Shown here: positions 1 through 47,313 of the stretch, one piece after another
Numbering within the stretch: the stretch's first letter is position 1
Layout: each line of letters opens with the position of its first letter
Source: a virus
Reading direction: 5' to 3' (one strand)
DNA length: 47,313 nucleotides
IMG/VR virus record: IMGVR_UViG_3300043015_001032
Coordinates: 1 to 47,313 of that record
The notes under the pieces: model-generated
Seen by the model: only the letters and a program-made list of their open reading frames with translations
Databases searched by the model: none
Told to the model about the DNA's origin: nothing
Program-made: the position numbers and the translations under genes

Positions 1-3000
1 CAACAAAATACGAAAGAACAAATTATGGCGGTACTGTAACTGCTAGTAACGTTTCTGGTGTTGGTAAAGGTGCTAGATGGTTCAGTTCACAATATTCAGG
101 TTACTATGTAAACACAGGTAAATCATCAGGACAGGCATCAAGATCAGGCGGAACAAGTGGCAAATTTGGTATTCAACCTAGAGGATTATTTGGTGCAGTT
201 GCTTGGTACGACAATGGAAGTAGATCTAGTGTAAGTGCTAGTTTAACATTTAGTGTAGCAGGAACATTCTATTTACATGCTTATCAGGCAGGTAAAGGAG
301 ACTTTGGCACATCATATGTTCAAATTAATGGTGTACAAACTAAGGGTAAGTATGTCGGTAAAGGAGGTACATACAACTCTACAGGTGCTGTATACGAATT
401 TACAGCAGATGCTGGTCAAACAATTACAATAAGTGCTGTTGGAAAAGGTGGCGGAAATCATTGGGGATCAATTGCATTTCACATAAGTGCTAGAAAAGAT
501 ACATTAACAATAGAAGGTCCTTATAGACAAGTTACAGTAGGTGGCGAGCCCACAACTTCAAATGCAACTACATCAAATAATTTACATGGTAAACCAGATT
601 TAGAATTTTGTCAACAAACAACTAGATCAAGAGGTGTAAATGATGATTGGTTCTTTGCACCAGCAGGTAGCGGTCAAGTAGATTTGATTTTTGATAACTT
701 CAGTGGTGCTGATGGTTATCAAATATTCCAAGGTACTAGTAGAGGACAAGAAAATACATTAGTATATTCATCACTACCAGATAAAATAGTAAAAGCAAGT
801 TCAGGTGAAAAACAAGAATTGTTAGCACAGGCATCAAACTTGTATAAAACTGCAAATGGGCAAACTAATAAGTATAGTCCACAGCAAACAATTAAAGACT
901 TTATAATTTCACCTAAAAACTCACAAGGTCTAGGTGTTAGATACGGTGGTAAACTATCATGGTATCATGATAGTAATAAAGGTGCATACATAAAAGTTCG
1001 TGTTTTAAAACAAAGTAGTGTTTATAGGTTCCTAATAAAATTACCAAAAGTAGCACCGCCAATAGACAACCCAAATCCTGGTACAGGATGTACACAGGTT
1101 ACTGTATATCAACCGGGTGTAGCAACGCCAACAGGTGGAAACCAATCACCAATATACCAGCCAACTGGTAATCCTCAAACTACCAAGAAAGGTGGCGGTG
1201 GCGGCGGATACATGAGTGTCGGTGGTGCTGGAGGCGGAGGCCGTGGCGGCTCTGGTAGAAGCAGAGGCTCACAAACTCACAAGTATGCTTACCAGATGAA
1301 CTTTGGTGGGTTCGGAACTCCGGCTATGGCAGGATATAGTTATGTTCCTACTGTATTTAAGAAAACAATTAAAGTTGCTAGTACACCTAATTTTGGATCG
1401 TTCCAGCAACTAGATGACAGTATATATGTAAACAGTACTAGCCAAAGAGTTACAGGCGGTATAACATTACCTTTAGCAAGACCTTTGTCAAGGAAGGCGC
1501 AGGTAGGACCTAAAGCATTACGAAGTGTAGATTTATCTACATTCCCTATATTCGATGAACTTATAGGCAATAACAGTGGTAACTTCTATAGAAATAATAA
1601 TACAGTAAGTTATAGGCCAAGAAAGATAGGCAGTACAATTAAATTATCAGACGGCACTATAATTAGCAATGTGTTAAATACTGTAGATTTACAAGATGTA
1701 ATAGGTGGCGATAATATTGTAATTAGTTTCCCAAGTTCAGGTGTAAATGTATTTAGGCCAGTTTCTAGAAACACAGTAGATATGCAACCACCAATTACTG
1801 TACCTAGTGATGATGCTCCTATTAATGACGTTATAGACTTTGCAGATACTCCAGAAATTGCTATAACTCCTTTACTAAGAGATGAATTCGGAGCATTGGT
1901 GCCAGCAGGTGATACAGCAGTAGCAGTTTTAAATAGTCCTACACCAGGTTATACAATGAGTATTCCAGACATGATAGGCATAGAACCTGGCAGTGAATTA
2001 CTTATAAATGGTTCTTCTATTGTATTCCCAGGAAGTGATCCTGCAATAATAGAAAATGCTTTAAAATGTTCAGACAATAATGGTTTTACAGTTACTCCAA
2101 CAACAAAAGATAAAACTAATGCTGTTAGAATTAGCAGTTGTAGTGGAGCACCGCTTACAATTAGAGATGGTTGTGCAGGTGGAGTGTACAAAGAAGTATT
2201 AGACTTTCACGTGGTAAGAGGATTTGAACAAACAATTTCAGATACAAGTAATACAGTTACACTTCCAACATCAACAGGATATCAAACAGGCAATACATCA
2301 AGTGTAGCACCTGAGGCTATTTACACATTGTATGATGTTGAAGGTACTGCAACACAGCAGATAGGCGGCAGTGGAGTTATAGATACTGAAACAGGTGCTG
2401 TACTATCAAGCAGAACAACTACAACTACTACCGGTGGTAGTGGATATAGTGTAGGCGATAGGCTAAGAGTAGTTGGCGGTGTTCCAGTTGCTGACCCATA
2501 CGGACCAATAACTGAAATATGCATTGACAATCCAGGGTCAGGTTATACTAGCGAAGCAAATGTAAAAGTTTATATTGGGAATGGTGTAACTCCAGGCACA
2601 GGCGCATTAACAGGCTCAGTGATGTTAAATGAAACTGGTGGTATACATAAAGTGTTATTACTATCAGGTGGATCAGGTTACGATATGTCAAGACCACCAG
2701 AAGTAAGAATTGTAGATTTAGGACAAGGTACAAGTATTGTTCCGGCTACACCAGCAAAAGCACATGCTAAAGTTGGGTCAGGTGCAAGTTTACCTCCAAG
2801 AGTTAGCAAGTTTGTAGTTACAAGTATTGATCCTAATGGTACTATTACAAGTTTACAAGTTATTGATAGAGGTATTTATAAACAATTTCCAAGTGATTTA
2901 ACACAAGGTGTTCCTTTAGAATATGATATCATTGGTCTAGGCGATGAAACAGGTTACGATGATGCAGGAAACTATTTTCAAGGTACAGGCTTAGGACAAT

Positions 3001-6000
3001 ACGATCCTACGAATAATAATGCAAGTTTAGATTCACCTGGAGGATATGATCCGTTAAGAGGAACAACAGGCGGCGGTAAAGGTGCTAGAGTATTCTTAAC
3101 AGCCAGAGAAATACCAGACTGCTCAGAAAGAGGAGATGCAAAATCAAGATTAGGCTTACCTGATATAGTTTCTGATATTAGTATACCAGATGATATGGCG
3201 GCAAATCTTAATGATGCACTTAGAAGAGCAGGGTATGACCCAGATGATATTTATTTTGATACTGATGTAATTAATGACGATATTACAAATTTAGTTCTTA
3301 GATCACCTGGTTATGACGGAGTTGACATAGACGAATTTACTCCTGGTTTCTTAGATAAATTAGGTATCCCTAAAGGAACATATGACCCAGATATGTTATG
3401 TATGGTAGCAACATTGTCTACATCAACTACTGAACCAACAAGACAAACAAGAACAAACAATAACACATTAGCAAACGATCAAGGGTATAGTACATTAATG
3501 CCAATAGATGTACCTAGAATACAAATTACTTGTGTTGACACATTAGGCTGGGATCTTTATGACAACGGATTTGGTAATGGTATAGATAATAACAGTTTAT
3601 TTGGTGACGGAAATGTATCGTTTACAACTGATATGTATCAATATGAACTAAGAAAATTAGATGGTACACCAGTAAATATAGCATCAGGACAGCAAGAATG
3701 TAGTGTACATTACTTAGAGAGTATGAGATTTGCTAACATTTCACAATTAAATAGTTTTGATAGACCAGACGGTAATTTAACACTTAGTGATTACAGTAAT
3801 GTTTGGATTGACTCCGATAGTAACACAGAAGGAAAAACTAACTTTATTACAAATGGTTGGTCATATTACGAAAACGGTATAGCAAATAAATGGCAAACCC
3901 CAATGGTTGATACAGAGTTTGTTAAAAATGTTATTTTATATGATAAAGAAAGCGGAACAAAAGAAGTTGACTTCCATTTCTGGGATCCTTTTAAAGGTGT
4001 TATACCAGGGTTCTTAGATAGAGAAATAACATACAAATCAAATCAAGATCCTGTAGTATATAATTCTGCTAGATCTGTATTTGGAGAAAAACACGTAGGC
4101 CAAGTTTGGTGGGATACAAGTACTATTGCATATCAATGGTACGAGCAAGGTTTAGACGAGTTCGGCAACCCAGATAATAGAGAAAGATGGTTAAATTGGG
4201 GTAAAGCATTCCCAGGTAGTGCAGTAACATTATATGAATGGGTTGAAAGTAAAGAGTTGCCACTGAATTACAGCGGTACAGGTACACCTAGAAACGGGTC
4301 AGATTACATAACACGAAAAGTATTAAATGAAAAAGTAGGCACATATCAAAATTATTACTACTTCTGGGTACAAAACAAAGAAGATCTTTCAAATGAAATT
4401 AAAACTTCTTTAGGTAGAAATTGGAATACACTTACTTTAGCAAAATATATTGCTGATCCTGTAAGATATGGCTTGCCTATGGTAAGTTTTGTTAGTGATC
4501 AAAGTTTTGTATTAACAAATTTAAGTCAAAATATTAGAGAAGACGAACAAATACTACAAATTAATCTAAGTAGAAATTTAAATCCAATTGGTGAAAAACA
4601 TACTGCTTGGAAACTAATGCGAGAAAGTGATAATAACAGTATTGTTCCTGACGATTTAGGTAATAAATTAATAGATAGTTTAACAGGCGAAAATGCTATA
4701 GGTCAAAGTGTACCAGACCCACTTTTAAGTGAAGTAGAGGCATATGGTATTAAATTTAGACCAAGACAAAGCATGTTCAAAAATGTTAAAAATGCTAGAA
4801 GAGTGTTATTTTACACATTAAACGAAATTTTAGCAGAAACTAAACTGCAAACAAACTATCCTAATTGGGATGCCGACTTACCGAATGCAAGAACATACAT
4901 AGAAACTACTAATTGGTTTGCAATACAAAGAATTAATAATTCAGATAATTCTAAGATTAGATACGATAATACATTTAAACCAATATTTAGTGTTGGTAGT
5001 GTACAAGAACTAGACAGTTTAAATAACTTACCAGACGATACTATTGTGCAAGTTCAAGCAAAAGAAAGTGATAGATATCAATTATGGGAGTACACTGGCT
5101 CATCAAATTCATTTGAATTAATAGCAATTGAAAACGATACTATAAAACTTAAAGATACTGTTTATACAGACGATACAAATGCAACATTAAGTTTAGAATT
5201 GCGTAAATTACTTGTTGCATTAAGAGATACAGTATTTGCAGGTACAAATTTATGGAATAAATTGTTCTTTGCATTATTAAGATATTCATATATAGAACAA
5301 GAGCAATTAGATTGGGCATTTAAATCAACATATATCTATATTGAAAAAGACGAAGAAGATCTTATAGAAGTAAATGGCTTTAAAATTGATAATTTTGACA
5401 AAGTTTTACAATATTTTGATGAAGTGAAACCATATACTGCTAAAGTAAGACAATACAAAGACGGAAAGTCACCACCAAAAGAATTTATTAGCGGAAATAG
5501 TGTAAGTGACTTTGACAAACCACCATATGCAGACCCTATCACAGGTAATATTAGAATATTAAACGATAGTGTAGCAGATGATGTTGAAATATTAAGTACA
5601 AACAACACTTATCTTAAATATTACAGCATTTCTGATAAAAGTCAAGACCCAATAAGAAGATTTAAGTCTACAATAAAATTTGATCGAACAAGTTATGAAT
5701 TATACCCAATGGATTTCCAAGCAGGTGTTGGTAATGTTGTTGACCTTTCGTTAACTACATCAAATAATAATGTTATTGAGAACACAACATCAAGTACAGC
5801 AACAATAGAACGTGGTAATGTAGCCATTGCTAGGAACATTGTGAACTTAATGGGCATGTCTAATGCAGAATTACATGCAAATGTGTATACTAGAGCAATA
5901 GATAGAATATTTAAATTAGATACCACAGTAATATCATCGTTTACCACACAATTAAATGAACATTTTGATGTAACCGATGCTTACAGTAATGCTAACATCA

Positions 6001-6929
6001 TTAATAGTACAGCAAACATAACTGCCGTAATAGATGCAGGTAACTTAACTACTACATTTGATATTTTAAAAACAAAAGCAGGAGGAGACTTCCAAGGAGA
6101 AGTAATAGATGCTAATGTTTTCACAAAATATGCACAAGGCATACCAGATAGTGAAGTGGCTCAAGTATTTGGTTTCTCATCACAGCCACTAGACAGCATC
6201 AAATTTGATGAAGGGATAGCAATAGATAACTACGAAGGTGTATTTACAGGTACGCCTACACTAGTACGTGATAGTTTACCATACGATGGCTTCGATGGCG
6301 TAACGTTCCAAAGAGTATTATACGGAGAAGAGCGTCCACAAGAATTAGCATTGTTAGGTCCTCTTGAATCATTACTAATTACTGTTACAACCAATGCAAA
6401 TTTACAAGGAAATGCAAATTTAAGTAGTGCAAGTAGCAATGCATCAACAGTTAAGTATCAAGTACACAGTAATATCTTTGGTGACACAGAATATTTGAGA
6501 TTATTAGAAGATGGTTCAACAAGTTCACTACTAACTGCTAACCTTACAGTAACAGATGGCACAGTAAGTGTTGCAAATGCATCAGTATTTACACCACCTA
6601 AGTCAGGAGTACCAGGTGTTGTATGGGTAGGAGATGAACGTATAGAGTTTACTAGATACCATAATGGCGATGCAAGTACTAATATACTTACTGGAATTAC
6701 AAGAGGAACTAAAGGAACAGCAATTCAAAATTGGTACGCCAGTGATAATGTTAGAGTGTTTAACGGTTCACAAAAAGAAAACTTTACAGATGCAGTATTA
6801 AATGTACCCGGTAGCACTTATAATGTAGATTCTAATATATGGTTAGACTCGGGCTCAACCAGTTTAGCAGATAAAGGTAATGCAAGTTCAAATGCAAATA
6901 GCATTATGAAATTCTTACATAATCTTTAA
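1..6929 (+). CDS. Giant virion structural protein (tail/adhesin-like), 5' end outside window
   Basis: The reading frame is open from base 3 to the stop at 6929, giving 2308 visible residues with no start; a TTG at 684 is only an internal codon. The first ~200 residues are Gly/Ser/Thr-rich beta-type sequence resembling an adhesin or jelly-roll module. A striking Gly-rich hinge with Arg/Ser follows around nt 1188-1272. Next come repetitive 'SGGSGY'-type beta segments (nt ~2430-2760), then a more globular, Trp/Tyr-rich part (nt ~3500-5700), and an Asn/Ser/Thr-rich C-terminus. Very long proteins of this style lie beside tail-fibre genes in marine T4-like phages, and the genes downstream are also virion genes, so a structural role is likely. 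The exact position (fibre, baseplate appendage, neck) cannot be told. I recognise no enzymatic motif. Confidence 0.75.
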   Translation, partial: TKYERTNYGGTVTASNVSGVGKGARWFSSQYSGYYVNTGKSSGQASRSGGTSGKFGIQPRGLFGAVAWYDNGSRSSVSASLTFSVAGTFYLHAYQAGKGDFGTSYVQINGVQTKGKYVGKGGTYNSTGAVYEFTADAGQTITISAVGKGGGNHWGSIAFHISARKDTLTIEGPYRQVTVGGEPTTSNATTSNNLHGKPDLEFCQQTTRSRGVNDDWFFAPAGSGQVDLIFDNFSGADGYQIFQGTSRGQENTLVYSSLPDKIVKASSGEKQELLAQASNLYKTANGQTNKYSPQQTIKDFIISPKNSQGLGVRYGGKLSWYHDSNKGAYIKVRVLKQSSVYRFLIKLPKVAPPIDNPNPGTGCTQVTVYQPGVATPTGGNQSPIYQPTGNPQTTKKGGGGGGYMSVGGAGGGGRGGSGRSRGSQTHKYAYQMNFGGFGTPAMAGYSYVPTVFKKTIKVASTPNFGSFQQLDDSIYVNSTSQRVTGGITLPLARPLSRKAQVGPKALRSVDLSTFPIFDELIGNNSGNFYRNNNTVSYRPRKIGSTIKLSDGTIISNVLNTVDLQDVIGGDNIVISFPSSGVNVFRPVSRNTVDMQPPITVPSDDAPINDVIDFADTPEIAITPLLRDEFGALVPAGDTAVAVLNSPTPGYTMSIPDMIGIEPGSELLINGSSIVFPGSDPAIIENALKCSDNNGFTVTPTTKDKTNAVRISSCSGAPLTIRDGCAGGVYKEVLDFHVVRGFEQTISDTSNTVTLPTSTGYQTGNTSSVAPEAIYTLYDVEGTATQQIGGSGVIDTETGAVLSSRTTTTTTGGSGYSVGDRLRVVGGVPVADPYGPITEICIDNPGSGYTSEANVKVYIGNGVTPGTGALTGSVMLNETGGIHKVLLLSGGSGYDMSRPPEVRIVDLGQGTSIVPATPAKAHAKVGSGASLPPRVSKFVVTSIDPNGTITSLQVIDRGIYKQFPSDLTQGVPLEYDIIGLGDETGYDDAGNYFQGTGLGQYDPTNNNASLDSPGGYDPLRGTTGGGKGARVFLTAREIPDCSERGDAKSRLGLPDIVSDISIPDDMAANLNDALRRAGYDPDDIYFDTDVINDDITNLVLRSPGYDGVDIDEFTPGFLDKLGIPKGTYDPDMLCMVATLSTSTTEPTRQTRTNNNTLANDQGYSTLMPIDVPRIQITCVDTLGWDLYDNGFGNGIDNNSLFGDGNVSFTTDMYQYELRKLDGTPVNIASGQQECSVHYLESMRFANISQLNSFDRPDGNLTLSDYSNVWIDSDSNTEGKTNFITNGWSYYENGIANKWQTPMVDTEFVKNVILYDKESGTKEVDFHFWDPFKGVIPGFLDREITYKSNQDPVVYNSARSVFGEKHVGQVWWDTSTIAYQWYEQGLDEFGNPDNRERWLNWGKAFPGSAVTLYEWVESKELPLNYSGTGTPRNGSDYITRKVLNEKVGTYQNYYYFWVQNKEDLSNEIKTSLGRNWNTLTLAKYIADPVRYGLPMVSFVSDQSFVLTNLSQNIREDEQILQINLSRNLNPIGEKHTAWKLMRESDNNSIVPDDLGNKLIDSLTGENAIGQSVPDPLLSEVEAYGIKFRPRQSMFKNVKNARRVLFYTLNEILAETKLQTNYPNWDADLPNARTYIETTNWFAIQRINNSDNSKIRYDNTFKPIFSVGSVQELDSLNNLPDDTIVQVQAKESDRYQLWEYTGSSNSFELIAIENDTIKLKDTVYTDDTNATLSLELRKLLVALRDTVFAGTNLWNKLFFALLRYSYIEQEQLDWAFKSTYIYIEKDEEDLIEVNGFKIDNFDKVLQYFDEVKPYTAKVRQYKDGKSPPKEFISGNSVSDFDKPPYADPITGNIRILNDSVADDVEILSTNNTYLKYYSISDKSQDPIRRFKSTIKFDRTSYELYPMDFQAGVGNVVDLSLTTSNNNVIENTTSSTATIERGNVAIARNIVNLMGMSNAELHANVYTRAIDRIFKLDTTVISSFTTQLNEHFDVTDAYSNANIINSTANITAVIDAGNLTTTFDILKTKAGGDFQGEVIDANVFTKYAQGIPDSEVAQVFGFSSQPLDSIKFDEGIAIDNYEGVFTGTPTLVRDSLPYDGFDGVTFQRVLYGEERPQELALLGPLESLLITVTTNANLQGNANLSSASSNASTVKYQVHSNIFGDTEYLRLLEDGSTSSLLTANLTVTDGTVSVANASVFTPPKSGVPGVVWVGDERIEFTRYHNGDASTNILTGITRGTKGTAIQNWYASDNVRVFNGSQKENFTDAVLNVPGSTYNVDSNIWLDSGSTSLADKGNASSNANSIMKFLHNL

Positions 6930-6952
6930 GTTTAATAACGATTTTTAATTAT

Positions 6953-6961
6953 GATAAATAG
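6953..6961 (+). promoter_or_regulatory. T4-type late promoter motif
   Basis: GATAAATAG differs from the T4 late box TATAAATA at its first base and continues as GTA, like the other candidates in this window. It lies in the short gap after the giant structural gene and would overlap an ATG at 6951, which argues that translation starts further downstream. An ATG at 6966 lies exactly 5 bases after the box, the same spacing as at 13117, 43351 and 43376. Confidence 0.5.
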
Positions 6962-6995
6962 TAATATGAAACAAGATACAAAAGAAGAAAATAAA

Positions 6996-7610
6996 ATGCA
7001 GGATTCAAATGTAAAAACCGATGAACATGCAGGACTAAACCTTAGTGGCCACATTTTAATTCGTGACACTGAAACAGGCGAAGAATTAATTAACAAAAGA
7101 AATGCTATTCACTACGGTAATATGGCTAGGCTATTAGCACAATTACTTAATAACGATACAAACGGCAGAATTTTTTATATGGCCTTTGGTAATGGTGGTA
7201 CTAGTGTAGATACAGCAGGTAAAATTATATATAAAATGCCAAGAGTCAGTGAATCATTTGAAACATCAGCAAGTTTATACAGTAGAACATATCAAAAGAT
7301 TGTAGAAAATGATACATCTAGTGATCCTGATAAGAATAAAATAGAAGTTATTCCAGGAAGTTCTTTTACAGATTTAAAAATTACATGTACATTAGAATAT
7401 GCTGAACCTAGTGATCAAGATTTATTTGATAGTAGCACAACAAACGAAGGCGATTACGTTTTCGATGAATTAGGACTGTTTAGTTATCCAACTGACGGCT
7501 CTAATATAGATACTAGTAGAATGCTTACACATGTAATATTCCATCCAGTACAGAAATCACAGAACAGAGAGATAGAAATAATTTATACAGTAAGAGTTCA
7601 GTTGAGTTAA
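6996..7610 (+). CDS. Conserved small virion structural protein of marine T4-like phages
   Basis: A 204-residue protein whose N-terminal part reads 'GHILIRDTETGE...NKRNAIHYGNM', a signature I associate with conserved structural proteins next to tail-fibre genes in T4-like cyanophages and pelagiphages. No enzymatic motif is visible. In-frame ATGs exist at 6951, 6966 and 6996. I chose 6996 because 6951 lies inside the late promoter motif, because AAAGAAGAAAATAAA precedes 6996, and because this start leaves the short N-terminus I expect before 'GHI'. If transcription starts near 6966, the 6966 ATG could be used as a leaderless start instead. The stop lies 2 bases before the next gene. Confidence 0.65.
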   Translation: MQDSNVKTDEHAGLNLSGHILIRDTETGEELINKRNAIHYGNMARLLAQLLNNDTNGRIFYMAFGNGGTSVDTAGKIIYKMPRVSESFETSASLYSRTYQKIVENDTSSDPDKNKIEVIPGSSFTDLKITCTLEYAEPSDQDLFDSSTTNEGDYVFDELGLFSYPTDGSNIDTSRMLTHVIFHPVQKSQNREIEIIYTVRVQLS

Positions 7611-7612
7611 AC

Positions 7613-10600
7613 ATGGCATACAATATTTCAACCACAGATAGTCAAAGTAATGTAACGTTTGTTATACCAGACAACACTATCGATACAACGTCATTACCTA
7701 TTGCATTAGTAGGACCTAATTCATCTAATTTTGGTGATGATTTAAATAGAAATAGTATTAGACTACTAGAAAATTTTGCTAGTACTACTTCTCCAACAGC
7801 ACAAGGTTATACAAATACCTTAATTGGCCAGTTGTGGTATGACAAAAGCACAAACCTTTTAAAAGTTTATAAAGATACTGACGGCGACGGTTACGGAGAT
7901 ACATGGTTAAGTTTAGAACCATATGTATCTGCAACAGCACCAGTTAGTAAAAAGCAAGGCGAACTTTGGTTTAATACATCAAATAAAAAATTATATATAC
8001 ATGATGGATCACAATTTGTAGATTCAAGTTCTCAACAAACAGAAGTAGTAAATACTTTTTCTAATGATCCGTTAGTTGCAAATCCGACATTATTTGGAAC
8101 AAAATTACGAACAATATTTTTAAAAGATGTTACTGGAAAATCACATGCTGTTCTAGGTTTAGTACATGTAAATAATTCTACAAGTAATAATTCGTATGCA
8201 GGTAGTACAAATGGCGAAACATTAATGGCCATTTTGAACCATGATGAAGCATTCACAGTAGGTAATGTACCATCTAATACATTTGGTGATGATATAAACT
8301 TTTATCAAGAACTTAGTGCAGTAAACGGTATTGGTGTATCAATTAAGAAAGGGTTAAATTTACGACAAGAATATACTCAAGGTGCTGTACCATTAGCCGA
8401 TGAAGCGACAACGGCTCAGACTGCAAATGCAATTTATAGTACAAGTTTAACTGTTGCTTTGACAACTGATGATGATTTATATCATAATAGAAAAGATGTA
8501 GTTCCAGATACAACAAACTTATATAAATTAGGCGACAATACAAAATTATGGAACTTGGGTTATATTAATCAATTATATGTAGGTAGTGGTGCAGGTGCAG
8601 GTGGCATATTGCCAACTAATGCAAATGGTGCCGGACTAACAATAGGTAATTCAGGTTTAGGAAATAGTTTTGCAGAATTGCATGTAATAGATGCAACAGC
8701 AAACGGTAATGTGTTTGTAGGAAATGCAAGTTCAAATGGTTCTATAACTGTTTATAACGGTGTGAATACTAGAAATATTACAGCGAACGGTGAAAGCAGT
8801 TTTGGTATAATTTCTAATGTATCTATTACCGGTGGCGTAAACAATCAATCAATAGTAACAGATGGTTCTGCTAATTTATCTTGGGCAACAAGACTAAGCG
8901 AAGTAACTATAAATGCTGGCTCAGGTCTAGCAGACGGCGGAAGTATTACAGCATCAGGTACAACCACAACAGGTGCAGTTACATTAAACATAGGCCAGGG
9001 TTATGGTATCAGTGTTGCTACAAACGAAATTGCAATTAATAATACACATGTAAGGTATCAAGCAAATCTAGAAATAGCCGCAAGTACAACAGATGATTTA
9101 TCAGAAGGATTAACAAATTTATACTTTACGGCCGCAAGAGCAAATGCTGTTATAGCCGATGTATTTGAAAGTAATGTAAGTTTACAAGAAAGTTTAAATG
9201 TAGGTGAAGATCTAACAGTAGGAAACGATTTAACAATTACAGGTGATTTATTTGTTAACGGTACTCAAACAATTTTAAATACAGCAACCTTAGATGTAGA
9301 AGATATTAATATTACTGTTGGTAATGCGGCAACAACAAGTTCTGCGGCCAATGGTACAGGATTAACATTTGGTAACTGGTCTTCTGGTATTACTCCAACA
9401 TTAACTTGGAGCCATGGTTCTAGTAGACTGCAAGTAAACAAACCGTTTTATGCAAGTGGCGGATTTATTGGTAACCTTACTGGTGATATAACTGGTGATG
9501 TTACCGGAGATATAACTGGAAATGTTACTGGAACAGTTAGCAGTTTATCTAATCACACAACATCAAATTTAGCAGAAGGTTCAAACCAATATTTCACAAA
9601 CGCAAGAGCAGATGCTCGTGCAGATGTACGAATTGCGGCCGCTGATATTACTGATTTATCAGATGTAAACACTGGAACACCTAATGACGGACAAGCATTA
9701 CTTTGGAACGGAGCAACCAGTAATTGGGAAGCCAATACACTTCCAACAGGTGTTACTACCTTAGTAAACCTAACAGATGTACATGCAAGTGGTAGTACCA
9801 CAGGACAAGTATTACAAAAATTAGGCAATGGTGATTTTGGTTTTGGTACAGTTAGTGCCGCTAACTATTACCTAGACGGCTTAACTTTTAATACCGGTAC
9901 TGGTGTATTAACTGCAAGTGTAAACGGAACAACAAACCAGACTGTAGATTTAGATGGCAGATACATACAAGGTTCGTCCTTAGTAGGCGGTTCCGGTATA
10001 AGTGTATCAGGCACAACAATTACAAATGATGCTCCAGATCAAACTGTGAGCCTAACAGGTGCTGGTGCTACAACTGTTACTGGAACATATCCAAACTTTA
10101 CAATTACGTCTACAGATACTAATACAAGCGATAACTATTATCTAGACGGCTTGAGTTGGAACTCTTCGACAGGTGTCTTAACAGCAAGTGTAAACGGAAC
10201 AACAAATCAAACAGTAGATCTAGATGGTAGATATTTACAATCAGAATCTTATACAGGCACAGTAACAAGTGTTGGGGCAGGCTCAGGACTAAATGGCGGA
10301 ACTATAACAACCACAGGAACTATTTCGATGCCTAATACAGGCCCTGGTGCTGGTTCATATGGTAGTGGTATAAGTTCTATTTCAGTTGATGATCAAGGTA
10401 GGGTTACAAGTATAAGCCATAATGCTGGGTATACATCAAATTCAGGTGACATTACAGGTGTTACAGCAGGAACAGGTTTAACTGGCGGTGGTTCAAGTGG
10501 TGGCGTAACATTAAGTGTTGATACTGGTGGAGTATCTAACGGTGCAACTACTATTCCAACAGGTAATGATGTTTATGACTTTGTAGTAGGACAAGGATAT

Positions 10601-11191
10601 ACTAGTAATAACGGAGACATTACTTCCGTTACAGCAGGTGGCGGACTAAGTGGCGGTGGATCAAGCGGAGCAGTTACATTGACTGTTAGTAGTGACTTGC
10701 GTGGAGTTACAAGTTCATTTGGTGGTAGTACTAGTGATTACATAGCAGTAGGTAGCACAACAATAGATTTCTATTTAGATGGTGCATTAGATATGCGTCT
10801 GGAAAACGATGGTGACCTTCACGTAGATGGAGATGTTGTTGCGTTCTCAGGTACAACTTCAGATAGTAGATTAAAAACAAACGTTACTCCAATAGAAAGT
10901 GCTTTAGATAAAATTAGTAAAATGCGAGGTGTCGAGTTTGATTGGACTGCAACAAACAGAAAAGGACAACATGACATAGGAGTAATAGCACAAGAAGTAG
11001 AAGATGTTATTCCAGAATTAGTCAGAGAAAAACAATTAAACACTGGCGAGTTCGAAGGTAAAGAAGAATCATATAAAGTTGTTGATTATGATAAAATTTC
11101 AGCAGTACTTATTGAAGCAGTTAAAGAACAACAAGAAATTATAAAAGATCTACAACGACAAATTGATGAGTTGAAAGATGGCAACACCTAG
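7613..11191 (+). CDS. Tail fibre protein with C-terminal peptidase S74 (intramolecular chaperone) domain
   Basis: A 1192-residue fibre. The N-terminal third has 'GQLWYDKSTNLLKVYK' and 'GELWFNTSNKKLYIHDG' repeats. The middle is Gly/Thr/Asn-rich beta-repeat sequence, including 'TGD(I/V)TGD' runs (nt ~9475-9540) and motifs around 'LYFTAARAN' and 'QYFTNARAD' common in marine phage fibres. The C-terminus, from about residue 1081, begins 'TSDSRLKTNVTPIESALDK' and continues through 'GVIAQEVEDVIPELV' to a heptad-like coiled coil. That is the S74 chaperone of endosialidase-type fibres, which trimerises the fibre and is usually autocleaved at the Ser of the SDSRLK motif. Role: receptor-binding fibre, probably trimeric. 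The last 14 bases overlap the next gene. Confidence 0.88.
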   Translation: MAYNISTTDSQSNVTFVIPDNTIDTTSLPIALVGPNSSNFGDDLNRNSIRLLENFASTTSPTAQGYTNTLIGQLWYDKSTNLLKVYKDTDGDGYGDTWLSLEPYVSATAPVSKKQGELWFNTSNKKLYIHDGSQFVDSSSQQTEVVNTFSNDPLVANPTLFGTKLRTIFLKDVTGKSHAVLGLVHVNNSTSNNSYAGSTNGETLMAILNHDEAFTVGNVPSNTFGDDINFYQELSAVNGIGVSIKKGLNLRQEYTQGAVPLADEATTAQTANAIYSTSLTVALTTDDDLYHNRKDVVPDTTNLYKLGDNTKLWNLGYINQLYVGSGAGAGGILPTNANGAGLTIGNSGLGNSFAELHVIDATANGNVFVGNASSNGSITVYNGVNTRNITANGESSFGIISNVSITGGVNNQSIVTDGSANLSWATRLSEVTINAGSGLADGGSITASGTTTTGAVTLNIGQGYGISVATNEIAINNTHVRYQANLEIAASTTDDLSEGLTNLYFTAARANAVIADVFESNVSLQESLNVGEDLTVGNDLTITGDLFVNGTQTILNTATLDVEDINITVGNAATTSSAANGTGLTFGNWSSGITPTLTWSHGSSRLQVNKPFYASGGFIGNLTGDITGDVTGDITGNVTGTVSSLSNHTTSNLAEGSNQYFTNARADARADVRIAAADITDLSDVNTGTPNDGQALLWNGATSNWEANTLPTGVTTLVNLTDVHASGSTTGQVLQKLGNGDFGFGTVSAANYYLDGLTFNTGTGVLTASVNGTTNQTVDLDGRYIQGSSLVGGSGISVSGTTITNDAPDQTVSLTGAGATTVTGTYPNFTITSTDTNTSDNYYLDGLSWNSSTGVLTASVNGTTNQTVDLDGRYLQSESYTGTVTSVGAGSGLNGGTITTTGTISMPNTGPGAGSYGSGISSISVDDQGRVTSISHNAGYTSNSGDITGVTAGTGLTGGGSSGGVTLSVDTGGVSNGATTIPTGNDVYDFVVGQGYTSNNGDITSVTAGGGLSGGGSSGAVTLTVSSDLRGVTSSFGGSTSDYIAVGSTTIDFYLDGALDMRLENDGDLHVDGDVVAFSGTTSDSRLKTNVTPIESALDKISKMRGVEFDWTATNRKGQHDIGVIAQEVEDVIPELVREKQLNTGEFEGKEESYKVVDYDKISAVLIEAVKEQQEIIKDLQRQIDELKDGNT
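9866..9970 (+). repeat. 35-codon internal repeat, copy 1 (fibre)
   Basis: Encodes 'YYLDGLTFNTGTGVL...' through 'DLDGRYIQ'. Copy 2 at 10136-10240 has the same 105-base length and differs at only a few residues, so it is an in-frame tandem-type duplication of a beta-fibre module. Confidence 0.8.
10136..10240 (+). repeat. 35-codon internal repeat, copy 2 (fibre)
   Basis: Encodes 'YYLDGLSWNSSTGVL...' through 'DLDGRYLQ' and pairs with 9866-9970. The intervening 165 bases hold a different Gly/Thr-rich segment. A second, looser repeat of 'GDITxVTAGxGLxGGGSSG' type follows at nt ~10445-10680. Confidence 0.8.
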
Positions 11192-11969
11192 TAGCGGTGA
11201 AATATCAATAGGAGATATGCGATCAGAATTTAATGGTTCAGGTGCAACTTCGCTAGGAGATTGCAGGTCGTCAGAAGCACCATTTATAAATTTAGGCACA
11301 CCCAGTAGCGGACAAATAAGATTATCAGATCTGTATAACAAAGAAGTTGGTGGTAGTGGCTTGACAGCAAATTCAAATTCTAATGGATGGCTGCCGATAC
11401 TAAGTGTATCAAATCCAAATTATCAGCCTACAGCATTTGCTTATGTAACTGTATATGTGCCTGATACATCAACTAATACAATTAAAATAGGACTTTTTAG
11501 TGGTACTTCAGACGCTCCTGCTTACACAACTTACATTTATAAAACGTATAATGATACGTTTGGAAACAGTCTAGACGGCGCAACATGGAGTGTTAAATAT
11601 TGGTATGGGAGTGACGTAAATAATAAAGGCACTAGTATAGGAAAATTAGGCCAACTAGTAACTAATAACGGTGGTCCAACACCGCCTGACGATGGGTTTG
11701 ATGCAGATACTGCCTATAGTCTTACTCAAACTAGAGTGTTTAAGTGGAGGGCTCAATATAATAGTATTAATGGCAATACAGGTATAGCAAGAGTACTTCA
11801 AAATTTTGATGATAATGGCGGAGTAACATTAGAATTTATAGCCGTAGTAGGCTCAGATACATACACTTTCTATGAAACATTACAAGGACCTTTTGACCCT
11901 ATAGGCGGAGCAAAATCAAGAATAGATTTATCATCAACATATGGTTTAAATGTGGCAGGACCATTATAA
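11178..11969 (+). CDS. Fibre-associated / virion structural protein
   Basis: A 263-residue protein opening with a duplicated motif: 'TPSSGEISIGDMRSEF' and, about 45 residues later, 'TPSSGQIRLSDLYNKEVGG'. Such SGxIxxxDxRxEF/SGxIxLSDxY pairs are common at the N-termini of small tail-fibre or virion proteins of marine phages. The remainder is predicted beta-rich (Tyr, Thr, Gly, Asn) with no known catalytic motif. The ATG lies inside the 3' end of the S74 fibre gene (14-base overlap), so it is probably translated by coupling and belongs to the same late transcript. A second fibre, an adhesin tip or a fibre-linked accessory protein are all possible. Confidence 0.6.
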   Translation: MATPSSGEISIGDMRSEFNGSGATSLGDCRSSEAPFINLGTPSSGQIRLSDLYNKEVGGSGLTANSNSNGWLPILSVSNPNYQPTAFAYVTVYVPDTSTNTIKIGLFSGTSDAPAYTTYIYKTYNDTFGNSLDGATWSVKYWYGSDVNNKGTSIGKLGQLVTNNGGPTPPDDGFDADTAYSLTQTRVFKWRAQYNSINGNTGIARVLQNFDDNGGVTLEFIAVVGSDTYTFYETLQGPFDPIGGAKSRIDLSSTYGLNVAGPL

Positions 11970-11989
11970 TATTAATATCATATTAATTA

Positions 11990-11997
11990 GATAAATA
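11990..11997 (+). promoter_or_regulatory. T4-type late promoter motif
   Basis: GATAAATA followed by CTG, in the 60-base gap before the 12030 gene. Spacing puts initiation near 12003, leaving a leader of about 27 bases that contains AGGAG (12019-12023). Unlike several other late boxes here, this one drives a transcript with a normal ribosome binding site. Confidence 0.6.
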
Positions 11998-12029
11998 CTG
12001 TGTATAATAGAAATTGTTAGGAGAAATAT

Positions 12030-13052
12030 ATGCCATCAGGATCAACAGTAACCGGAGACGGACTTACTACAATGACTCAAGTAGTTGCTGGTACAGATAC
12101 TGTATTAGACACAGATTTTAATACTGCTAGAACAAATGTAGATTTACTCATGGGCGACGCCAATGATAGAACATTAGGCACATATGATGCAACGTATACA
12201 TATGGGTGGCAACAAGGTGGAGTAGGTGTAAGTGCCGCTTCAGATGGCGGACTGATATACGCCGATAACGCCACAGGCGGATTTAAAAGATTACAGGATG
12301 ATGTACAGGCAATGTGTGCATTCTTAGGTGTATCAGTTAGAACAGGCGTTGGTTCAGATGTATCAGCAGGTGGTTCAGTAACAGCCGCAACATGGAATAA
12401 TTTGATGTTGAACATACAAGATTGCTGGAATGCAAGATTTTCACCAGCAAGTACAACAACAACATCTTCTACAGCGGCAACAAGAACAAGTTCATGGAAT
12501 ACAAGTGTTACTCAAACTACAACATTTACTTGGACCGATGAAAGGTATACCAGAGCATGGTTTAATGCCGGCGGCGCCTTAGGATTTAGTGCAAGTAGAA
12601 GTGGTGGTAGTTCAACTACACAGAATACTAACTGGTCTGATTTATTAAGTGCTATGGGCGATGTTATGATTACACATAACACAGGTTCAGGTAGTTCAGG
12701 TACTAATGCTGGTATAGGATTTTATGAATTATCAACAAGTTATCAAACAATTTGGACTAAGTTTGGTTCAGGTAGTTATGCAAGTAACTTCTTTAAAATG
12801 GAAGGCTTAGTAAATTCAACTACTAATCCCACAATGATCACACTAAGAGCAACGTTCAGTGACCCTCACGCAGAAGGTTCGGGTGCATTAGGACCAGACG
12901 GTATTGCAAGTACTGGTGATGAAGCATATGGAAATGACTATATTGATGGTACATTAACATTAACACCAAGAGTAAAAGTTGCAGATGCAAGTGGATCTGG
13001 ATTTTCTTTTAACGCCCCAAGTATTGGCGTTGGTGGAATGTCAGGTTCATAA
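12030..13052 (+). CDS. Putative virion structural protein
   Basis: A 340-residue Thr/Ser/Gly/Ala-rich protein with no signal peptide or membrane segment. The N-terminus resembles a family seen among marine phage structural genes (a 'GDGLTTMTQVVAGTDTVLD' segment, then 'DVQAMCAFLGV' and 'TAATWNNLMLNIQDCWNARF'). The second half is beta-rich. The start is well supported: AGGAG lies 6 bases upstream of the ATG and a late-promoter motif precedes it. A terminator follows immediately, so this is the last gene of the structural block and can be transcribed as a single-gene late unit. The specific virion location is unknown. Confidence 0.6.
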   Translation: MPSGSTVTGDGLTTMTQVVAGTDTVLDTDFNTARTNVDLLMGDANDRTLGTYDATYTYGWQQGGVGVSAASDGGLIYADNATGGFKRLQDDVQAMCAFLGVSVRTGVGSDVSAGGSVTAATWNNLMLNIQDCWNARFSPASTTTTSSTAATRTSSWNTSVTQTTTFTWTDERYTRAWFNAGGALGFSASRSGGSSTTQNTNWSDLLSAMGDVMITHNTGSGSSGTNAGIGFYELSTSYQTIWTKFGSGSYASNFFKMEGLVNSTTNPTMITLRATFSDPHAEGSGALGPDGIASTGDEAYGNDYIDGTLTLTPRVKVADASGSGFSFNAPSIGVGGMSGS

Positions 13053-13070
13053 TAAAAATTTAATTTTAAA

Positions 13071-13099
13071 AGCCAGTTCATAGTAACTGGCTTTTTTTT
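13071..13099 (+). terminator. Rho-independent terminator
   Basis: An 8-base-pair perfect stem, AGCCAGTT (13071-13078) with AACTGGCT (13085-13092), a 6-base loop and an 8-base T run (13092-13099). The upstream AAA can extend the stem against the T run. It closes the virion block 18 bases after the 12030-13052 stop and is the clearest terminator in the window. Confidence 0.92.
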
Positions 13100-13103
13100 G
13101 ACC

Positions 13104-13112
13104 GGTAAATAG
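13104..13112 (+). promoter_or_regulatory. T4-type late promoter motif, start codon 5 bases downstream
   Basis: GGTAAATAG follows the terminator directly and is followed by TAGC and ATG at 13117. In T4, initiation occurs roughly 6 bases after the TAAATA end, which here would fall on the A of the ATG. No Shine-Dalgarno-like sequence fits, so the mRNA may be leaderless. Confidence 0.55.
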
Positions 13113-13116
13113 TAGC

Positions 13117-13476
13117 ATGAGTACACGTTTGACAAAAGCATTAGAGTTTGCAAATTATCGCACAACTCTTAATAACCAACAATCACAGTTAAAAGCAAAG
13201 ACCCAAAGTTTACTAAGTTATAGTATAAATGGCGGTACATTTACTATAGATCTTACATTAATAACATTCTGTAAGCACCTCATCGATGATGGGCAAACTG
13301 ATGTTGTACTTTTAGACATTTATAATAATCCTATAAAGGTAAACGTAGAAACTTTTTACGAAGAAATTTATAGTAGATATTTTGAAGTTACAAATGATTA
13401 TTATGTTGAGTATGAAAAACTTCGTAAAGCAAGGAAAGTACATAAAGTTTTAGATCTAAATGAAGAAGGAAAATAA
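13117..13476 (+). CDS. Conserved phage protein of unknown function
   Basis: A 119-residue protein with a basic N-terminus ('MSTRLTKALEFANYR') and an acidic, Tyr-rich C-terminal half; the body looks mixed alpha/beta and soluble. I recognise no domain. It is the first gene after the terminator and sits directly on a late-promoter motif, so it should lead the transcript of the following sugar-enzyme genes. No other in-frame ATG follows, which supports the near-leaderless ATG. Its last 17 bases overlap the next gene. Confidence 0.6.
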   Translation: MSTRLTKALEFANYRTTLNNQQSQLKAKTQSLLSYSINGGTFTIDLTLITFCKHLIDDGQTDVVLLDIYNNPIKVNVETFYEEIYSRYFEVTNDYYVEYEKLRKARKVHKVLDLNEEGK

Positions 13477-14353
13477 TACTAAAGGATTTCTAATGTTTGC
13501 TCATAATAATGAGGAAATAGATTACCTACGACTTGCAATCCTAAATGCAAAACTTATTCAAAAGAATACTGGTATTAAAAATATCACAGTAGTAACAGAC
13601 CCACATAGTCTAAAACACAATGAAAAAACATTAGGAAAAAAGTTTATAAAAAGTGCCATAAACAATTTAATTGTAGTTGAAAAAGATAAAAAGTTTAAAC
13701 AAAAAAATATTAGATTATATAAAGATACTAGTCATGCATCTAAATACTTACCTTTTTATAATGTGAATAGGTGTGATGCATATGATATTTCACCATATGA
13801 TGAAACTATATTACTTGATGCAGATTATCTAATACTAAGTGATACACTAAATCATTGTTGGGGACATAATAATGAACTAATGATGAATTGGAAATTTCAA
13901 GACATAATGTATGAACGCAAAGACCCTACATTAGATCGATTATACGATATGGGTATAACAATGTATTGGGCAACAGTAGTTTACTTCCGTAAAACAGAAT
14001 ATGTGGAAAGTTTTTTTAACATTGTCAAACATGTTAGAAATAATCCGCAATATTACAAAGACTTATACAAGTGGCAAGGTACTCTATACAGAAACGATTA
14101 CAGTTTCTCTATTGCCGCACATATGATGAGTGGTTTTGTGGATAAAGGTATACCTCAGTTGCCTACTACTTTATATAAAAGTTTTGATACTGATGACATA
14201 CATAGTGCTGTAGACAAAAACACTATTATAATGTATTTAGAAAAACCAAGGAGTCCGGGAGACTTTATGCTGACAAAGTGGCAAGGTATTGACTTACACA
14301 TAATGAACAAATGGGCAATAAATAGAATCAGTGAGGAACTATTAGATGCCTAA
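13460..14353 (+). CDS. Glycosyltransferase-like protein (GT-A type)
   Basis: A 297-residue protein with an N-terminal Rossmann-like strand ('GFLMFAHNN'), then 'SPYDETILLDADYLI', where D120-A-D122 is a plausible DxD metal/nucleotide-sugar site of a GT-A fold. It is a paralogue of the 16936 gene: both have the '(A)xNNxxxDYLxxA' opening and the 'PYDETxxLDxD' core. The expected role is transfer of a sugar from a nucleotide donor; donor and acceptor are unknown. I kept the 13460 ATG although its ribosome binding site is poor, because the better-placed ATG at 13493 would remove the first strand shared with the paralogue. It overlaps both neighbours (17 and 8 bases), indicating translational coupling. 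Confidence 0.6.
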   Translation: MKKENNTKGFLMFAHNNEEIDYLRLAILNAKLIQKNTGIKNITVVTDPHSLKHNEKTLGKKFIKSAINNLIVVEKDKKFKQKNIRLYKDTSHASKYLPFYNVNRCDAYDISPYDETILLDADYLILSDTLNHCWGHNNELMMNWKFQDIMYERKDPTLDRLYDMGITMYWATVVYFRKTEYVESFFNIVKHVRNNPQYYKDLYKWQGTLYRNDYSFSIAAHMMSGFVDKGIPQLPTTLYKSFDTDDIHSAVDKNTIIMYLEKPRSPGDFMLTKWQGIDLHIMNKWAINRISEELLDA

Positions 14354-15350
14354 AGAGAATATAACTGTAGGCCAAGAATTTGGAGTGTACGAAAACGATC
14401 TTAGTGCGTACGACTTTTCACAACCAGAAGAAGTGTTTAATAACTTGCCTACAAAATATAAATTATGCACATATCAAGAATTAATAGATTTTACTGAAAA
14501 TACTTATGAAGATATAGTGCGTAGAGTGTTTACAAATTACTTCGACGATATAGATGATCCAGATGCAGTTTATGATTGTGCTAAATTACATTGGTTAATC
14601 CATGATATAAAAATATTTGGTCTAAGTTATGCTCCGCAAGGTATATTAATTGATAAAGAATTTGCACCTCATCCTGGAACATTTAGATTTGTTGCATTGT
14701 ATATGGAAAACAAATTATATAATTCTTTTCCTAATCAAAAAATAATAATAGTTGATAAGCAAAGTACAAGTAATTTTAAAAGTTTAACATTTTTAGAATG
14801 GTTAGAAGAATGTACTAAAGGATTTTTACGAAAAAATAGAAATGTTAGAATAATGTATCCAAGAGAACAGCAATTAGAAGTGCAAGAATCTAATAACTTT
14901 CATGATGATTGTATACGAGCACATGCAGAAGACTTGTTCGAATTATTTCATAGCAATGCACCTACTATATTCTTTAGACCTAACTCTAGAGAAAAACTAA
15001 AAAATTCTATTATAGATAATTTAGAAAAATTTCCTACTAAAGTATTTGTTGAGTCTATATATACATTGCCTTCATTGTGCGATTTTTCAGGAGTTAGTGT
15101 TTTTATAGATCAAGATGTTATATTACATCAAAGTATTTACTGCTTTATATCACAATTAAATTTTACAGACTCTGTAATATATACATCAGATAAAAAGATT
15201 TTTATTTTTAATAACAGCCATCCAGATGTTAGAAAACTGTCTGTGCCAATTATCAAAGAATCAAATCAAGAGTTTCTTGAGGATATGAAATGGACGGCTC
15301 ACAGTAAAGAATTACCTGATAGTATCAAAGGGGATTGGTATGATTTCTAG
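14346..15350 (+). CDS. Unknown phage protein with HPGTFRF motif
   Basis: A 334-residue soluble protein I cannot assign. It contains 'HPGTFRFVALYM' near residue 115, reminiscent of the 'HPGxxR' segment of some phage ParB-like proteins, but the rest gives no support for that. The second half is alpha/beta with 'APTIFFRPNSREKLKNS'. It overlaps the preceding glycosyltransferase-like gene by 8 bases and the following oxygenase-like gene by 11, so it is made with them. A role in the same tailoring pathway is inferred from position only. Confidence 0.5.
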   Translation: MPKENITVGQEFGVYENDLSAYDFSQPEEVFNNLPTKYKLCTYQELIDFTENTYEDIVRRVFTNYFDDIDDPDAVYDCAKLHWLIHDIKIFGLSYAPQGILIDKEFAPHPGTFRFVALYMENKLYNSFPNQKIIIVDKQSTSNFKSLTFLEWLEECTKGFLRKNRNVRIMYPREQQLEVQESNNFHDDCIRAHAEDLFELFHSNAPTIFFRPNSREKLKNSIIDNLEKFPTKVFVESIYTLPSLCDFSGVSVFIDQDVILHQSIYCFISQLNFTDSVIYTSDKKIFIFNNSHPDVRKLSVPIIKESNQEFLEDMKWTAHSKELPDSIKGDWYDF

Positions 15351-15918
15351 ATCGTATTCATTTCCATGGAAACATTTTGTATTATCAGATTTCTTTTCAG
15401 AAACAGCATTTAATTTTTTAAAAGACTTTGAAATTAATTCTGAGTATACTAAAATTACGGGATTCAGAGATGTAATTAAGAGACGTTGTTTTTTAAATAA
15501 TCATCTAGTAGATCAGCATGTGGAACTACAAGATGCAATGCAAACACTAAATCAAAAGCAAAAATTTAGCAATTTCTTTGGTAGAGATATAACAAATACA
15601 ATGATACGAGCAGAACTAATACATGATAGATATCCATTTTTCCACGATATACATACAGACCTCCCTAATAAAAATTTAACAATAATAATAAATTTAGATA
15701 AAGAAGACGATAAAAATCTTGCAACAGATTTGTATTTTAATAAAACAGAACATATTAAAAAACTAGACTGGATAGCAAATGGTGGTATAGCATTTCCTAT
15801 AACAGATAAAGCATGGCACGGCTTTGATAAAACTGAATATAAAGGCATAAGAAAAATTATGATAATAAATTATGTAGACCCTAGTACATGGAGAGATAAA
15901 GAGCAATGCTATGAGTAA
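15340..15918 (+). CDS. 2OG-Fe(II) oxygenase-like protein
   Basis: A 192-residue protein with the facial-triad pattern of 2-oxoglutarate/Fe(II) dioxygenases: 'HDIHTDLPNKNLTIIINLD' gives H105-x-D107, 'DKAWHGFDK' gives the distal H160, and R171 in 'GIRKIMIINYV' is placed to bind 2-oxoglutarate. Length and layout fit the small phage members of this superfamily (also seen in T4-like cyanophages). The likely reaction is hydroxylation of a protein, sugar or small molecule; the substrate is unknown. The start overlaps the upstream gene by 11 bases and the stop overlaps the DUF1289 gene by 8. The triad is complete, so activity is plausible. Confidence 0.7.
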   Translation: MISRSYSFPWKHFVLSDFFSETAFNFLKDFEINSEYTKITGFRDVIKRRCFLNNHLVDQHVELQDAMQTLNQKQKFSNFFGRDITNTMIRAELIHDRYPFFHDIHTDLPNKNLTIIINLDKEDDKNLATDLYFNKTEHIKKLDWIANGGIAFPITDKAWHGFDKTEYKGIRKIMIINYVDPSTWRDKEQCYE

Positions 15919-16132
15919 AGTTATATCACCTTGCATAGATAGATGTTTCACAGACGGAAATAAATGTCCAAGTTGTGGTCGAACAAATGACGAAGTTGCC
16001 GAATGGTTTTATGCAGATGATGAACGAAAAAAGAAAATTTTAGAAGCATGTGCTGAAAGATTAGAACCTGAGGCATATGACTTTTGGGAAGAACAATACG
16101 AATATAAGGTACAGGACAGTAATGGAACTTAG
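15911..16132 (+). CDS. DUF1289-like small cysteine protein
   Basis: A 73-residue protein with C8-x3-C12-x6-C19-x2-C22 in 'SPCIDRC...KCPSCGRTNDEV', followed by 'AEW', which matches the DUF1289 pattern (SPC...C...C..CGR...E...W). Family members are short and often annotated as predicted Fe-S proteins; metal or cluster binding is expected but the function is not established. It directly follows the oxygenase-like gene and overlaps both neighbours. Confidence 0.72.
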   Translation: MSKVISPCIDRCFTDGNKCPSCGRTNDEVAEWFYADDERKKKILEACAERLEPEAYDFWEEQYEYKVQDSNGT

Positions 16133-16328
16133 AAAAAGAATAGACGAAAGAATGGATATACTTCAGCATTGGATGGAAAGTAATTATCATCTTGAAAAGC
16201 CAGATGTTGTTTACGAGCATACATTAACTATAAGTAAATTTTGGAGTGTGTTAAGTGAAGAAGATCGAGAGTATATACAATGTTCGCAAGATGCAATAGA
16301 GTCTAAAACATTCTGGGGTAAACCATGA
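16122..16328 (+). CDS. Small conserved phage protein
   Basis: A 68-residue, mostly helical protein starting 'MELRKRIDERMDILQHWM', with 'ISKFWSVLSEEDREYIQ' in the second half. I recognise no domain. An in-frame ATG at 16077 exists but would overlap the DUF1289 gene by 56 bases; the 16122 ATG, preceded by AGGACAGTA, gives an 11-base overlap typical of this operon. Its stop overlaps the next small gene by 4 bases (ATGA). Confidence 0.55.
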   Translation: MELRKRIDERMDILQHWMESNYHLEKPDVVYEHTLTISKFWSVLSEEDREYIQCSQDAIESKTFWGKP

Positions 16329-16504
16329 GTAAGGTAAAGGCGCCAAATATAGGCGATAAAATAACACATTTTTGCAGGTTAAACGGAGAGTTTAAAGGCG
16401 AAGTTATTGAATTACTTACTACACAGTTTGTCTATAAAACAGTAGATGGACAGGAAAGATTTTGTTTGTTTAGAGAAAGTTGGAAAAAGATAAATGAAAA
16501 ATAG
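16325..16504 (+). CDS. Small protein (59 aa), SH3/KOW-like appearance
   Basis: A 59-residue gene filling the stretch between two coupled genes: ATG at 16325 inside the ATGA overlap, stop TAG at 16502-16504, with 11 bases overlapping the membrane-protein gene. Sequence of the type 'GDKITHFCRLNGEFKGEVIE...FCLFRESWKKI' looks like a small beta-barrel, and similar short proteins occur in cyanophage-like genomes. The tight overlap at both ends supports that it is translated. Confidence 0.6.
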   Translation: MSKVKAPNIGDKITHFCRLNGEFKGEVIELLTTQFVYKTVDGQERFCLFRESWKKINEK

Positions 16505-16943
16505 ATATTACATATTAGCCGGTGTACTGTACACATTGTTTATAGGCTTTACTGCGAGTGCAATACAGGGAAGGCTTACAAGTGAAGCAATTAAAGACCA
16601 ATGTTTTATAGATGGTTGCACAACGGTATATGAATTCACAGGTGAAGTCGGTGGCGAAGAATGGGAAGAATTAATTGTTATTGCTGAAGAGTATCAAGAA
16701 GAAGCAGAGATGTGGAAAGCCGATGCTGAAGCAAAATGGGAAAGTGAAGAGAATCCTTACTACAACGCAGGCAGTGATTCAGATGCTGACGCATACATAA
16801 ATCTATTTTTTATGTTATCAGATCCTATTAATTGGATATTCACATTGATAATTGCCACATTTATAGGCGGTTTCTATCTAGCATTTTACAGTTGTAAACT
16901 TGCTATAGAAAGACATTTTAAGGGCAACCATACTAATGAGTAG
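16494..16943 (+). CDS. Small membrane protein with two transmembrane segments
   Basis: A 149-residue protein with a hydrophobic N-terminal helix (residues ~6-25; signal anchor or uncleaved signal) and a second strong transmembrane segment (residues ~112-133, 'INWIFTLIIATFIGGFYLAF'). The loop between them is acidic and helical (Glu-rich, residues ~50-88) and carries C37 and C42, which could form a disulfide if exported. It could anchor partners of the glycan enzymes at the inner membrane or act as a superinfection-type protein; the sequence does not decide. Overlaps on both sides show it belongs to the operon. Confidence 0.6.
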   Translation: MKNRYYILAGVLYTLFIGFTASAIQGRLTSEAIKDQCFIDGCTTVYEFTGEVGGEEWEELIVIAEEYQEEAEMWKADAEAKWESEENPYYNAGSDSDADAYINLFFMLSDPINWIFTLIIATFIGGFYLAFYSCKLAIERHFKGNHTNE

Positions 16944-17802
16944 AGGTTACATAGTAATAGCACAAAACAATAATACTGTTGACTATCTAGAGCAGGCATA
17001 TGCCCTTGCACTTAATTTAAAACTAACACAAAGCACTACAAGTAATCTTACAGTATGTGTAGATACAGAAACTAAAAAGAAAATAAATCGCAAACATAAA
17101 GAAGTCTTCGATAAAATAGTAGATATTCCATGGCAAGACGACGCCACAGATGCAGAATGGAAAATTAATAACAAGTGGAAGTATTACTATATGACTCCAT
17201 ACGATGAAACAGTAATACTTGATACTGATATGATATTTCCTACCGATGTAAGTCACTGGTGGGACATAATGTCACAACGTGACATATGGGCGACTACAAA
17301 AGTAAGAACATACAGAGGCGAAGTAGTTAGCAGTAATTTTTATAGAAAATATTTTAAGGCAAATAATTTACCAAACGTATACACAGCATTTTTTTATTTT
17401 AAAAAATCTGATCTAGCAAGTGAATTGTTTGCAATGATAGAAATAATTTTTCAACATTGGCAACGTATGTACTTTAAATATATGCCAAAAGGGAAGCCTG
17501 ATTGGTTAAGCGGAGATGTTGCATTTGCTTTAGCAATGCAAATATTAGGTATAGAGCATCTGTGTACTAGAGAAAATATAGACGAAGTGCCAACATTTAT
17601 ACATATGAAAAGCCATGTACAAAACATACCTGACACTAGAATTAGTGAAACATGGTCAGAAACATTACCAACATTTTATAATACCTATAACAATTTTAAA
17701 ATAGGAAATTTTCAACAACTTTATCCTTTTCATTATGTAGAAAAAGATTGGTTAAATAAAAACATGATTAAGCAAATGGAACAAGATTATGGCATTAAGT
17801 GA
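16936..17802 (+). CDS. Glycosyltransferase-like protein (GT-A type), paralogue of 13460 gene
   Basis: A 288-residue protein. It opens 'MSRGYIVIAQNNNTVDYLEQA', the start matching the other paralogue, and has 'TPYDETVILDTDMIFPTD' with D96-T-D98 as the DxD site. Later segments ('YTAFFYFKK', 'SGDVAFALAMQILG', 'FIHMKSHVQN') resemble the acceptor half of GT-A enzymes. The likely role is sugar transfer from a nucleotide donor. It overlaps the membrane-protein gene by 8 bases and the next gene by 14. Confidence 0.62.
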   Translation: MSRGYIVIAQNNNTVDYLEQAYALALNLKLTQSTTSNLTVCVDTETKKKINRKHKEVFDKIVDIPWQDDATDAEWKINNKWKYYYMTPYDETVILDTDMIFPTDVSHWWDIMSQRDIWATTKVRTYRGEVVSSNFYRKYFKANNLPNVYTAFFYFKKSDLASELFAMIEIIFQHWQRMYFKYMPKGKPDWLSGDVAFALAMQILGIEHLCTRENIDEVPTFIHMKSHVQNIPDTRISETWSETLPTFYNTYNNFKIGNFQQLYPFHYVEKDWLNKNMIKQMEQDYGIK

Positions 17803-18439
17803 AGCAGAAAAACGTAGACGCAAATTTATAAAAGCAAAAAAAGAAGCAGGTGATTTTTATAATCTGCAAGTAAACGAATTTAAGAAAGACTATACAGTTT
17901 GGTACACACCTGATGGTACAATAGTTTCTGTTACTAAAGAAAAAATTACCCCTCAAAAAGGATGGAAAAGTACTATATTTAAAAATGAACAAATAGAAAT
18001 ACTCAAAGGAAAAAATTTAAACTTATACAGAGTAGTACAAGATCCTAATATAGATACTGTCTTTTCGATTGAATTGAGGCCAATTGAAAGTTTATATGTT
18101 AGAAGTGAAGATGACTTTGTTACATTAATAGAAAAGAGTTCAGCAAAAACATTTGATATATCTATTAATACAGATAAAAAAATATTAAATGTAAAATTGC
18201 ATAAAAAACATAGAACCAAATATAAGAAGCAAGGTATAGAGTCAGCAATAGCAAAAGGTAAAAAGGAATTAACTTTTTATTTTACAAGCCTTAATGATCC
18301 ACATTTTTTAGTATATTTTGTAAATATAAAATTGCAAGAACTTATAGAAAATGAAATTGTATCGAAAGATATTCCTGAAACAATGGACCAATGCAGTATA
18401 TATACCATAAAATGTTTTGATAAATATGTGCGTACTTAA
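17789..18439 (+). CDS. Unknown Lys-rich phage protein
   Basis: A 216-residue, strongly basic protein. The N-terminus 'MALSEAEKRRRKFIKAKKEAG' is a charged helix, followed by a beta-rich body ('YTVWYTPDGTIVSVTKEKI'). I recognise no domain; a nucleic-acid or virion-contact role is possible from charge alone. It overlaps the preceding glycosyltransferase-like gene by 14 bases and is separated by 21 bases from the next, where I see no promoter motif. Confidence 0.5.
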   Translation: MALSEAEKRRRKFIKAKKEAGDFYNLQVNEFKKDYTVWYTPDGTIVSVTKEKITPQKGWKSTIFKNEQIEILKGKNLNLYRVVQDPNIDTVFSIELRPIESLYVRSEDDFVTLIEKSSAKTFDISINTDKKILNVKLHKKHRTKYKKQGIESAIAKGKKELTFYFTSLNDPHFLVYFVNIKLQELIENEIVSKDIPETMDQCSIYTIKCFDKYVRT

Positions 18440-18460
18440 AAAATACACAGGACGACACAT

Positions 18461-19459
18461 ATGGCAAAAATTGATGTTACAGAACTAGACATATTCTATA
18501 TTTCATACGATGAACCTAATGCAGAAGAGCATTGGGCAGATCTACTAAACAAAGTACCCTGGGCAAAACGTGTTCATGGAGTCAAAGGTTTTGATAAAGC
18601 ACATAAAACCTGTGCAGAGCAATCAGAAACAGAAAGATTTATCACAGTAGATGGTGATAATATTGTAATGCCTGATTTCTTTGAACAGGTGTTAGATGTG
18701 CCAGACACAGATCATGATGGTAATGAAATTTCGGAAAGTATTTTTAGTTGGAATGCTAAAAATCATTTAAACGGATTAGTATACGGCAACGGTGGTCTTA
18801 AATGCTGGCCTAAACAATATGCATTAGATATGAAAACTCACGAAGATGCAGACGATGAAGAAGGTATGGAGTTTTGTTGGAAATTAAATTACATACAACT
18901 AAACGATACGTTCTCAGAAGTACATCAAACTGCATCACCTTTCCAAGCCTTTAGAGCAGGTTTTAGAGAGGGTGTTAAAATGAGTTTGGATCAAGGTGCA
19001 AGAGTTAGAGCAGATGAGTTTACAGATAAAATTTGGTGGCAAAATTATAACAGACTGCAAACATGGTGCAACATTGGTAGTGATGTAGAGAATGGCTTGT
19101 GGGCAATCTATGGAGCAAGACTAGGTTGTGAGATGACTGTTTTAACAGAATGGGATTCTAATCTTATATCAGATTACGACTGGTTTAAAGACTTTTTTAC
19201 AAATGACATACTGCCTCGTTTTCCAGGAGACACAGTATGCAAATACACAAAAGTTTCATATAACGAAGAAATGTTGTATATAGCAATTCAAGATTTAGGT
19301 GAAAAACTTAACGAAAATATTAACGAAATGATGCTGTTTGATCCCAATGAACAAATGTGTAAGTTTTTTAAGAAAACTTTTGTAAACCCTAGAAGATGGG
19401 GCGTAATGATTAGAGAAAAACAAATACAAGACTTATTAGAAAAAGGTTTAATTCAATGA
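18461..19459 (+). CDS. Glycosyltransferase-like protein (single-unit relative of the ten-repeat protein)
   Basis: A 332-residue protein with N-terminal 'LDIFYISYDEPNAEEHWADL', then 'AHKT' (47-50), 'FITVDGDNIV' with D64-G-D66, and 'NGLVYGNGGLKCWPK'. The same order of motifs (FDIVYLSYKEP, AHKT, FWVVDADA, NGLEYGYGGVKLFP) ends the 1107-residue protein at 36895-40218, so the two are homologous. The pattern is that of a GT-A glycosyltransferase with an intact DxD. 'FQAFRAGFREGVKMSL' also matches 'FSTWRSAFRECVKLTL' of the repeat protein. Donor and acceptor are unknown. The stop overlaps the SDR-like gene by 4 bases. Confidence 0.62.
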   Translation: MAKIDVTELDIFYISYDEPNAEEHWADLLNKVPWAKRVHGVKGFDKAHKTCAEQSETERFITVDGDNIVMPDFFEQVLDVPDTDHDGNEISESIFSWNAKNHLNGLVYGNGGLKCWPKQYALDMKTHEDADDEEGMEFCWKLNYIQLNDTFSEVHQTASPFQAFRAGFREGVKMSLDQGARVRADEFTDKIWWQNYNRLQTWCNIGSDVENGLWAIYGARLGCEMTVLTEWDSNLISDYDWFKDFFTNDILPRFPGDTVCKYTKVSYNEEMLYIAIQDLGEKLNENINEMMLFDPNEQMCKFFKKTFVNPRRWGVMIREKQIQDLLEKGLIQ

Positions 19460-20034
19460 ACATTTTTATGATTGGTTCTAGTTCTAGTTTTGCACAAAGC
19501 ATTATAAGTTTTTTAAAAGAAGAACATGATGTTTTTCAATTTGGTAGAAAAAATCTAAATTACAAAAACCGCCAATTATTAGAGAAAGAATTTAGTAAAT
19601 ATCCAAAACCTGATGTTGTAATTTTTAATCAACAATGTGCAACCGAAGATTACATAGATCATTCACAACAGATACCTGAAAAAATTACAGCATCAATTAA
19701 TAACTTAGTAGAAGATTTTATTATTAGTAAATTATACATCTATGATATACTAAAAGATGCAAACAAGTTTGTATTTATTACAAGTTCTATTACGAAATGG
19801 TACGATGAACAATCAGTTGACGTAGGTAAAAATAAATTTTTCTATAGAATGTTTAGAGCCGCAGAAAAAGAAATATTAAAATGTATATGCATAGAAGGTG
19901 TAAATGCATATGGGCTATGCCCGGGTGGCTTGGATCATGATCCAGAACGTTATGCAAAAACTGTAGCAAAAATGTCAGTTAGCCAAGATAAAGGATTACA
20001 TGGAAAAGTACATCTTGTAGGTGATCATATCTAG
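19456..20034 (+). CDS. SDR-like NAD(P)-dependent oxidoreductase/epimerase, atypical
   Basis: A 192-residue Rossmann-type protein. 'MNIFMIGSSSSFAQSII' replaces the usual glycine-rich TGxxxGxG loop. 'KFVFITSSITKW' (residues 104-115) matches the SDR strand carrying the catalytic Ser, Y130 sits in the catalytic Tyr position, and R134 takes the place of the expected Lys of YxxxK. 'AYGLCPGGLD' resembles the NxxxPG segment after the active site. It is short for the family (about 240-250 residues). It could be a degenerate or specialised sugar-nucleotide reductase. It starts in an ATGA overlap and its stop abuts the first radical SAM gene. Confidence 0.55.
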   Translation: MNIFMIGSSSSFAQSIISFLKEEHDVFQFGRKNLNYKNRQLLEKEFSKYPKPDVVIFNQQCATEDYIDHSQQIPEKITASINNLVEDFIISKLYIYDILKDANKFVFITSSITKWYDEQSVDVGKNKFFYRMFRAAEKEILKCICIEGVNAYGLCPGGLDHDPERYAKTVAKMSVSQDKGLHGKVHLVGDHI

Positions 20035-21570
20035 ATGAGTAGTATATACGACCAAGCCGCAGACAAGGCCAAAGAACAATTAGACGCAATAAGTCCTACA
20101 ATGTGTTATGCAAAGTGGACTCAAGTTTCTATGCACCTTACAAACGGCATGACTCACAGTTGTTATCATCCGCCAACACACAAAATTGATGTTAAAGAAT
20201 TAGAAACAAATCCTTCTGCATTACATAACACAAAAGAAAAGAAAGAACAACGTGCTCAGATGTTAGCAGGTGAGAGACCAGAAGGCTGTAGTTACTGCTG
20301 GCGTATAGAAGATGTAGGCGGCAGAAGTGACAGGGTATATCGCAGTGGCGAGTATTGGGCACAAAATGCCAGAGAAGAAATTAAAACTGCAGATGCAGAT
20401 GGAAATATTAATCCGCGATACGTCGAAGTAAACTTTAACCAAGCCTGCAACTTTAAGTGTAGTTATTGTAGTCCACATCTTAGCAACAGTTGGGAAAAAG
20501 AAATTAAAGAACATGGTCCGTATCAAATTGTACAAGGCGAACACAATAACGCAGACAGTTTAGACAGATCTGGACTTATGCCTCCTAAGTTAGCACAAGA
20601 CGAAAATCCATACGTTACAGCATTTTGGAAATGGTGGCCTGAATTATACAAAACATTAGAAGTGTTTCGTATGACAGGTGGTGAACCATTGATGGATAAG
20701 AATACATTTAAGGTTTTAGACTATGTATACAAAAATCCAAATGCCTGGTTGGAGATGTCTATGACATCGAACATGGTACCACCTAAACCTATCTTAATGG
20801 ATATGTTTATAGAGAAACTACAAAGATTAGAAGAGATACAAATTTGGGAAGACCCAGAAAAGTTTAATCCAAACTCAGGGAACAACTGGTATGTAGCACC
20901 AGCATGTAAAAACTTTGCCACGTTTGTAAGTGTAGATGGTTACGGTGAACAAGCAGAGTATATGCGTACTGGTATGGATTTTTCGGTGCTACAAAAAAAT
21001 GTTAAACGAATTTTAAAAGAAACTGATAATAGTACTATAACATTCATCAATACGTTCAATGTACTAAGTCTTACAAGTTTACGTGACTATTTACAATGGA
21101 TATTAGATTTGCGAGACGAGTATGCAAAAGATAGACAAGGAATAAAATATATTCCTATTCCAGATAATGGAGATCACAGACACCCTGACTATGAAGTAAA
21201 ACCTAAACAAAGGATATGGTTTGATATTCCTCTACTGAGAGCACCGCTTTGGCAATGCATACAAATAATGCCTGATTACTATCAAAGTTATTTAGAAGAA
21301 GCAATAGCATTTATGGAAATGAATCAAGCAGATGAAGTAAATATAGACTATAGAGGATTTAAAGACTTTGAGATAGACAAAGTTAGACGTAACTTAGAAT
21401 GGATGAAAGCAGGATCTAGTATGGATAAAGATGAACTGCTAAAAGCAAGAGCAAATTTTTATAAATTTTTTACGCAACATGATGAGCGTAGAGATACAGA
21501 TTTCTTAGCAACGTTTCCTGAAATGGAAGACTGGTGGAACATTTGTAAAGAAGCAGAGGCAATGGTATGA
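20035..21570 (+). CDS. Radical SAM protein 1, N-terminal twitch/SPASM-like (variant N-terminus)
   Basis: A 511-residue protein. The radical SAM cluster motif is C138-x3-C142-x2-C145 ('ACNFKCSYCSP'), followed by the SAM-binding 'TGGEP'. In front lies a separate cysteine region: C24, C43 in 'SCYHPPTH', and C85-x2-C88 in 'GCSYCWRIED', resembling an auxiliary-cluster (twitch/SPASM) domain placed N-terminally, as in proteins annotated 'twitch domain-containing radical SAM protein'. With the 21818 gene it forms a variant subclass lacking the CxxPW and CC motifs of the other six. Expected chemistry: reductive cleavage of SAM to a 5'-deoxyadenosyl radical; substrate unknown. Its ATG begins right after the SDR-like stop; its own stop overlaps the next gene by 4 bases. 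Confidence 0.85.
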   Translation: MSSIYDQAADKAKEQLDAISPTMCYAKWTQVSMHLTNGMTHSCYHPPTHKIDVKELETNPSALHNTKEKKEQRAQMLAGERPEGCSYCWRIEDVGGRSDRVYRSGEYWAQNAREEIKTADADGNINPRYVEVNFNQACNFKCSYCSPHLSNSWEKEIKEHGPYQIVQGEHNNADSLDRSGLMPPKLAQDENPYVTAFWKWWPELYKTLEVFRMTGGEPLMDKNTFKVLDYVYKNPNAWLEMSMTSNMVPPKPILMDMFIEKLQRLEEIQIWEDPEKFNPNSGNNWYVAPACKNFATFVSVDGYGEQAEYMRTGMDFSVLQKNVKRILKETDNSTITFINTFNVLSLTSLRDYLQWILDLRDEYAKDRQGIKYIPIPDNGDHRHPDYEVKPKQRIWFDIPLLRAPLWQCIQIMPDYYQSYLEEAIAFMEMNQADEVNIDYRGFKDFEIDKVRRNLEWMKAGSSMDKDELLKARANFYKFFTQHDERRDTDFLATFPEMEDWWNICKEAEAMV

Positions 21571-21818
21571 ACACAAAAGCAATAGTAGATGCTCTTAAAA
21601 AAGGTGTTATAACAGTTGTATTTGAAAAATTAGACACAGGCGAAGTAAGAACTATGCCGTGTACATTAAACAATAAAATATCAGGAGTAAGTATGATAAT
21701 AAAAGAATACAGTAGTCCTGATACATTAGTTATGTACGCATTAGATAAAAATGCATGGAGAGATGTCAGGGTAAACACAATACAAGATTGGTATGAAGGA
21801 TACCCAAAGGAGAAATAA
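21567..21818 (+). CDS. WYL_2/DUF2693-type small SH3-like protein
   Basis: An 83-residue protein with 'GVITVVFEKLDTGEVRTMPCTL' (split here: residues ~13-34) and a C-terminal 'VMYALDKNAWRDVRVNTI'. This resembles the small SH3-barrel phage family often annotated DUF2693/WYL_2 (VTVTFxKxDGxxRTMxCTL ... WDxxxxxWRxFR). The biochemical role is unknown; such proteins are common in T4-like phages. It is wedged between two radical SAM genes with a 4-base overlap upstream (ATGA) and a 1-base overlap downstream. Confidence 0.65.
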   Translation: MNTKAIVDALKKGVITVVFEKLDTGEVRTMPCTLNNKISGVSMIIKEYSSPDTLVMYALDKNAWRDVRVNTIQDWYEGYPKEK

Positions 21819-23479
21819 TGGGAAGAAAGCAAGGCGAAAGTCACAGAGAATATAAAGCAAGGATGATTGATCCTGTAAGTGATTCTTTTTGTGGTGCCAA
21901 GTGGTACAATGCTACTATATGGTTAGGTCACGGTGGAACAACTAGTTGTCACCATCCACCTGCACACCAAATCGATTTAGAAGAAATAAAGGATAATCCA
22001 TCTGCGATTCATAACACACGTCATAAAAAGAAAATGCGTGATATGATGCAGAAAGGTGATAGACCAAAAGAGTGTGAGTACTGTTGGAAGATAGAAGATA
22101 TGGAAAAAGACTCTGATGGCAATGAACCGGTAAGTGATAGAGTTTACAAAACAGTTATATATGAAGATGAAGATTTACATACTGCGGCAACTTTAGATCC
22201 ACAGTTTGACGTAAACTTAAAAACATTAGAAATAGCATTTAATAGAACTTGTCAGTTAGCATGTAGTTATTGCAATCCTGCATTCTCCTCTACATGGGTA
22301 AAAGATATTCGTACTAACGGAGGCTATCAAGGTATTAAGAGTGATGCAAGAGGACACTTTATTGATGATGCTCCTTACGCCGAGCCATTTGATGAAGGAC
22401 AAGCAAACCCTTATGTAGATGCATTTTGGAGATGGTGGCCCGAACTCAGTAAAGATCTAGAAGAGATTCGTGTTACTGGTGGTGAGCCACTTATGACTCC
22501 TGACATATATGAGTTATTTGATTGGTTCGAAACAACAGACGAGCCTAATAAGGACAATATGAGATTTGCTATAAACAGCAACTTAATGGCAAAGAAAGGC
22601 TTATTAGATAAACTTATTGCAGGTACACAAAACATTAATAAGTTCCATTTATACACTAGTGGTGAAGCACATGGAAGCCAATTAGAATATATCAGAGATG
22701 GATTGAATTGGGATACCTGGACACAAAATTTTGAGAGAATATGTAGCGAAGCAAACCTAGACGGCTTACATATGATGATGACAATCAATGCACTATGCTT
22801 AGATACCATAGTGGAATTTTTAGATTGGATGCTAGGAATGAAACGTAAATACGGTCATAATCGTCCTGGATTTACCTGTAACATTTTACGTTTCCCTAGT
22901 TTCCAATCGCCTTTAACATTACCAGATGACTTGCGTAAAATGTATCATGATGAAATAAGTGCCTGGTTAGATGGCGTCAGAGAACGCGAAGAGAAAGATG
23001 AAAGCGGTAACCTATTAGTACAACCATGGGAACAAGATCAATTAAGTAGACTTATAGAATATCTTGATGTTGTTAAGACTCCACATAGAAATACTGCTGA
23101 TAAAGAACTTTTAGAACATGATTTTAAATTGTTTTACGAACAGTATGATGCTAGACGTGGTTTTAATTTTAAAGAAACATTTCCTAGACTAGCAGATTGG
23201 TATGATGACATCAAAATAATACCGTTAGGAGCAGACGAACAAGACATACAAGCACCTAAAACACATGGTGTTACAGATAGTTTGTATGCAAAACGTATTG
23301 TTACAGAAGATGGTGAAGTTAAAGTTGTTGAAATGAAAATGCGAGGACGTAAAACAGGCGAAAGTGATGAAGACTATGATGATGAATTGTTTAAATTTGA
23401 ACCTGATTACAAGCCTAAAGGTGGAAGTAGTATAGGTTGGGACACAGACACAGATGGCCTTGGAGGTGCAAATGATTAA
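21818..23479 (+). CDS. Radical SAM protein 2, N-terminal twitch/SPASM-like (variant N-terminus)
   Basis: A 553-residue protein, the longest of the eight. The cluster motif is C145-x3-C149-x2-C152 ('TCQLACSYCNP'), followed by 'VTGGEPLM'. The N-terminal cysteine region parallels radical SAM protein 1: C25 before 'AKW', 'SCHHPPAHQI' and 'ECEYCWKIEDM', with 'NPSAIHNTRHKKK' also shared. Protein 1 is clearly its nearest paralogue here. The C-terminal ~90 residues are an acidic/basic extension absent from the others. The start is strong: AAAGGAGA lies 4 bases before the ATG. The expected activity is SAM-radical chemistry on an unknown substrate. Confidence 0.85.
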   Translation: MGRKQGESHREYKARMIDPVSDSFCGAKWYNATIWLGHGGTTSCHHPPAHQIDLEEIKDNPSAIHNTRHKKKMRDMMQKGDRPKECEYCWKIEDMEKDSDGNEPVSDRVYKTVIYEDEDLHTAATLDPQFDVNLKTLEIAFNRTCQLACSYCNPAFSSTWVKDIRTNGGYQGIKSDARGHFIDDAPYAEPFDEGQANPYVDAFWRWWPELSKDLEEIRVTGGEPLMTPDIYELFDWFETTDEPNKDNMRFAINSNLMAKKGLLDKLIAGTQNINKFHLYTSGEAHGSQLEYIRDGLNWDTWTQNFERICSEANLDGLHMMMTINALCLDTIVEFLDWMLGMKRKYGHNRPGFTCNILRFPSFQSPLTLPDDLRKMYHDEISAWLDGVREREEKDESGNLLVQPWEQDQLSRLIEYLDVVKTPHRNTADKELLEHDFKLFYEQYDARRGFNFKETFPRLADWYDDIKIIPLGADEQDIQAPKTHGVTDSLYAKRIVTEDGEVKVVEMKMRGRKTGESDEDYDDELFKFEPDYKPKGGSSIGWDTDTDGLGGAND

Positions 23480-24227
23480 TTTGTATGCTAATATTGGCAT
23501 AGGTCATGAAAACGATTGGAACAATATAAAAGATCGTGTAGTATCTGCGGCTCAATGCAACGCAGATGCAATTATAATTAACAAAGCAACACCTACACTT
23601 TCTATTCCAGAAGAAAAGAAGTATCTTAGTATAAACAGCAAATGGGGTAATTTACCTTACATAGAAGTTGCTAAACGCAGTGAAATAGATGAACTAACTG
23701 TTAGAAAATTTAATGAACTAACTACTCAAATAGGTATTCCTGTAATATGGAGTGTATCTGATAGCGAAGCCGCAAGTTGGGTAAAAGATTATACTGACTG
23801 TACACACATAAAGATACATTTTGATTCTAGAAACGAAAAAGAACTTGTAGACTTTTGCATGGTATCATTTGATAAAATAATTTATCCAGGTGCTGGATCT
23901 TGGGGAGAGCATATTATATCTAAATACCCAAGAAGTGTAGATAAACAAAAACTAAGTTTTTATCATACTACAAAAGATTTTCCACCACAAGTAGAGAATT
24001 TAAATCTTAATAAACTTAACGAATTTAGAAAGACTCAGCATATAAAAATAGGTTACGAAGGAAGAAGTGAAGATATTTTTCCTGATTGTGCTGTAGTATT
24101 TAAGGATGTAGATTATATAGAAAAGTTTTTAGGCAATGACGGAGAAGAAAATCCTGCAATATTAACACCTCAAAAATTTTATGATTTTTTTATCAATATG
24201 AATCAATTAGAGATAGCAAATGGCTAA
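23472..24227 (+). CDS. NeuB-like (N-acetylneuraminate synthase family) TIM-barrel protein, atypical
   Basis: A 251-residue protein matching the NeuB barrel in layout: 'ANIGIGHENDWNNIKDRV' (like EIGxNHxGD), 'AAQCNADAIIIN' (like AxxAGADAVKFQ), 'GIPVIWSVSDSEAASWV' (like GIxFLSTPFDxxSVD), 'LSFYHTTKDFPPQVENLNL' (161-179, like the YPTPxxxxNL step) and 'IGYEGRS' (193-199, like VGYSDHT). NeuB condenses PEP with an aldose to make sialic-acid-type nonulosonates. Here the 'KFQ' segment is replaced and there is no C-terminal SAF domain, so activity is uncertain. Start: GGAGGT at 23462-23467 precedes the 23472 ATG; an in-frame ATG at 23454 is less likely. Confidence 0.6.
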   Translation: MINLYANIGIGHENDWNNIKDRVVSAAQCNADAIIINKATPTLSIPEEKKYLSINSKWGNLPYIEVAKRSEIDELTVRKFNELTTQIGIPVIWSVSDSEAASWVKDYTDCTHIKIHFDSRNEKELVDFCMVSFDKIIYPGAGSWGEHIISKYPRSVDKQKLSFYHTTKDFPPQVENLNLNKLNEFRKTQHIKIGYEGRSEDIFPDCAVVFKDVDYIEKFLGNDGEENPAILTPQKFYDFFINMNQLEIANG

Positions 24228-25623
24228 AATAAAGCCTAAATGGGAACACGGTGCTATGCACCCCGAATCAGAAAATAAAGTTTTCTGTACAGCACCATGG
24301 ACACATACCTATATTTCTCCTCAAAGTGAGAGGCGTATGTGCTGTGCTAGTCGTGAAGACCATATGATGCAGAAACAATATATTGATGCTAGTAATGATA
24401 AAAGCACAGGACTATTTAGACCAGTAGGAACAATAGCAGACTACAAGCCAGTAACATTAAAAGAACATTGGAACTCACCTTACATGATGGACATAAGAAA
24501 GAAACTTATGGCAGGTGAGGAAATACCACAATGTAATGTTTGTAACGATAGTGTATTAAGCCAAAGTACATATAGACAATGGTTTACTGGTTACTTGTTT
24601 GAAAATAAAATAGATCAATGTTTTGAGGAGACAGACGAAAATGGATATACTACAATGGAACCTATCTCTTTTGATTATAGGGTTAGTAATTTATGCAATT
24701 TTAAATGCCGTATGTGTGGTGAACCGCTCAGTTCAGCATGGGAGGCCGAGAAGCGAAAGCATGATCAATGGTCGCCTGAAAACCAGCCGTTCATGGTTCC
24801 AGAGAATAAAAAGATAATAGACAAGTTTCAAAAGGAAGTTGTTGAAGAAGAGTTTTGGGAATACATTTGTAGTGGTACAGTTGAAGAATTGTATTGGGTG
24901 GGTGGCGAACCACTAATGTATGATATACATTGGCGAGCGATGGATAGGTTAGCACAAGATGACACACTTAAACTTGTACACTTACGTTACAACAGTAATC
25001 TAAGTCGTGTGAGATTAGGTAAACATTACCTGTATGAATGGTTACCACAAGCAAAAGACTGGACTATGTGTGCAAGTATTGATGGTACTGGTTGGATAGG
25101 AGAGTTTATTCGTACAGGTTTAGATTGGGAACAATGGGACAAAAATTTTAGAGAAGGCGTAGCATTACCTGGCGGTAAAGATAAAATGTTAATGGACTTA
25201 ACACTCACAGGACCTGGAATGTTAGATTTAAAAAACTTTTTTGACTATGCTTTAGAACTTGATGTTAAAATAGAAACAAAAAGGATGTTTGCATTTCACA
25301 GTGATATAGTTTTTAGTCCTATGGCATGGCCAAGACACATATTAGATCGTATTATACATGAAAACTTAGACTATATACGCCCACGTGCAACTCATAAACA
25401 ACAAACTCTAATTAATGAATTAGAAAATATGCTAACTGTTCCTACATTTGAGGAACAATGGCCAGAAGAACATGAAGATAGTTTCTTTAAAGGCAGAAAA
25501 TGGCAACGTAGAATTGCTGAAATGAGGCCAGAAGAAGCAGTTACTATAGAAGATGTTTACAAATTAGACAGCGAATTATACGATTGGTGGATGAGAGTAG
25601 ACAAATACGACAACCAAAGATAA
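24220..25623 (+). CDS. Radical SAM protein 3, N-terminal twitch/SPASM-like
   Basis: A 467-residue protein with C159-x3-C163-x2-C166 ('LCNFKCRMCGE') and 'WVGGEPLMY'. The N-terminal region has the fuller SPASM-like pattern: C23 in 'VFCTAPWTH', C41-C42 in 'RMCCASRE', a 'LKEHWNSPYMMDIRKKLMAG' segment, then C105-x2-C108. This is the layout of auxiliary-cluster domains, but placed before the radical SAM barrel. It starts within the NeuB-like gene (8-base overlap) and ends in a TAATG shared with the sulfotransferase-like gene. It sits between NeuB-like and sulfotransferase-like genes, so a carbohydrate-related substrate is possible but unproven. Confidence 0.85.
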   Translation: MAKIKPKWEHGAMHPESENKVFCTAPWTHTYISPQSERRMCCASREDHMMQKQYIDASNDKSTGLFRPVGTIADYKPVTLKEHWNSPYMMDIRKKLMAGEEIPQCNVCNDSVLSQSTYRQWFTGYLFENKIDQCFEETDENGYTTMEPISFDYRVSNLCNFKCRMCGEPLSSAWEAEKRKHDQWSPENQPFMVPENKKIIDKFQKEVVEEEFWEYICSGTVEELYWVGGEPLMYDIHWRAMDRLAQDDTLKLVHLRYNSNLSRVRLGKHYLYEWLPQAKDWTMCASIDGTGWIGEFIRTGLDWEQWDKNFREGVALPGGKDKMLMDLTLTGPGMLDLKNFFDYALELDVKIETKRMFAFHSDIVFSPMAWPRHILDRIIHENLDYIRPRATHKQQTLINELENMLTVPTFEEQWPEEHEDSFFKGRKWQRRIAEMRPEEAVTIEDVYKLDSELYDWWMRVDKYDNQR

Positions 25624-26321
25624 TGTTAGCAGTATCAAAATACGAAAAAAAGGCATATTATAGTTTAGGAAAAACAGGAACTACTACATTAGTATCAGCA
25701 TTATCTGATAAAGATTGGTACAAAACAGGTGAATTTAGTGCTGATTTTATGACTAAAATCTTTCCTATACCATATATAGGCTGGAAAGAAGGGTATGTAC
25801 TGCAATACGAATCACTAAAAACATTGTATCTAAACAATTATGAAATAACTGTTCTTATTCGAGATCCATGGGAACGATATGTCAGTGGTATAAAAGAAAT
25901 ATTGCAAGATTATACAGAAAATATAATAACTCCGGCAAATTTAAATGATATTGTAACAGATATCAGCAGATGTACAAAAGTTTTAGACAGAATGTTTTAT
26001 TTGTCTGAGTTTAGAACATCTAATAAATTTGAGTTCGATAAAGATTTTCCTTATCCCTCAGACTTTGCATTACATCATAATTATCATATTAAAAATTGGT
26101 TATGGCAATTTGATGAACTACAAAATATAGTCTTTTTAGATTCTAAAAATCTTAGTCAGCATATTAGTGATCTAGGTTTGCCTATTACTAAAAATCAAAA
26201 TGTTTCTGATCCTAGACAGATAGAATGTATCGATAAAGCATTAAGAAATACTGAGATATATTACTATATAACAAGGTATTTACAATCTGAAATATCTAGA
26301 TATAACAATTACACCAGATAA
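25623..26321 (+). CDS. Sulfotransferase-family-like protein
   Basis: A 232-residue protein with both PAPS-binding signatures of sulfotransferases: 'KTGTTTL' (residues 17-23, the 5'-phosphosulfate loop) and 'IRDPWERYVSG' (79-89, the 3'-phosphate site RDPxxRxxS). The expected reaction is sulfate transfer from PAPS to a hydroxyl, such as a sugar. I chose the ATG at 25623, sharing one base with the upstream stop (TAATG); an in-frame ATG at 25584 would overlap the radical SAM gene by 40 bases. No PAPS-synthesis gene is in the window, so PAPS would come from the host. The stop overlaps a late-promoter-like motif. Confidence 0.68.
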   Translation: MLAVSKYEKKAYYSLGKTGTTTLVSALSDKDWYKTGEFSADFMTKIFPIPYIGWKEGYVLQYESLKTLYLNNYEITVLIRDPWERYVSGIKEILQDYTENIITPANLNDIVTDISRCTKVLDRMFYLSEFRTSNKFEFDKDFPYPSDFALHHNYHIKNWLWQFDELQNIVFLDSKNLSQHISDLGLPITKNQNVSDPRQIECIDKALRNTEIYYYITRYLQSEISRYNNYTR

Positions 26322-26324
26322 ATA
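26317..26324 (+). promoter_or_regulatory. Possible T4-type late promoter
   Basis: GATAAATA spans the end of the sulfotransferase-like gene (its TAA is inside the motif) and lies 36 bases before the dehydrogenase ATG. It is followed by TAACTG rather than the CTA/GTA seen elsewhere, so it is weaker. The leader would carry AGGAG about 7 bases before the ATG. Confidence 0.4.
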
Positions 26325-26360
26325 TAACTGTATTTTATACAAACACAACAGGAGATAAAG

Positions 26361-27677
26361 ATGGCCTCAGTCGGATTTATCGGTGTAGGTAAGTTAGGAC
26401 AAGCCTGTGCCGAGATGGTCGCTGAAGTACATGATGTTGTTGGGTATGATGTTAATCCTGTAGAGCCTGAAAACTTTACAATGAGTGACACGTTAGAAGG
26501 AGCAGTTGTAGGACAAGATATTGTTTTTATTGCTGTACCTACACCGCATGACCCAAAATATGATGGAAAAGCACCAACCAGCCATTTACCAAATAAGGAC
26601 TTTGATTATAGTTTAGTCAAACAAGTACTTACAGAAGTAAATGCGGTTGCAACAAAAGACCAATTAGTAGTCCTTATATCAACAGTACTCCCTGGAACCA
26701 CCAGGAGAGAGTTTATTGATTTAATTCCAAATGCCAGATTCGTTTACAATCCATATCTTATTGCTATGGGTACAGTAAAGTGGGATATGGTTAATCCAGA
26801 AATGGTAATGATTGGAACCGAAGACGGAAGTGAAACAGGTGATGCAAAACAACTTGTTGACTTCTACAAAACAATAATGCAGAACGAACCCAGATACATA
26901 ATTGGTACTTGGGACGAAACAGAATGTATTAAAGTATTTTACAACACATTTATTAGTGCTAAAGTAAGTCTAGTAAACATGATACAAGACGTTGCAGAAA
27001 ACTTAGGTAATATAAATGCAGAAGTAGTATGTGATGCACTTGCAACTTCAGACAGACGTATTATGGGACCAGGTTACATGAAGCCAGGCATGGGCGATGG
27101 TGGTGCTTGTCACCCTAGAGATAATATTGCTTTACGTTGGATGGCTGAAGAACTTGATCTTGGATATGACTTGTTTGATGCTGTAATGCTTAGTAGAGAA
27201 AAACAAGCAGAAAACATGGCAAAACGATTAATAGATTTGGCATGTGAAACACATCCTGCATTTGGTCGTATTCCTGATTTACCTATTATTATTGTAGGTA
27301 AAGCATACAAGCCACTAGTAGAATATGAAGCCGGTTCGGCGAGTATGTTAGTGGGCCACTATGTAGAAAAGGGAAACTGTGACTTACATTACTATGATGA
27401 AAAAACAGGAGATATTCCTCCGCAAGAAGTGTTAGATAATCCAGCAGTATATCTATTAGCACATAACCCAAGTATTACATACGGTGATCAATTAGATACT
27501 GTACCAGGTTGGTATGGCGATCATAAAGTTACAGACTGCGACGATGCATTAGTATCAACAGGCAACGGAACAGAATTAACTTTTGCACCAGGTAGTATTG
27601 TAGTTGACCCGTGGAGAAAGACACCAGATATAGAAGGTGTAAATGTAATTCATTACGGTAATACGAGAAAGAGATAA
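26361..27677 (+). CDS. Nucleotide-sugar dehydrogenase (UDP-glucose 6-dehydrogenase family)
   Basis: A 438-residue protein of normal family length. The N-terminal NAD site is 'GFIGVGKLG' (GxGxxG at 8-13), followed by 'VGYDVN'. The middle helix has 'KVFYNTFISAKVSLVNMI', with K201 and N206 in the positions of the conserved Lys/Asn, and the catalytic cysteine is C250 in 'GDGGACHPRDN' (family: GGSCFPKD). The C-terminal domain has 'IIIVGKAYKP' (family GLAFKP). Reaction: two-step NAD-dependent oxidation of a UDP-hexose C6 to the uronic acid. Sugar and base specificity cannot be read. AGGAG precedes the ATG. The next gene follows after 2 bases. Confidence 0.85.
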   Translation: MASVGFIGVGKLGQACAEMVAEVHDVVGYDVNPVEPENFTMSDTLEGAVVGQDIVFIAVPTPHDPKYDGKAPTSHLPNKDFDYSLVKQVLTEVNAVATKDQLVVLISTVLPGTTRREFIDLIPNARFVYNPYLIAMGTVKWDMVNPEMVMIGTEDGSETGDAKQLVDFYKTIMQNEPRYIIGTWDETECIKVFYNTFISAKVSLVNMIQDVAENLGNINAEVVCDALATSDRRIMGPGYMKPGMGDGGACHPRDNIALRWMAEELDLGYDLFDAVMLSREKQAENMAKRLIDLACETHPAFGRIPDLPIIIVGKAYKPLVEYEAGSASMLVGHYVEKGNCDLHYYDEKTGDIPPQEVLDNPAVYLLAHNPSITYGDQLDTVPGWYGDHKVTDCDDALVSTGNGTELTFAPGSIVVDPWRKTPDIEGVNVIHYGNTRKR

Positions 27678-27679
27678 AA

Positions 27680-29005
27680 ATGAGTGAGCCTAGATATTGT
27701 AGTTTATTGTGGAAACACATCAGCAACGAGCCGTTAGGACATGTTCGTACATGTTGTATAGCAAGAGAACGAATAAAAAATCCTGTAGGGCAAGAGTATA
27801 CTCTAGGCGGAACTCCTTTAAGAGATATCTTTCATAGTGATCATTATAAAAAAATAAGACAAGAAATAAGAGATGGAAAATTACCAGATAATTGTGCGCC
27901 TTGTTGGCAAGACGAAAAAAATGGTAAAAAATCTAAAAGATTATTATACAACGAAATTGCAGAACAAAGGTATGGCGACATAGAATATGCTGAAGAACCA
28001 GATATGCCAGAAGATATACAACTTATTTTAAGTAATACATGTAATTTAAAATGCAGAAGTTGTAATCCTAATTATAGTAGCAAATGGGTTAAAGAAGCAG
28101 AAGATAGAAATTTACCATATGTTCAAGAAAAAGTTGCAGTTAAAGTAAACGATCAACAATCTTTTTTCTGGAGCAAAATGAATGATTGGTTACCTCATGT
28201 TAGATTCCTCGAAGTAATGGGAGGTGAACCATTATATATGAAAGAATTCAAGCAGTTTGCAGAAAAGTTAATCGATGACAATATTGCTAAAGATGTAGAG
28301 ATTACATTTAGTACAAATGGCACAACATTAAATAAAAAATTTATGGAAAAAATGATTAACAATTTTAAATCAATAGGATTTAATGTTAGTATAGATGCCG
28401 CAGTACAAAAAAGATTTGAGTATTTACGTCATGGTGCTGATTGGAAAGAAGTTGTAGATAACTTAGACTACTTTCATAATTTAGTAGAAGAACGTGGACT
28501 TAGTATCGGTATAACAATTACAGTAACCGTTTTTAATGTTATGTATCTTGCAGAATTACATAAGGCATTCGAAGAACGTTGGCCAAAATTTTTATTATTT
28601 CATAACATAGCAAATTTCCCTACATGGTTTAACTCTAATATATTTCCGGAAGAAGCAAAACCAGAAATATTAGAGCCTATAAAAGATTTAACACAATTTA
28701 GAGAAGAATACAGAGACGAAATACAAGGTATAATACATCATGTTATGATGCCAAGAAACGAAACAGTTATTCCATATGGAGATAGCGGTGAGGATACAAT
28801 TGATGCAGAAATAGAAAAACGATGGTTTATGTTTTGTAAAGAAATTGTTGCTGGAGATTTATATAGAAAAGAATTATTTGGAGATTGTTTCCCTGAACTA
28901 TTTACAATATTAGTAAAACATAAATCTTTTAATTATAGAAACATAGAATATAATGTAGTAAATTTTCCTGACTATGGAAAATTTGATAAAGGTGGTTTAA
29001 TATAA
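27680..29005 (+). CDS. Radical SAM protein 4, N-terminal twitch/SPASM-like
   Basis: A 441-residue protein, the first of five consecutive radical SAM genes. C121-x3-C125-x2-C128 ('TCNLKCRSCNP') and 'VMGGEPLYM' mark the core. N-terminal cysteines: C7 ('RYCSLLWKH'), C25-C26 ('RTCCIARERI'), C72-x2-C75 ('DNCAPCWQDEKNGKKSKR'), with an intervening 'LRDIFHSDHYKKIRQEI' like the SPASM 'eiW.s..~lR' segment. The ending 'EKRWFMFCKEIVAGDLYRKELF...FPEL' matches the C-terminal tail type of its paralogues. It shares one base with the next start. Substrate unknown. Confidence 0.85.
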   Translation: MSEPRYCSLLWKHISNEPLGHVRTCCIARERIKNPVGQEYTLGGTPLRDIFHSDHYKKIRQEIRDGKLPDNCAPCWQDEKNGKKSKRLLYNEIAEQRYGDIEYAEEPDMPEDIQLILSNTCNLKCRSCNPNYSSKWVKEAEDRNLPYVQEKVAVKVNDQQSFFWSKMNDWLPHVRFLEVMGGEPLYMKEFKQFAEKLIDDNIAKDVEITFSTNGTTLNKKFMEKMINNFKSIGFNVSIDAAVQKRFEYLRHGADWKEVVDNLDYFHNLVEERGLSIGITITVTVFNVMYLAELHKAFEERWPKFLLFHNIANFPTWFNSNIFPEEAKPEILEPIKDLTQFREEYRDEIQGIIHHVMMPRNETVIPYGDSGEDTIDAEIEKRWFMFCKEIVAGDLYRKELFGDCFPELFTILVKHKSFNYRNIEYNVVNFPDYGKFDKGGLI

Positions 29006-30243
29006 TGAGCAAAACATTTTGCCCGTTACCATGGAACCACTTAGGCACACACCCGCATGGCGGTGTTACACCTTGTTGTATTTCAGATATGACAGCAGGT
29101 AAAAATAGAGCAAGAAATTACGGTGAAGACCGAGATGAATTCTTCAACCTAAATGATCACAATATAGAAACACACATGAATAGTGATTATTTTAAACAGA
29201 TTAGAAAGGAGATGTTAAATGATATTGAGCCTCAAGCATGTAAAAGATGCTACCAGGAAGAAGGAAAAGGCCTTGAGAGCAAACGTGTCTACGAGTCCAA
29301 GATTTATAAGGACATTAACACCGATTACGCATCCAGAATTACTAGTGAGGACGGTAGCATACCTATGGACCTTCGCTTTGTTGAGTTGCGTCTTGGTAAT
29401 GTATGCAATGTTAGGTGTCGCACATGTAATCCGGCAAGTAGTTCAAGGTGGGTGGCAGACTATAAAAAGATTGTGGACTCATTAGAGTTTGTAAATGATG
29501 GATACAGTTGGTTAGATCACAAACATGATTTTCAATGGCCAGAAGACGAAAATTTTTATGAGGATTTATTTAAATGTGCACCTAATTTAGAAGTACTTTA
29601 TATAAATGGCGGAGAGCCTACATTAATAAAAGCACATTGGAAGTTTTTAGAAATGCTTGTGGAAAGTGGTCGTAGTAAAAATATTATATTATGGTATAAT
29701 ATTAACATGACAAATTTACCAGATAAAGCAATACCATTATGGAAAGAATTTAAAGAAGCCAGAGTTTGTCCTAGTATAGACGACTTAAATCACAGAAACA
29801 AATATATAAGATATCCTACAGAATGGTCAGATGTAGAGAGCAATTTAGATACTATATTAGCAGTACCAGAACTTACAGTTAGAATAACACAAACGGTTAG
29901 TGCATATAGTTACATTTATTTGGACGAGTTTTTAAACTGGGCACCATGTCCAGTTGATATGAACTTTGTATATGACCCTGATTACCTATCGCCTGGAATA
30001 TTACCTCCTGTCGTGAGACACGAGGCCCATACCAAGTTTAGAAAAACGATGGGTAACAGACATGAACTCGGAACATTGTTGAGCATGTATAATGACGATG
30101 ATTGGGATGAAGTTAAGTGGGAACACTTTTGTCGGTACAATGACGAGTTAGATAAAATACGCCAACATGAAGAAGGTTGGAGGGAAATATTCCCAGAATT
30201 AATAGAACTTTTAGAGAAACATGACATTCAGCACAGATATTAA
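29005..30243 (+). CDS. Radical SAM protein 5, N-terminal twitch/SPASM-like
   Basis: A 412-residue protein. Core: C134-x3-C138-x2-C141 ('VCNVRCRTCNP') and 'INGGEPTLI'. N-terminal cluster ligand candidates: C6 in 'TFCPLPWNH', C24-C25 in 'TPCCISDM', C79-x2-C82 before 'YQEEGKGLESKR'. The 'GKGxxSKR' linker after the CxxC is shared with proteins 4 and 7. The C-terminus reads 'REIFPELIELLEKHD', a tail motif (FPEL) recurring in several of the set. Start and stop overlap the neighbouring radical SAM genes by 1 and 23 bases. Confidence 0.85.
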   Translation: MSKTFCPLPWNHLGTHPHGGVTPCCISDMTAGKNRARNYGEDRDEFFNLNDHNIETHMNSDYFKQIRKEMLNDIEPQACKRCYQEEGKGLESKRVYESKIYKDINTDYASRITSEDGSIPMDLRFVELRLGNVCNVRCRTCNPASSSRWVADYKKIVDSLEFVNDGYSWLDHKHDFQWPEDENFYEDLFKCAPNLEVLYINGGEPTLIKAHWKFLEMLVESGRSKNIILWYNINMTNLPDKAIPLWKEFKEARVCPSIDDLNHRNKYIRYPTEWSDVESNLDTILAVPELTVRITQTVSAYSYIYLDEFLNWAPCPVDMNFVYDPDYLSPGILPPVVRHEAHTKFRKTMGNRHELGTLLSMYNDDDWDEVKWEHFCRYNDELDKIRQHEEGWREIFPELIELLEKHDIQHRY

Positions 30244-31444
30244 AGATCACAAAAATGATGTGATGTGTATCCTACCTTGGATTCATATGCACCCATGGCC
30301 TAATGGAAAAACTATGCTGTGTTGTGATTCACCATGGGAAGACCATATAGGTGATTTGCGAGAAAATAGTTTACAAGAAGTGTGGAATAGCGAACGTATG
30401 AAACAAGTTCGCTTAAACATGTTAAACGGTAAAAAGTGTTCGCAATGTGTACGTTGCTATGAGAAAGAAGAAAAAGGTCATGACAGTTTAAGAGTCAGAA
30501 GCAATCGCGACTGGTTAGAACCTCATTGGGATAAAGTTGAAAAAACAAATGCAGATGGAAGTTTAGATGATCTACATATAGTATATTTAGATTTTAGATT
30601 TAGTAATGTATGCAACTTACGTTGTAGATATTGTGGGCCTGAATTAAGCAGTAACTGGTATGCTGATGCTAAAGCAAGTACATTTAATGTGAGTCCTACA
30701 GAAAGAATCATACAAATTCGTAAAGACGTTGATGGCTTTATGGACGAGTTCGAACCTATGCTAGAACACATAGAACAAATATATTGGGCAGGTGGCGAGC
30801 CTATTATGATGGACGAGCATTGGGGTATAATGAATAAATTAGTAGAAATGGGTAAAACAGATATACGCATTTTTTATAATACAAACTTTACAACATTAAA
30901 TTATAAAAAATATGATGTGATAGAACTTTGGAAAAACTTTGATAAAATAAGTATAGGTGCTAGTTTAGATGCAGAAGGCGTACGAGGAGAATATCAACGT
31001 AAAGGTACTGTATGGTCAGATGTAGAAACCAATATACAGCGACTAAAAAAAGAAGCACCTGAAATAGATTTTTATATAAGTGCAACGGTCAGTGCCTATA
31101 ACGCCTGGCATATCACAGACTTCCATAGAAGTTGGGTTGACAAAGGTTACATCAAACCAGGCGACTGGTATATGAATGTACTTTTAAATAACCCACGTTT
31201 TAGAATGAGTGTGCTACCTGCAACACTAAAAGAAGAAATAAAAACAAAGTGGCAAAAACATTTAGAATGGTTAGAGCCTCAAGATCATATTGGTAGAGCA
31301 ACAGAAGGCTACAAAAGTTCTATTCAATTTTTAGATGACGACCACACAAATTTGTTAGATGAATTTAAAGCATTTAATGTAGAATTTGATAAACTGAGAG
31401 ATGAAAATTTCGATGATGTGTACCCGGAGTTATCTGGAATATGA
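30221..31444 (+). CDS. Radical SAM protein 6, N-terminal SPASM-like
   Basis: A 407-residue protein with the most complete SPASM-like N-terminus of the series: C16 in 'MCILPWIH', C34-C35, then 'IGDLRENSLQEVWNSERM' and 'VRLNMLNGKKCSQCVRC'. Core: C131-x3-C135-x2-C138 ('VCNLRCRYCGP') and 'WAGGEPIMM'. The 30221 ATG overlaps the previous gene by 23 bases, while an in-frame ATG at 30263 (M15, just before the first cysteine) would match the very short lead of protein 7; I kept the longer form but the start is open. Substrate unknown. Confidence 0.83.
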   Translation: MTFSTDIKDHKNDVMCILPWIHMHPWPNGKTMLCCDSPWEDHIGDLRENSLQEVWNSERMKQVRLNMLNGKKCSQCVRCYEKEEKGHDSLRVRSNRDWLEPHWDKVEKTNADGSLDDLHIVYLDFRFSNVCNLRCRYCGPELSSNWYADAKASTFNVSPTERIIQIRKDVDGFMDEFEPMLEHIEQIYWAGGEPIMMDEHWGIMNKLVEMGKTDIRIFYNTNFTTLNYKKYDVIELWKNFDKISIGASLDAEGVRGEYQRKGTVWSDVETNIQRLKKEAPEIDFYISATVSAYNAWHITDFHRSWVDKGYIKPGDWYMNVLLNNPRFRMSVLPATLKEEIKTKWQKHLEWLEPQDHIGRATEGYKSSIQFLDDDHTNLLDEFKAFNVEFDKLRDENFDDVYPELSGI

Positions 31445-32586
31445 GTTGCATATTACCATTTATAAATTTAGAAGCCAGAACTGATGGTACTATGGCGGCA
31501 TGTTGTATCATGCAAGAAACAGCAAAAAAAGATGATGGTACAGAATTTAATTTAGTAAATGGCGACACATTTAGTGATGTAAAAAATAGTAAATGGTTAA
31601 AAACTTTACAGGAAGATTTTGTACATGGAAAAAAATTCGAAGCATGTAATAATTGCTGGAAGGAAGAAGAAGCAGGTATAGAAAGTAAAAGATTGAGAGA
31701 AAACAAATTTTGGGGAGAAGACTTTAGACCCGATATAAAATCTTTAGATTTAAAATTAGGAAATATTTGTAATGCAAAATGTAGAATATGTAGCAGTTTT
31801 GCAAGTAGTCAATGGGCGGCAGAAGAAGTTAAAATGAATCCTCATAATGAAACAGCAAAACTGTTTAATAAGTTAGGAATGTGGCCGAAAAAGAATGAAG
31901 CATTTTGGGAAGACATAGACAAACATTTGCAAAACGTAGAGAAATTAGAATTTTTTGGTGGTGAACCGTTGCTTATCGAACGACATTATGAAATATTAGA
32001 AAGATGTGTAGAACTAGGTATAGCAGAAAACATAAGGATTGCATATAATACAAATGGTTCTATTTTCCCACAAGATAAAATATCTCTATGGGAAAAATTT
32101 AAGCGGGTAGAAATATTTGTAAGTCTAGATGATATAGATAATAGATTCGAATATATAAGACATCCAGGTAAATTTTCTGAAGCAATGTATCATTTAGAGT
32201 TATTTAATAAATTACCAAAAGATAAATTTGAGATAGGAATTTTTCAAACTTTTAGTATTTTTAATATTTGCAATATGGAAGAATTAACAAAACATGTAGA
32301 TAAAGATATACGCATACACTACAATATGGTGTTTACACCTAGTCATATATCGCCTAAAGTTTTACCAAAAAGAGTAAAAGAAAAAATAACATTAATGTAT
32401 AAAGATGCACCAGACTATATACAAAAAACATTAAAATTTATGAACGGCGATTCTTATGAAGATCGAGAGTGGCATAACTTTATACTAACAACAAAATTAA
32501 TAGATAAACATAGAGAAGAAAAATTTGAAAAAACATTTCCTACTTTGTTTAAACTTATAGAGAAAGATTGGAATGGAATACAGTAA
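31441..32586 (+). CDS. Radical SAM protein 7, N-terminal twitch/SPASM-like
   Basis: A 381-residue protein, the shortest of the eight. Core: C110-x3-C114-x2-C117 ('ICNAKCRICSS') and 'FFGGEPLLI'. N-terminal cysteines: C3 in 'MSCILPFIN', C21-C22 and C69-x2-C72 ('EACNNCWKEEEAGIESKR'). Most of the size difference is in the spacing between the N-terminal cluster and the barrel. The start uses an ATGA overlap with protein 6 and the stop overlaps protein 8 by 14 bases. The C-terminal 'FEKTFPTLFKLIEK' matches the tail of the paralogues. Confidence 0.84.
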   Translation: MSCILPFINLEARTDGTMAACCIMQETAKKDDGTEFNLVNGDTFSDVKNSKWLKTLQEDFVHGKKFEACNNCWKEEEAGIESKRLRENKFWGEDFRPDIKSLDLKLGNICNAKCRICSSFASSQWAAEEVKMNPHNETAKLFNKLGMWPKKNEAFWEDIDKHLQNVEKLEFFGGEPLLIERHYEILERCVELGIAENIRIAYNTNGSIFPQDKISLWEKFKRVEIFVSLDDIDNRFEYIRHPGKFSEAMYHLELFNKLPKDKFEIGIFQTFSIFNICNMEELTKHVDKDIRIHYNMVFTPSHISPKVLPKRVKEKITLMYKDAPDYIQKTLKFMNGDSYEDREWHNFILTTKLIDKHREEKFEKTFPTLFKLIEKDWNGIQ

Positions 32587-33877
32587 AACATTTTGTCCGT
32601 ATCCGTGGATACATGTAATGACACAACCAACAGGAACAGTAAGTTGGTGCTGTGTTGCTCGTGACAATTTTAAAAACGATGATGGCAGTATGTTTGATCT
32701 CAATAGAGGAGACAAAATTGAGAAAGTATGGAATAGCAATCATATGCGTAAAATCCGTAAGCAGATGATAGAAGGCGACGTGGTAAAAGGTTGTGAGCAT
32801 TGCTATGATTTAGAAGACATGGGATTCCCAAGTTATAGAACAAATTACATCAGAGACTGGTTTGAGTACAGTGAACGTGGAGAAGAAATACAAAACATTA
32901 TAGAAAAAAGTATTAATAATGATTATGTTGTAGAAGAGTCTCCAATGTATTTAGACTTTAGACTTGGCAATATGTGTAACCTGAAGTGTAGAATGTGCCA
33001 GCCTCAAAATAGTTCACAGATACAAAAAGAATATGCAAAGATTGAAGGTAATGATCCGTTAGCAGGTCAGTTTATAAAAGACAATTTTACTTGGGGACAG
33101 TTTGTAGATAACTTAACTAATTGGGAAGATGATCCAGACTTCTTAAAACAAGTCGAGGAATGGTTACCTAATGTGAGTAAACTTTACTTCACAGGGGGCG
33201 AACCAACTATTATTGAACGTGTATATTGGATTATGGAAAAGTGTGTAGAAATGGGAATTGCTAAAGATATCGAGTTAGTGTTTAATAGTAATATGACTAA
33301 TATACAAAAACGTTTCTTAGACTTAGTAGAGCAGTTTAAGAAAGTTCTAATGTGTGTAAGTGTAGATGCATATGGCCATGAGAATGAATATATCAGAGGT
33401 GCAAGTCATTGGAAACAAGTTGAGAAAAACTTGCGTAAATATTGTGCTAGTGATGTTATAGGTACTGTTTTGTTTAGTCCTGTTATACAAATATACAATG
33501 TATTAACTATTACAAAATTACTGACATTTATAGAAGATCTAGAAATAGAATATGGCAGAGAAGTATTTGTAACATTTCTAATTTGTGATTATCCAACAAG
33601 TTTAGACTTTAGAAACTGCCCAGAGCAAGTTAGAGAAGTTGCCGCAGGTAGATTAGAAATGTGGCTCAAACAAAGTAAAGTTTTAGCAAATAGGCCAGAA
33701 AATGTTCAAAGTATAAATGCAACAATTAAGGCGTTAAAAGAAAATAGAAAAGAAAATTGGGAGCAGGAATTAGTTACGTTTAAAAAATATACAAAATTAT
33801 TAGATAAACAGCGAAATGAAAACATGGAAGAAGCACTACCAGAACTTTGGAGATTAATGTATGCATCAAATAGATAA
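32573..33877 (+). CDS. Radical SAM protein 8, N-terminal twitch/SPASM-like
   Basis: A 434-residue protein, last of the uninterrupted run of five. Core: C135-x3-C139-x2-C142 ('MCNLKCRMCQP') and 'FTGGEPTII'. N-terminal cluster region: C8 in 'TFCPYPWIH', C26-C27 in 'SWCCVARD', 'KVWNSNHMRKIRKQMIEG', C74-x2-C77 ('GCEHCYDLEDMGFPSYR'). 'MYLDFRLGNMC' before the core is shared with proteins 5-7 (LxFRxxNxC), and it ends 'NMEEALPELWRLM'. Start and stop overlap neighbours by 14 and 17 bases. Substrate unknown; activity is plausible because all ligands are present. Confidence 0.85.
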   Translation: MEYSKTFCPYPWIHVMTQPTGTVSWCCVARDNFKNDDGSMFDLNRGDKIEKVWNSNHMRKIRKQMIEGDVVKGCEHCYDLEDMGFPSYRTNYIRDWFEYSERGEEIQNIIEKSINNDYVVEESPMYLDFRLGNMCNLKCRMCQPQNSSQIQKEYAKIEGNDPLAGQFIKDNFTWGQFVDNLTNWEDDPDFLKQVEEWLPNVSKLYFTGGEPTIIERVYWIMEKCVEMGIAKDIELVFNSNMTNIQKRFLDLVEQFKKVLMCVSVDAYGHENEYIRGASHWKQVEKNLRKYCASDVIGTVLFSPVIQIYNVLTITKLLTFIEDLEIEYGREVFVTFLICDYPTSLDFRNCPEQVREVAAGRLEMWLKQSKVLANRPENVQSINATIKALKENRKENWEQELVTFKKYTKLLDKQRNENMEEALPELWRLMYASNR

Positions 33878-34481
33878 TATTTGGGTATTCGGCGATAGTT
33901 ACGGTTCTGATGACTGCGAACATACATATATTAATATATTAAAACAAAAATTTAATGCACATATAAAGCATTTAGGTCAAAGAGGACATGGTCCTATATC
34001 TACATATGAACGATTTGCAGATGCACACAGGTTTATAAATGAGGGAGAAAATAATGATTTATGTATTATATTATGGAGCGAAAGTTTTAGAAGATGCGAT
34101 AAACATGGACTCCCTATCCCAGGACCAAATGCACAAATCAGAGATCCATATATTTCGGAAAATTACAAACTTGCAGTAAATTTATATCATGCACACTTAC
34201 AAAATCATTTACACGATATATCAACACTAGATGCTCTTCAAAAGGCTATTTCAGCAATGTGCCTACAAAAAAATACCATAAACTTACAATATTTTTGTTT
34301 TCCAGAAGAGGCAAAATATTTTAACCACGATTTTGATCTTTCTACTTTTAGTGTAACTTCGGATAATTTAGATGATTATACAGAAGAAGAATTTAGAAAT
34401 TTTAAGAATCATATGAGTCAAAAAAGTAATAAACTGTTTGCAGAAAAAATAATTAATGATTATGAAAAAATTACTAACTAA
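33861..34481 (+). CDS. SGNH/GDSL-like hydrolase or esterase
   Basis: A 206-residue protein with 'IWVFGDSYGSDDCEHTY' at the N-terminus, where G11-D12-S13 is the block I Ser motif of SGNH hydrolases, followed by 'GQRGHGPISTYE' (block II Gly) and 'CIILWSESFRR' (block III region). The C-terminus has 'NHMSQKSNKLFAEKI', which could supply the catalytic His, although the usual DxxH is not clear. The family removes or transfers acyl groups on lipids and sugars; in a glycan island, acetyl-ester chemistry is a reasonable guess. It overlaps radical SAM protein 8 by 17 bases and the next SGNH-like gene by 26. Confidence 0.55.
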   Translation: MHQIDNIWVFGDSYGSDDCEHTYINILKQKFNAHIKHLGQRGHGPISTYERFADAHRFINEGENNDLCIILWSESFRRCDKHGLPIPGPNAQIRDPYISENYKLAVNLYHAHLQNHLHDISTLDALQKAISAMCLQKNTINLQYFCFPEEAKYFNHDFDLSTFSVTSDNLDDYTEEEFRNFKNHMSQKSNKLFAEKIINDYEKITN

Positions 34482-35085
34482 CGGATGTAGTCATATAGAA
34501 GGCAGTGAAACTGAAAAGTCTATTGGAGATTTTATTTCTGAGCATTTAAAATATACACATGTAAATTTAGCAGAAGGTGGTGGCAGTAATCATAGAATTA
34601 TGCGTACAACTATGGAGTACTGTGAAAACAATGATGTAGATTTAGTTATTATAGGTTGGAGCACACACGAAAGATTTGAATTTAGTTTTGATACTGAAAG
34701 ACAGAATTATACATTACAAAAGCAATCAGAAAATCAGCAATTAGATAAATTTTATAGATATGCTGACTTACATTTAGCAGATTGGGATATAGGTTTAGAG
34801 CATACAATTACATACCAATTAGCATTACAGTATTTTTTACAATCTAAAAACATAGACTATGTATATTGCAATATGTTTAATAGTATACCTTTAACATGCC
34901 AAATACCTTTATGGAAACATATAGATACAACTAAGTATTATAAGCCAAATGAAAGTTTCATAGAAACATTTATGGCTACAAATCCAGACGATTTTAGTGA
35001 AACAAAACACATTAAAAGTAACGAATTGCACCAGAAGATAGCAAACGAAATTTTAGAAATGTATAAATGGAGATACATATCATGA
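34456..35085 (+). CDS. SGNH-like protein with GCS nucleophile block
   Basis: A 209-residue protein: 'LLTNGCSHIEGSETE' (GCS instead of GDS), 'LAEGGGSNHRIMRT' (block II), 'VIIGWSTHERFE' (block III) and a C-terminal 'IKSNELHQKIANEI', in which the His could be catalytic. The same GCS/GGSN/W-S/T-T pattern recurs in the 41433 and 43376 genes, so these three form one family. The likely function is hydrolase or acyltransferase on a sugar or lipid, unproven. A second in-frame ATG at 34462 is an equally good start. The stop TGA overlaps the next small gene's ATG. Confidence 0.55.
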   Translation: MIMKKLLTNGCSHIEGSETEKSIGDFISEHLKYTHVNLAEGGGSNHRIMRTTMEYCENNDVDLVIIGWSTHERFEFSFDTERQNYTLQKQSENQQLDKFYRYADLHLADWDIGLEHTITYQLALQYFLQSKNIDYVYCNMFNSIPLTCQIPLWKHIDTTKYYKPNESFIETFMATNPDDFSETKHIKSNELHQKIANEILEMYKWRYIS

Positions 35086-35204
35086 GCGAAGATAAAGACA
35101 AAAAAGAAGAAGAACTTAACTTAGATCTCACAAAAGAAGAAGAAGAAAAGTTAAAAAAGAAATTAGAAGAACTTAGAAAAAGAGACCCGTTCGTATATAG
35201 ATAA
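35082..35204 (+). CDS. Very small charged protein (40 aa)
   Basis: A 40-residue gene in the only gap between two coupled genes: its ATG overlaps the upstream TGA (ATGA) and its TAA shares one base with the next ATG (TAATG). The sequence is almost only Lys/Glu/Asp/Leu ('KKEEELNLDLTKEEEEKL'), forming an amphipathic helix with the tail 'RDPFVYR'. The precise overlap at both ends supports translation. The function is unknown. Confidence 0.6.
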   Translation: MSEDKDKKEEELNLDLTKEEEEKLKKKLEELRKRDPFVYR

Positions 35205-36718
35205 TGAGAATATTAGGACTTAGTTTTGGATTTCATGATGCAGGCGTCTGTATGCTTAATAACGAAATTATAGAATTTGCTAGCCACAGCGAACGATATA
35301 GTAAAGTTAAAAATGACCCATGGCTAAATCATGACATTATTGCAGAAGCAATTAAAAATGGTAAGCCTGATGTAATTGTTTTGCATGAAAAAGCCTGGGC
35401 AAAACGATTGAGAAATGTTTTTGCAGGTAATTGGTCAGCATTGCGTGAACCAACACAACGAGAATGGATTAATAAATTTTATCCTGAACTTAAAGACATT
35501 CCTATAGTAGATTATTGGCATCATGAAACACATGCGGCCGCAGGTGTACTAACAAGTAAGTTTGATAATGCAACTGTAATGGTTATAGATGCTATCGGTG
35601 AAGTTGATACAGCCACTATTTGGGACTGGAATTGTGGTATACTAGAAAAGAAAGATAGCATGAAGTTTCCAAACAGTCTAGGTTTATTTTATAGTGCCAT
35701 AACTGCTCTAGTTGGATTAAAGCCAATGGAAGATGAGTATATACTTATGGGCATGGCCGCATACGGTGAACCTAAGTATGCCAAATATTTAGAAAAAACT
35801 TTGTTTAAAAACAGCACATTAAAAACAAGAAAAAATTTACAAAGAGGGTTACCTAAGAATTTTTTAAATAGAGATCAATGTACTACAGTAGATGAATTTG
35901 GACATACAAAGATAGACTACGATATAGCCGCAAGTGCTCAAAAAGTAGTAGAAGATAAAGTTATGGCATACGCCAGAAAAGCAAAAAAGATCACAAAACA
36001 CAAAAATTTAGTTTTTATGGGTGGTGTATCATTAAATTGTGTAGCAAATAGTTTGTTACATAATCTTTTTGATAACATTTATATAATGCCTAACCCAGGT
36101 GACTGCGGAAGTAGTTTAGGGGCGGCGGCATTGTATCTGTATAACGAAACAGGCAAGTTAGTTAATTGGTATGATCCATATTTAGGATATAATATAGAGG
36201 GTAAATATCCTATTGAAAAATCACTAGAAAGTTTAAGAGCGGGGGAAATATTTGGTATAGCAAATGGTAGAGCAGAATTTGGTCCACGTGCTTTAGGGAA
36301 TAGAACATTATGTTCCGATCCTAGAGGAAGTACAGTTAAGGACAAAATGAATGTTATTAAAAAACGACAAAAGTTTAGACCATTTGCACCAATGATTTTA
36401 GAGGAGCATGTACACGAATATTTCGAAATGCCAGGCGGCATTAGTCATGCACCATACATGCAATTTGTTGCAAAATGTAAAAAGCCAGATGAGTTTCCTG
36501 CTATTGTACACAAGGACGGAACAAGTCGAGTACAAACAGTTAGACGCAGTGAACACCCTGAATTACATAAATTATTAACTCTCTTTTACAAAGAAACTGG
36601 TTGCCCTATGCTTGTAAATACAAGTTTAAATATTAAGGGTCAACCTATAGTTAATGACGAAAAAGATGCTCAAGCCTTTGCAACACATTACGGAGTAAAG
36701 GTTCATGTCCGAGATTGA
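35204..36718 (+). CDS. Carbamoyltransferase (NodU/CmcH/TobZ family)
   Basis: A 504-residue protein. The N-terminal Kae1-like domain has 'GLSFGFHDAGVCML', the metal motif 'HHETHAAAG' (106-114), 'VIDAIGE' (127-133), 'GLFYSAITALVGL' and 'ILMGMAAYGEP' (180-190), then 'MGGVSLNCVANS' (272-283). The C-terminal domain has 'GRAEFGPRALGNR' (355-367), 'RPFAPMILEE' and 'NTSLNIKGQPI', all diagnostic. The family makes carbamoyl-adenylate from carbamoyl phosphate and ATP and transfers the carbamoyl group to a hydroxyl, usually of a sugar or antibiotic. Length is slightly below free-living members. This enzyme type is known in marine T4-like phages. It strongly supports a glycan or small-molecule tailoring role for the island. 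Confidence 0.9.
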   Translation: MRILGLSFGFHDAGVCMLNNEIIEFASHSERYSKVKNDPWLNHDIIAEAIKNGKPDVIVLHEKAWAKRLRNVFAGNWSALREPTQREWINKFYPELKDIPIVDYWHHETHAAAGVLTSKFDNATVMVIDAIGEVDTATIWDWNCGILEKKDSMKFPNSLGLFYSAITALVGLKPMEDEYILMGMAAYGEPKYAKYLEKTLFKNSTLKTRKNLQRGLPKNFLNRDQCTTVDEFGHTKIDYDIAASAQKVVEDKVMAYARKAKKITKHKNLVFMGGVSLNCVANSLLHNLFDNIYIMPNPGDCGSSLGAAALYLYNETGKLVNWYDPYLGYNIEGKYPIEKSLESLRAGEIFGIANGRAEFGPRALGNRTLCSDPRGSTVKDKMNVIKKRQKFRPFAPMILEEHVHEYFEMPGGISHAPYMQFVAKCKKPDEFPAIVHKDGTSRVQTVRRSEHPELHKLLTLFYKETGCPMLVNTSLNIKGQPIVNDEKDAQAFATHYGVKVHVRD

Positions 36719-36902
36719 TTGGTATAAAATCCAAAGAAAACTAGAAGGCAGATGTCATATGTGCGGCGGTGACTTACCTGATCATAGGGGTGTATGCTCT
36801 GTGTACGGAGAAGAACTTAAAAAAAGATATGATTTGTTGAACAAATCAGTTAAAAAAATCAGCGATATAGCAGAAGGTATTATAAAAAAACATAATGTTT
36901 GA
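36705..36902 (+). CDS. Small zinc-ribbon-like protein
   Basis: A 65-residue protein with 'GRCHMCGGDLPDHRGVCSV': C17-x2-C20 and C31, with H27 as a possible fourth ligand, followed by a helical basic tail. It looks like a half zinc ribbon; the function is unknown. It overlaps the carbamoyltransferase by 14 bases and the giant repeat gene by 8, so it is translated as part of the operon. Confidence 0.55.
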   Translation: MSEIDWYKIQRKLEGRCHMCGGDLPDHRGVCSVYGEELKKRYDLLNKSVKKISDIAEGIIKKHNV

Positions 36903-39900
36903 TATATTTTACATAGGCGAGAATAAACACTTAGAAAAAGAAATACCTTTTGCTAAAAAAGTATCTAGCCATAATGAAATAAAAGCAAATACTAAAATGT
37001 ATTGGGTAATAGATCCCAATATTGAAGTTACTGATTTAGATGTATTCGAATACAGACCAGCAACCTATGACATGGGTTACACTCATGTTTGGAAATGGGA
37101 TAATAAAAATTACGGTGGAGTTACATTACTACCTAAGCAAAAGGCTGAAGGTACAAAAGAAATAAACAAAGTTGTTTGTAAAAAAACATTTGATATTTTA
37201 CATACAAAGACACCAGCAAAATACTTTGAAAAAAATCCTTATGCAAGTCATGTTTGGTGTGTTGATCCCGAATATAAATTAAACGAAAACATTAATTGGG
37301 CACCAAGCAATTTCGAACCTAACTTTATACACAGTTTTCATTTAAGAGGACAATTAGAACATAAGTATCCTAAAGATGAGGGTGGTATTAAACTTTATCC
37401 TAGAGAATGGAAAACAGCAGATGTCAAATATCATAATTACCTAGATGCTAACATAGAGTATCCTGTAATGTTTGTGAAAGACATTGATGATTATGCCCAA
37501 CGTAATACTTTTAAAGAAGATTATGTTTGGTTAGTAGATGTAAATCATAAAACAACATTAAATACATTTGATTGGGTTCCTAATCCTTTTGAGCAAGACA
37601 TGATACATGTCTTTAGAATGCCTTATCAACTTACAGAAAAGTATCCTATGGCAATGGGAGGTATACGTTTAGTACCTAAAAAATGGAGAGATGCTGAAAC
37701 AAAAATACATCCTGCATGTCCAATTGAAGATGAACAGTACGATGTATTCTATGTTGACGAAGATGAATTTACAGCAGAAATTTATAAAGAATATGCTGAA
37801 AGAAGTAAAACAGATTGGTTTTGGATAGTAGATCGAGAGTTTGATTTTAATGGTAAACTACTTTATGTTCCAGCAAAACATGAAAGAGAGTATATACATG
37901 TTTTCAAGATACCTGGGCATTTAGAAGAACGTTATCCAATAGAAGAATTATCGCCATGGGACAATAGGTGTGGAGGTGTAAGATTAGTAAACAAAGATTT
38001 TGATATGACGAAACATAAGTTTCAACACAATGTTTGTCCAGTTAGATTTGATGTATTTTACACAGATAATTTAAATGAATATGATACATTTAGTAGAAAA
38101 AGTAGAACTAAGATGTTTTGGCTAGTTGATAGTGAACACGAAATAGATAATGTATTTAGATATGTGCCTCATAGATACGATCAAAAATTTATACATATTT
38201 TTAAATTACCTAATCAATTAGGACATAAGTACCCAAGAAGTGTTACAAATGTGAGTGATAACAGATGCGGTGGTATAAAATTAGTTCCAGTAAAATACTC
38301 AGCAGAAGCAAAATATATTGATCAAAGTCCTACTGGATCAAAACAATATCCAATCTTATATGTAGACAATGTTGAAGATTATAGTATTGCAACACAAGAC
38401 TGCTGGATAATAGATAAAGAATATCAGTTCGATGATGAAGTAGATTGGACACCACCAGATTTTCAAAAGAATATGATACATACATTTCACTTAGGTGATC
38501 AACTAAAACATAAATATCCTGAAGAAATCGGCGGTATAAGATGGGTCCCCAAAATACATAAAGATGCCGAAGTAGTAATACATCATATAGCACCCTTTAA
38601 GGATGTAGAATTTGAAGTATTTGATACTGTAGAAGAAGGACAATTAAAAAGCAAAAATAATTGGTTCTGGCATGTTGAAAAAACTGTTGATGTATTAGAA
38701 GATTTTGACTTTACTTTTGTACCTGATACATGGGACGAAGGTAAAGTTCATGTATGGCAAAAATTAAATCCTATTACAAATAGACAGTACGATTATGGTG
38801 GTGTAAGTCTGCATCCTAAGGTACCTCAGACTAAAGGGAGACCTAAATATATGCGAGAACCTGCATGTACGCAGAAAGAATATCCAGTGTATCACTTACA
38901 GCCTGATGACTACAAGACATGCTTAAACGACGTCTACGAGCGTCTAGCACACCAAACTAAAACAGATATGTATTGGATTATAGATGCATATACTCAAATA
39001 GAACCCAATTTTGTTTTCGATTATTACCCGACCCAATGGGACAAAAAGAATGTACATATATGGCAAAATGAAGACGGCGATTATAGAAACATTAGATTAA
39101 TACCAACAGAAACATTCAAAGACAGAAAATATACAGACAAAGAAATAGCAAATAATACGTTCGATAATTTAAAACTTATAAATACTATAGCAAGCCTAAA
39201 GCCTAAGTGGCCAGTTATCCACTTGCAAAGTTTAGAAAAGAACGAGTTTATAAACGCAATAAAGGACATACAAGAACCCTTTGTTTGGACTATAGACCCA
39301 GATGTGAAAGTGGACCAGAGTGTACTTGATAATGGATTTATGCCTTTAATAACAGACGTAAATAAAATCCATGCATGGCAAAAACGTAATCCATTAACAA
39401 AGAAAGTATTTGCATATGGAGGCGTAAGATTATGGCCAACATCAAACGATTACTCAAAAATAAAATCAGAAGATCTCAGATTAAATAGATTTAGAAATTT
39501 ACAATACGTTAAAGAACTTGGTAGCGACTCTATTACATTTGATATTGTTTATCTTAGTTATAAAGAACCATTTGCTGATAGCAACTTCACAAAACTACAA
39601 GACCATATTAGACAGTTGCCGGCAACTATAAATTTAATTTGGGTTCGAGACGTTGAAGGAATATTTGAAGCACACAAAACAGCATCAACTAGAGTAAACA
39701 GTAAAATGTTTTGGGTCGTAGATGCAGATGCAATAATACACGAAGATTTTAATTTTGACTATATACCAGATGTGTACGATGAAGAAGTTGTACATGTATG
39801 GGGAAGTAAAAATCCAGTCAACGGTTTAGAATATGGTTATGGAGGAGTAAAACTTTTCCCTACAAAGTTAGTACGTGATGCTACTAGTTGGGGACTAGAC

Positions 39901-40215
39901 TTTACTACAGGATTAAGTAGTAGATTTAAATCTATGCCTGAAGTTAGTTGTATTACTAAATTTAACACAGATGCTTTTAGTACTTGGAGGAGTGCTTTTA
40001 GAGAATGTGTTAAACTTACACTTAACGATGATGAAGAAAGTAAGCAACGATTAGACGCATGGATGAACACTAAGGGGAACGCCGATTTTACGGAACAGGC
40101 AAAACAAGGAGCACTAGAGGGGAACACTTTTGCAAAAGCAAATAAAAATAATCTAGCAGAACTAGATAAGATAAATGATTATAAATGGTTAGAGGAAAAA
40201 TGGAATCAATTGAAT
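36895..40215 (+). repeat. Ten tandem glycosyltransferase-like protein repeats
   Basis: The ten divergent units cover essentially the whole gene; unit starts in DNA are about 36895, 37189, 37459, 37738, 38047, 38347, 38611, 38881, 39208 and 39535. Conserved columns are W-(I/L/V)-V-D, (I/V)-H-(V/I/T)-(F/W), KYP and GG(I/V)-(R/K)-L-(V)-P. DNA identity between units is low, so the duplications are old or under diversifying selection. Confidence 0.75.
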
Positions 40216-40218
40216 TAA
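36895..40218 (+). CDS. Giant ten-repeat glycosyltransferase-like protein
   Basis: A 1107-residue protein built of ten copies of a ~90-110 residue unit: a strand 'DVFYVD...', then 'hFWhVDpE', then 'hxYVPxxFDxxYIHVF', 'QLxxKYP' and 'GGIRLVPK'. Approximate unit borders: 1-98, 99-188, 189-281, 282-384, 385-484, 485-572, 573-662, 663-771, 772-880, 881-1107. The last unit (FDIVYLSYKEP, AHKT, FWVVDADA with D943/D945, GYGGVKLFP) is homologous to the 18461 protein and keeps a DxD plus a C-terminal domain. Unit 9 has D801-P-D803; in most other units the second Asp is lost (Glu, Asn or other), so they look non-catalytic. My reading is one active GT-A end with an array of substrate-binding pseudo-domains. 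A scaffold or non-enzymatic role is possible. Confidence 0.62.
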   Translation: MFDIFYIGENKHLEKEIPFAKKVSSHNEIKANTKMYWVIDPNIEVTDLDVFEYRPATYDMGYTHVWKWDNKNYGGVTLLPKQKAEGTKEINKVVCKKTFDILHTKTPAKYFEKNPYASHVWCVDPEYKLNENINWAPSNFEPNFIHSFHLRGQLEHKYPKDEGGIKLYPREWKTADVKYHNYLDANIEYPVMFVKDIDDYAQRNTFKEDYVWLVDVNHKTTLNTFDWVPNPFEQDMIHVFRMPYQLTEKYPMAMGGIRLVPKKWRDAETKIHPACPIEDEQYDVFYVDEDEFTAEIYKEYAERSKTDWFWIVDREFDFNGKLLYVPAKHEREYIHVFKIPGHLEERYPIEELSPWDNRCGGVRLVNKDFDMTKHKFQHNVCPVRFDVFYTDNLNEYDTFSRKSRTKMFWLVDSEHEIDNVFRYVPHRYDQKFIHIFKLPNQLGHKYPRSVTNVSDNRCGGIKLVPVKYSAEAKYIDQSPTGSKQYPILYVDNVEDYSIATQDCWIIDKEYQFDDEVDWTPPDFQKNMIHTFHLGDQLKHKYPEEIGGIRWVPKIHKDAEVVIHHIAPFKDVEFEVFDTVEEGQLKSKNNWFWHVEKTVDVLEDFDFTFVPDTWDEGKVHVWQKLNPITNRQYDYGGVSLHPKVPQTKGRPKYMREPACTQKEYPVYHLQPDDYKTCLNDVYERLAHQTKTDMYWIIDAYTQIEPNFVFDYYPTQWDKKNVHIWQNEDGDYRNIRLIPTETFKDRKYTDKEIANNTFDNLKLINTIASLKPKWPVIHLQSLEKNEFINAIKDIQEPFVWTIDPDVKVDQSVLDNGFMPLITDVNKIHAWQKRNPLTKKVFAYGGVRLWPTSNDYSKIKSEDLRLNRFRNLQYVKELGSDSITFDIVYLSYKEPFADSNFTKLQDHIRQLPATINLIWVRDVEGIFEAHKTASTRVNSKMFWVVDADAIIHEDFNFDYIPDVYDEEVVHVWGSKNPVNGLEYGYGGVKLFPTKLVRDATSWGLDFTTGLSSRFKSMPEVSCITKFNTDAFSTWRSAFRECVKLTLNDDEESKQRLDAWMNTKGNADFTEQAKQGALEGNTFAKANKNNLAELDKINDYKWLEEKWNQLN

Positions 40219-40889
40219 ACAGTTGGAACGAAGTAAGCGAATACATAGACAATGGATTTTGGAAACCAGCACCTAGTTATTTTGAGCATATAGTACAACA
40301 TACAAGTTATTATCCTGCTCATGCATTTAGTAAAGGACAATTGGCTAGTAAAAGTTGGCTTTTGAAAGAGTTACATACTGCTTGGTTTGATAAGGATATA
40401 CCAATAGACGATCCTATTATTGCTATATTAGGCAGTTGGATAGGTGCATTAGTAGACCCAATTACACGAACATTTGACGTTGAACGAATTTATGGCATTG
40501 ATACAGATGCAGAAGCAATAGAAAAATCAGAAAAGTTAAATCAGAAATATATACAAGACGGATGGAAATATAAAGGCGTAGTACACGATGTTGACATGCT
40601 AGATTGTAGTAATATGACATTTGAAACAGGTGGCGAGTTAATATCAGTAAAACCAAATTGGATAATAAATACCAGTTGCGAACACATGAGTACAGGCTGG
40701 TTTGATACTGTAGATTCTGATCAATTAATCATTATGCAAACAAATAATTCTCAAGAATTTGACGGCCATATAAATGTATGTTACAATGTTGATAACATGC
40801 AGGAAAAATATCCATTAAGCAAAACATATTTTGTAGGGTCAATGGTAACTCCAGCATACACAAGATTTATGCAAATAGGATATAAATGA
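40200..40889 (+). CDS. SAM-dependent methyltransferase-like protein
   Basis: A 229-residue protein with a Rossmann methyltransferase layout: 'IIAILGSWIGALV' (motif I, ~73-85, GSWIG in place of GxGxG), 'ERIYGIDTDAEAIEKSEKL' (acidic ribose-binding D101/D103), 'YKGVVHDVDMLD' (motif II/III) and 'PNWIINTSCEHMS' (motif IV region). Proteins with a GSWxG variant occur in marine phages, usually annotated class I methyltransferase. The substrate is unknown. The 40200 ATG has AGAGG four bases before it; an in-frame ATG at 40185 is less likely. It overlaps the repeat gene by 19 bases and the next gene by 4. Confidence 0.62.
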   Translation: MESIELNSWNEVSEYIDNGFWKPAPSYFEHIVQHTSYYPAHAFSKGQLASKSWLLKELHTAWFDKDIPIDDPIIAILGSWIGALVDPITRTFDVERIYGIDTDAEAIEKSEKLNQKYIQDGWKYKGVVHDVDMLDCSNMTFETGGELISVKPNWIINTSCEHMSTGWFDTVDSDQLIIMQTNNSQEFDGHINVCYNVDNMQEKYPLSKTYFVGSMVTPAYTRFMQIGYK

Positions 40890-41431
40890 TAGTAATAAAT
40901 TTTTTTGGTGGACCTAATTCAGGTAAAAGTACACAGGCGGCTGGTATGTTTCATAGGTTTAAAATCGATGGATATAATGCAGAGCATGTAAATGAGTACG
41001 CAAAAATGTGTGTATGGGAAAATAGAATAGATCTATTAGAAGACCAATTGTATGTAATGGCTAAACAGCATCGCAGAGTAAAAAGATTAGCAGACAAAGT
41101 AGATTTTTGTATTACAGATTCTCCTGTTATGTTAAGTTCAATATATAGAGATGCATATGGCGAACCTCACTACAGTGATACTCTAGATAAAATAGCATTC
41201 GAATGCTTTAGTCAAAATGATAATATAAATTTTATGTGTAAGAGAGACAAACAAGGTTGGGATGGTTCTAGTAGAGCCCAAGACTATCAAGATGCATTAC
41301 GAATAGACGATAAAATGTATAAAATGTTTAAAGATTACAAGATACCATTTTACCATTTAGATATAAACAAAGACACTATAGAAACTGCTTATGATTATAT
41401 CAAGAAACGTTTAGAAAAAAATAATTTTTAA
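40886..41431 (+). CDS. P-loop NTPase / nucleotide-kinase-like protein
   Basis: A 181-residue protein with Walker A 'GGPNSGKST' (residues 8-16) directly after the first strand. 'CITDSPVMLSSIY' holds the Walker-B-like Asp, 'RDKQGWDGSSRAQDYQDALRID' resembles a lid segment, and the end 'FYHLDINKDTIETAYDYI' is typical of small phage kinases of the AAA_28/NadR-like type. The likely role is ATP-dependent phosphorylation of a nucleoside, nucleotide or sugar precursor; the substrate is unknown. It starts in an ATGA overlap and is followed after 1 base by the SGNH-like gene. Confidence 0.7.
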   Translation: MIVINFFGGPNSGKSTQAAGMFHRFKIDGYNAEHVNEYAKMCVWENRIDLLEDQLYVMAKQHRRVKRLADKVDFCITDSPVMLSSIYRDAYGEPHYSDTLDKIAFECFSQNDNINFMCKRDKQGWDGSSRAQDYQDALRIDDKMYKMFKDYKIPFYHLDINKDTIETAYDYIKKRLEKNNF

Positions 41432-41432
41432 T

Positions 41433-42281
41433 ATGAAAAACTTAGCAGTATGTGGGTGTAGTTGGTCAAGTAGAGATCGAAATCAGCCTGGTATTGAATT
41501 TGGGCAACTGATTGCTGATCATTATAATTTTAACTATACAAACCTAGCAGTTGTAAGTGCAAGTAATTTTGTAATAAGATTACAATTAGATTACGCAATA
41601 AAACATCTTAAACCAGATTTAATAATACTAAATTGGACTACACCAGCAAGAATAGAATGGAATTACACAGGCAAAAAGTATAATCCTATAAACGGTATAA
41701 AAGACATATCGTATATTACAAGTTTAGAATCTCCAGACAATAAATTTCATCCTGCAGGCCCGGATATCGACCCTGCTTTAGCATTTAGTACATTTCAAAG
41801 CATTTTAAATGAAGACTTATCAGCAAATTTTGAGGATGTTATAGAAACATATCCAGGTCTAACAAAAACACTTACTAAAGATACATGGAAAAATTTTAAA
41901 AATTATTATTGTAACCTATACGATACCGAATTAGAATTTCATAAACAAATTTACTTAGTGCAAAGTGCAGTTAAAGAATTACAAGATAATAATATATCGT
42001 TTTTAATGAGTCCGAATACCTTAAACTTTTTTCATAACTTGCAAGTATTTGAAAAAGATAGTAGACCACTAAAAAACGAATACGATGATCTGTTTAATTT
42101 TATACCACAACAAAATTATATACAAGGCGTTGCAGGTATGTTAGCAGAAGTAGATAACGAGTTATACGGAGACTATGAAAATAATCCCGGTAGATTTCTT
42201 AGCAGTCATATATCACCTGATGCACATAAAGTTTATTCCGAAAAATATTTAATTCCATCTATAGAAAAATTGCTTAATTGA
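41433..42281 (+). CDS. SGNH-like protein with GCSWS motif (paralogue of 43376 gene)
   Basis: A 282-residue protein: 'MKNLAVCGCSWSSRD' (block I, GCS), 'YTNLAVVSASNFVIRLQLDYA' (block II), 'LIILNWTTPARIEWN' (block III), C-terminal 'HISPDAHKVYSEKYLIPSI', in which DxH could give the Asp/His pair. The 43376 protein shares every block, so the two are duplicates separated by an opposite-strand gene. The expected role is ester hydrolysis or acyl transfer, probably on the same glycan. Its last 49 bases overlap the 3' end of the minus-strand gene. Confidence 0.58.
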   Translation: MKNLAVCGCSWSSRDRNQPGIEFGQLIADHYNFNYTNLAVVSASNFVIRLQLDYAIKHLKPDLIILNWTTPARIEWNYTGKKYNPINGIKDISYITSLESPDNKFHPAGPDIDPALAFSTFQSILNEDLSANFEDVIETYPGLTKTLTKDTWKNFKNYYCNLYDTELEFHKQIYLVQSAVKELQDNNISFLMSPNTLNFFHNLQVFEKDSRPLKNEYDDLFNFIPQQNYIQGVAGMLAEVDNELYGDYENNPGRFLSSHISPDAHKVYSEKYLIPSIEKLLN

Positions 42282-43351
42282 TTATATAAGTTTTTATGCA
42301 AAGGATACTTTCTTAATACATTTGCATTGTGACTAAGAACATCATACATATCATATAACATATTTGCAAGTTCTTCGTGACTTTTATTGCATAATTCTAA
42401 TGTAATTTTTGCAACTGCTTCTACACGCAGATCATGTTCAACAATGTTATCATAACTTTCGTCCCACCATTTATCAAATGTTTTAAAACCTAGTTCATGT
42501 AGATGCGTTAAACTGCCAGGCATTCCGTTTATCAAAAATGGTTGTAAACATGCAATTGGTTTAAATGTTTTTTCATTCAAGAATATGTGATTAGGAGAAT
42601 AGTGCCAAAAACTTTCATTTACTACTTGTATATAACTTAACATTTGTAGTTCTTCTTTTAAAATACTAACTCTATTAGGTAATCCTAAATCAAGTTTCTC
42701 ATCATATTCTAAAGGTACTTTAGGTAATAAATTTGGCCAAAGACTCTCATAAAATGATATATCTTGCGGTTCTGGTTTACCTAATGTGCAAAGTATATCT
42801 TTATTATTTTGTACCTTATCTACAAATGCGAAACGATTTTCGTCAGGCCTACGATTAAAACTTGCAACTTTGAATGGCCTACTTTTTTTAGATCTAATCA
42901 GTTGCTTAAATTTTAAAAATTCAGTAACTTGCATGAATAACCATCTATTAAAATAAAAATTATATTCAGATAACTTAGTATTATAGGGGTTACTATCAAT
43001 GTAAAAGTGAGGTATAGAGTCAATACTATATTTGATTTTAGTGTTTTTTATAATCCTATCATAAGGATCATATCGATGAATCTCTGGATTATAGTTCGTA
43101 AGGTCTCTAGATTCATAGGAATAATCGAAACACAAGATGCATTTTTTACTTTTTATATCACGTACAACTGTCTCTGATAAATTAAATATAAAATGGTCAC
43201 CTAAGTCTCCTCTCATTAATAAAGGATAAATGTAATTGCATGTTATAACATCGGGATTATACCAATCGAATAACTTATCATTATGAAATGTTACACTCTC
43301 ATCAAAAAAGTTATTATTTAAATCATCAAAGCCAATTACTATCTTAGACAT
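42233..43351 (-). CDS. Glycosyltransferase-like protein with EKTFKP motif, reversed in the cluster
   Basis: A 372-residue protein. The C-terminal half contains 'SYIQVVNESFWHYSPNHIF', 'LNEKTFKPIACLQPFLINGMPG' split across residues ~258-279, and 'LGFKTFDKWWDESYD' (287-301). The E-K-x-x-x-P-x-x-x-x-x-P-F pattern is like the sugar-nucleotide-binding segment of GT10-type fucosyltransferases and related GT-B enzymes, and the 'GF.TF..WWDESYD' block is known from uncharacterised phage glycan genes. The N-terminus is divergent. It is the only minus-strand gene inside the island. Its ATG lies 5 bases after a late-type CTTAAATA box on its strand, so leaderless late expression is likely. It converges with the 41433 gene with a 49-base overlap. 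Confidence 0.55.
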   Translation of the reverse strand: MSKIVIGFDDLNNNFFDESVTFHNDKLFDWYNPDVITCNYIYPLLMRGDLGDHFIFNLSETVVRDIKSKKCILCFDYSYESRDLTNYNPEIHRYDPYDRIIKNTKIKYSIDSIPHFYIDSNPYNTKLSEYNFYFNRWLFMQVTEFLKFKQLIRSKKSRPFKVASFNRRPDENRFAFVDKVQNNKDILCTLGKPEPQDISFYESLWPNLLPKVPLEYDEKLDLGLPNRVSILKEELQMLSYIQVVNESFWHYSPNHIFLNEKTFKPIACLQPFLINGMPGSLTHLHELGFKTFDKWWDESYDNIVEHDLRVEAVAKITLELCNKSHEELANMLYDMYDVLSHNANVLRKYPLHKNLYNQLSNFSIDGIKYFSE

Positions 43352-43356
43352 ACTAC

Positions 43357-43364
43357 TATTTAAG
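43357..43364 (-). promoter_or_regulatory. T4-type late promoter, minus strand (overlapping divergent pair)
   Basis: Read on the minus strand, CTTAAATA (43364 down to 43357) is followed by GTAGT and the ATG at 43351. The spacing of 5 bases from box to ATG equals that of the plus-strand partner. The predicted initiation point coincides with the start codon. Confidence 0.55.
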
Positions 43365-43370
43365 TAAATA
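43363..43370 (+). promoter_or_regulatory. T4-type late promoter, plus strand (overlapping divergent pair)
   Basis: AGTAAATA followed by CTAAT and ATG at 43376. It overlaps the opposite-strand box by two bases (43363-43364), so the 24-base intergenic gap is essentially one bidirectional late promoter. T4 late boxes often continue as CTA, as here. Confidence 0.58.
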
Positions 43371-43375
43371 CTAAT

Positions 43376-44230
43376 ATGAAATTAGTAGTTTGCGGTTGTA
43401 GTTGGAGTAGTATAGACCCTACTTTTCCTAATACAGAATACGGGCATTTTATCTCAGAACACTTTGGTTGGGATTACCAAAATATTGCTCGTGTAGGTGG
43501 TAGCAATTTTGCAATAAGACTACAAATAGACTATGCTGTAAAAAACTTAAATCCTGATTTTATTGTTGTTAATTGGACAACTCCTTGCAGAATAGATTGG
43601 AATCACACCGGAAAGAGATACTTACATCGTGAAGGTTTAAAACAAATGGATTACGATGTAGACAAGTTTTTTGATAACAAAAGATCTCATCCTTGCAAAG
43701 ACTATGACCCTAAAATTATAAGTCAAAGTGTTACAGGTATATACAGTTTAGATAATTTAAATAGAACATACCAACAAGAAAAACAATTTTGGCCTGAATT
43801 AGAACATCATATGAACGAAGAGCAATTCAATGCTTTTAGAAAATATTATCCAGCAATGTACGATGATGAAATTGAATCGCATAAGCAGTATTATATGATG
43901 GAAAGTGCAGTACATCAAATGAATTCAGCAGGTATTAACTATTTGTTTTGTCCAAATACATTCGAATGGAAACAATCTTATCAAGATATTCATAAGATTG
44001 ATCATGAAGCAAGTAAAGATGAAATCTACATATACTATGATTGGGAATTTGTAAATAGTACTAACTTATGTAAGAATGGTATTGCAAATGCTCTAGCATG
44101 GGATTTCGAAACAATGGAAGATCCTGTAAATCATCCTACACATGATCATTGTCATCACTTGTCGGAGTATGCCCAAAAACGTTGGGCAACTGAAGTTGCT
44201 ATACCTCAGATATCAAAAATACTAGACTAG
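43376..44230 (+). CDS. SGNH-like protein with GCSWS motif (paralogue of 41433 gene)
   Basis: A 284-residue protein: 'MKLVVCGCSWSSIDPTFPN', 'IARVGGSNFAIRLQIDYA', 'FIVVNWTTPCRIDWN', 'HYC'-free C-terminus with 'HDHCHHLSEYAQKRWATEV', whose Asp/His pair fits block V. Block I begins at residue 7, so the 43376 ATG must be the start although it lies only 5 bases after a late box and has no ribosome binding site; this is the best evidence for leaderless late mRNAs in the window. Role as for its paralogue: hydrolase or acyltransferase of unknown substrate. The 67 bases that follow, before the convergent minus-strand genes, hold no clear terminator. Confidence 0.6.
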   Translation: MKLVVCGCSWSSIDPTFPNTEYGHFISEHFGWDYQNIARVGGSNFAIRLQIDYAVKNLNPDFIVVNWTTPCRIDWNHTGKRYLHREGLKQMDYDVDKFFDNKRSHPCKDYDPKIISQSVTGIYSLDNLNRTYQQEKQFWPELEHHMNEEQFNAFRKYYPAMYDDEIESHKQYYMMESAVHQMNSAGINYLFCPNTFEWKQSYQDIHKIDHEASKDEIYIYYDWEFVNSTNLCKNGIANALAWDFETMEDPVNHPTHDHCHHLSEYAQKRWATEVAIPQISKILD

Positions 44231-44297
44231 TACTAAGTGATAAAAAATAAAAAGTATTAGGCTAAGATCTACAATAAATTTAAAAATTTTAGGTTTA

Positions 44298-44603
44298 TCA
44301 ATTGACTTCATTGATGTGTTTGCAATTTCCTCTAAACGTATACCCTGGACACGAACATTTACCGTCCTCGATAGTATAAACTTTACCGTTGGAGCCTTGC
44401 ACTTGAATTACATCAGGTGCAAGTTCTTCAGGCCTCTCTCCAATCTTTTCAAACTTACGTCTAGATTTTGAAAATTGTTTGATAGGTGTTTTAAATACCG
44501 TATCATTATGTTGGACAAGTTGTCCTGCACTATTAACGTGATAAACGCCGTTAGCAATTTTATACTTGCCCCAATCTGTTACTTCTTGTAAAATCTCTAT
44601 CAT
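44298..44603 (-). CDS. SWIM zinc-finger-like small protein
   Basis: A 101-residue protein ending 'EDGKCSCPGYTFRGNCKHINEV': C83-x-C85-x8-C94-x-H96 fits the SWIM motif (CxCx(n)CxH). Before it is a basic linker ('KTPIKQFSKSRRKFEKIG') and a beta strand pair. SWIM domains bind DNA or protein; in phages these short versions are of unknown function. AGGAG lies 6 bases before the ATG and a sigma70-like promoter lies upstream, so it is probably made before the late genes. It converges with the island genes. Confidence 0.72.
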   Translation of the reverse strand: MIEILQEVTDWGKYKIANGVYHVNSAGQLVQHNDTVFKTPIKQFSKSRRKFEKIGERPEELAPDVIQVQGSNGKVYTIEDGKCSCPGYTFRGNCKHINEVN

Positions 44604-44623
44604 ATGTTACTCCTAACTATATT

Positions 44624-44651
44624 AGTATAGCAAAAATAACATATTTGTCAA
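44624..44651 (-). promoter_or_regulatory. Sigma70-like promoter for the SWIM-protein gene
   Basis: On the minus strand, TTGACA (44651 down to 44646), a 16-base spacer, then TATACT (44629 down to 44624). The -35 is perfect and the -10 differs from TATAAT at one position. The ATG follows 20 bases after the -10, with AGGAG between. The -35 overlaps the end of the 44648-44980 gene, so the SWIM gene can be expressed independently by host polymerase. Confidence 0.65.
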
Positions 44652-44980
44652 GTATTATCTTTAAAATGTTGACTTAATAATTGGTCAGATTGAGATATTA
44701 TTTTTTCATATACTAGATCTAAATCTAATATAACTTCTAATTTTCTAAATGGCTTAGTAATATTATATTCTTGTAAGGATTGATTTACGTCATTCAAGTG
44801 CAAAGTTTGAACGGGTTCTAAAACTTCAGAACTATTATCTTTATATATTACTGTAATTGTTTCAATAAACTCTGCGGGTATTTCCTCTGTAAAAACTTCA
44901 GTAAGCATTTCTTTAAGAGGTTGCCTACCTTTAGTAGAAGACTTGCCCAAAACTAAAATTCGGGCACGGTCTTCTGTCAT
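44648..44980 (-). CDS. Conserved phage protein of unknown function
   Basis: A 110-residue acidic protein with 'MTEDRARILVLGKSSTKG' at the N-terminus and 'FRKLEVILDLDLVYEKII' near the end. It has no recognised domain; 'GKSSTKG' is not a full P-loop. It starts 1 base after the stop of the upstream gene (both read leftwards), in an operon with the next two genes. Confidence 0.55.
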   Translation of the reverse strand: MTEDRARILVLGKSSTKGRQPLKEMLTEVFTEEIPAEFIETITVIYKDNSSEVLEPVQTLHLNDVNQSLQEYNITKPFRKLEVILDLDLVYEKIISQSDQLLSQHFKDNT

Positions 44981-44981
44981 C

Positions 44982-45599
44982 TTAAGAGTTTTTAGGCGGT
45001 CTGCCTGGTCCTTTCTTTGGCTTTAAAGAAGGATCTAGTTTAAATGCTTCTGCTTTCTTACTTTCTGCTTCAACCATCATTGACTTAGCATCTTGTTCCA
45101 TAAGTTCAGCCTGCATTAAAATATTTTTAGCAACTGCTTGAGGATCATCGCCGTTATCTGTAGTTGCAGTTGTATCTACTGTTTCGTTTAATTGTGGTGC
45201 TGTATCTATACTTACAGGATCTACCTCAGTTTTTAACGGTGGTGTAGTAGAAATTTTTCTTATCTCTTTATTAACTTCATCTAATGAAACCTTATCAGCA
45301 GGTGTAGGTGTTAAGTACACCATATTGGTTCCTACCTTTTGTAATTTTTTAGATAAATGTAAATCATTTAGCATATTACTACCATCAGTAAATTGCCTTC
45401 TAGACAATACATGTGATAAATCATTTGCTTCTTGACCTTCAAGACTTTGAATTACACTCATTAAATCGTCATGTTTTTGATCAGGTAATGAACCTGTTTC
45501 AACAATCAAGCAATTCTCTGGTTCATTTGGTACTTCTCTGAATACAACAACACATGGCTTCTCACCATACTTTCCAACGTGCTTCATTAAATCTGCCAT
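44982..45599 (-). CDS. Conserved phage protein with AT-hook-like C-terminus
   Basis: A 205-residue protein starting 'MADLMKHVGKYGEKPCVVVF'. The N-terminal half is an alpha/beta domain ('NDLSHVLSRRQFTDGSNML'), then a low-complexity Thr/Asp/Pro linker, a helical Ala/Glu/Met segment, and the basic tail 'KPKKGPGRPPKNS', in which GRPPK resembles an AT-hook core. DNA binding is possible. The frame extends to 45677, but I chose the ATG at 45599 because AAGGAG precedes it by a few bases and the extension would lie inside the upstream gene. Confidence 0.6.
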   Translation of the reverse strand: MADLMKHVGKYGEKPCVVVFREVPNEPENCLIVETGSLPDQKHDDLMSVIQSLEGQEANDLSHVLSRRQFTDGSNMLNDLHLSKKLQKVGTNMVYLTPTPADKVSLDEVNKEIRKISTTPPLKTEVDPVSIDTAPQLNETVDTTATTDNGDDPQAVAKNILMQAELMEQDAKSMMVEAESKKAEAFKLDPSLKPKKGPGRPPKNS

Positions 45600-45600
45600 A

Positions 45601-45894
45601 CTATTCTCCTTGAGCAGTTTCCTCTGCTTCATCTGATTCTTGTTGCGCCTTTGCTTCTTCTTGCTGTTGGGCAACAAAACCTAAAAATGCTGTTAATCTA
45701 TCATATACAGCACCTACTTGACTTAGTTCGTTACCTCTAAATGCACCTCTTTGAGTTGCAAGATCTACGATATTAGCAAGTAATTGTAGTTCATTTAAAC
45801 TTACACCGTCTGGTGCAGGTCCCTCAGAAGATTCTGTTTCACCTTCTGGTGCTACTGTATCTTCCATTTCAATATTTGTTTCTTTTTTAGCCAT
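45601..45894 (-). CDS. Conserved T4-like marine phage protein (helical, acidic tail)
   Basis: A 97-residue protein with a central helical block 'SLNELQLLANIVDLATQRG' and 'QVGAVYDRLTAFL', a segment I associate with small proteins of T4-like cyanophages and relatives, flanked by acidic Glu-rich ends. It is first in its operon: AAGGAG lies 5 bases before the ATG and a TAAATA-type box lies upstream. The function is unknown. Confidence 0.62.
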   Translation of the reverse strand: MAKKETNIEMEDTVAPEGETESSEGPAPDGVSLNELQLLANIVDLATQRGAFRGNELSQVGAVYDRLTAFLGFVAQQQEEAKAQQESDEAEETAQGE

Positions 45895-45918
45895 TTTAAC
45901 TCCTTAAAATTATAATAC

Positions 45919-45926
45919 TATTTAAC
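45919..45926 (-). promoter_or_regulatory. T4-type late promoter motif, minus strand
   Basis: GTTAAATA (45926 down to 45919) followed by GTATT, upstream of the 45894 start. Initiation near 45913 gives a leader of about 19 bases containing AAGGAG. It would drive the three-gene operon 45894-44648. Confidence 0.5.
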
Positions 45927-45957
45927 AACTCTTTTAATGATTGTAATAAAAAAGTGG

Positions 45958-46260
45958 TTACTTTTTGATATGATATAGTCCTGCAGATGTATTATAGAAA
46001 CTAATAAAATTTTCTTTATCAATCACACCTTCAAAAAATATTTCCATTCTACGATAGCCGTATACATTTTCAATATCATAATAAACTAAATTTTCTACTG
46101 TCTTATCTAAGTATTCTATAATATCATCTATAAGATGCTCTGATGTTGCTTTATCTTTAGGTTCAACTTTTACCTTATTTTTTAACATACAGATAAACAG
46201 TTCATTACCATTAAGTAATTCCCAATCTTTATAACTTAAAACTTTTGATTCTCTAATCAT
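45958..46260 (-). CDS. Unknown small phage protein
   Basis: A 100-residue soluble protein with a Lys-rich middle ('LKNKVKVEPKDKATSEH'), an acidic helix ('IDDIIEYLDKTVENL') and a C-terminal strand pair ('YGYRRMEIFFEGVID'). No domain is recognised. Its ATG overlaps the end of the VWA gene by 8 bases, so the two are co-translated. Confidence 0.55.
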   Translation of the reverse strand: MIRESKVLSYKDWELLNGNELFICMLKNKVKVEPKDKATSEHLIDDIIEYLDKTVENLVYYDIENVYGYRRMEIFFEGVIDKENFISFYNTSAGLYHIKK

Positions 46261-47313
46261 TTCTAGTGTAAGGTACAGTTATACCGAAAGGTGCTTCTGG
46301 AATATTACCATTGTAACCACCATGTACAATAAACAACGTATCGCAGTAGTTCTCATCACCCCAACTTCCATATGGATAACCGTCTGTAAGCATTATATGT
46401 TTCTTAGGTTGAATGCCTTCTTCCTTCATGTAATCAAACACACAATCAAAGTCGGTGCCGCCACCGCCCATAATTTCATACTCTAAAAATTCATCCATAT
46501 TATATTGTGTAAAACTTTGTGGATTATATACATCTGTGTCAAAACAAAATAAATGAATTTTAAAGTCAGTATACTGATCCATAATGCCTTTAACTTCACT
46601 AAGAAAATCTCTAAGCATATCGTCCATAATCGAACCTGATACGTCCATAGAAATTGCAACATCTATTGTTGTTTCTCTGTCCATACCAGGTAAGTAAAAC
46701 CCTTCGTTAAGTCCTTTTCTACTAGGATTCATCATAGTGTAATCACTTTTAACAACACTCTGAATTTGCATAGCAAGTAATTCTCTCCAGTCAAGTTGCG
46801 GGTTTAATAACTTATCTAGCATACGTTTTACACCACCAGGTAAGTTACCTGCACCAGCCGCCTTTGCAGATTGCATTACAGCATTTTGAAATTCGTCTTT
46901 TGCTTGTTCCTTTTCTTCTTGGGTCATAGGTACAGGGCCACTTTTGCCATCTTCATCGCCACTGCCTCGAGCACCTTGGCCTTCAGTATCGTCACCTTCT
47001 TCTCTATCTAAATGCATATCTAAAGTTTCAATGTTAATTACCCTGCCTTCTTCTTCGGCTTGTTTAAATAGATCAGCATATATTTCTTCTGAAGTCCAGC
47101 CTCTATATTTCCAATCAAAACAAATCTCAACTAATTTAATCTCTTCACCTATCTTACTATCAACTAAGTCTGCATTTATAACATAGTCATTAGCAATATT
47201 CCAAAGCCTAGCATCTCTATCGGCTCGTCTATCAGCATCCATATGATCATATACACAATGTAATACTTCATGTCCTACTAAAAATACCACTTCGCTATCT
47301 GATAATGCGGCAA
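46253..47313 (-). CDS. VWA-like protein with N-terminal metallopeptidase-type HExxH, 5' end outside window
   Basis: The frame is open to the window edge (353 visible residues). Near the start is 'VFLVGHEVLHCVYDH', an HExxH zinc-peptidase motif. The middle is acidic and disordered (Glu/Asp/Gly), followed by 'VKRMLDKLLNPQLDWRELL'. The C-terminal VWA domain shows the MIDAS pattern 'ISMDVSGSI', 'GGGGTDFDCVF' and 'HIMLTDGYPYG'. This is the layout of the DUF2201-type predicted metallopeptidase/VWA-like proteins, which often pair with MoxR-type ATPases and are found in large phages. The role is probably assembly or remodelling; no MoxR gene is in the window. It leads an operon with the 46260 gene. 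Confidence 0.82.
   Translation of the reverse strand, partial: AALSDSEVVFLVGHEVLHCVYDHMDADRRADRDARLWNIANDYVINADLVDSKIGEEIKLVEICFDWKYRGWTSEEIYADLFKQAEEEGRVINIETLDMHLDREEGDDTEGQGARGSGDEDGKSGPVPMTQEEKEQAKDEFQNAVMQSAKAAGAGNLPGGVKRMLDKLLNPQLDWRELLAMQIQSVVKSDYTMMNPSRKGLNEGFYLPGMDRETTIDVAISMDVSGSIMDDMLRDFLSEVKGIMDQYTDFKIHLFCFDTDVYNPQSFTQYNMDEFLEYEIMGGGGTDFDCVFDYMKEEGIQPKKHIMLTDGYPYGSWGDENYCDTLFIVHGGYNGNIPEAPFGITVPYTRND

Follow-up and report, generated by a model that had tools for sequence, protein, structure and literature searches.

Why a virus should carry eight radical SAM genes in a single island, and on what their products act, is the question raised by a 47,313-nucleotide stretch of viral DNA (IMG/VR record IMGVR_UViG_3300043015_001032; hereafter the window). 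The eight open reading frames, R1-R8, are all intact, lie on the plus strand and span positions 20035-33877: R1 (511 aa, 20035-21570), R2 (553 aa, 21818-23479), R3 (467 aa, 24220-25623), R4 (441 aa, 27680-29005), R5 (412 aa, 29005-30243), R6 (407 aa, 30221-31444), R7 (381 aa, 31441-32586) and R8 (434 aa, 32573-33877). Each matches the NCBIfam model NF033640 over nearly its full length (profile positions about 1-398), with scores of 331, 305, 291, 287, 358, 402, 315 and 358 bits, respectively. Because all eight scores (287-402 bits) exceed the curated cut-off of 170 bits, the likeness of their motifs is not due to chance, and R1-R8 belong to this family, whose radical SAM proteins carry a twitch domain at the N-terminus.

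In each protein the motifs CX3CX2C and GGEP occur exactly once, in agreement with the initial annotation, which had described eight paralogues carrying both. A cysteine module of the form C..C..CxxC lies ahead of CX3CX2C, at residues 3-108, in all eight, and four cysteines upstream of the barrel (C16, C35, C76 and C79 in R6 numbering) are invariant. The earlier proposal of a second cysteine set before the barrel therefore stands, and only the wording of its motifs needs correction: R1 and R2 have CYAKW and CGAKW with a single cysteine (SC-[YH]-HPP) rather than CxxPW and CC, the R4 variant reads CSLLW and that of R7 CILPF. As first described, R4-R8 follow one another directly, without any gene between them (27680-33877), and neighbouring reading frames overlap by 1-23 bases. 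The sequences had also been called well diverged with their ligands kept; indeed, pairwise identities are 18-34%, and seven cysteines and GGEP are invariant throughout.

The N-terminal cysteines had been read as a SPASM-like cluster domain, a reading that profile searches and predicted structures support. The SPASM profile PF13186 covers the module above cut-off in five of the eight proteins (residues 23-109 in R3), matches R7 weakly and is absent in R1 and R2. When compared with the PDB, the profile of the N-terminal module gives a single match, the twitch domain of BtrN (E = 3.9e-4), with the cysteines aligned. AF2 models of R6 (pLDDT 93.8) and R1 (pLDDT 95.2) are confident, including the N-terminal module. 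The nearest full-length folds to R6 are SkfB, anSMEcpe and CteB, which are peptide or protein maturases; the R1 model has no match to PDB folds at E<1e-3, and the R1-family profile also matches BlsE, a cytosylglucuronate decarboxylase. Judged by sequence and models, this N-terminal module resembles a twitch domain of the auxiliary-cluster kind, placed before the barrel.

The eight copies appear to be separately maintained, as had been proposed. Each of R1-R8 falls into its own clade with orthologues from other phages, and dN/dS values of 0.05-0.40 indicate purifying selection on all of them, loosest on the faster evolving R4 (0.21-0.28) and on R7, the fastest (0.29-0.40). Across R1-R8 and 499 relatives, CX3CX2C is kept in 507 of 507 sequences and each N-terminal cysteine in 484-503 of 507, the shortfall being mostly gaps, with the N-terminus of some rows cut by an ATG-only start call. 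Decay of the copies in related phages, which would have weakened the idea of eight active enzymes, is rejected for the set on the grounds of this ligand retention and purifying selection. The phylogeny and substitution patterns indicate that R1-R8 are old, separately conserved lineages.

A new finding is that the array extends a strict cassette of a fibre-like protein, a small protein, two GT8-type glycosyltransferases, a DGD protein and radical SAM genes, found in dozens of IMG/VR contigs. In the window, where all of the genes described here are on the plus strand, a tail-fibre protein with a C-terminal Peptidase_S74 chaperone (7613-11191; PF13884; PHROG tail fiber) is followed by w12030 (12030-13052), the first cassette gene, which encodes a Ser/Thr/Gly-rich fibre-like protein (26.8% S+T) with a putative structural role. 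Next come the conserved 119-aa protein w13117 (13117-13476) and the glycogenin-like (GT8-type) glycosyltransferases GT13 (13460-14353) and GT16 (16936-17802), both phrog_1903 and both with family profiles matching glycogenin (E = 2.5e-6 for GT13). They are followed by w17 (216 aa, 17789-18439), conserved in synteny, and by GTdgd18 (18461-19459), a putative glycosyltransferase that is likewise conserved in synteny and has DGD or DAD as its DxD motif. The order w12030-w13117-GT-GT-GTdgd18-radical SAM is nearly constant across 80 loci, with GT1316 at 76, w13117 at 72, w12030 at 67 and a radical SAM gene within 6 kb at 52; at the remaining 28 there is none within that distance. In many relatives GTdgd18 is the gene directly before the radical SAM genes, and here an extra gene (19456-20034) lies in between. 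Profile searches of the PDB with w12030, w13117 and GTdgd18 gave nothing convincing. w12030 is a candidate virion protein that may be glycosylated.

Sugar genes are also interleaved with or adjoin R1-R8. These encode a NeuB-like sugar-acid synthase (23454-24227; PF03102), a sugar dehydrogenase of UDP-glucose 6-dehydrogenase type (26361-27677; PF00984/PF03721; E = 7e-20 to UDP-glucose 6-dehydrogenases in the PDB) and a NolO-type carbamoyltransferase (35204-36718; PF16861/PF02543; phrog_1601). A small WYL_2 (Sm-like) protein (21567-21818; PF10902) sits between R1 and R2, and a sulfotransferase reading of 25584-26321 was dropped, being without Pfam support. The array is followed by an SGNH-hydrolase-like protein (33861-34481; GDS motif by eye only, no Pfam match), a DUF6071 protein (34456-35085; PF19547; SGNH-like by eye) and a small reading frame with the conserved C-terminus DPF[IV]Y (35067-35204), a partner of the carbamoyltransferase by co-occurrence. 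Beyond the carbamoyltransferase lie a 1107-aa protein with tandem repeats related in sequence to GTdgd18 (36895-40218) and a 234-aa protein conserved in synteny at the island end (40185-40889; methyltransferase-like by eye only, no family match).

The source is an uncultivated aquatic phage, probably of a T4-like lineage; gp23 is found in 12 of 16 records searched, the window, a fragment, being among the four without it. The initial annotation considered such a number of radical SAM genes unusual, a view that finds no support, and uniqueness of the array is rejected: between 3 and 19 copies are present in each of 30 related virus records, and the marine T4-like genome TARA_ERS488813_N000010 has 12 together with an A-type Fe-S carrier (Nishimura 2017, PMC5332604). 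This carrier occurs in four of the 16 records, several of which are fragments, and is thus not established as a general companion of the array. The eight-gene order, in turn, is kept in four related records (G001, G024, G030 and G008). R1 is widely found, with 432 related stretches in IMG/VR, and a search there with R7 alone found nothing. In INPHARED, tblastn with R1, GTdgd18, GT16, w12030 and w13117 gave no match, and R6 has only 24-26% matches, in Vibrio phages. Three related records carry a 366-aa gene between R1 and R2, and the copy scanned (G018) is a SAM synthetase, as expected if SAM is consumed.

Nor is a virus-only feature supported: orthologues of six of the eight lineages (R1, R2, R3, R5, R6 and R7) are also found in chromosomes of Bdellovibrionota, a group that includes the bacteria-eating Bdellovibrio. 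The R4 and R8 clades have no bacterial members in the tree. The bacterial arrays lie in G031 (L176/L178), G085 (L308/L309) and G072 (L316); G085 has R2-R3-R5-R6-R7 in the same order as the phage, and G072 carries a fibre-like/GT/DGD/radical SAM cassette within a bacterial chromosome. No glycosyltransferase lies between the radical SAM genes of G085 and G031; in G085 a family-2 glycosyltransferase and an NTP transferase are found about 4-7 kb from the array. Within a bacterial array, a 143-aa reading frame (Sel1/TPR-like by eye) was weighed as a possible substrate and set aside.

The explanation we favor, with a probability of about one half, is that R1-R8 act as tailoring enzymes in a glycan pathway of the phage, encoded in a tail-fibre/glycan island. 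The glycosyltransferases would build a glycan, and the radical SAM enzymes would then tailor its sugars; for example, different carbons might be oxidised, epimerised or deoxygenated, each position or sugar by a paralogue of its own, and the twitch cluster might serve as electron acceptor. The virion's own fibres would be the first candidate for decoration because of the linkage of the cassette with the Ser/Thr-rich w12030, and the host envelope the second. Speaking for a role in sugar chemistry are the BtrN and BlsE profile matches, the sugar genes and glycogenin-like GT13/GT16 in a near-constant cassette, and, for enzymes that are kept, the family membership, cysteine retention, confident R6 and R1 models, eight selected clades and conserved gene order. 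The SAM synthetase gene next to R1 in a relative and the published host recognition cluster of pelagimyophages also count in its favor. Speaking against it are the maturase folds nearest to R6, the R1 model without a PDB fold match, the Bdellovibrionota arrays without interleaved glycosyltransferases and the 28 cassette loci without a nearby radical SAM gene.

Several of these observations could instead point to direct modification of a protein, by successive oxidation, epimerisation or crosslinks on w12030 or a tail fibre. The solved SPASM/twitch relatives nearest R6 act on peptides or proteins, the array sits behind tail-fibre genes in a cassette that starts with w12030, and the bacterial arrays lack glycosyltransferases between their genes; however, the two glycogenin-like glycosyltransferases and the interleaved sugar genes argue against this, no small Cys-rich or leader-type substrate reading frame was found in the array, and we regard direct modification as rather improbable. 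A peptide cascade of RiPP type is unlikely because no precursor reading frame is linked to the array. Its best candidate, the DPFIY peptide, occurs in most carbamoyltransferase-bearing islands, but in a pattern scan of IMG/VR its 80 loci have the carbamoyltransferase at 66 and radical SAM genes at 25, its C-terminus is conserved and its N-terminus variable, opposite to the pattern usual for leader-core precursors, and no other small reading frame is conserved between the radical SAM genes. It was rejected as a precursor on this co-occurrence, which makes maturation of such a peptide by R1-R8 highly improbable.

The glycan pathway could also be aimed at the host envelope, where O-antigen-like remodelling would block superinfection, a sub-case of the favored explanation that we hold to be doubtful. 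Carbamoyltransferases, NeuB and sugar dehydrogenases, all present in the island, are typical of surface glycans. An envelope target has been proposed for pelagimyophage islands in which many glycosyltransferases are accompanied by radical SAM cassettes (PMC7029224). Against it, the 25 top-ranked Pfam families listed for 92 accessory proteins include no polymerase, flippase or export gene, and the fixed cassette partner is a fibre-like protein. Returning to glycan tailoring on the virion, a reading of lower probability is a phage-encoded glycosylation system whose twitch radical SAM enzymes, up to eight of them, would each be dedicated to rewriting sugars on the fibres of the phage itself. Bdellovibrionota, which share the module, may use it on their own fibre-like adhesins. 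We know of no earlier description of virion glycans being tailored by radical SAM enzymes.

Radical SAM genes of marine phages are listed in several surveys without an established role, as far as the available parts of these sources extend (including PMC7029224 and PMC5332604). The question of their role is now framed by a fixed fibre-glycosyltransferase cassette, here with eight conserved enzyme lineages, by an N-terminal module resembling BtrN's twitch domain, which in BtrN lies at the C-terminus, and by bacterial counterparts. This combination makes the question of the substrate directly testable. If virion or surface glycans are the targets, these genes of uncultivated viruses would amount to an extensive source of radical chemistry on sugars.

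Among known systems, NF033640 (N_Twi_rSAM, twitch domain-containing radical SAM protein) shows no family-level difference from R1-R8, and its model name gives no function. BtrN (2-deoxy-scyllo-inosamine dehydrogenase; PDB 4m7s), which oxidises an aminocyclitol, provides the sole PDB sequence match of the module, but its twitch domain follows the barrel, and R1-R8 may act on other substrates. SPASM-domain RiPP maturases likewise carry SPASM/twitch after the barrel, unlike all eight proteins here, and have a precursor gene adjoining the maturase. The Bdellovibrionota arrays differ from the phage island in adjoining housekeeping genes. For TARA_ERS488813_N000010, the available part of the report gives no sub-family, order, context or function for its radical SAM genes (PMC5332604). 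The pelagimyophage host recognition cluster is similar in setting, with tail fibres, radical SAM cassettes and glycosyltransferases, of which GT8 is more frequent than any other family. In the available part of its description, these cassettes are mentioned in passing, without a fixed cassette, eight orthologous lineages or bacterial counterparts; as in that cluster, the tail-fibre genes here are accompanied by genes for glycosyltransferases and sugar nucleotides, and both systems include UDP-glucose dehydrogenase and radical SAM genes, there in T4-like aquatic myoviruses and here in an aquatic phage of putative T4-like lineage (Zaragoza-Solas 2020, PMC7029224).

The window (an IMG/VR virus record of 47,313 bases) encodes the eight radical SAM ORFs claimed by the initial annotation at 20035-33877 (R1-R8, in window order), all intact, on the + strand and each with one CX3CX2C and one GGEP motif. 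All eight match NF033640, the NCBIfam model for twitch domain-containing radical SAM proteins, at 287-402 bits (cut-off 170); their PHROG match names are generic only. The second cysteine set described before the barrel is present, as four further cysteines common to all eight, and the spelling of its motifs needs correction in R1 and R2, where CYAKW or CGAKW and SC-[YH]-HPP stand in place of CxxPW and CC. Each gene from R4 to R7 overlaps the next one by 1-23 bases; between 13460 and 42281 the larger genes share the + strand and are mostly separated by short gaps or overlap slightly, an arrangement from which co-transcription of the island genes appears likely.

Tail-fibre genes lie upstream of the array. 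A scan with GTdgd18, the DxD-motif protein ahead of the radical SAM run, was followed by profile searches of its best 80 loci, which reveal a near-constant same-strand order of w12030 (a fibre-like, putative virion protein with 26.8% Ser+Thr), w13117 (119 aa), two GT13/GT16-type glycosyltransferases (matching glycogenin at E 2.5e-6), GTdgd18 and radical SAM genes. Among these best 80 of the matches listed, GT13/GT16-type genes occur in 76 loci, w13117 in 72, w12030 in 67 and radical SAM genes in 52, counts that are distinct from population frequencies. Nearby in the window are genes for a UDP-glucose 6-dehydrogenase type enzyme, NeuB and a NolO-type carbamoyltransferase. For a set of 92 accessory proteins, 2OG-Fe(II) oxygenases, methyltransferases, a cytidylyltransferase, NeuB, DegT aminotransferase and epimerase are among the top 25 Pfam families. 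Four virus records (G001, G008, G024 and G030) carry all eight R genes in window order, and G006, G010 and G018 have a 366-aa gene between R1 and R2, whose one scanned copy (G018, L105:9563-10663) is a SAM synthetase. We put at about 50% the probability that R1-R8 are glycan-tailoring enzymes, with putative chemistry and substrates, in a fibre-linked glycosylation island, and lean towards the virion rather than the host as the glycan target. The main competing explanation is that the radical SAM enzymes modify proteins directly instead of tailoring glycans.

The same islands hold other radical SAM types: L097:9311-10426 has a C-terminal SPASM and belongs to a cluster found in 11 records, and L094:19252-19998 has a B12-binding domain. 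Window 36895-40218 encodes 1107 aa with about ten degenerate repeats related to GTdgd18 (e.g. FWLVD...IHIFKLP...GGIKLVP), of which, by eye, the last alone keeps a DxD-like DAD.

Just ahead of the carbamoyltransferase gene, the small-ORF listing places a gene (35067-35204) whose peptide ends in DPF[IV]Y plus one residue, as in most islands having the carbamoyltransferase. These ORFs (also L188-L267) span 29-77 aa, with a near-invariant C-terminus, a variable N-terminus and no convincing Pfam match. An IMG/VR pattern scan found the carbamoyltransferase in 66/80 such loci versus a radical SAM gene in 25/80, some loci lacking partner genes being short stretches. Given this co-occurrence, a RiPP precursor role is very unlikely, and we regard the peptide as a probable carbamoyltransferase partner.

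The proposal that eight lineages are separately maintained is borne out by phylogeny and by low dN/dS. In a quick-method tree of 87 proteins, with some long branches, every window paralogue groups with orthologues from other phages; Bdellovibrionota proteins also fall inside the R1, R2, R3, R5, R6 and R7 clades. Compared pairwise with three relatives, R1, R2, R3, R5, R6 and R8 have dN/dS values of 0.05-0.13, R4 of 0.21-0.28 and R7 of 0.29-0.40, rough ratios since dS exceeds 1 in many pairs. Nor do the ligands decay among relatives: when the eight are pooled with 499 relatives encoded on related IMG/VR contigs, CX3CX2C is kept in all 507 sequences and each N-terminal cysteine in 484-503. Six sequences miss the N-terminal CxxC, four of them starting at an internal or late ATG.

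R5 relatives occur in two Bdellovibrionota MAGs, and in the order of one of these, 31/57 genomes score above the NF033640 cut-off; some genomes of that order have many matches. NF033640 arrays are found in the Bdellovibrionota genomes G031 (L176 and L178), G072 (L316) and G085 (L308:13151-19533 and L309:57-5147, in phage-like gene order). In G085, R2-R3-R5-R6-R7 counterparts are consecutive and precede genes resembling R1 and R2; obg/rpmA (identified by eye) lie nearby, and a GT2 and an NTP transferase about 4-7 kb from the array. G072 has w12030-w13117-GT13-GT16-163 aa-GTdgd18-radical SAM on a contig that also carries housekeeping genes.

The suggestion that eight copies in one phage locus is unusual is not supported: 30 related virus records, selected for carrying an R1 relative and hence not a measure of population frequency, have 3-19 NF033640 matches each, and a 2017 paper already describes 12 radical SAM genes in a single environmental genome of T4-like type (PMC5332604). 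The present lineage is probably T4-like, as gp23 was found in 12/16 records searched; the window, a fragment, is among the four that lack it. One IMG/VR record, of 607,744 bases as deposited (G016), combines gp23 with an R1-R7-type array. In another study, two pelagimyophages have host recognition clusters distinguished by their radical SAM cassettes (PMC7029224). Baltic Sea viruses were assigned 261 instances of the auxiliary metabolic gene 'ahbD' (PMC9301287); going by that paper's text, we would guess that these are misnamed members of the N-terminal-twitch radical SAM family.

At the N-terminus, the Pfam SPASM model scores above its cut-off in R3, R4, R5, R6 and R8 and slightly under it in R7, and has no match in R1 or R2. 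AlphaFold2 gives confident models of R6 (pLDDT 93.8, pTM 0.90) and R1 (pLDDT 95.2, pTM 0.92). The predicted R6 fold has SkfB, anSMEcpe and CteB as PDB neighbours (E 7e-8 to 4e-6, TM about 0.4); the R1 model has none at E<1e-3, and its closest viral structures are those of phage proteins that carry Fe-S or radical SAM annotations. A PDB profile search with the N-terminal module (95 positions) matched a single protein, BtrN (E 3.9e-4). The matched part of BtrN is its C-terminal twitch region, whose cysteines align with those of the N-terminal module of the R proteins.
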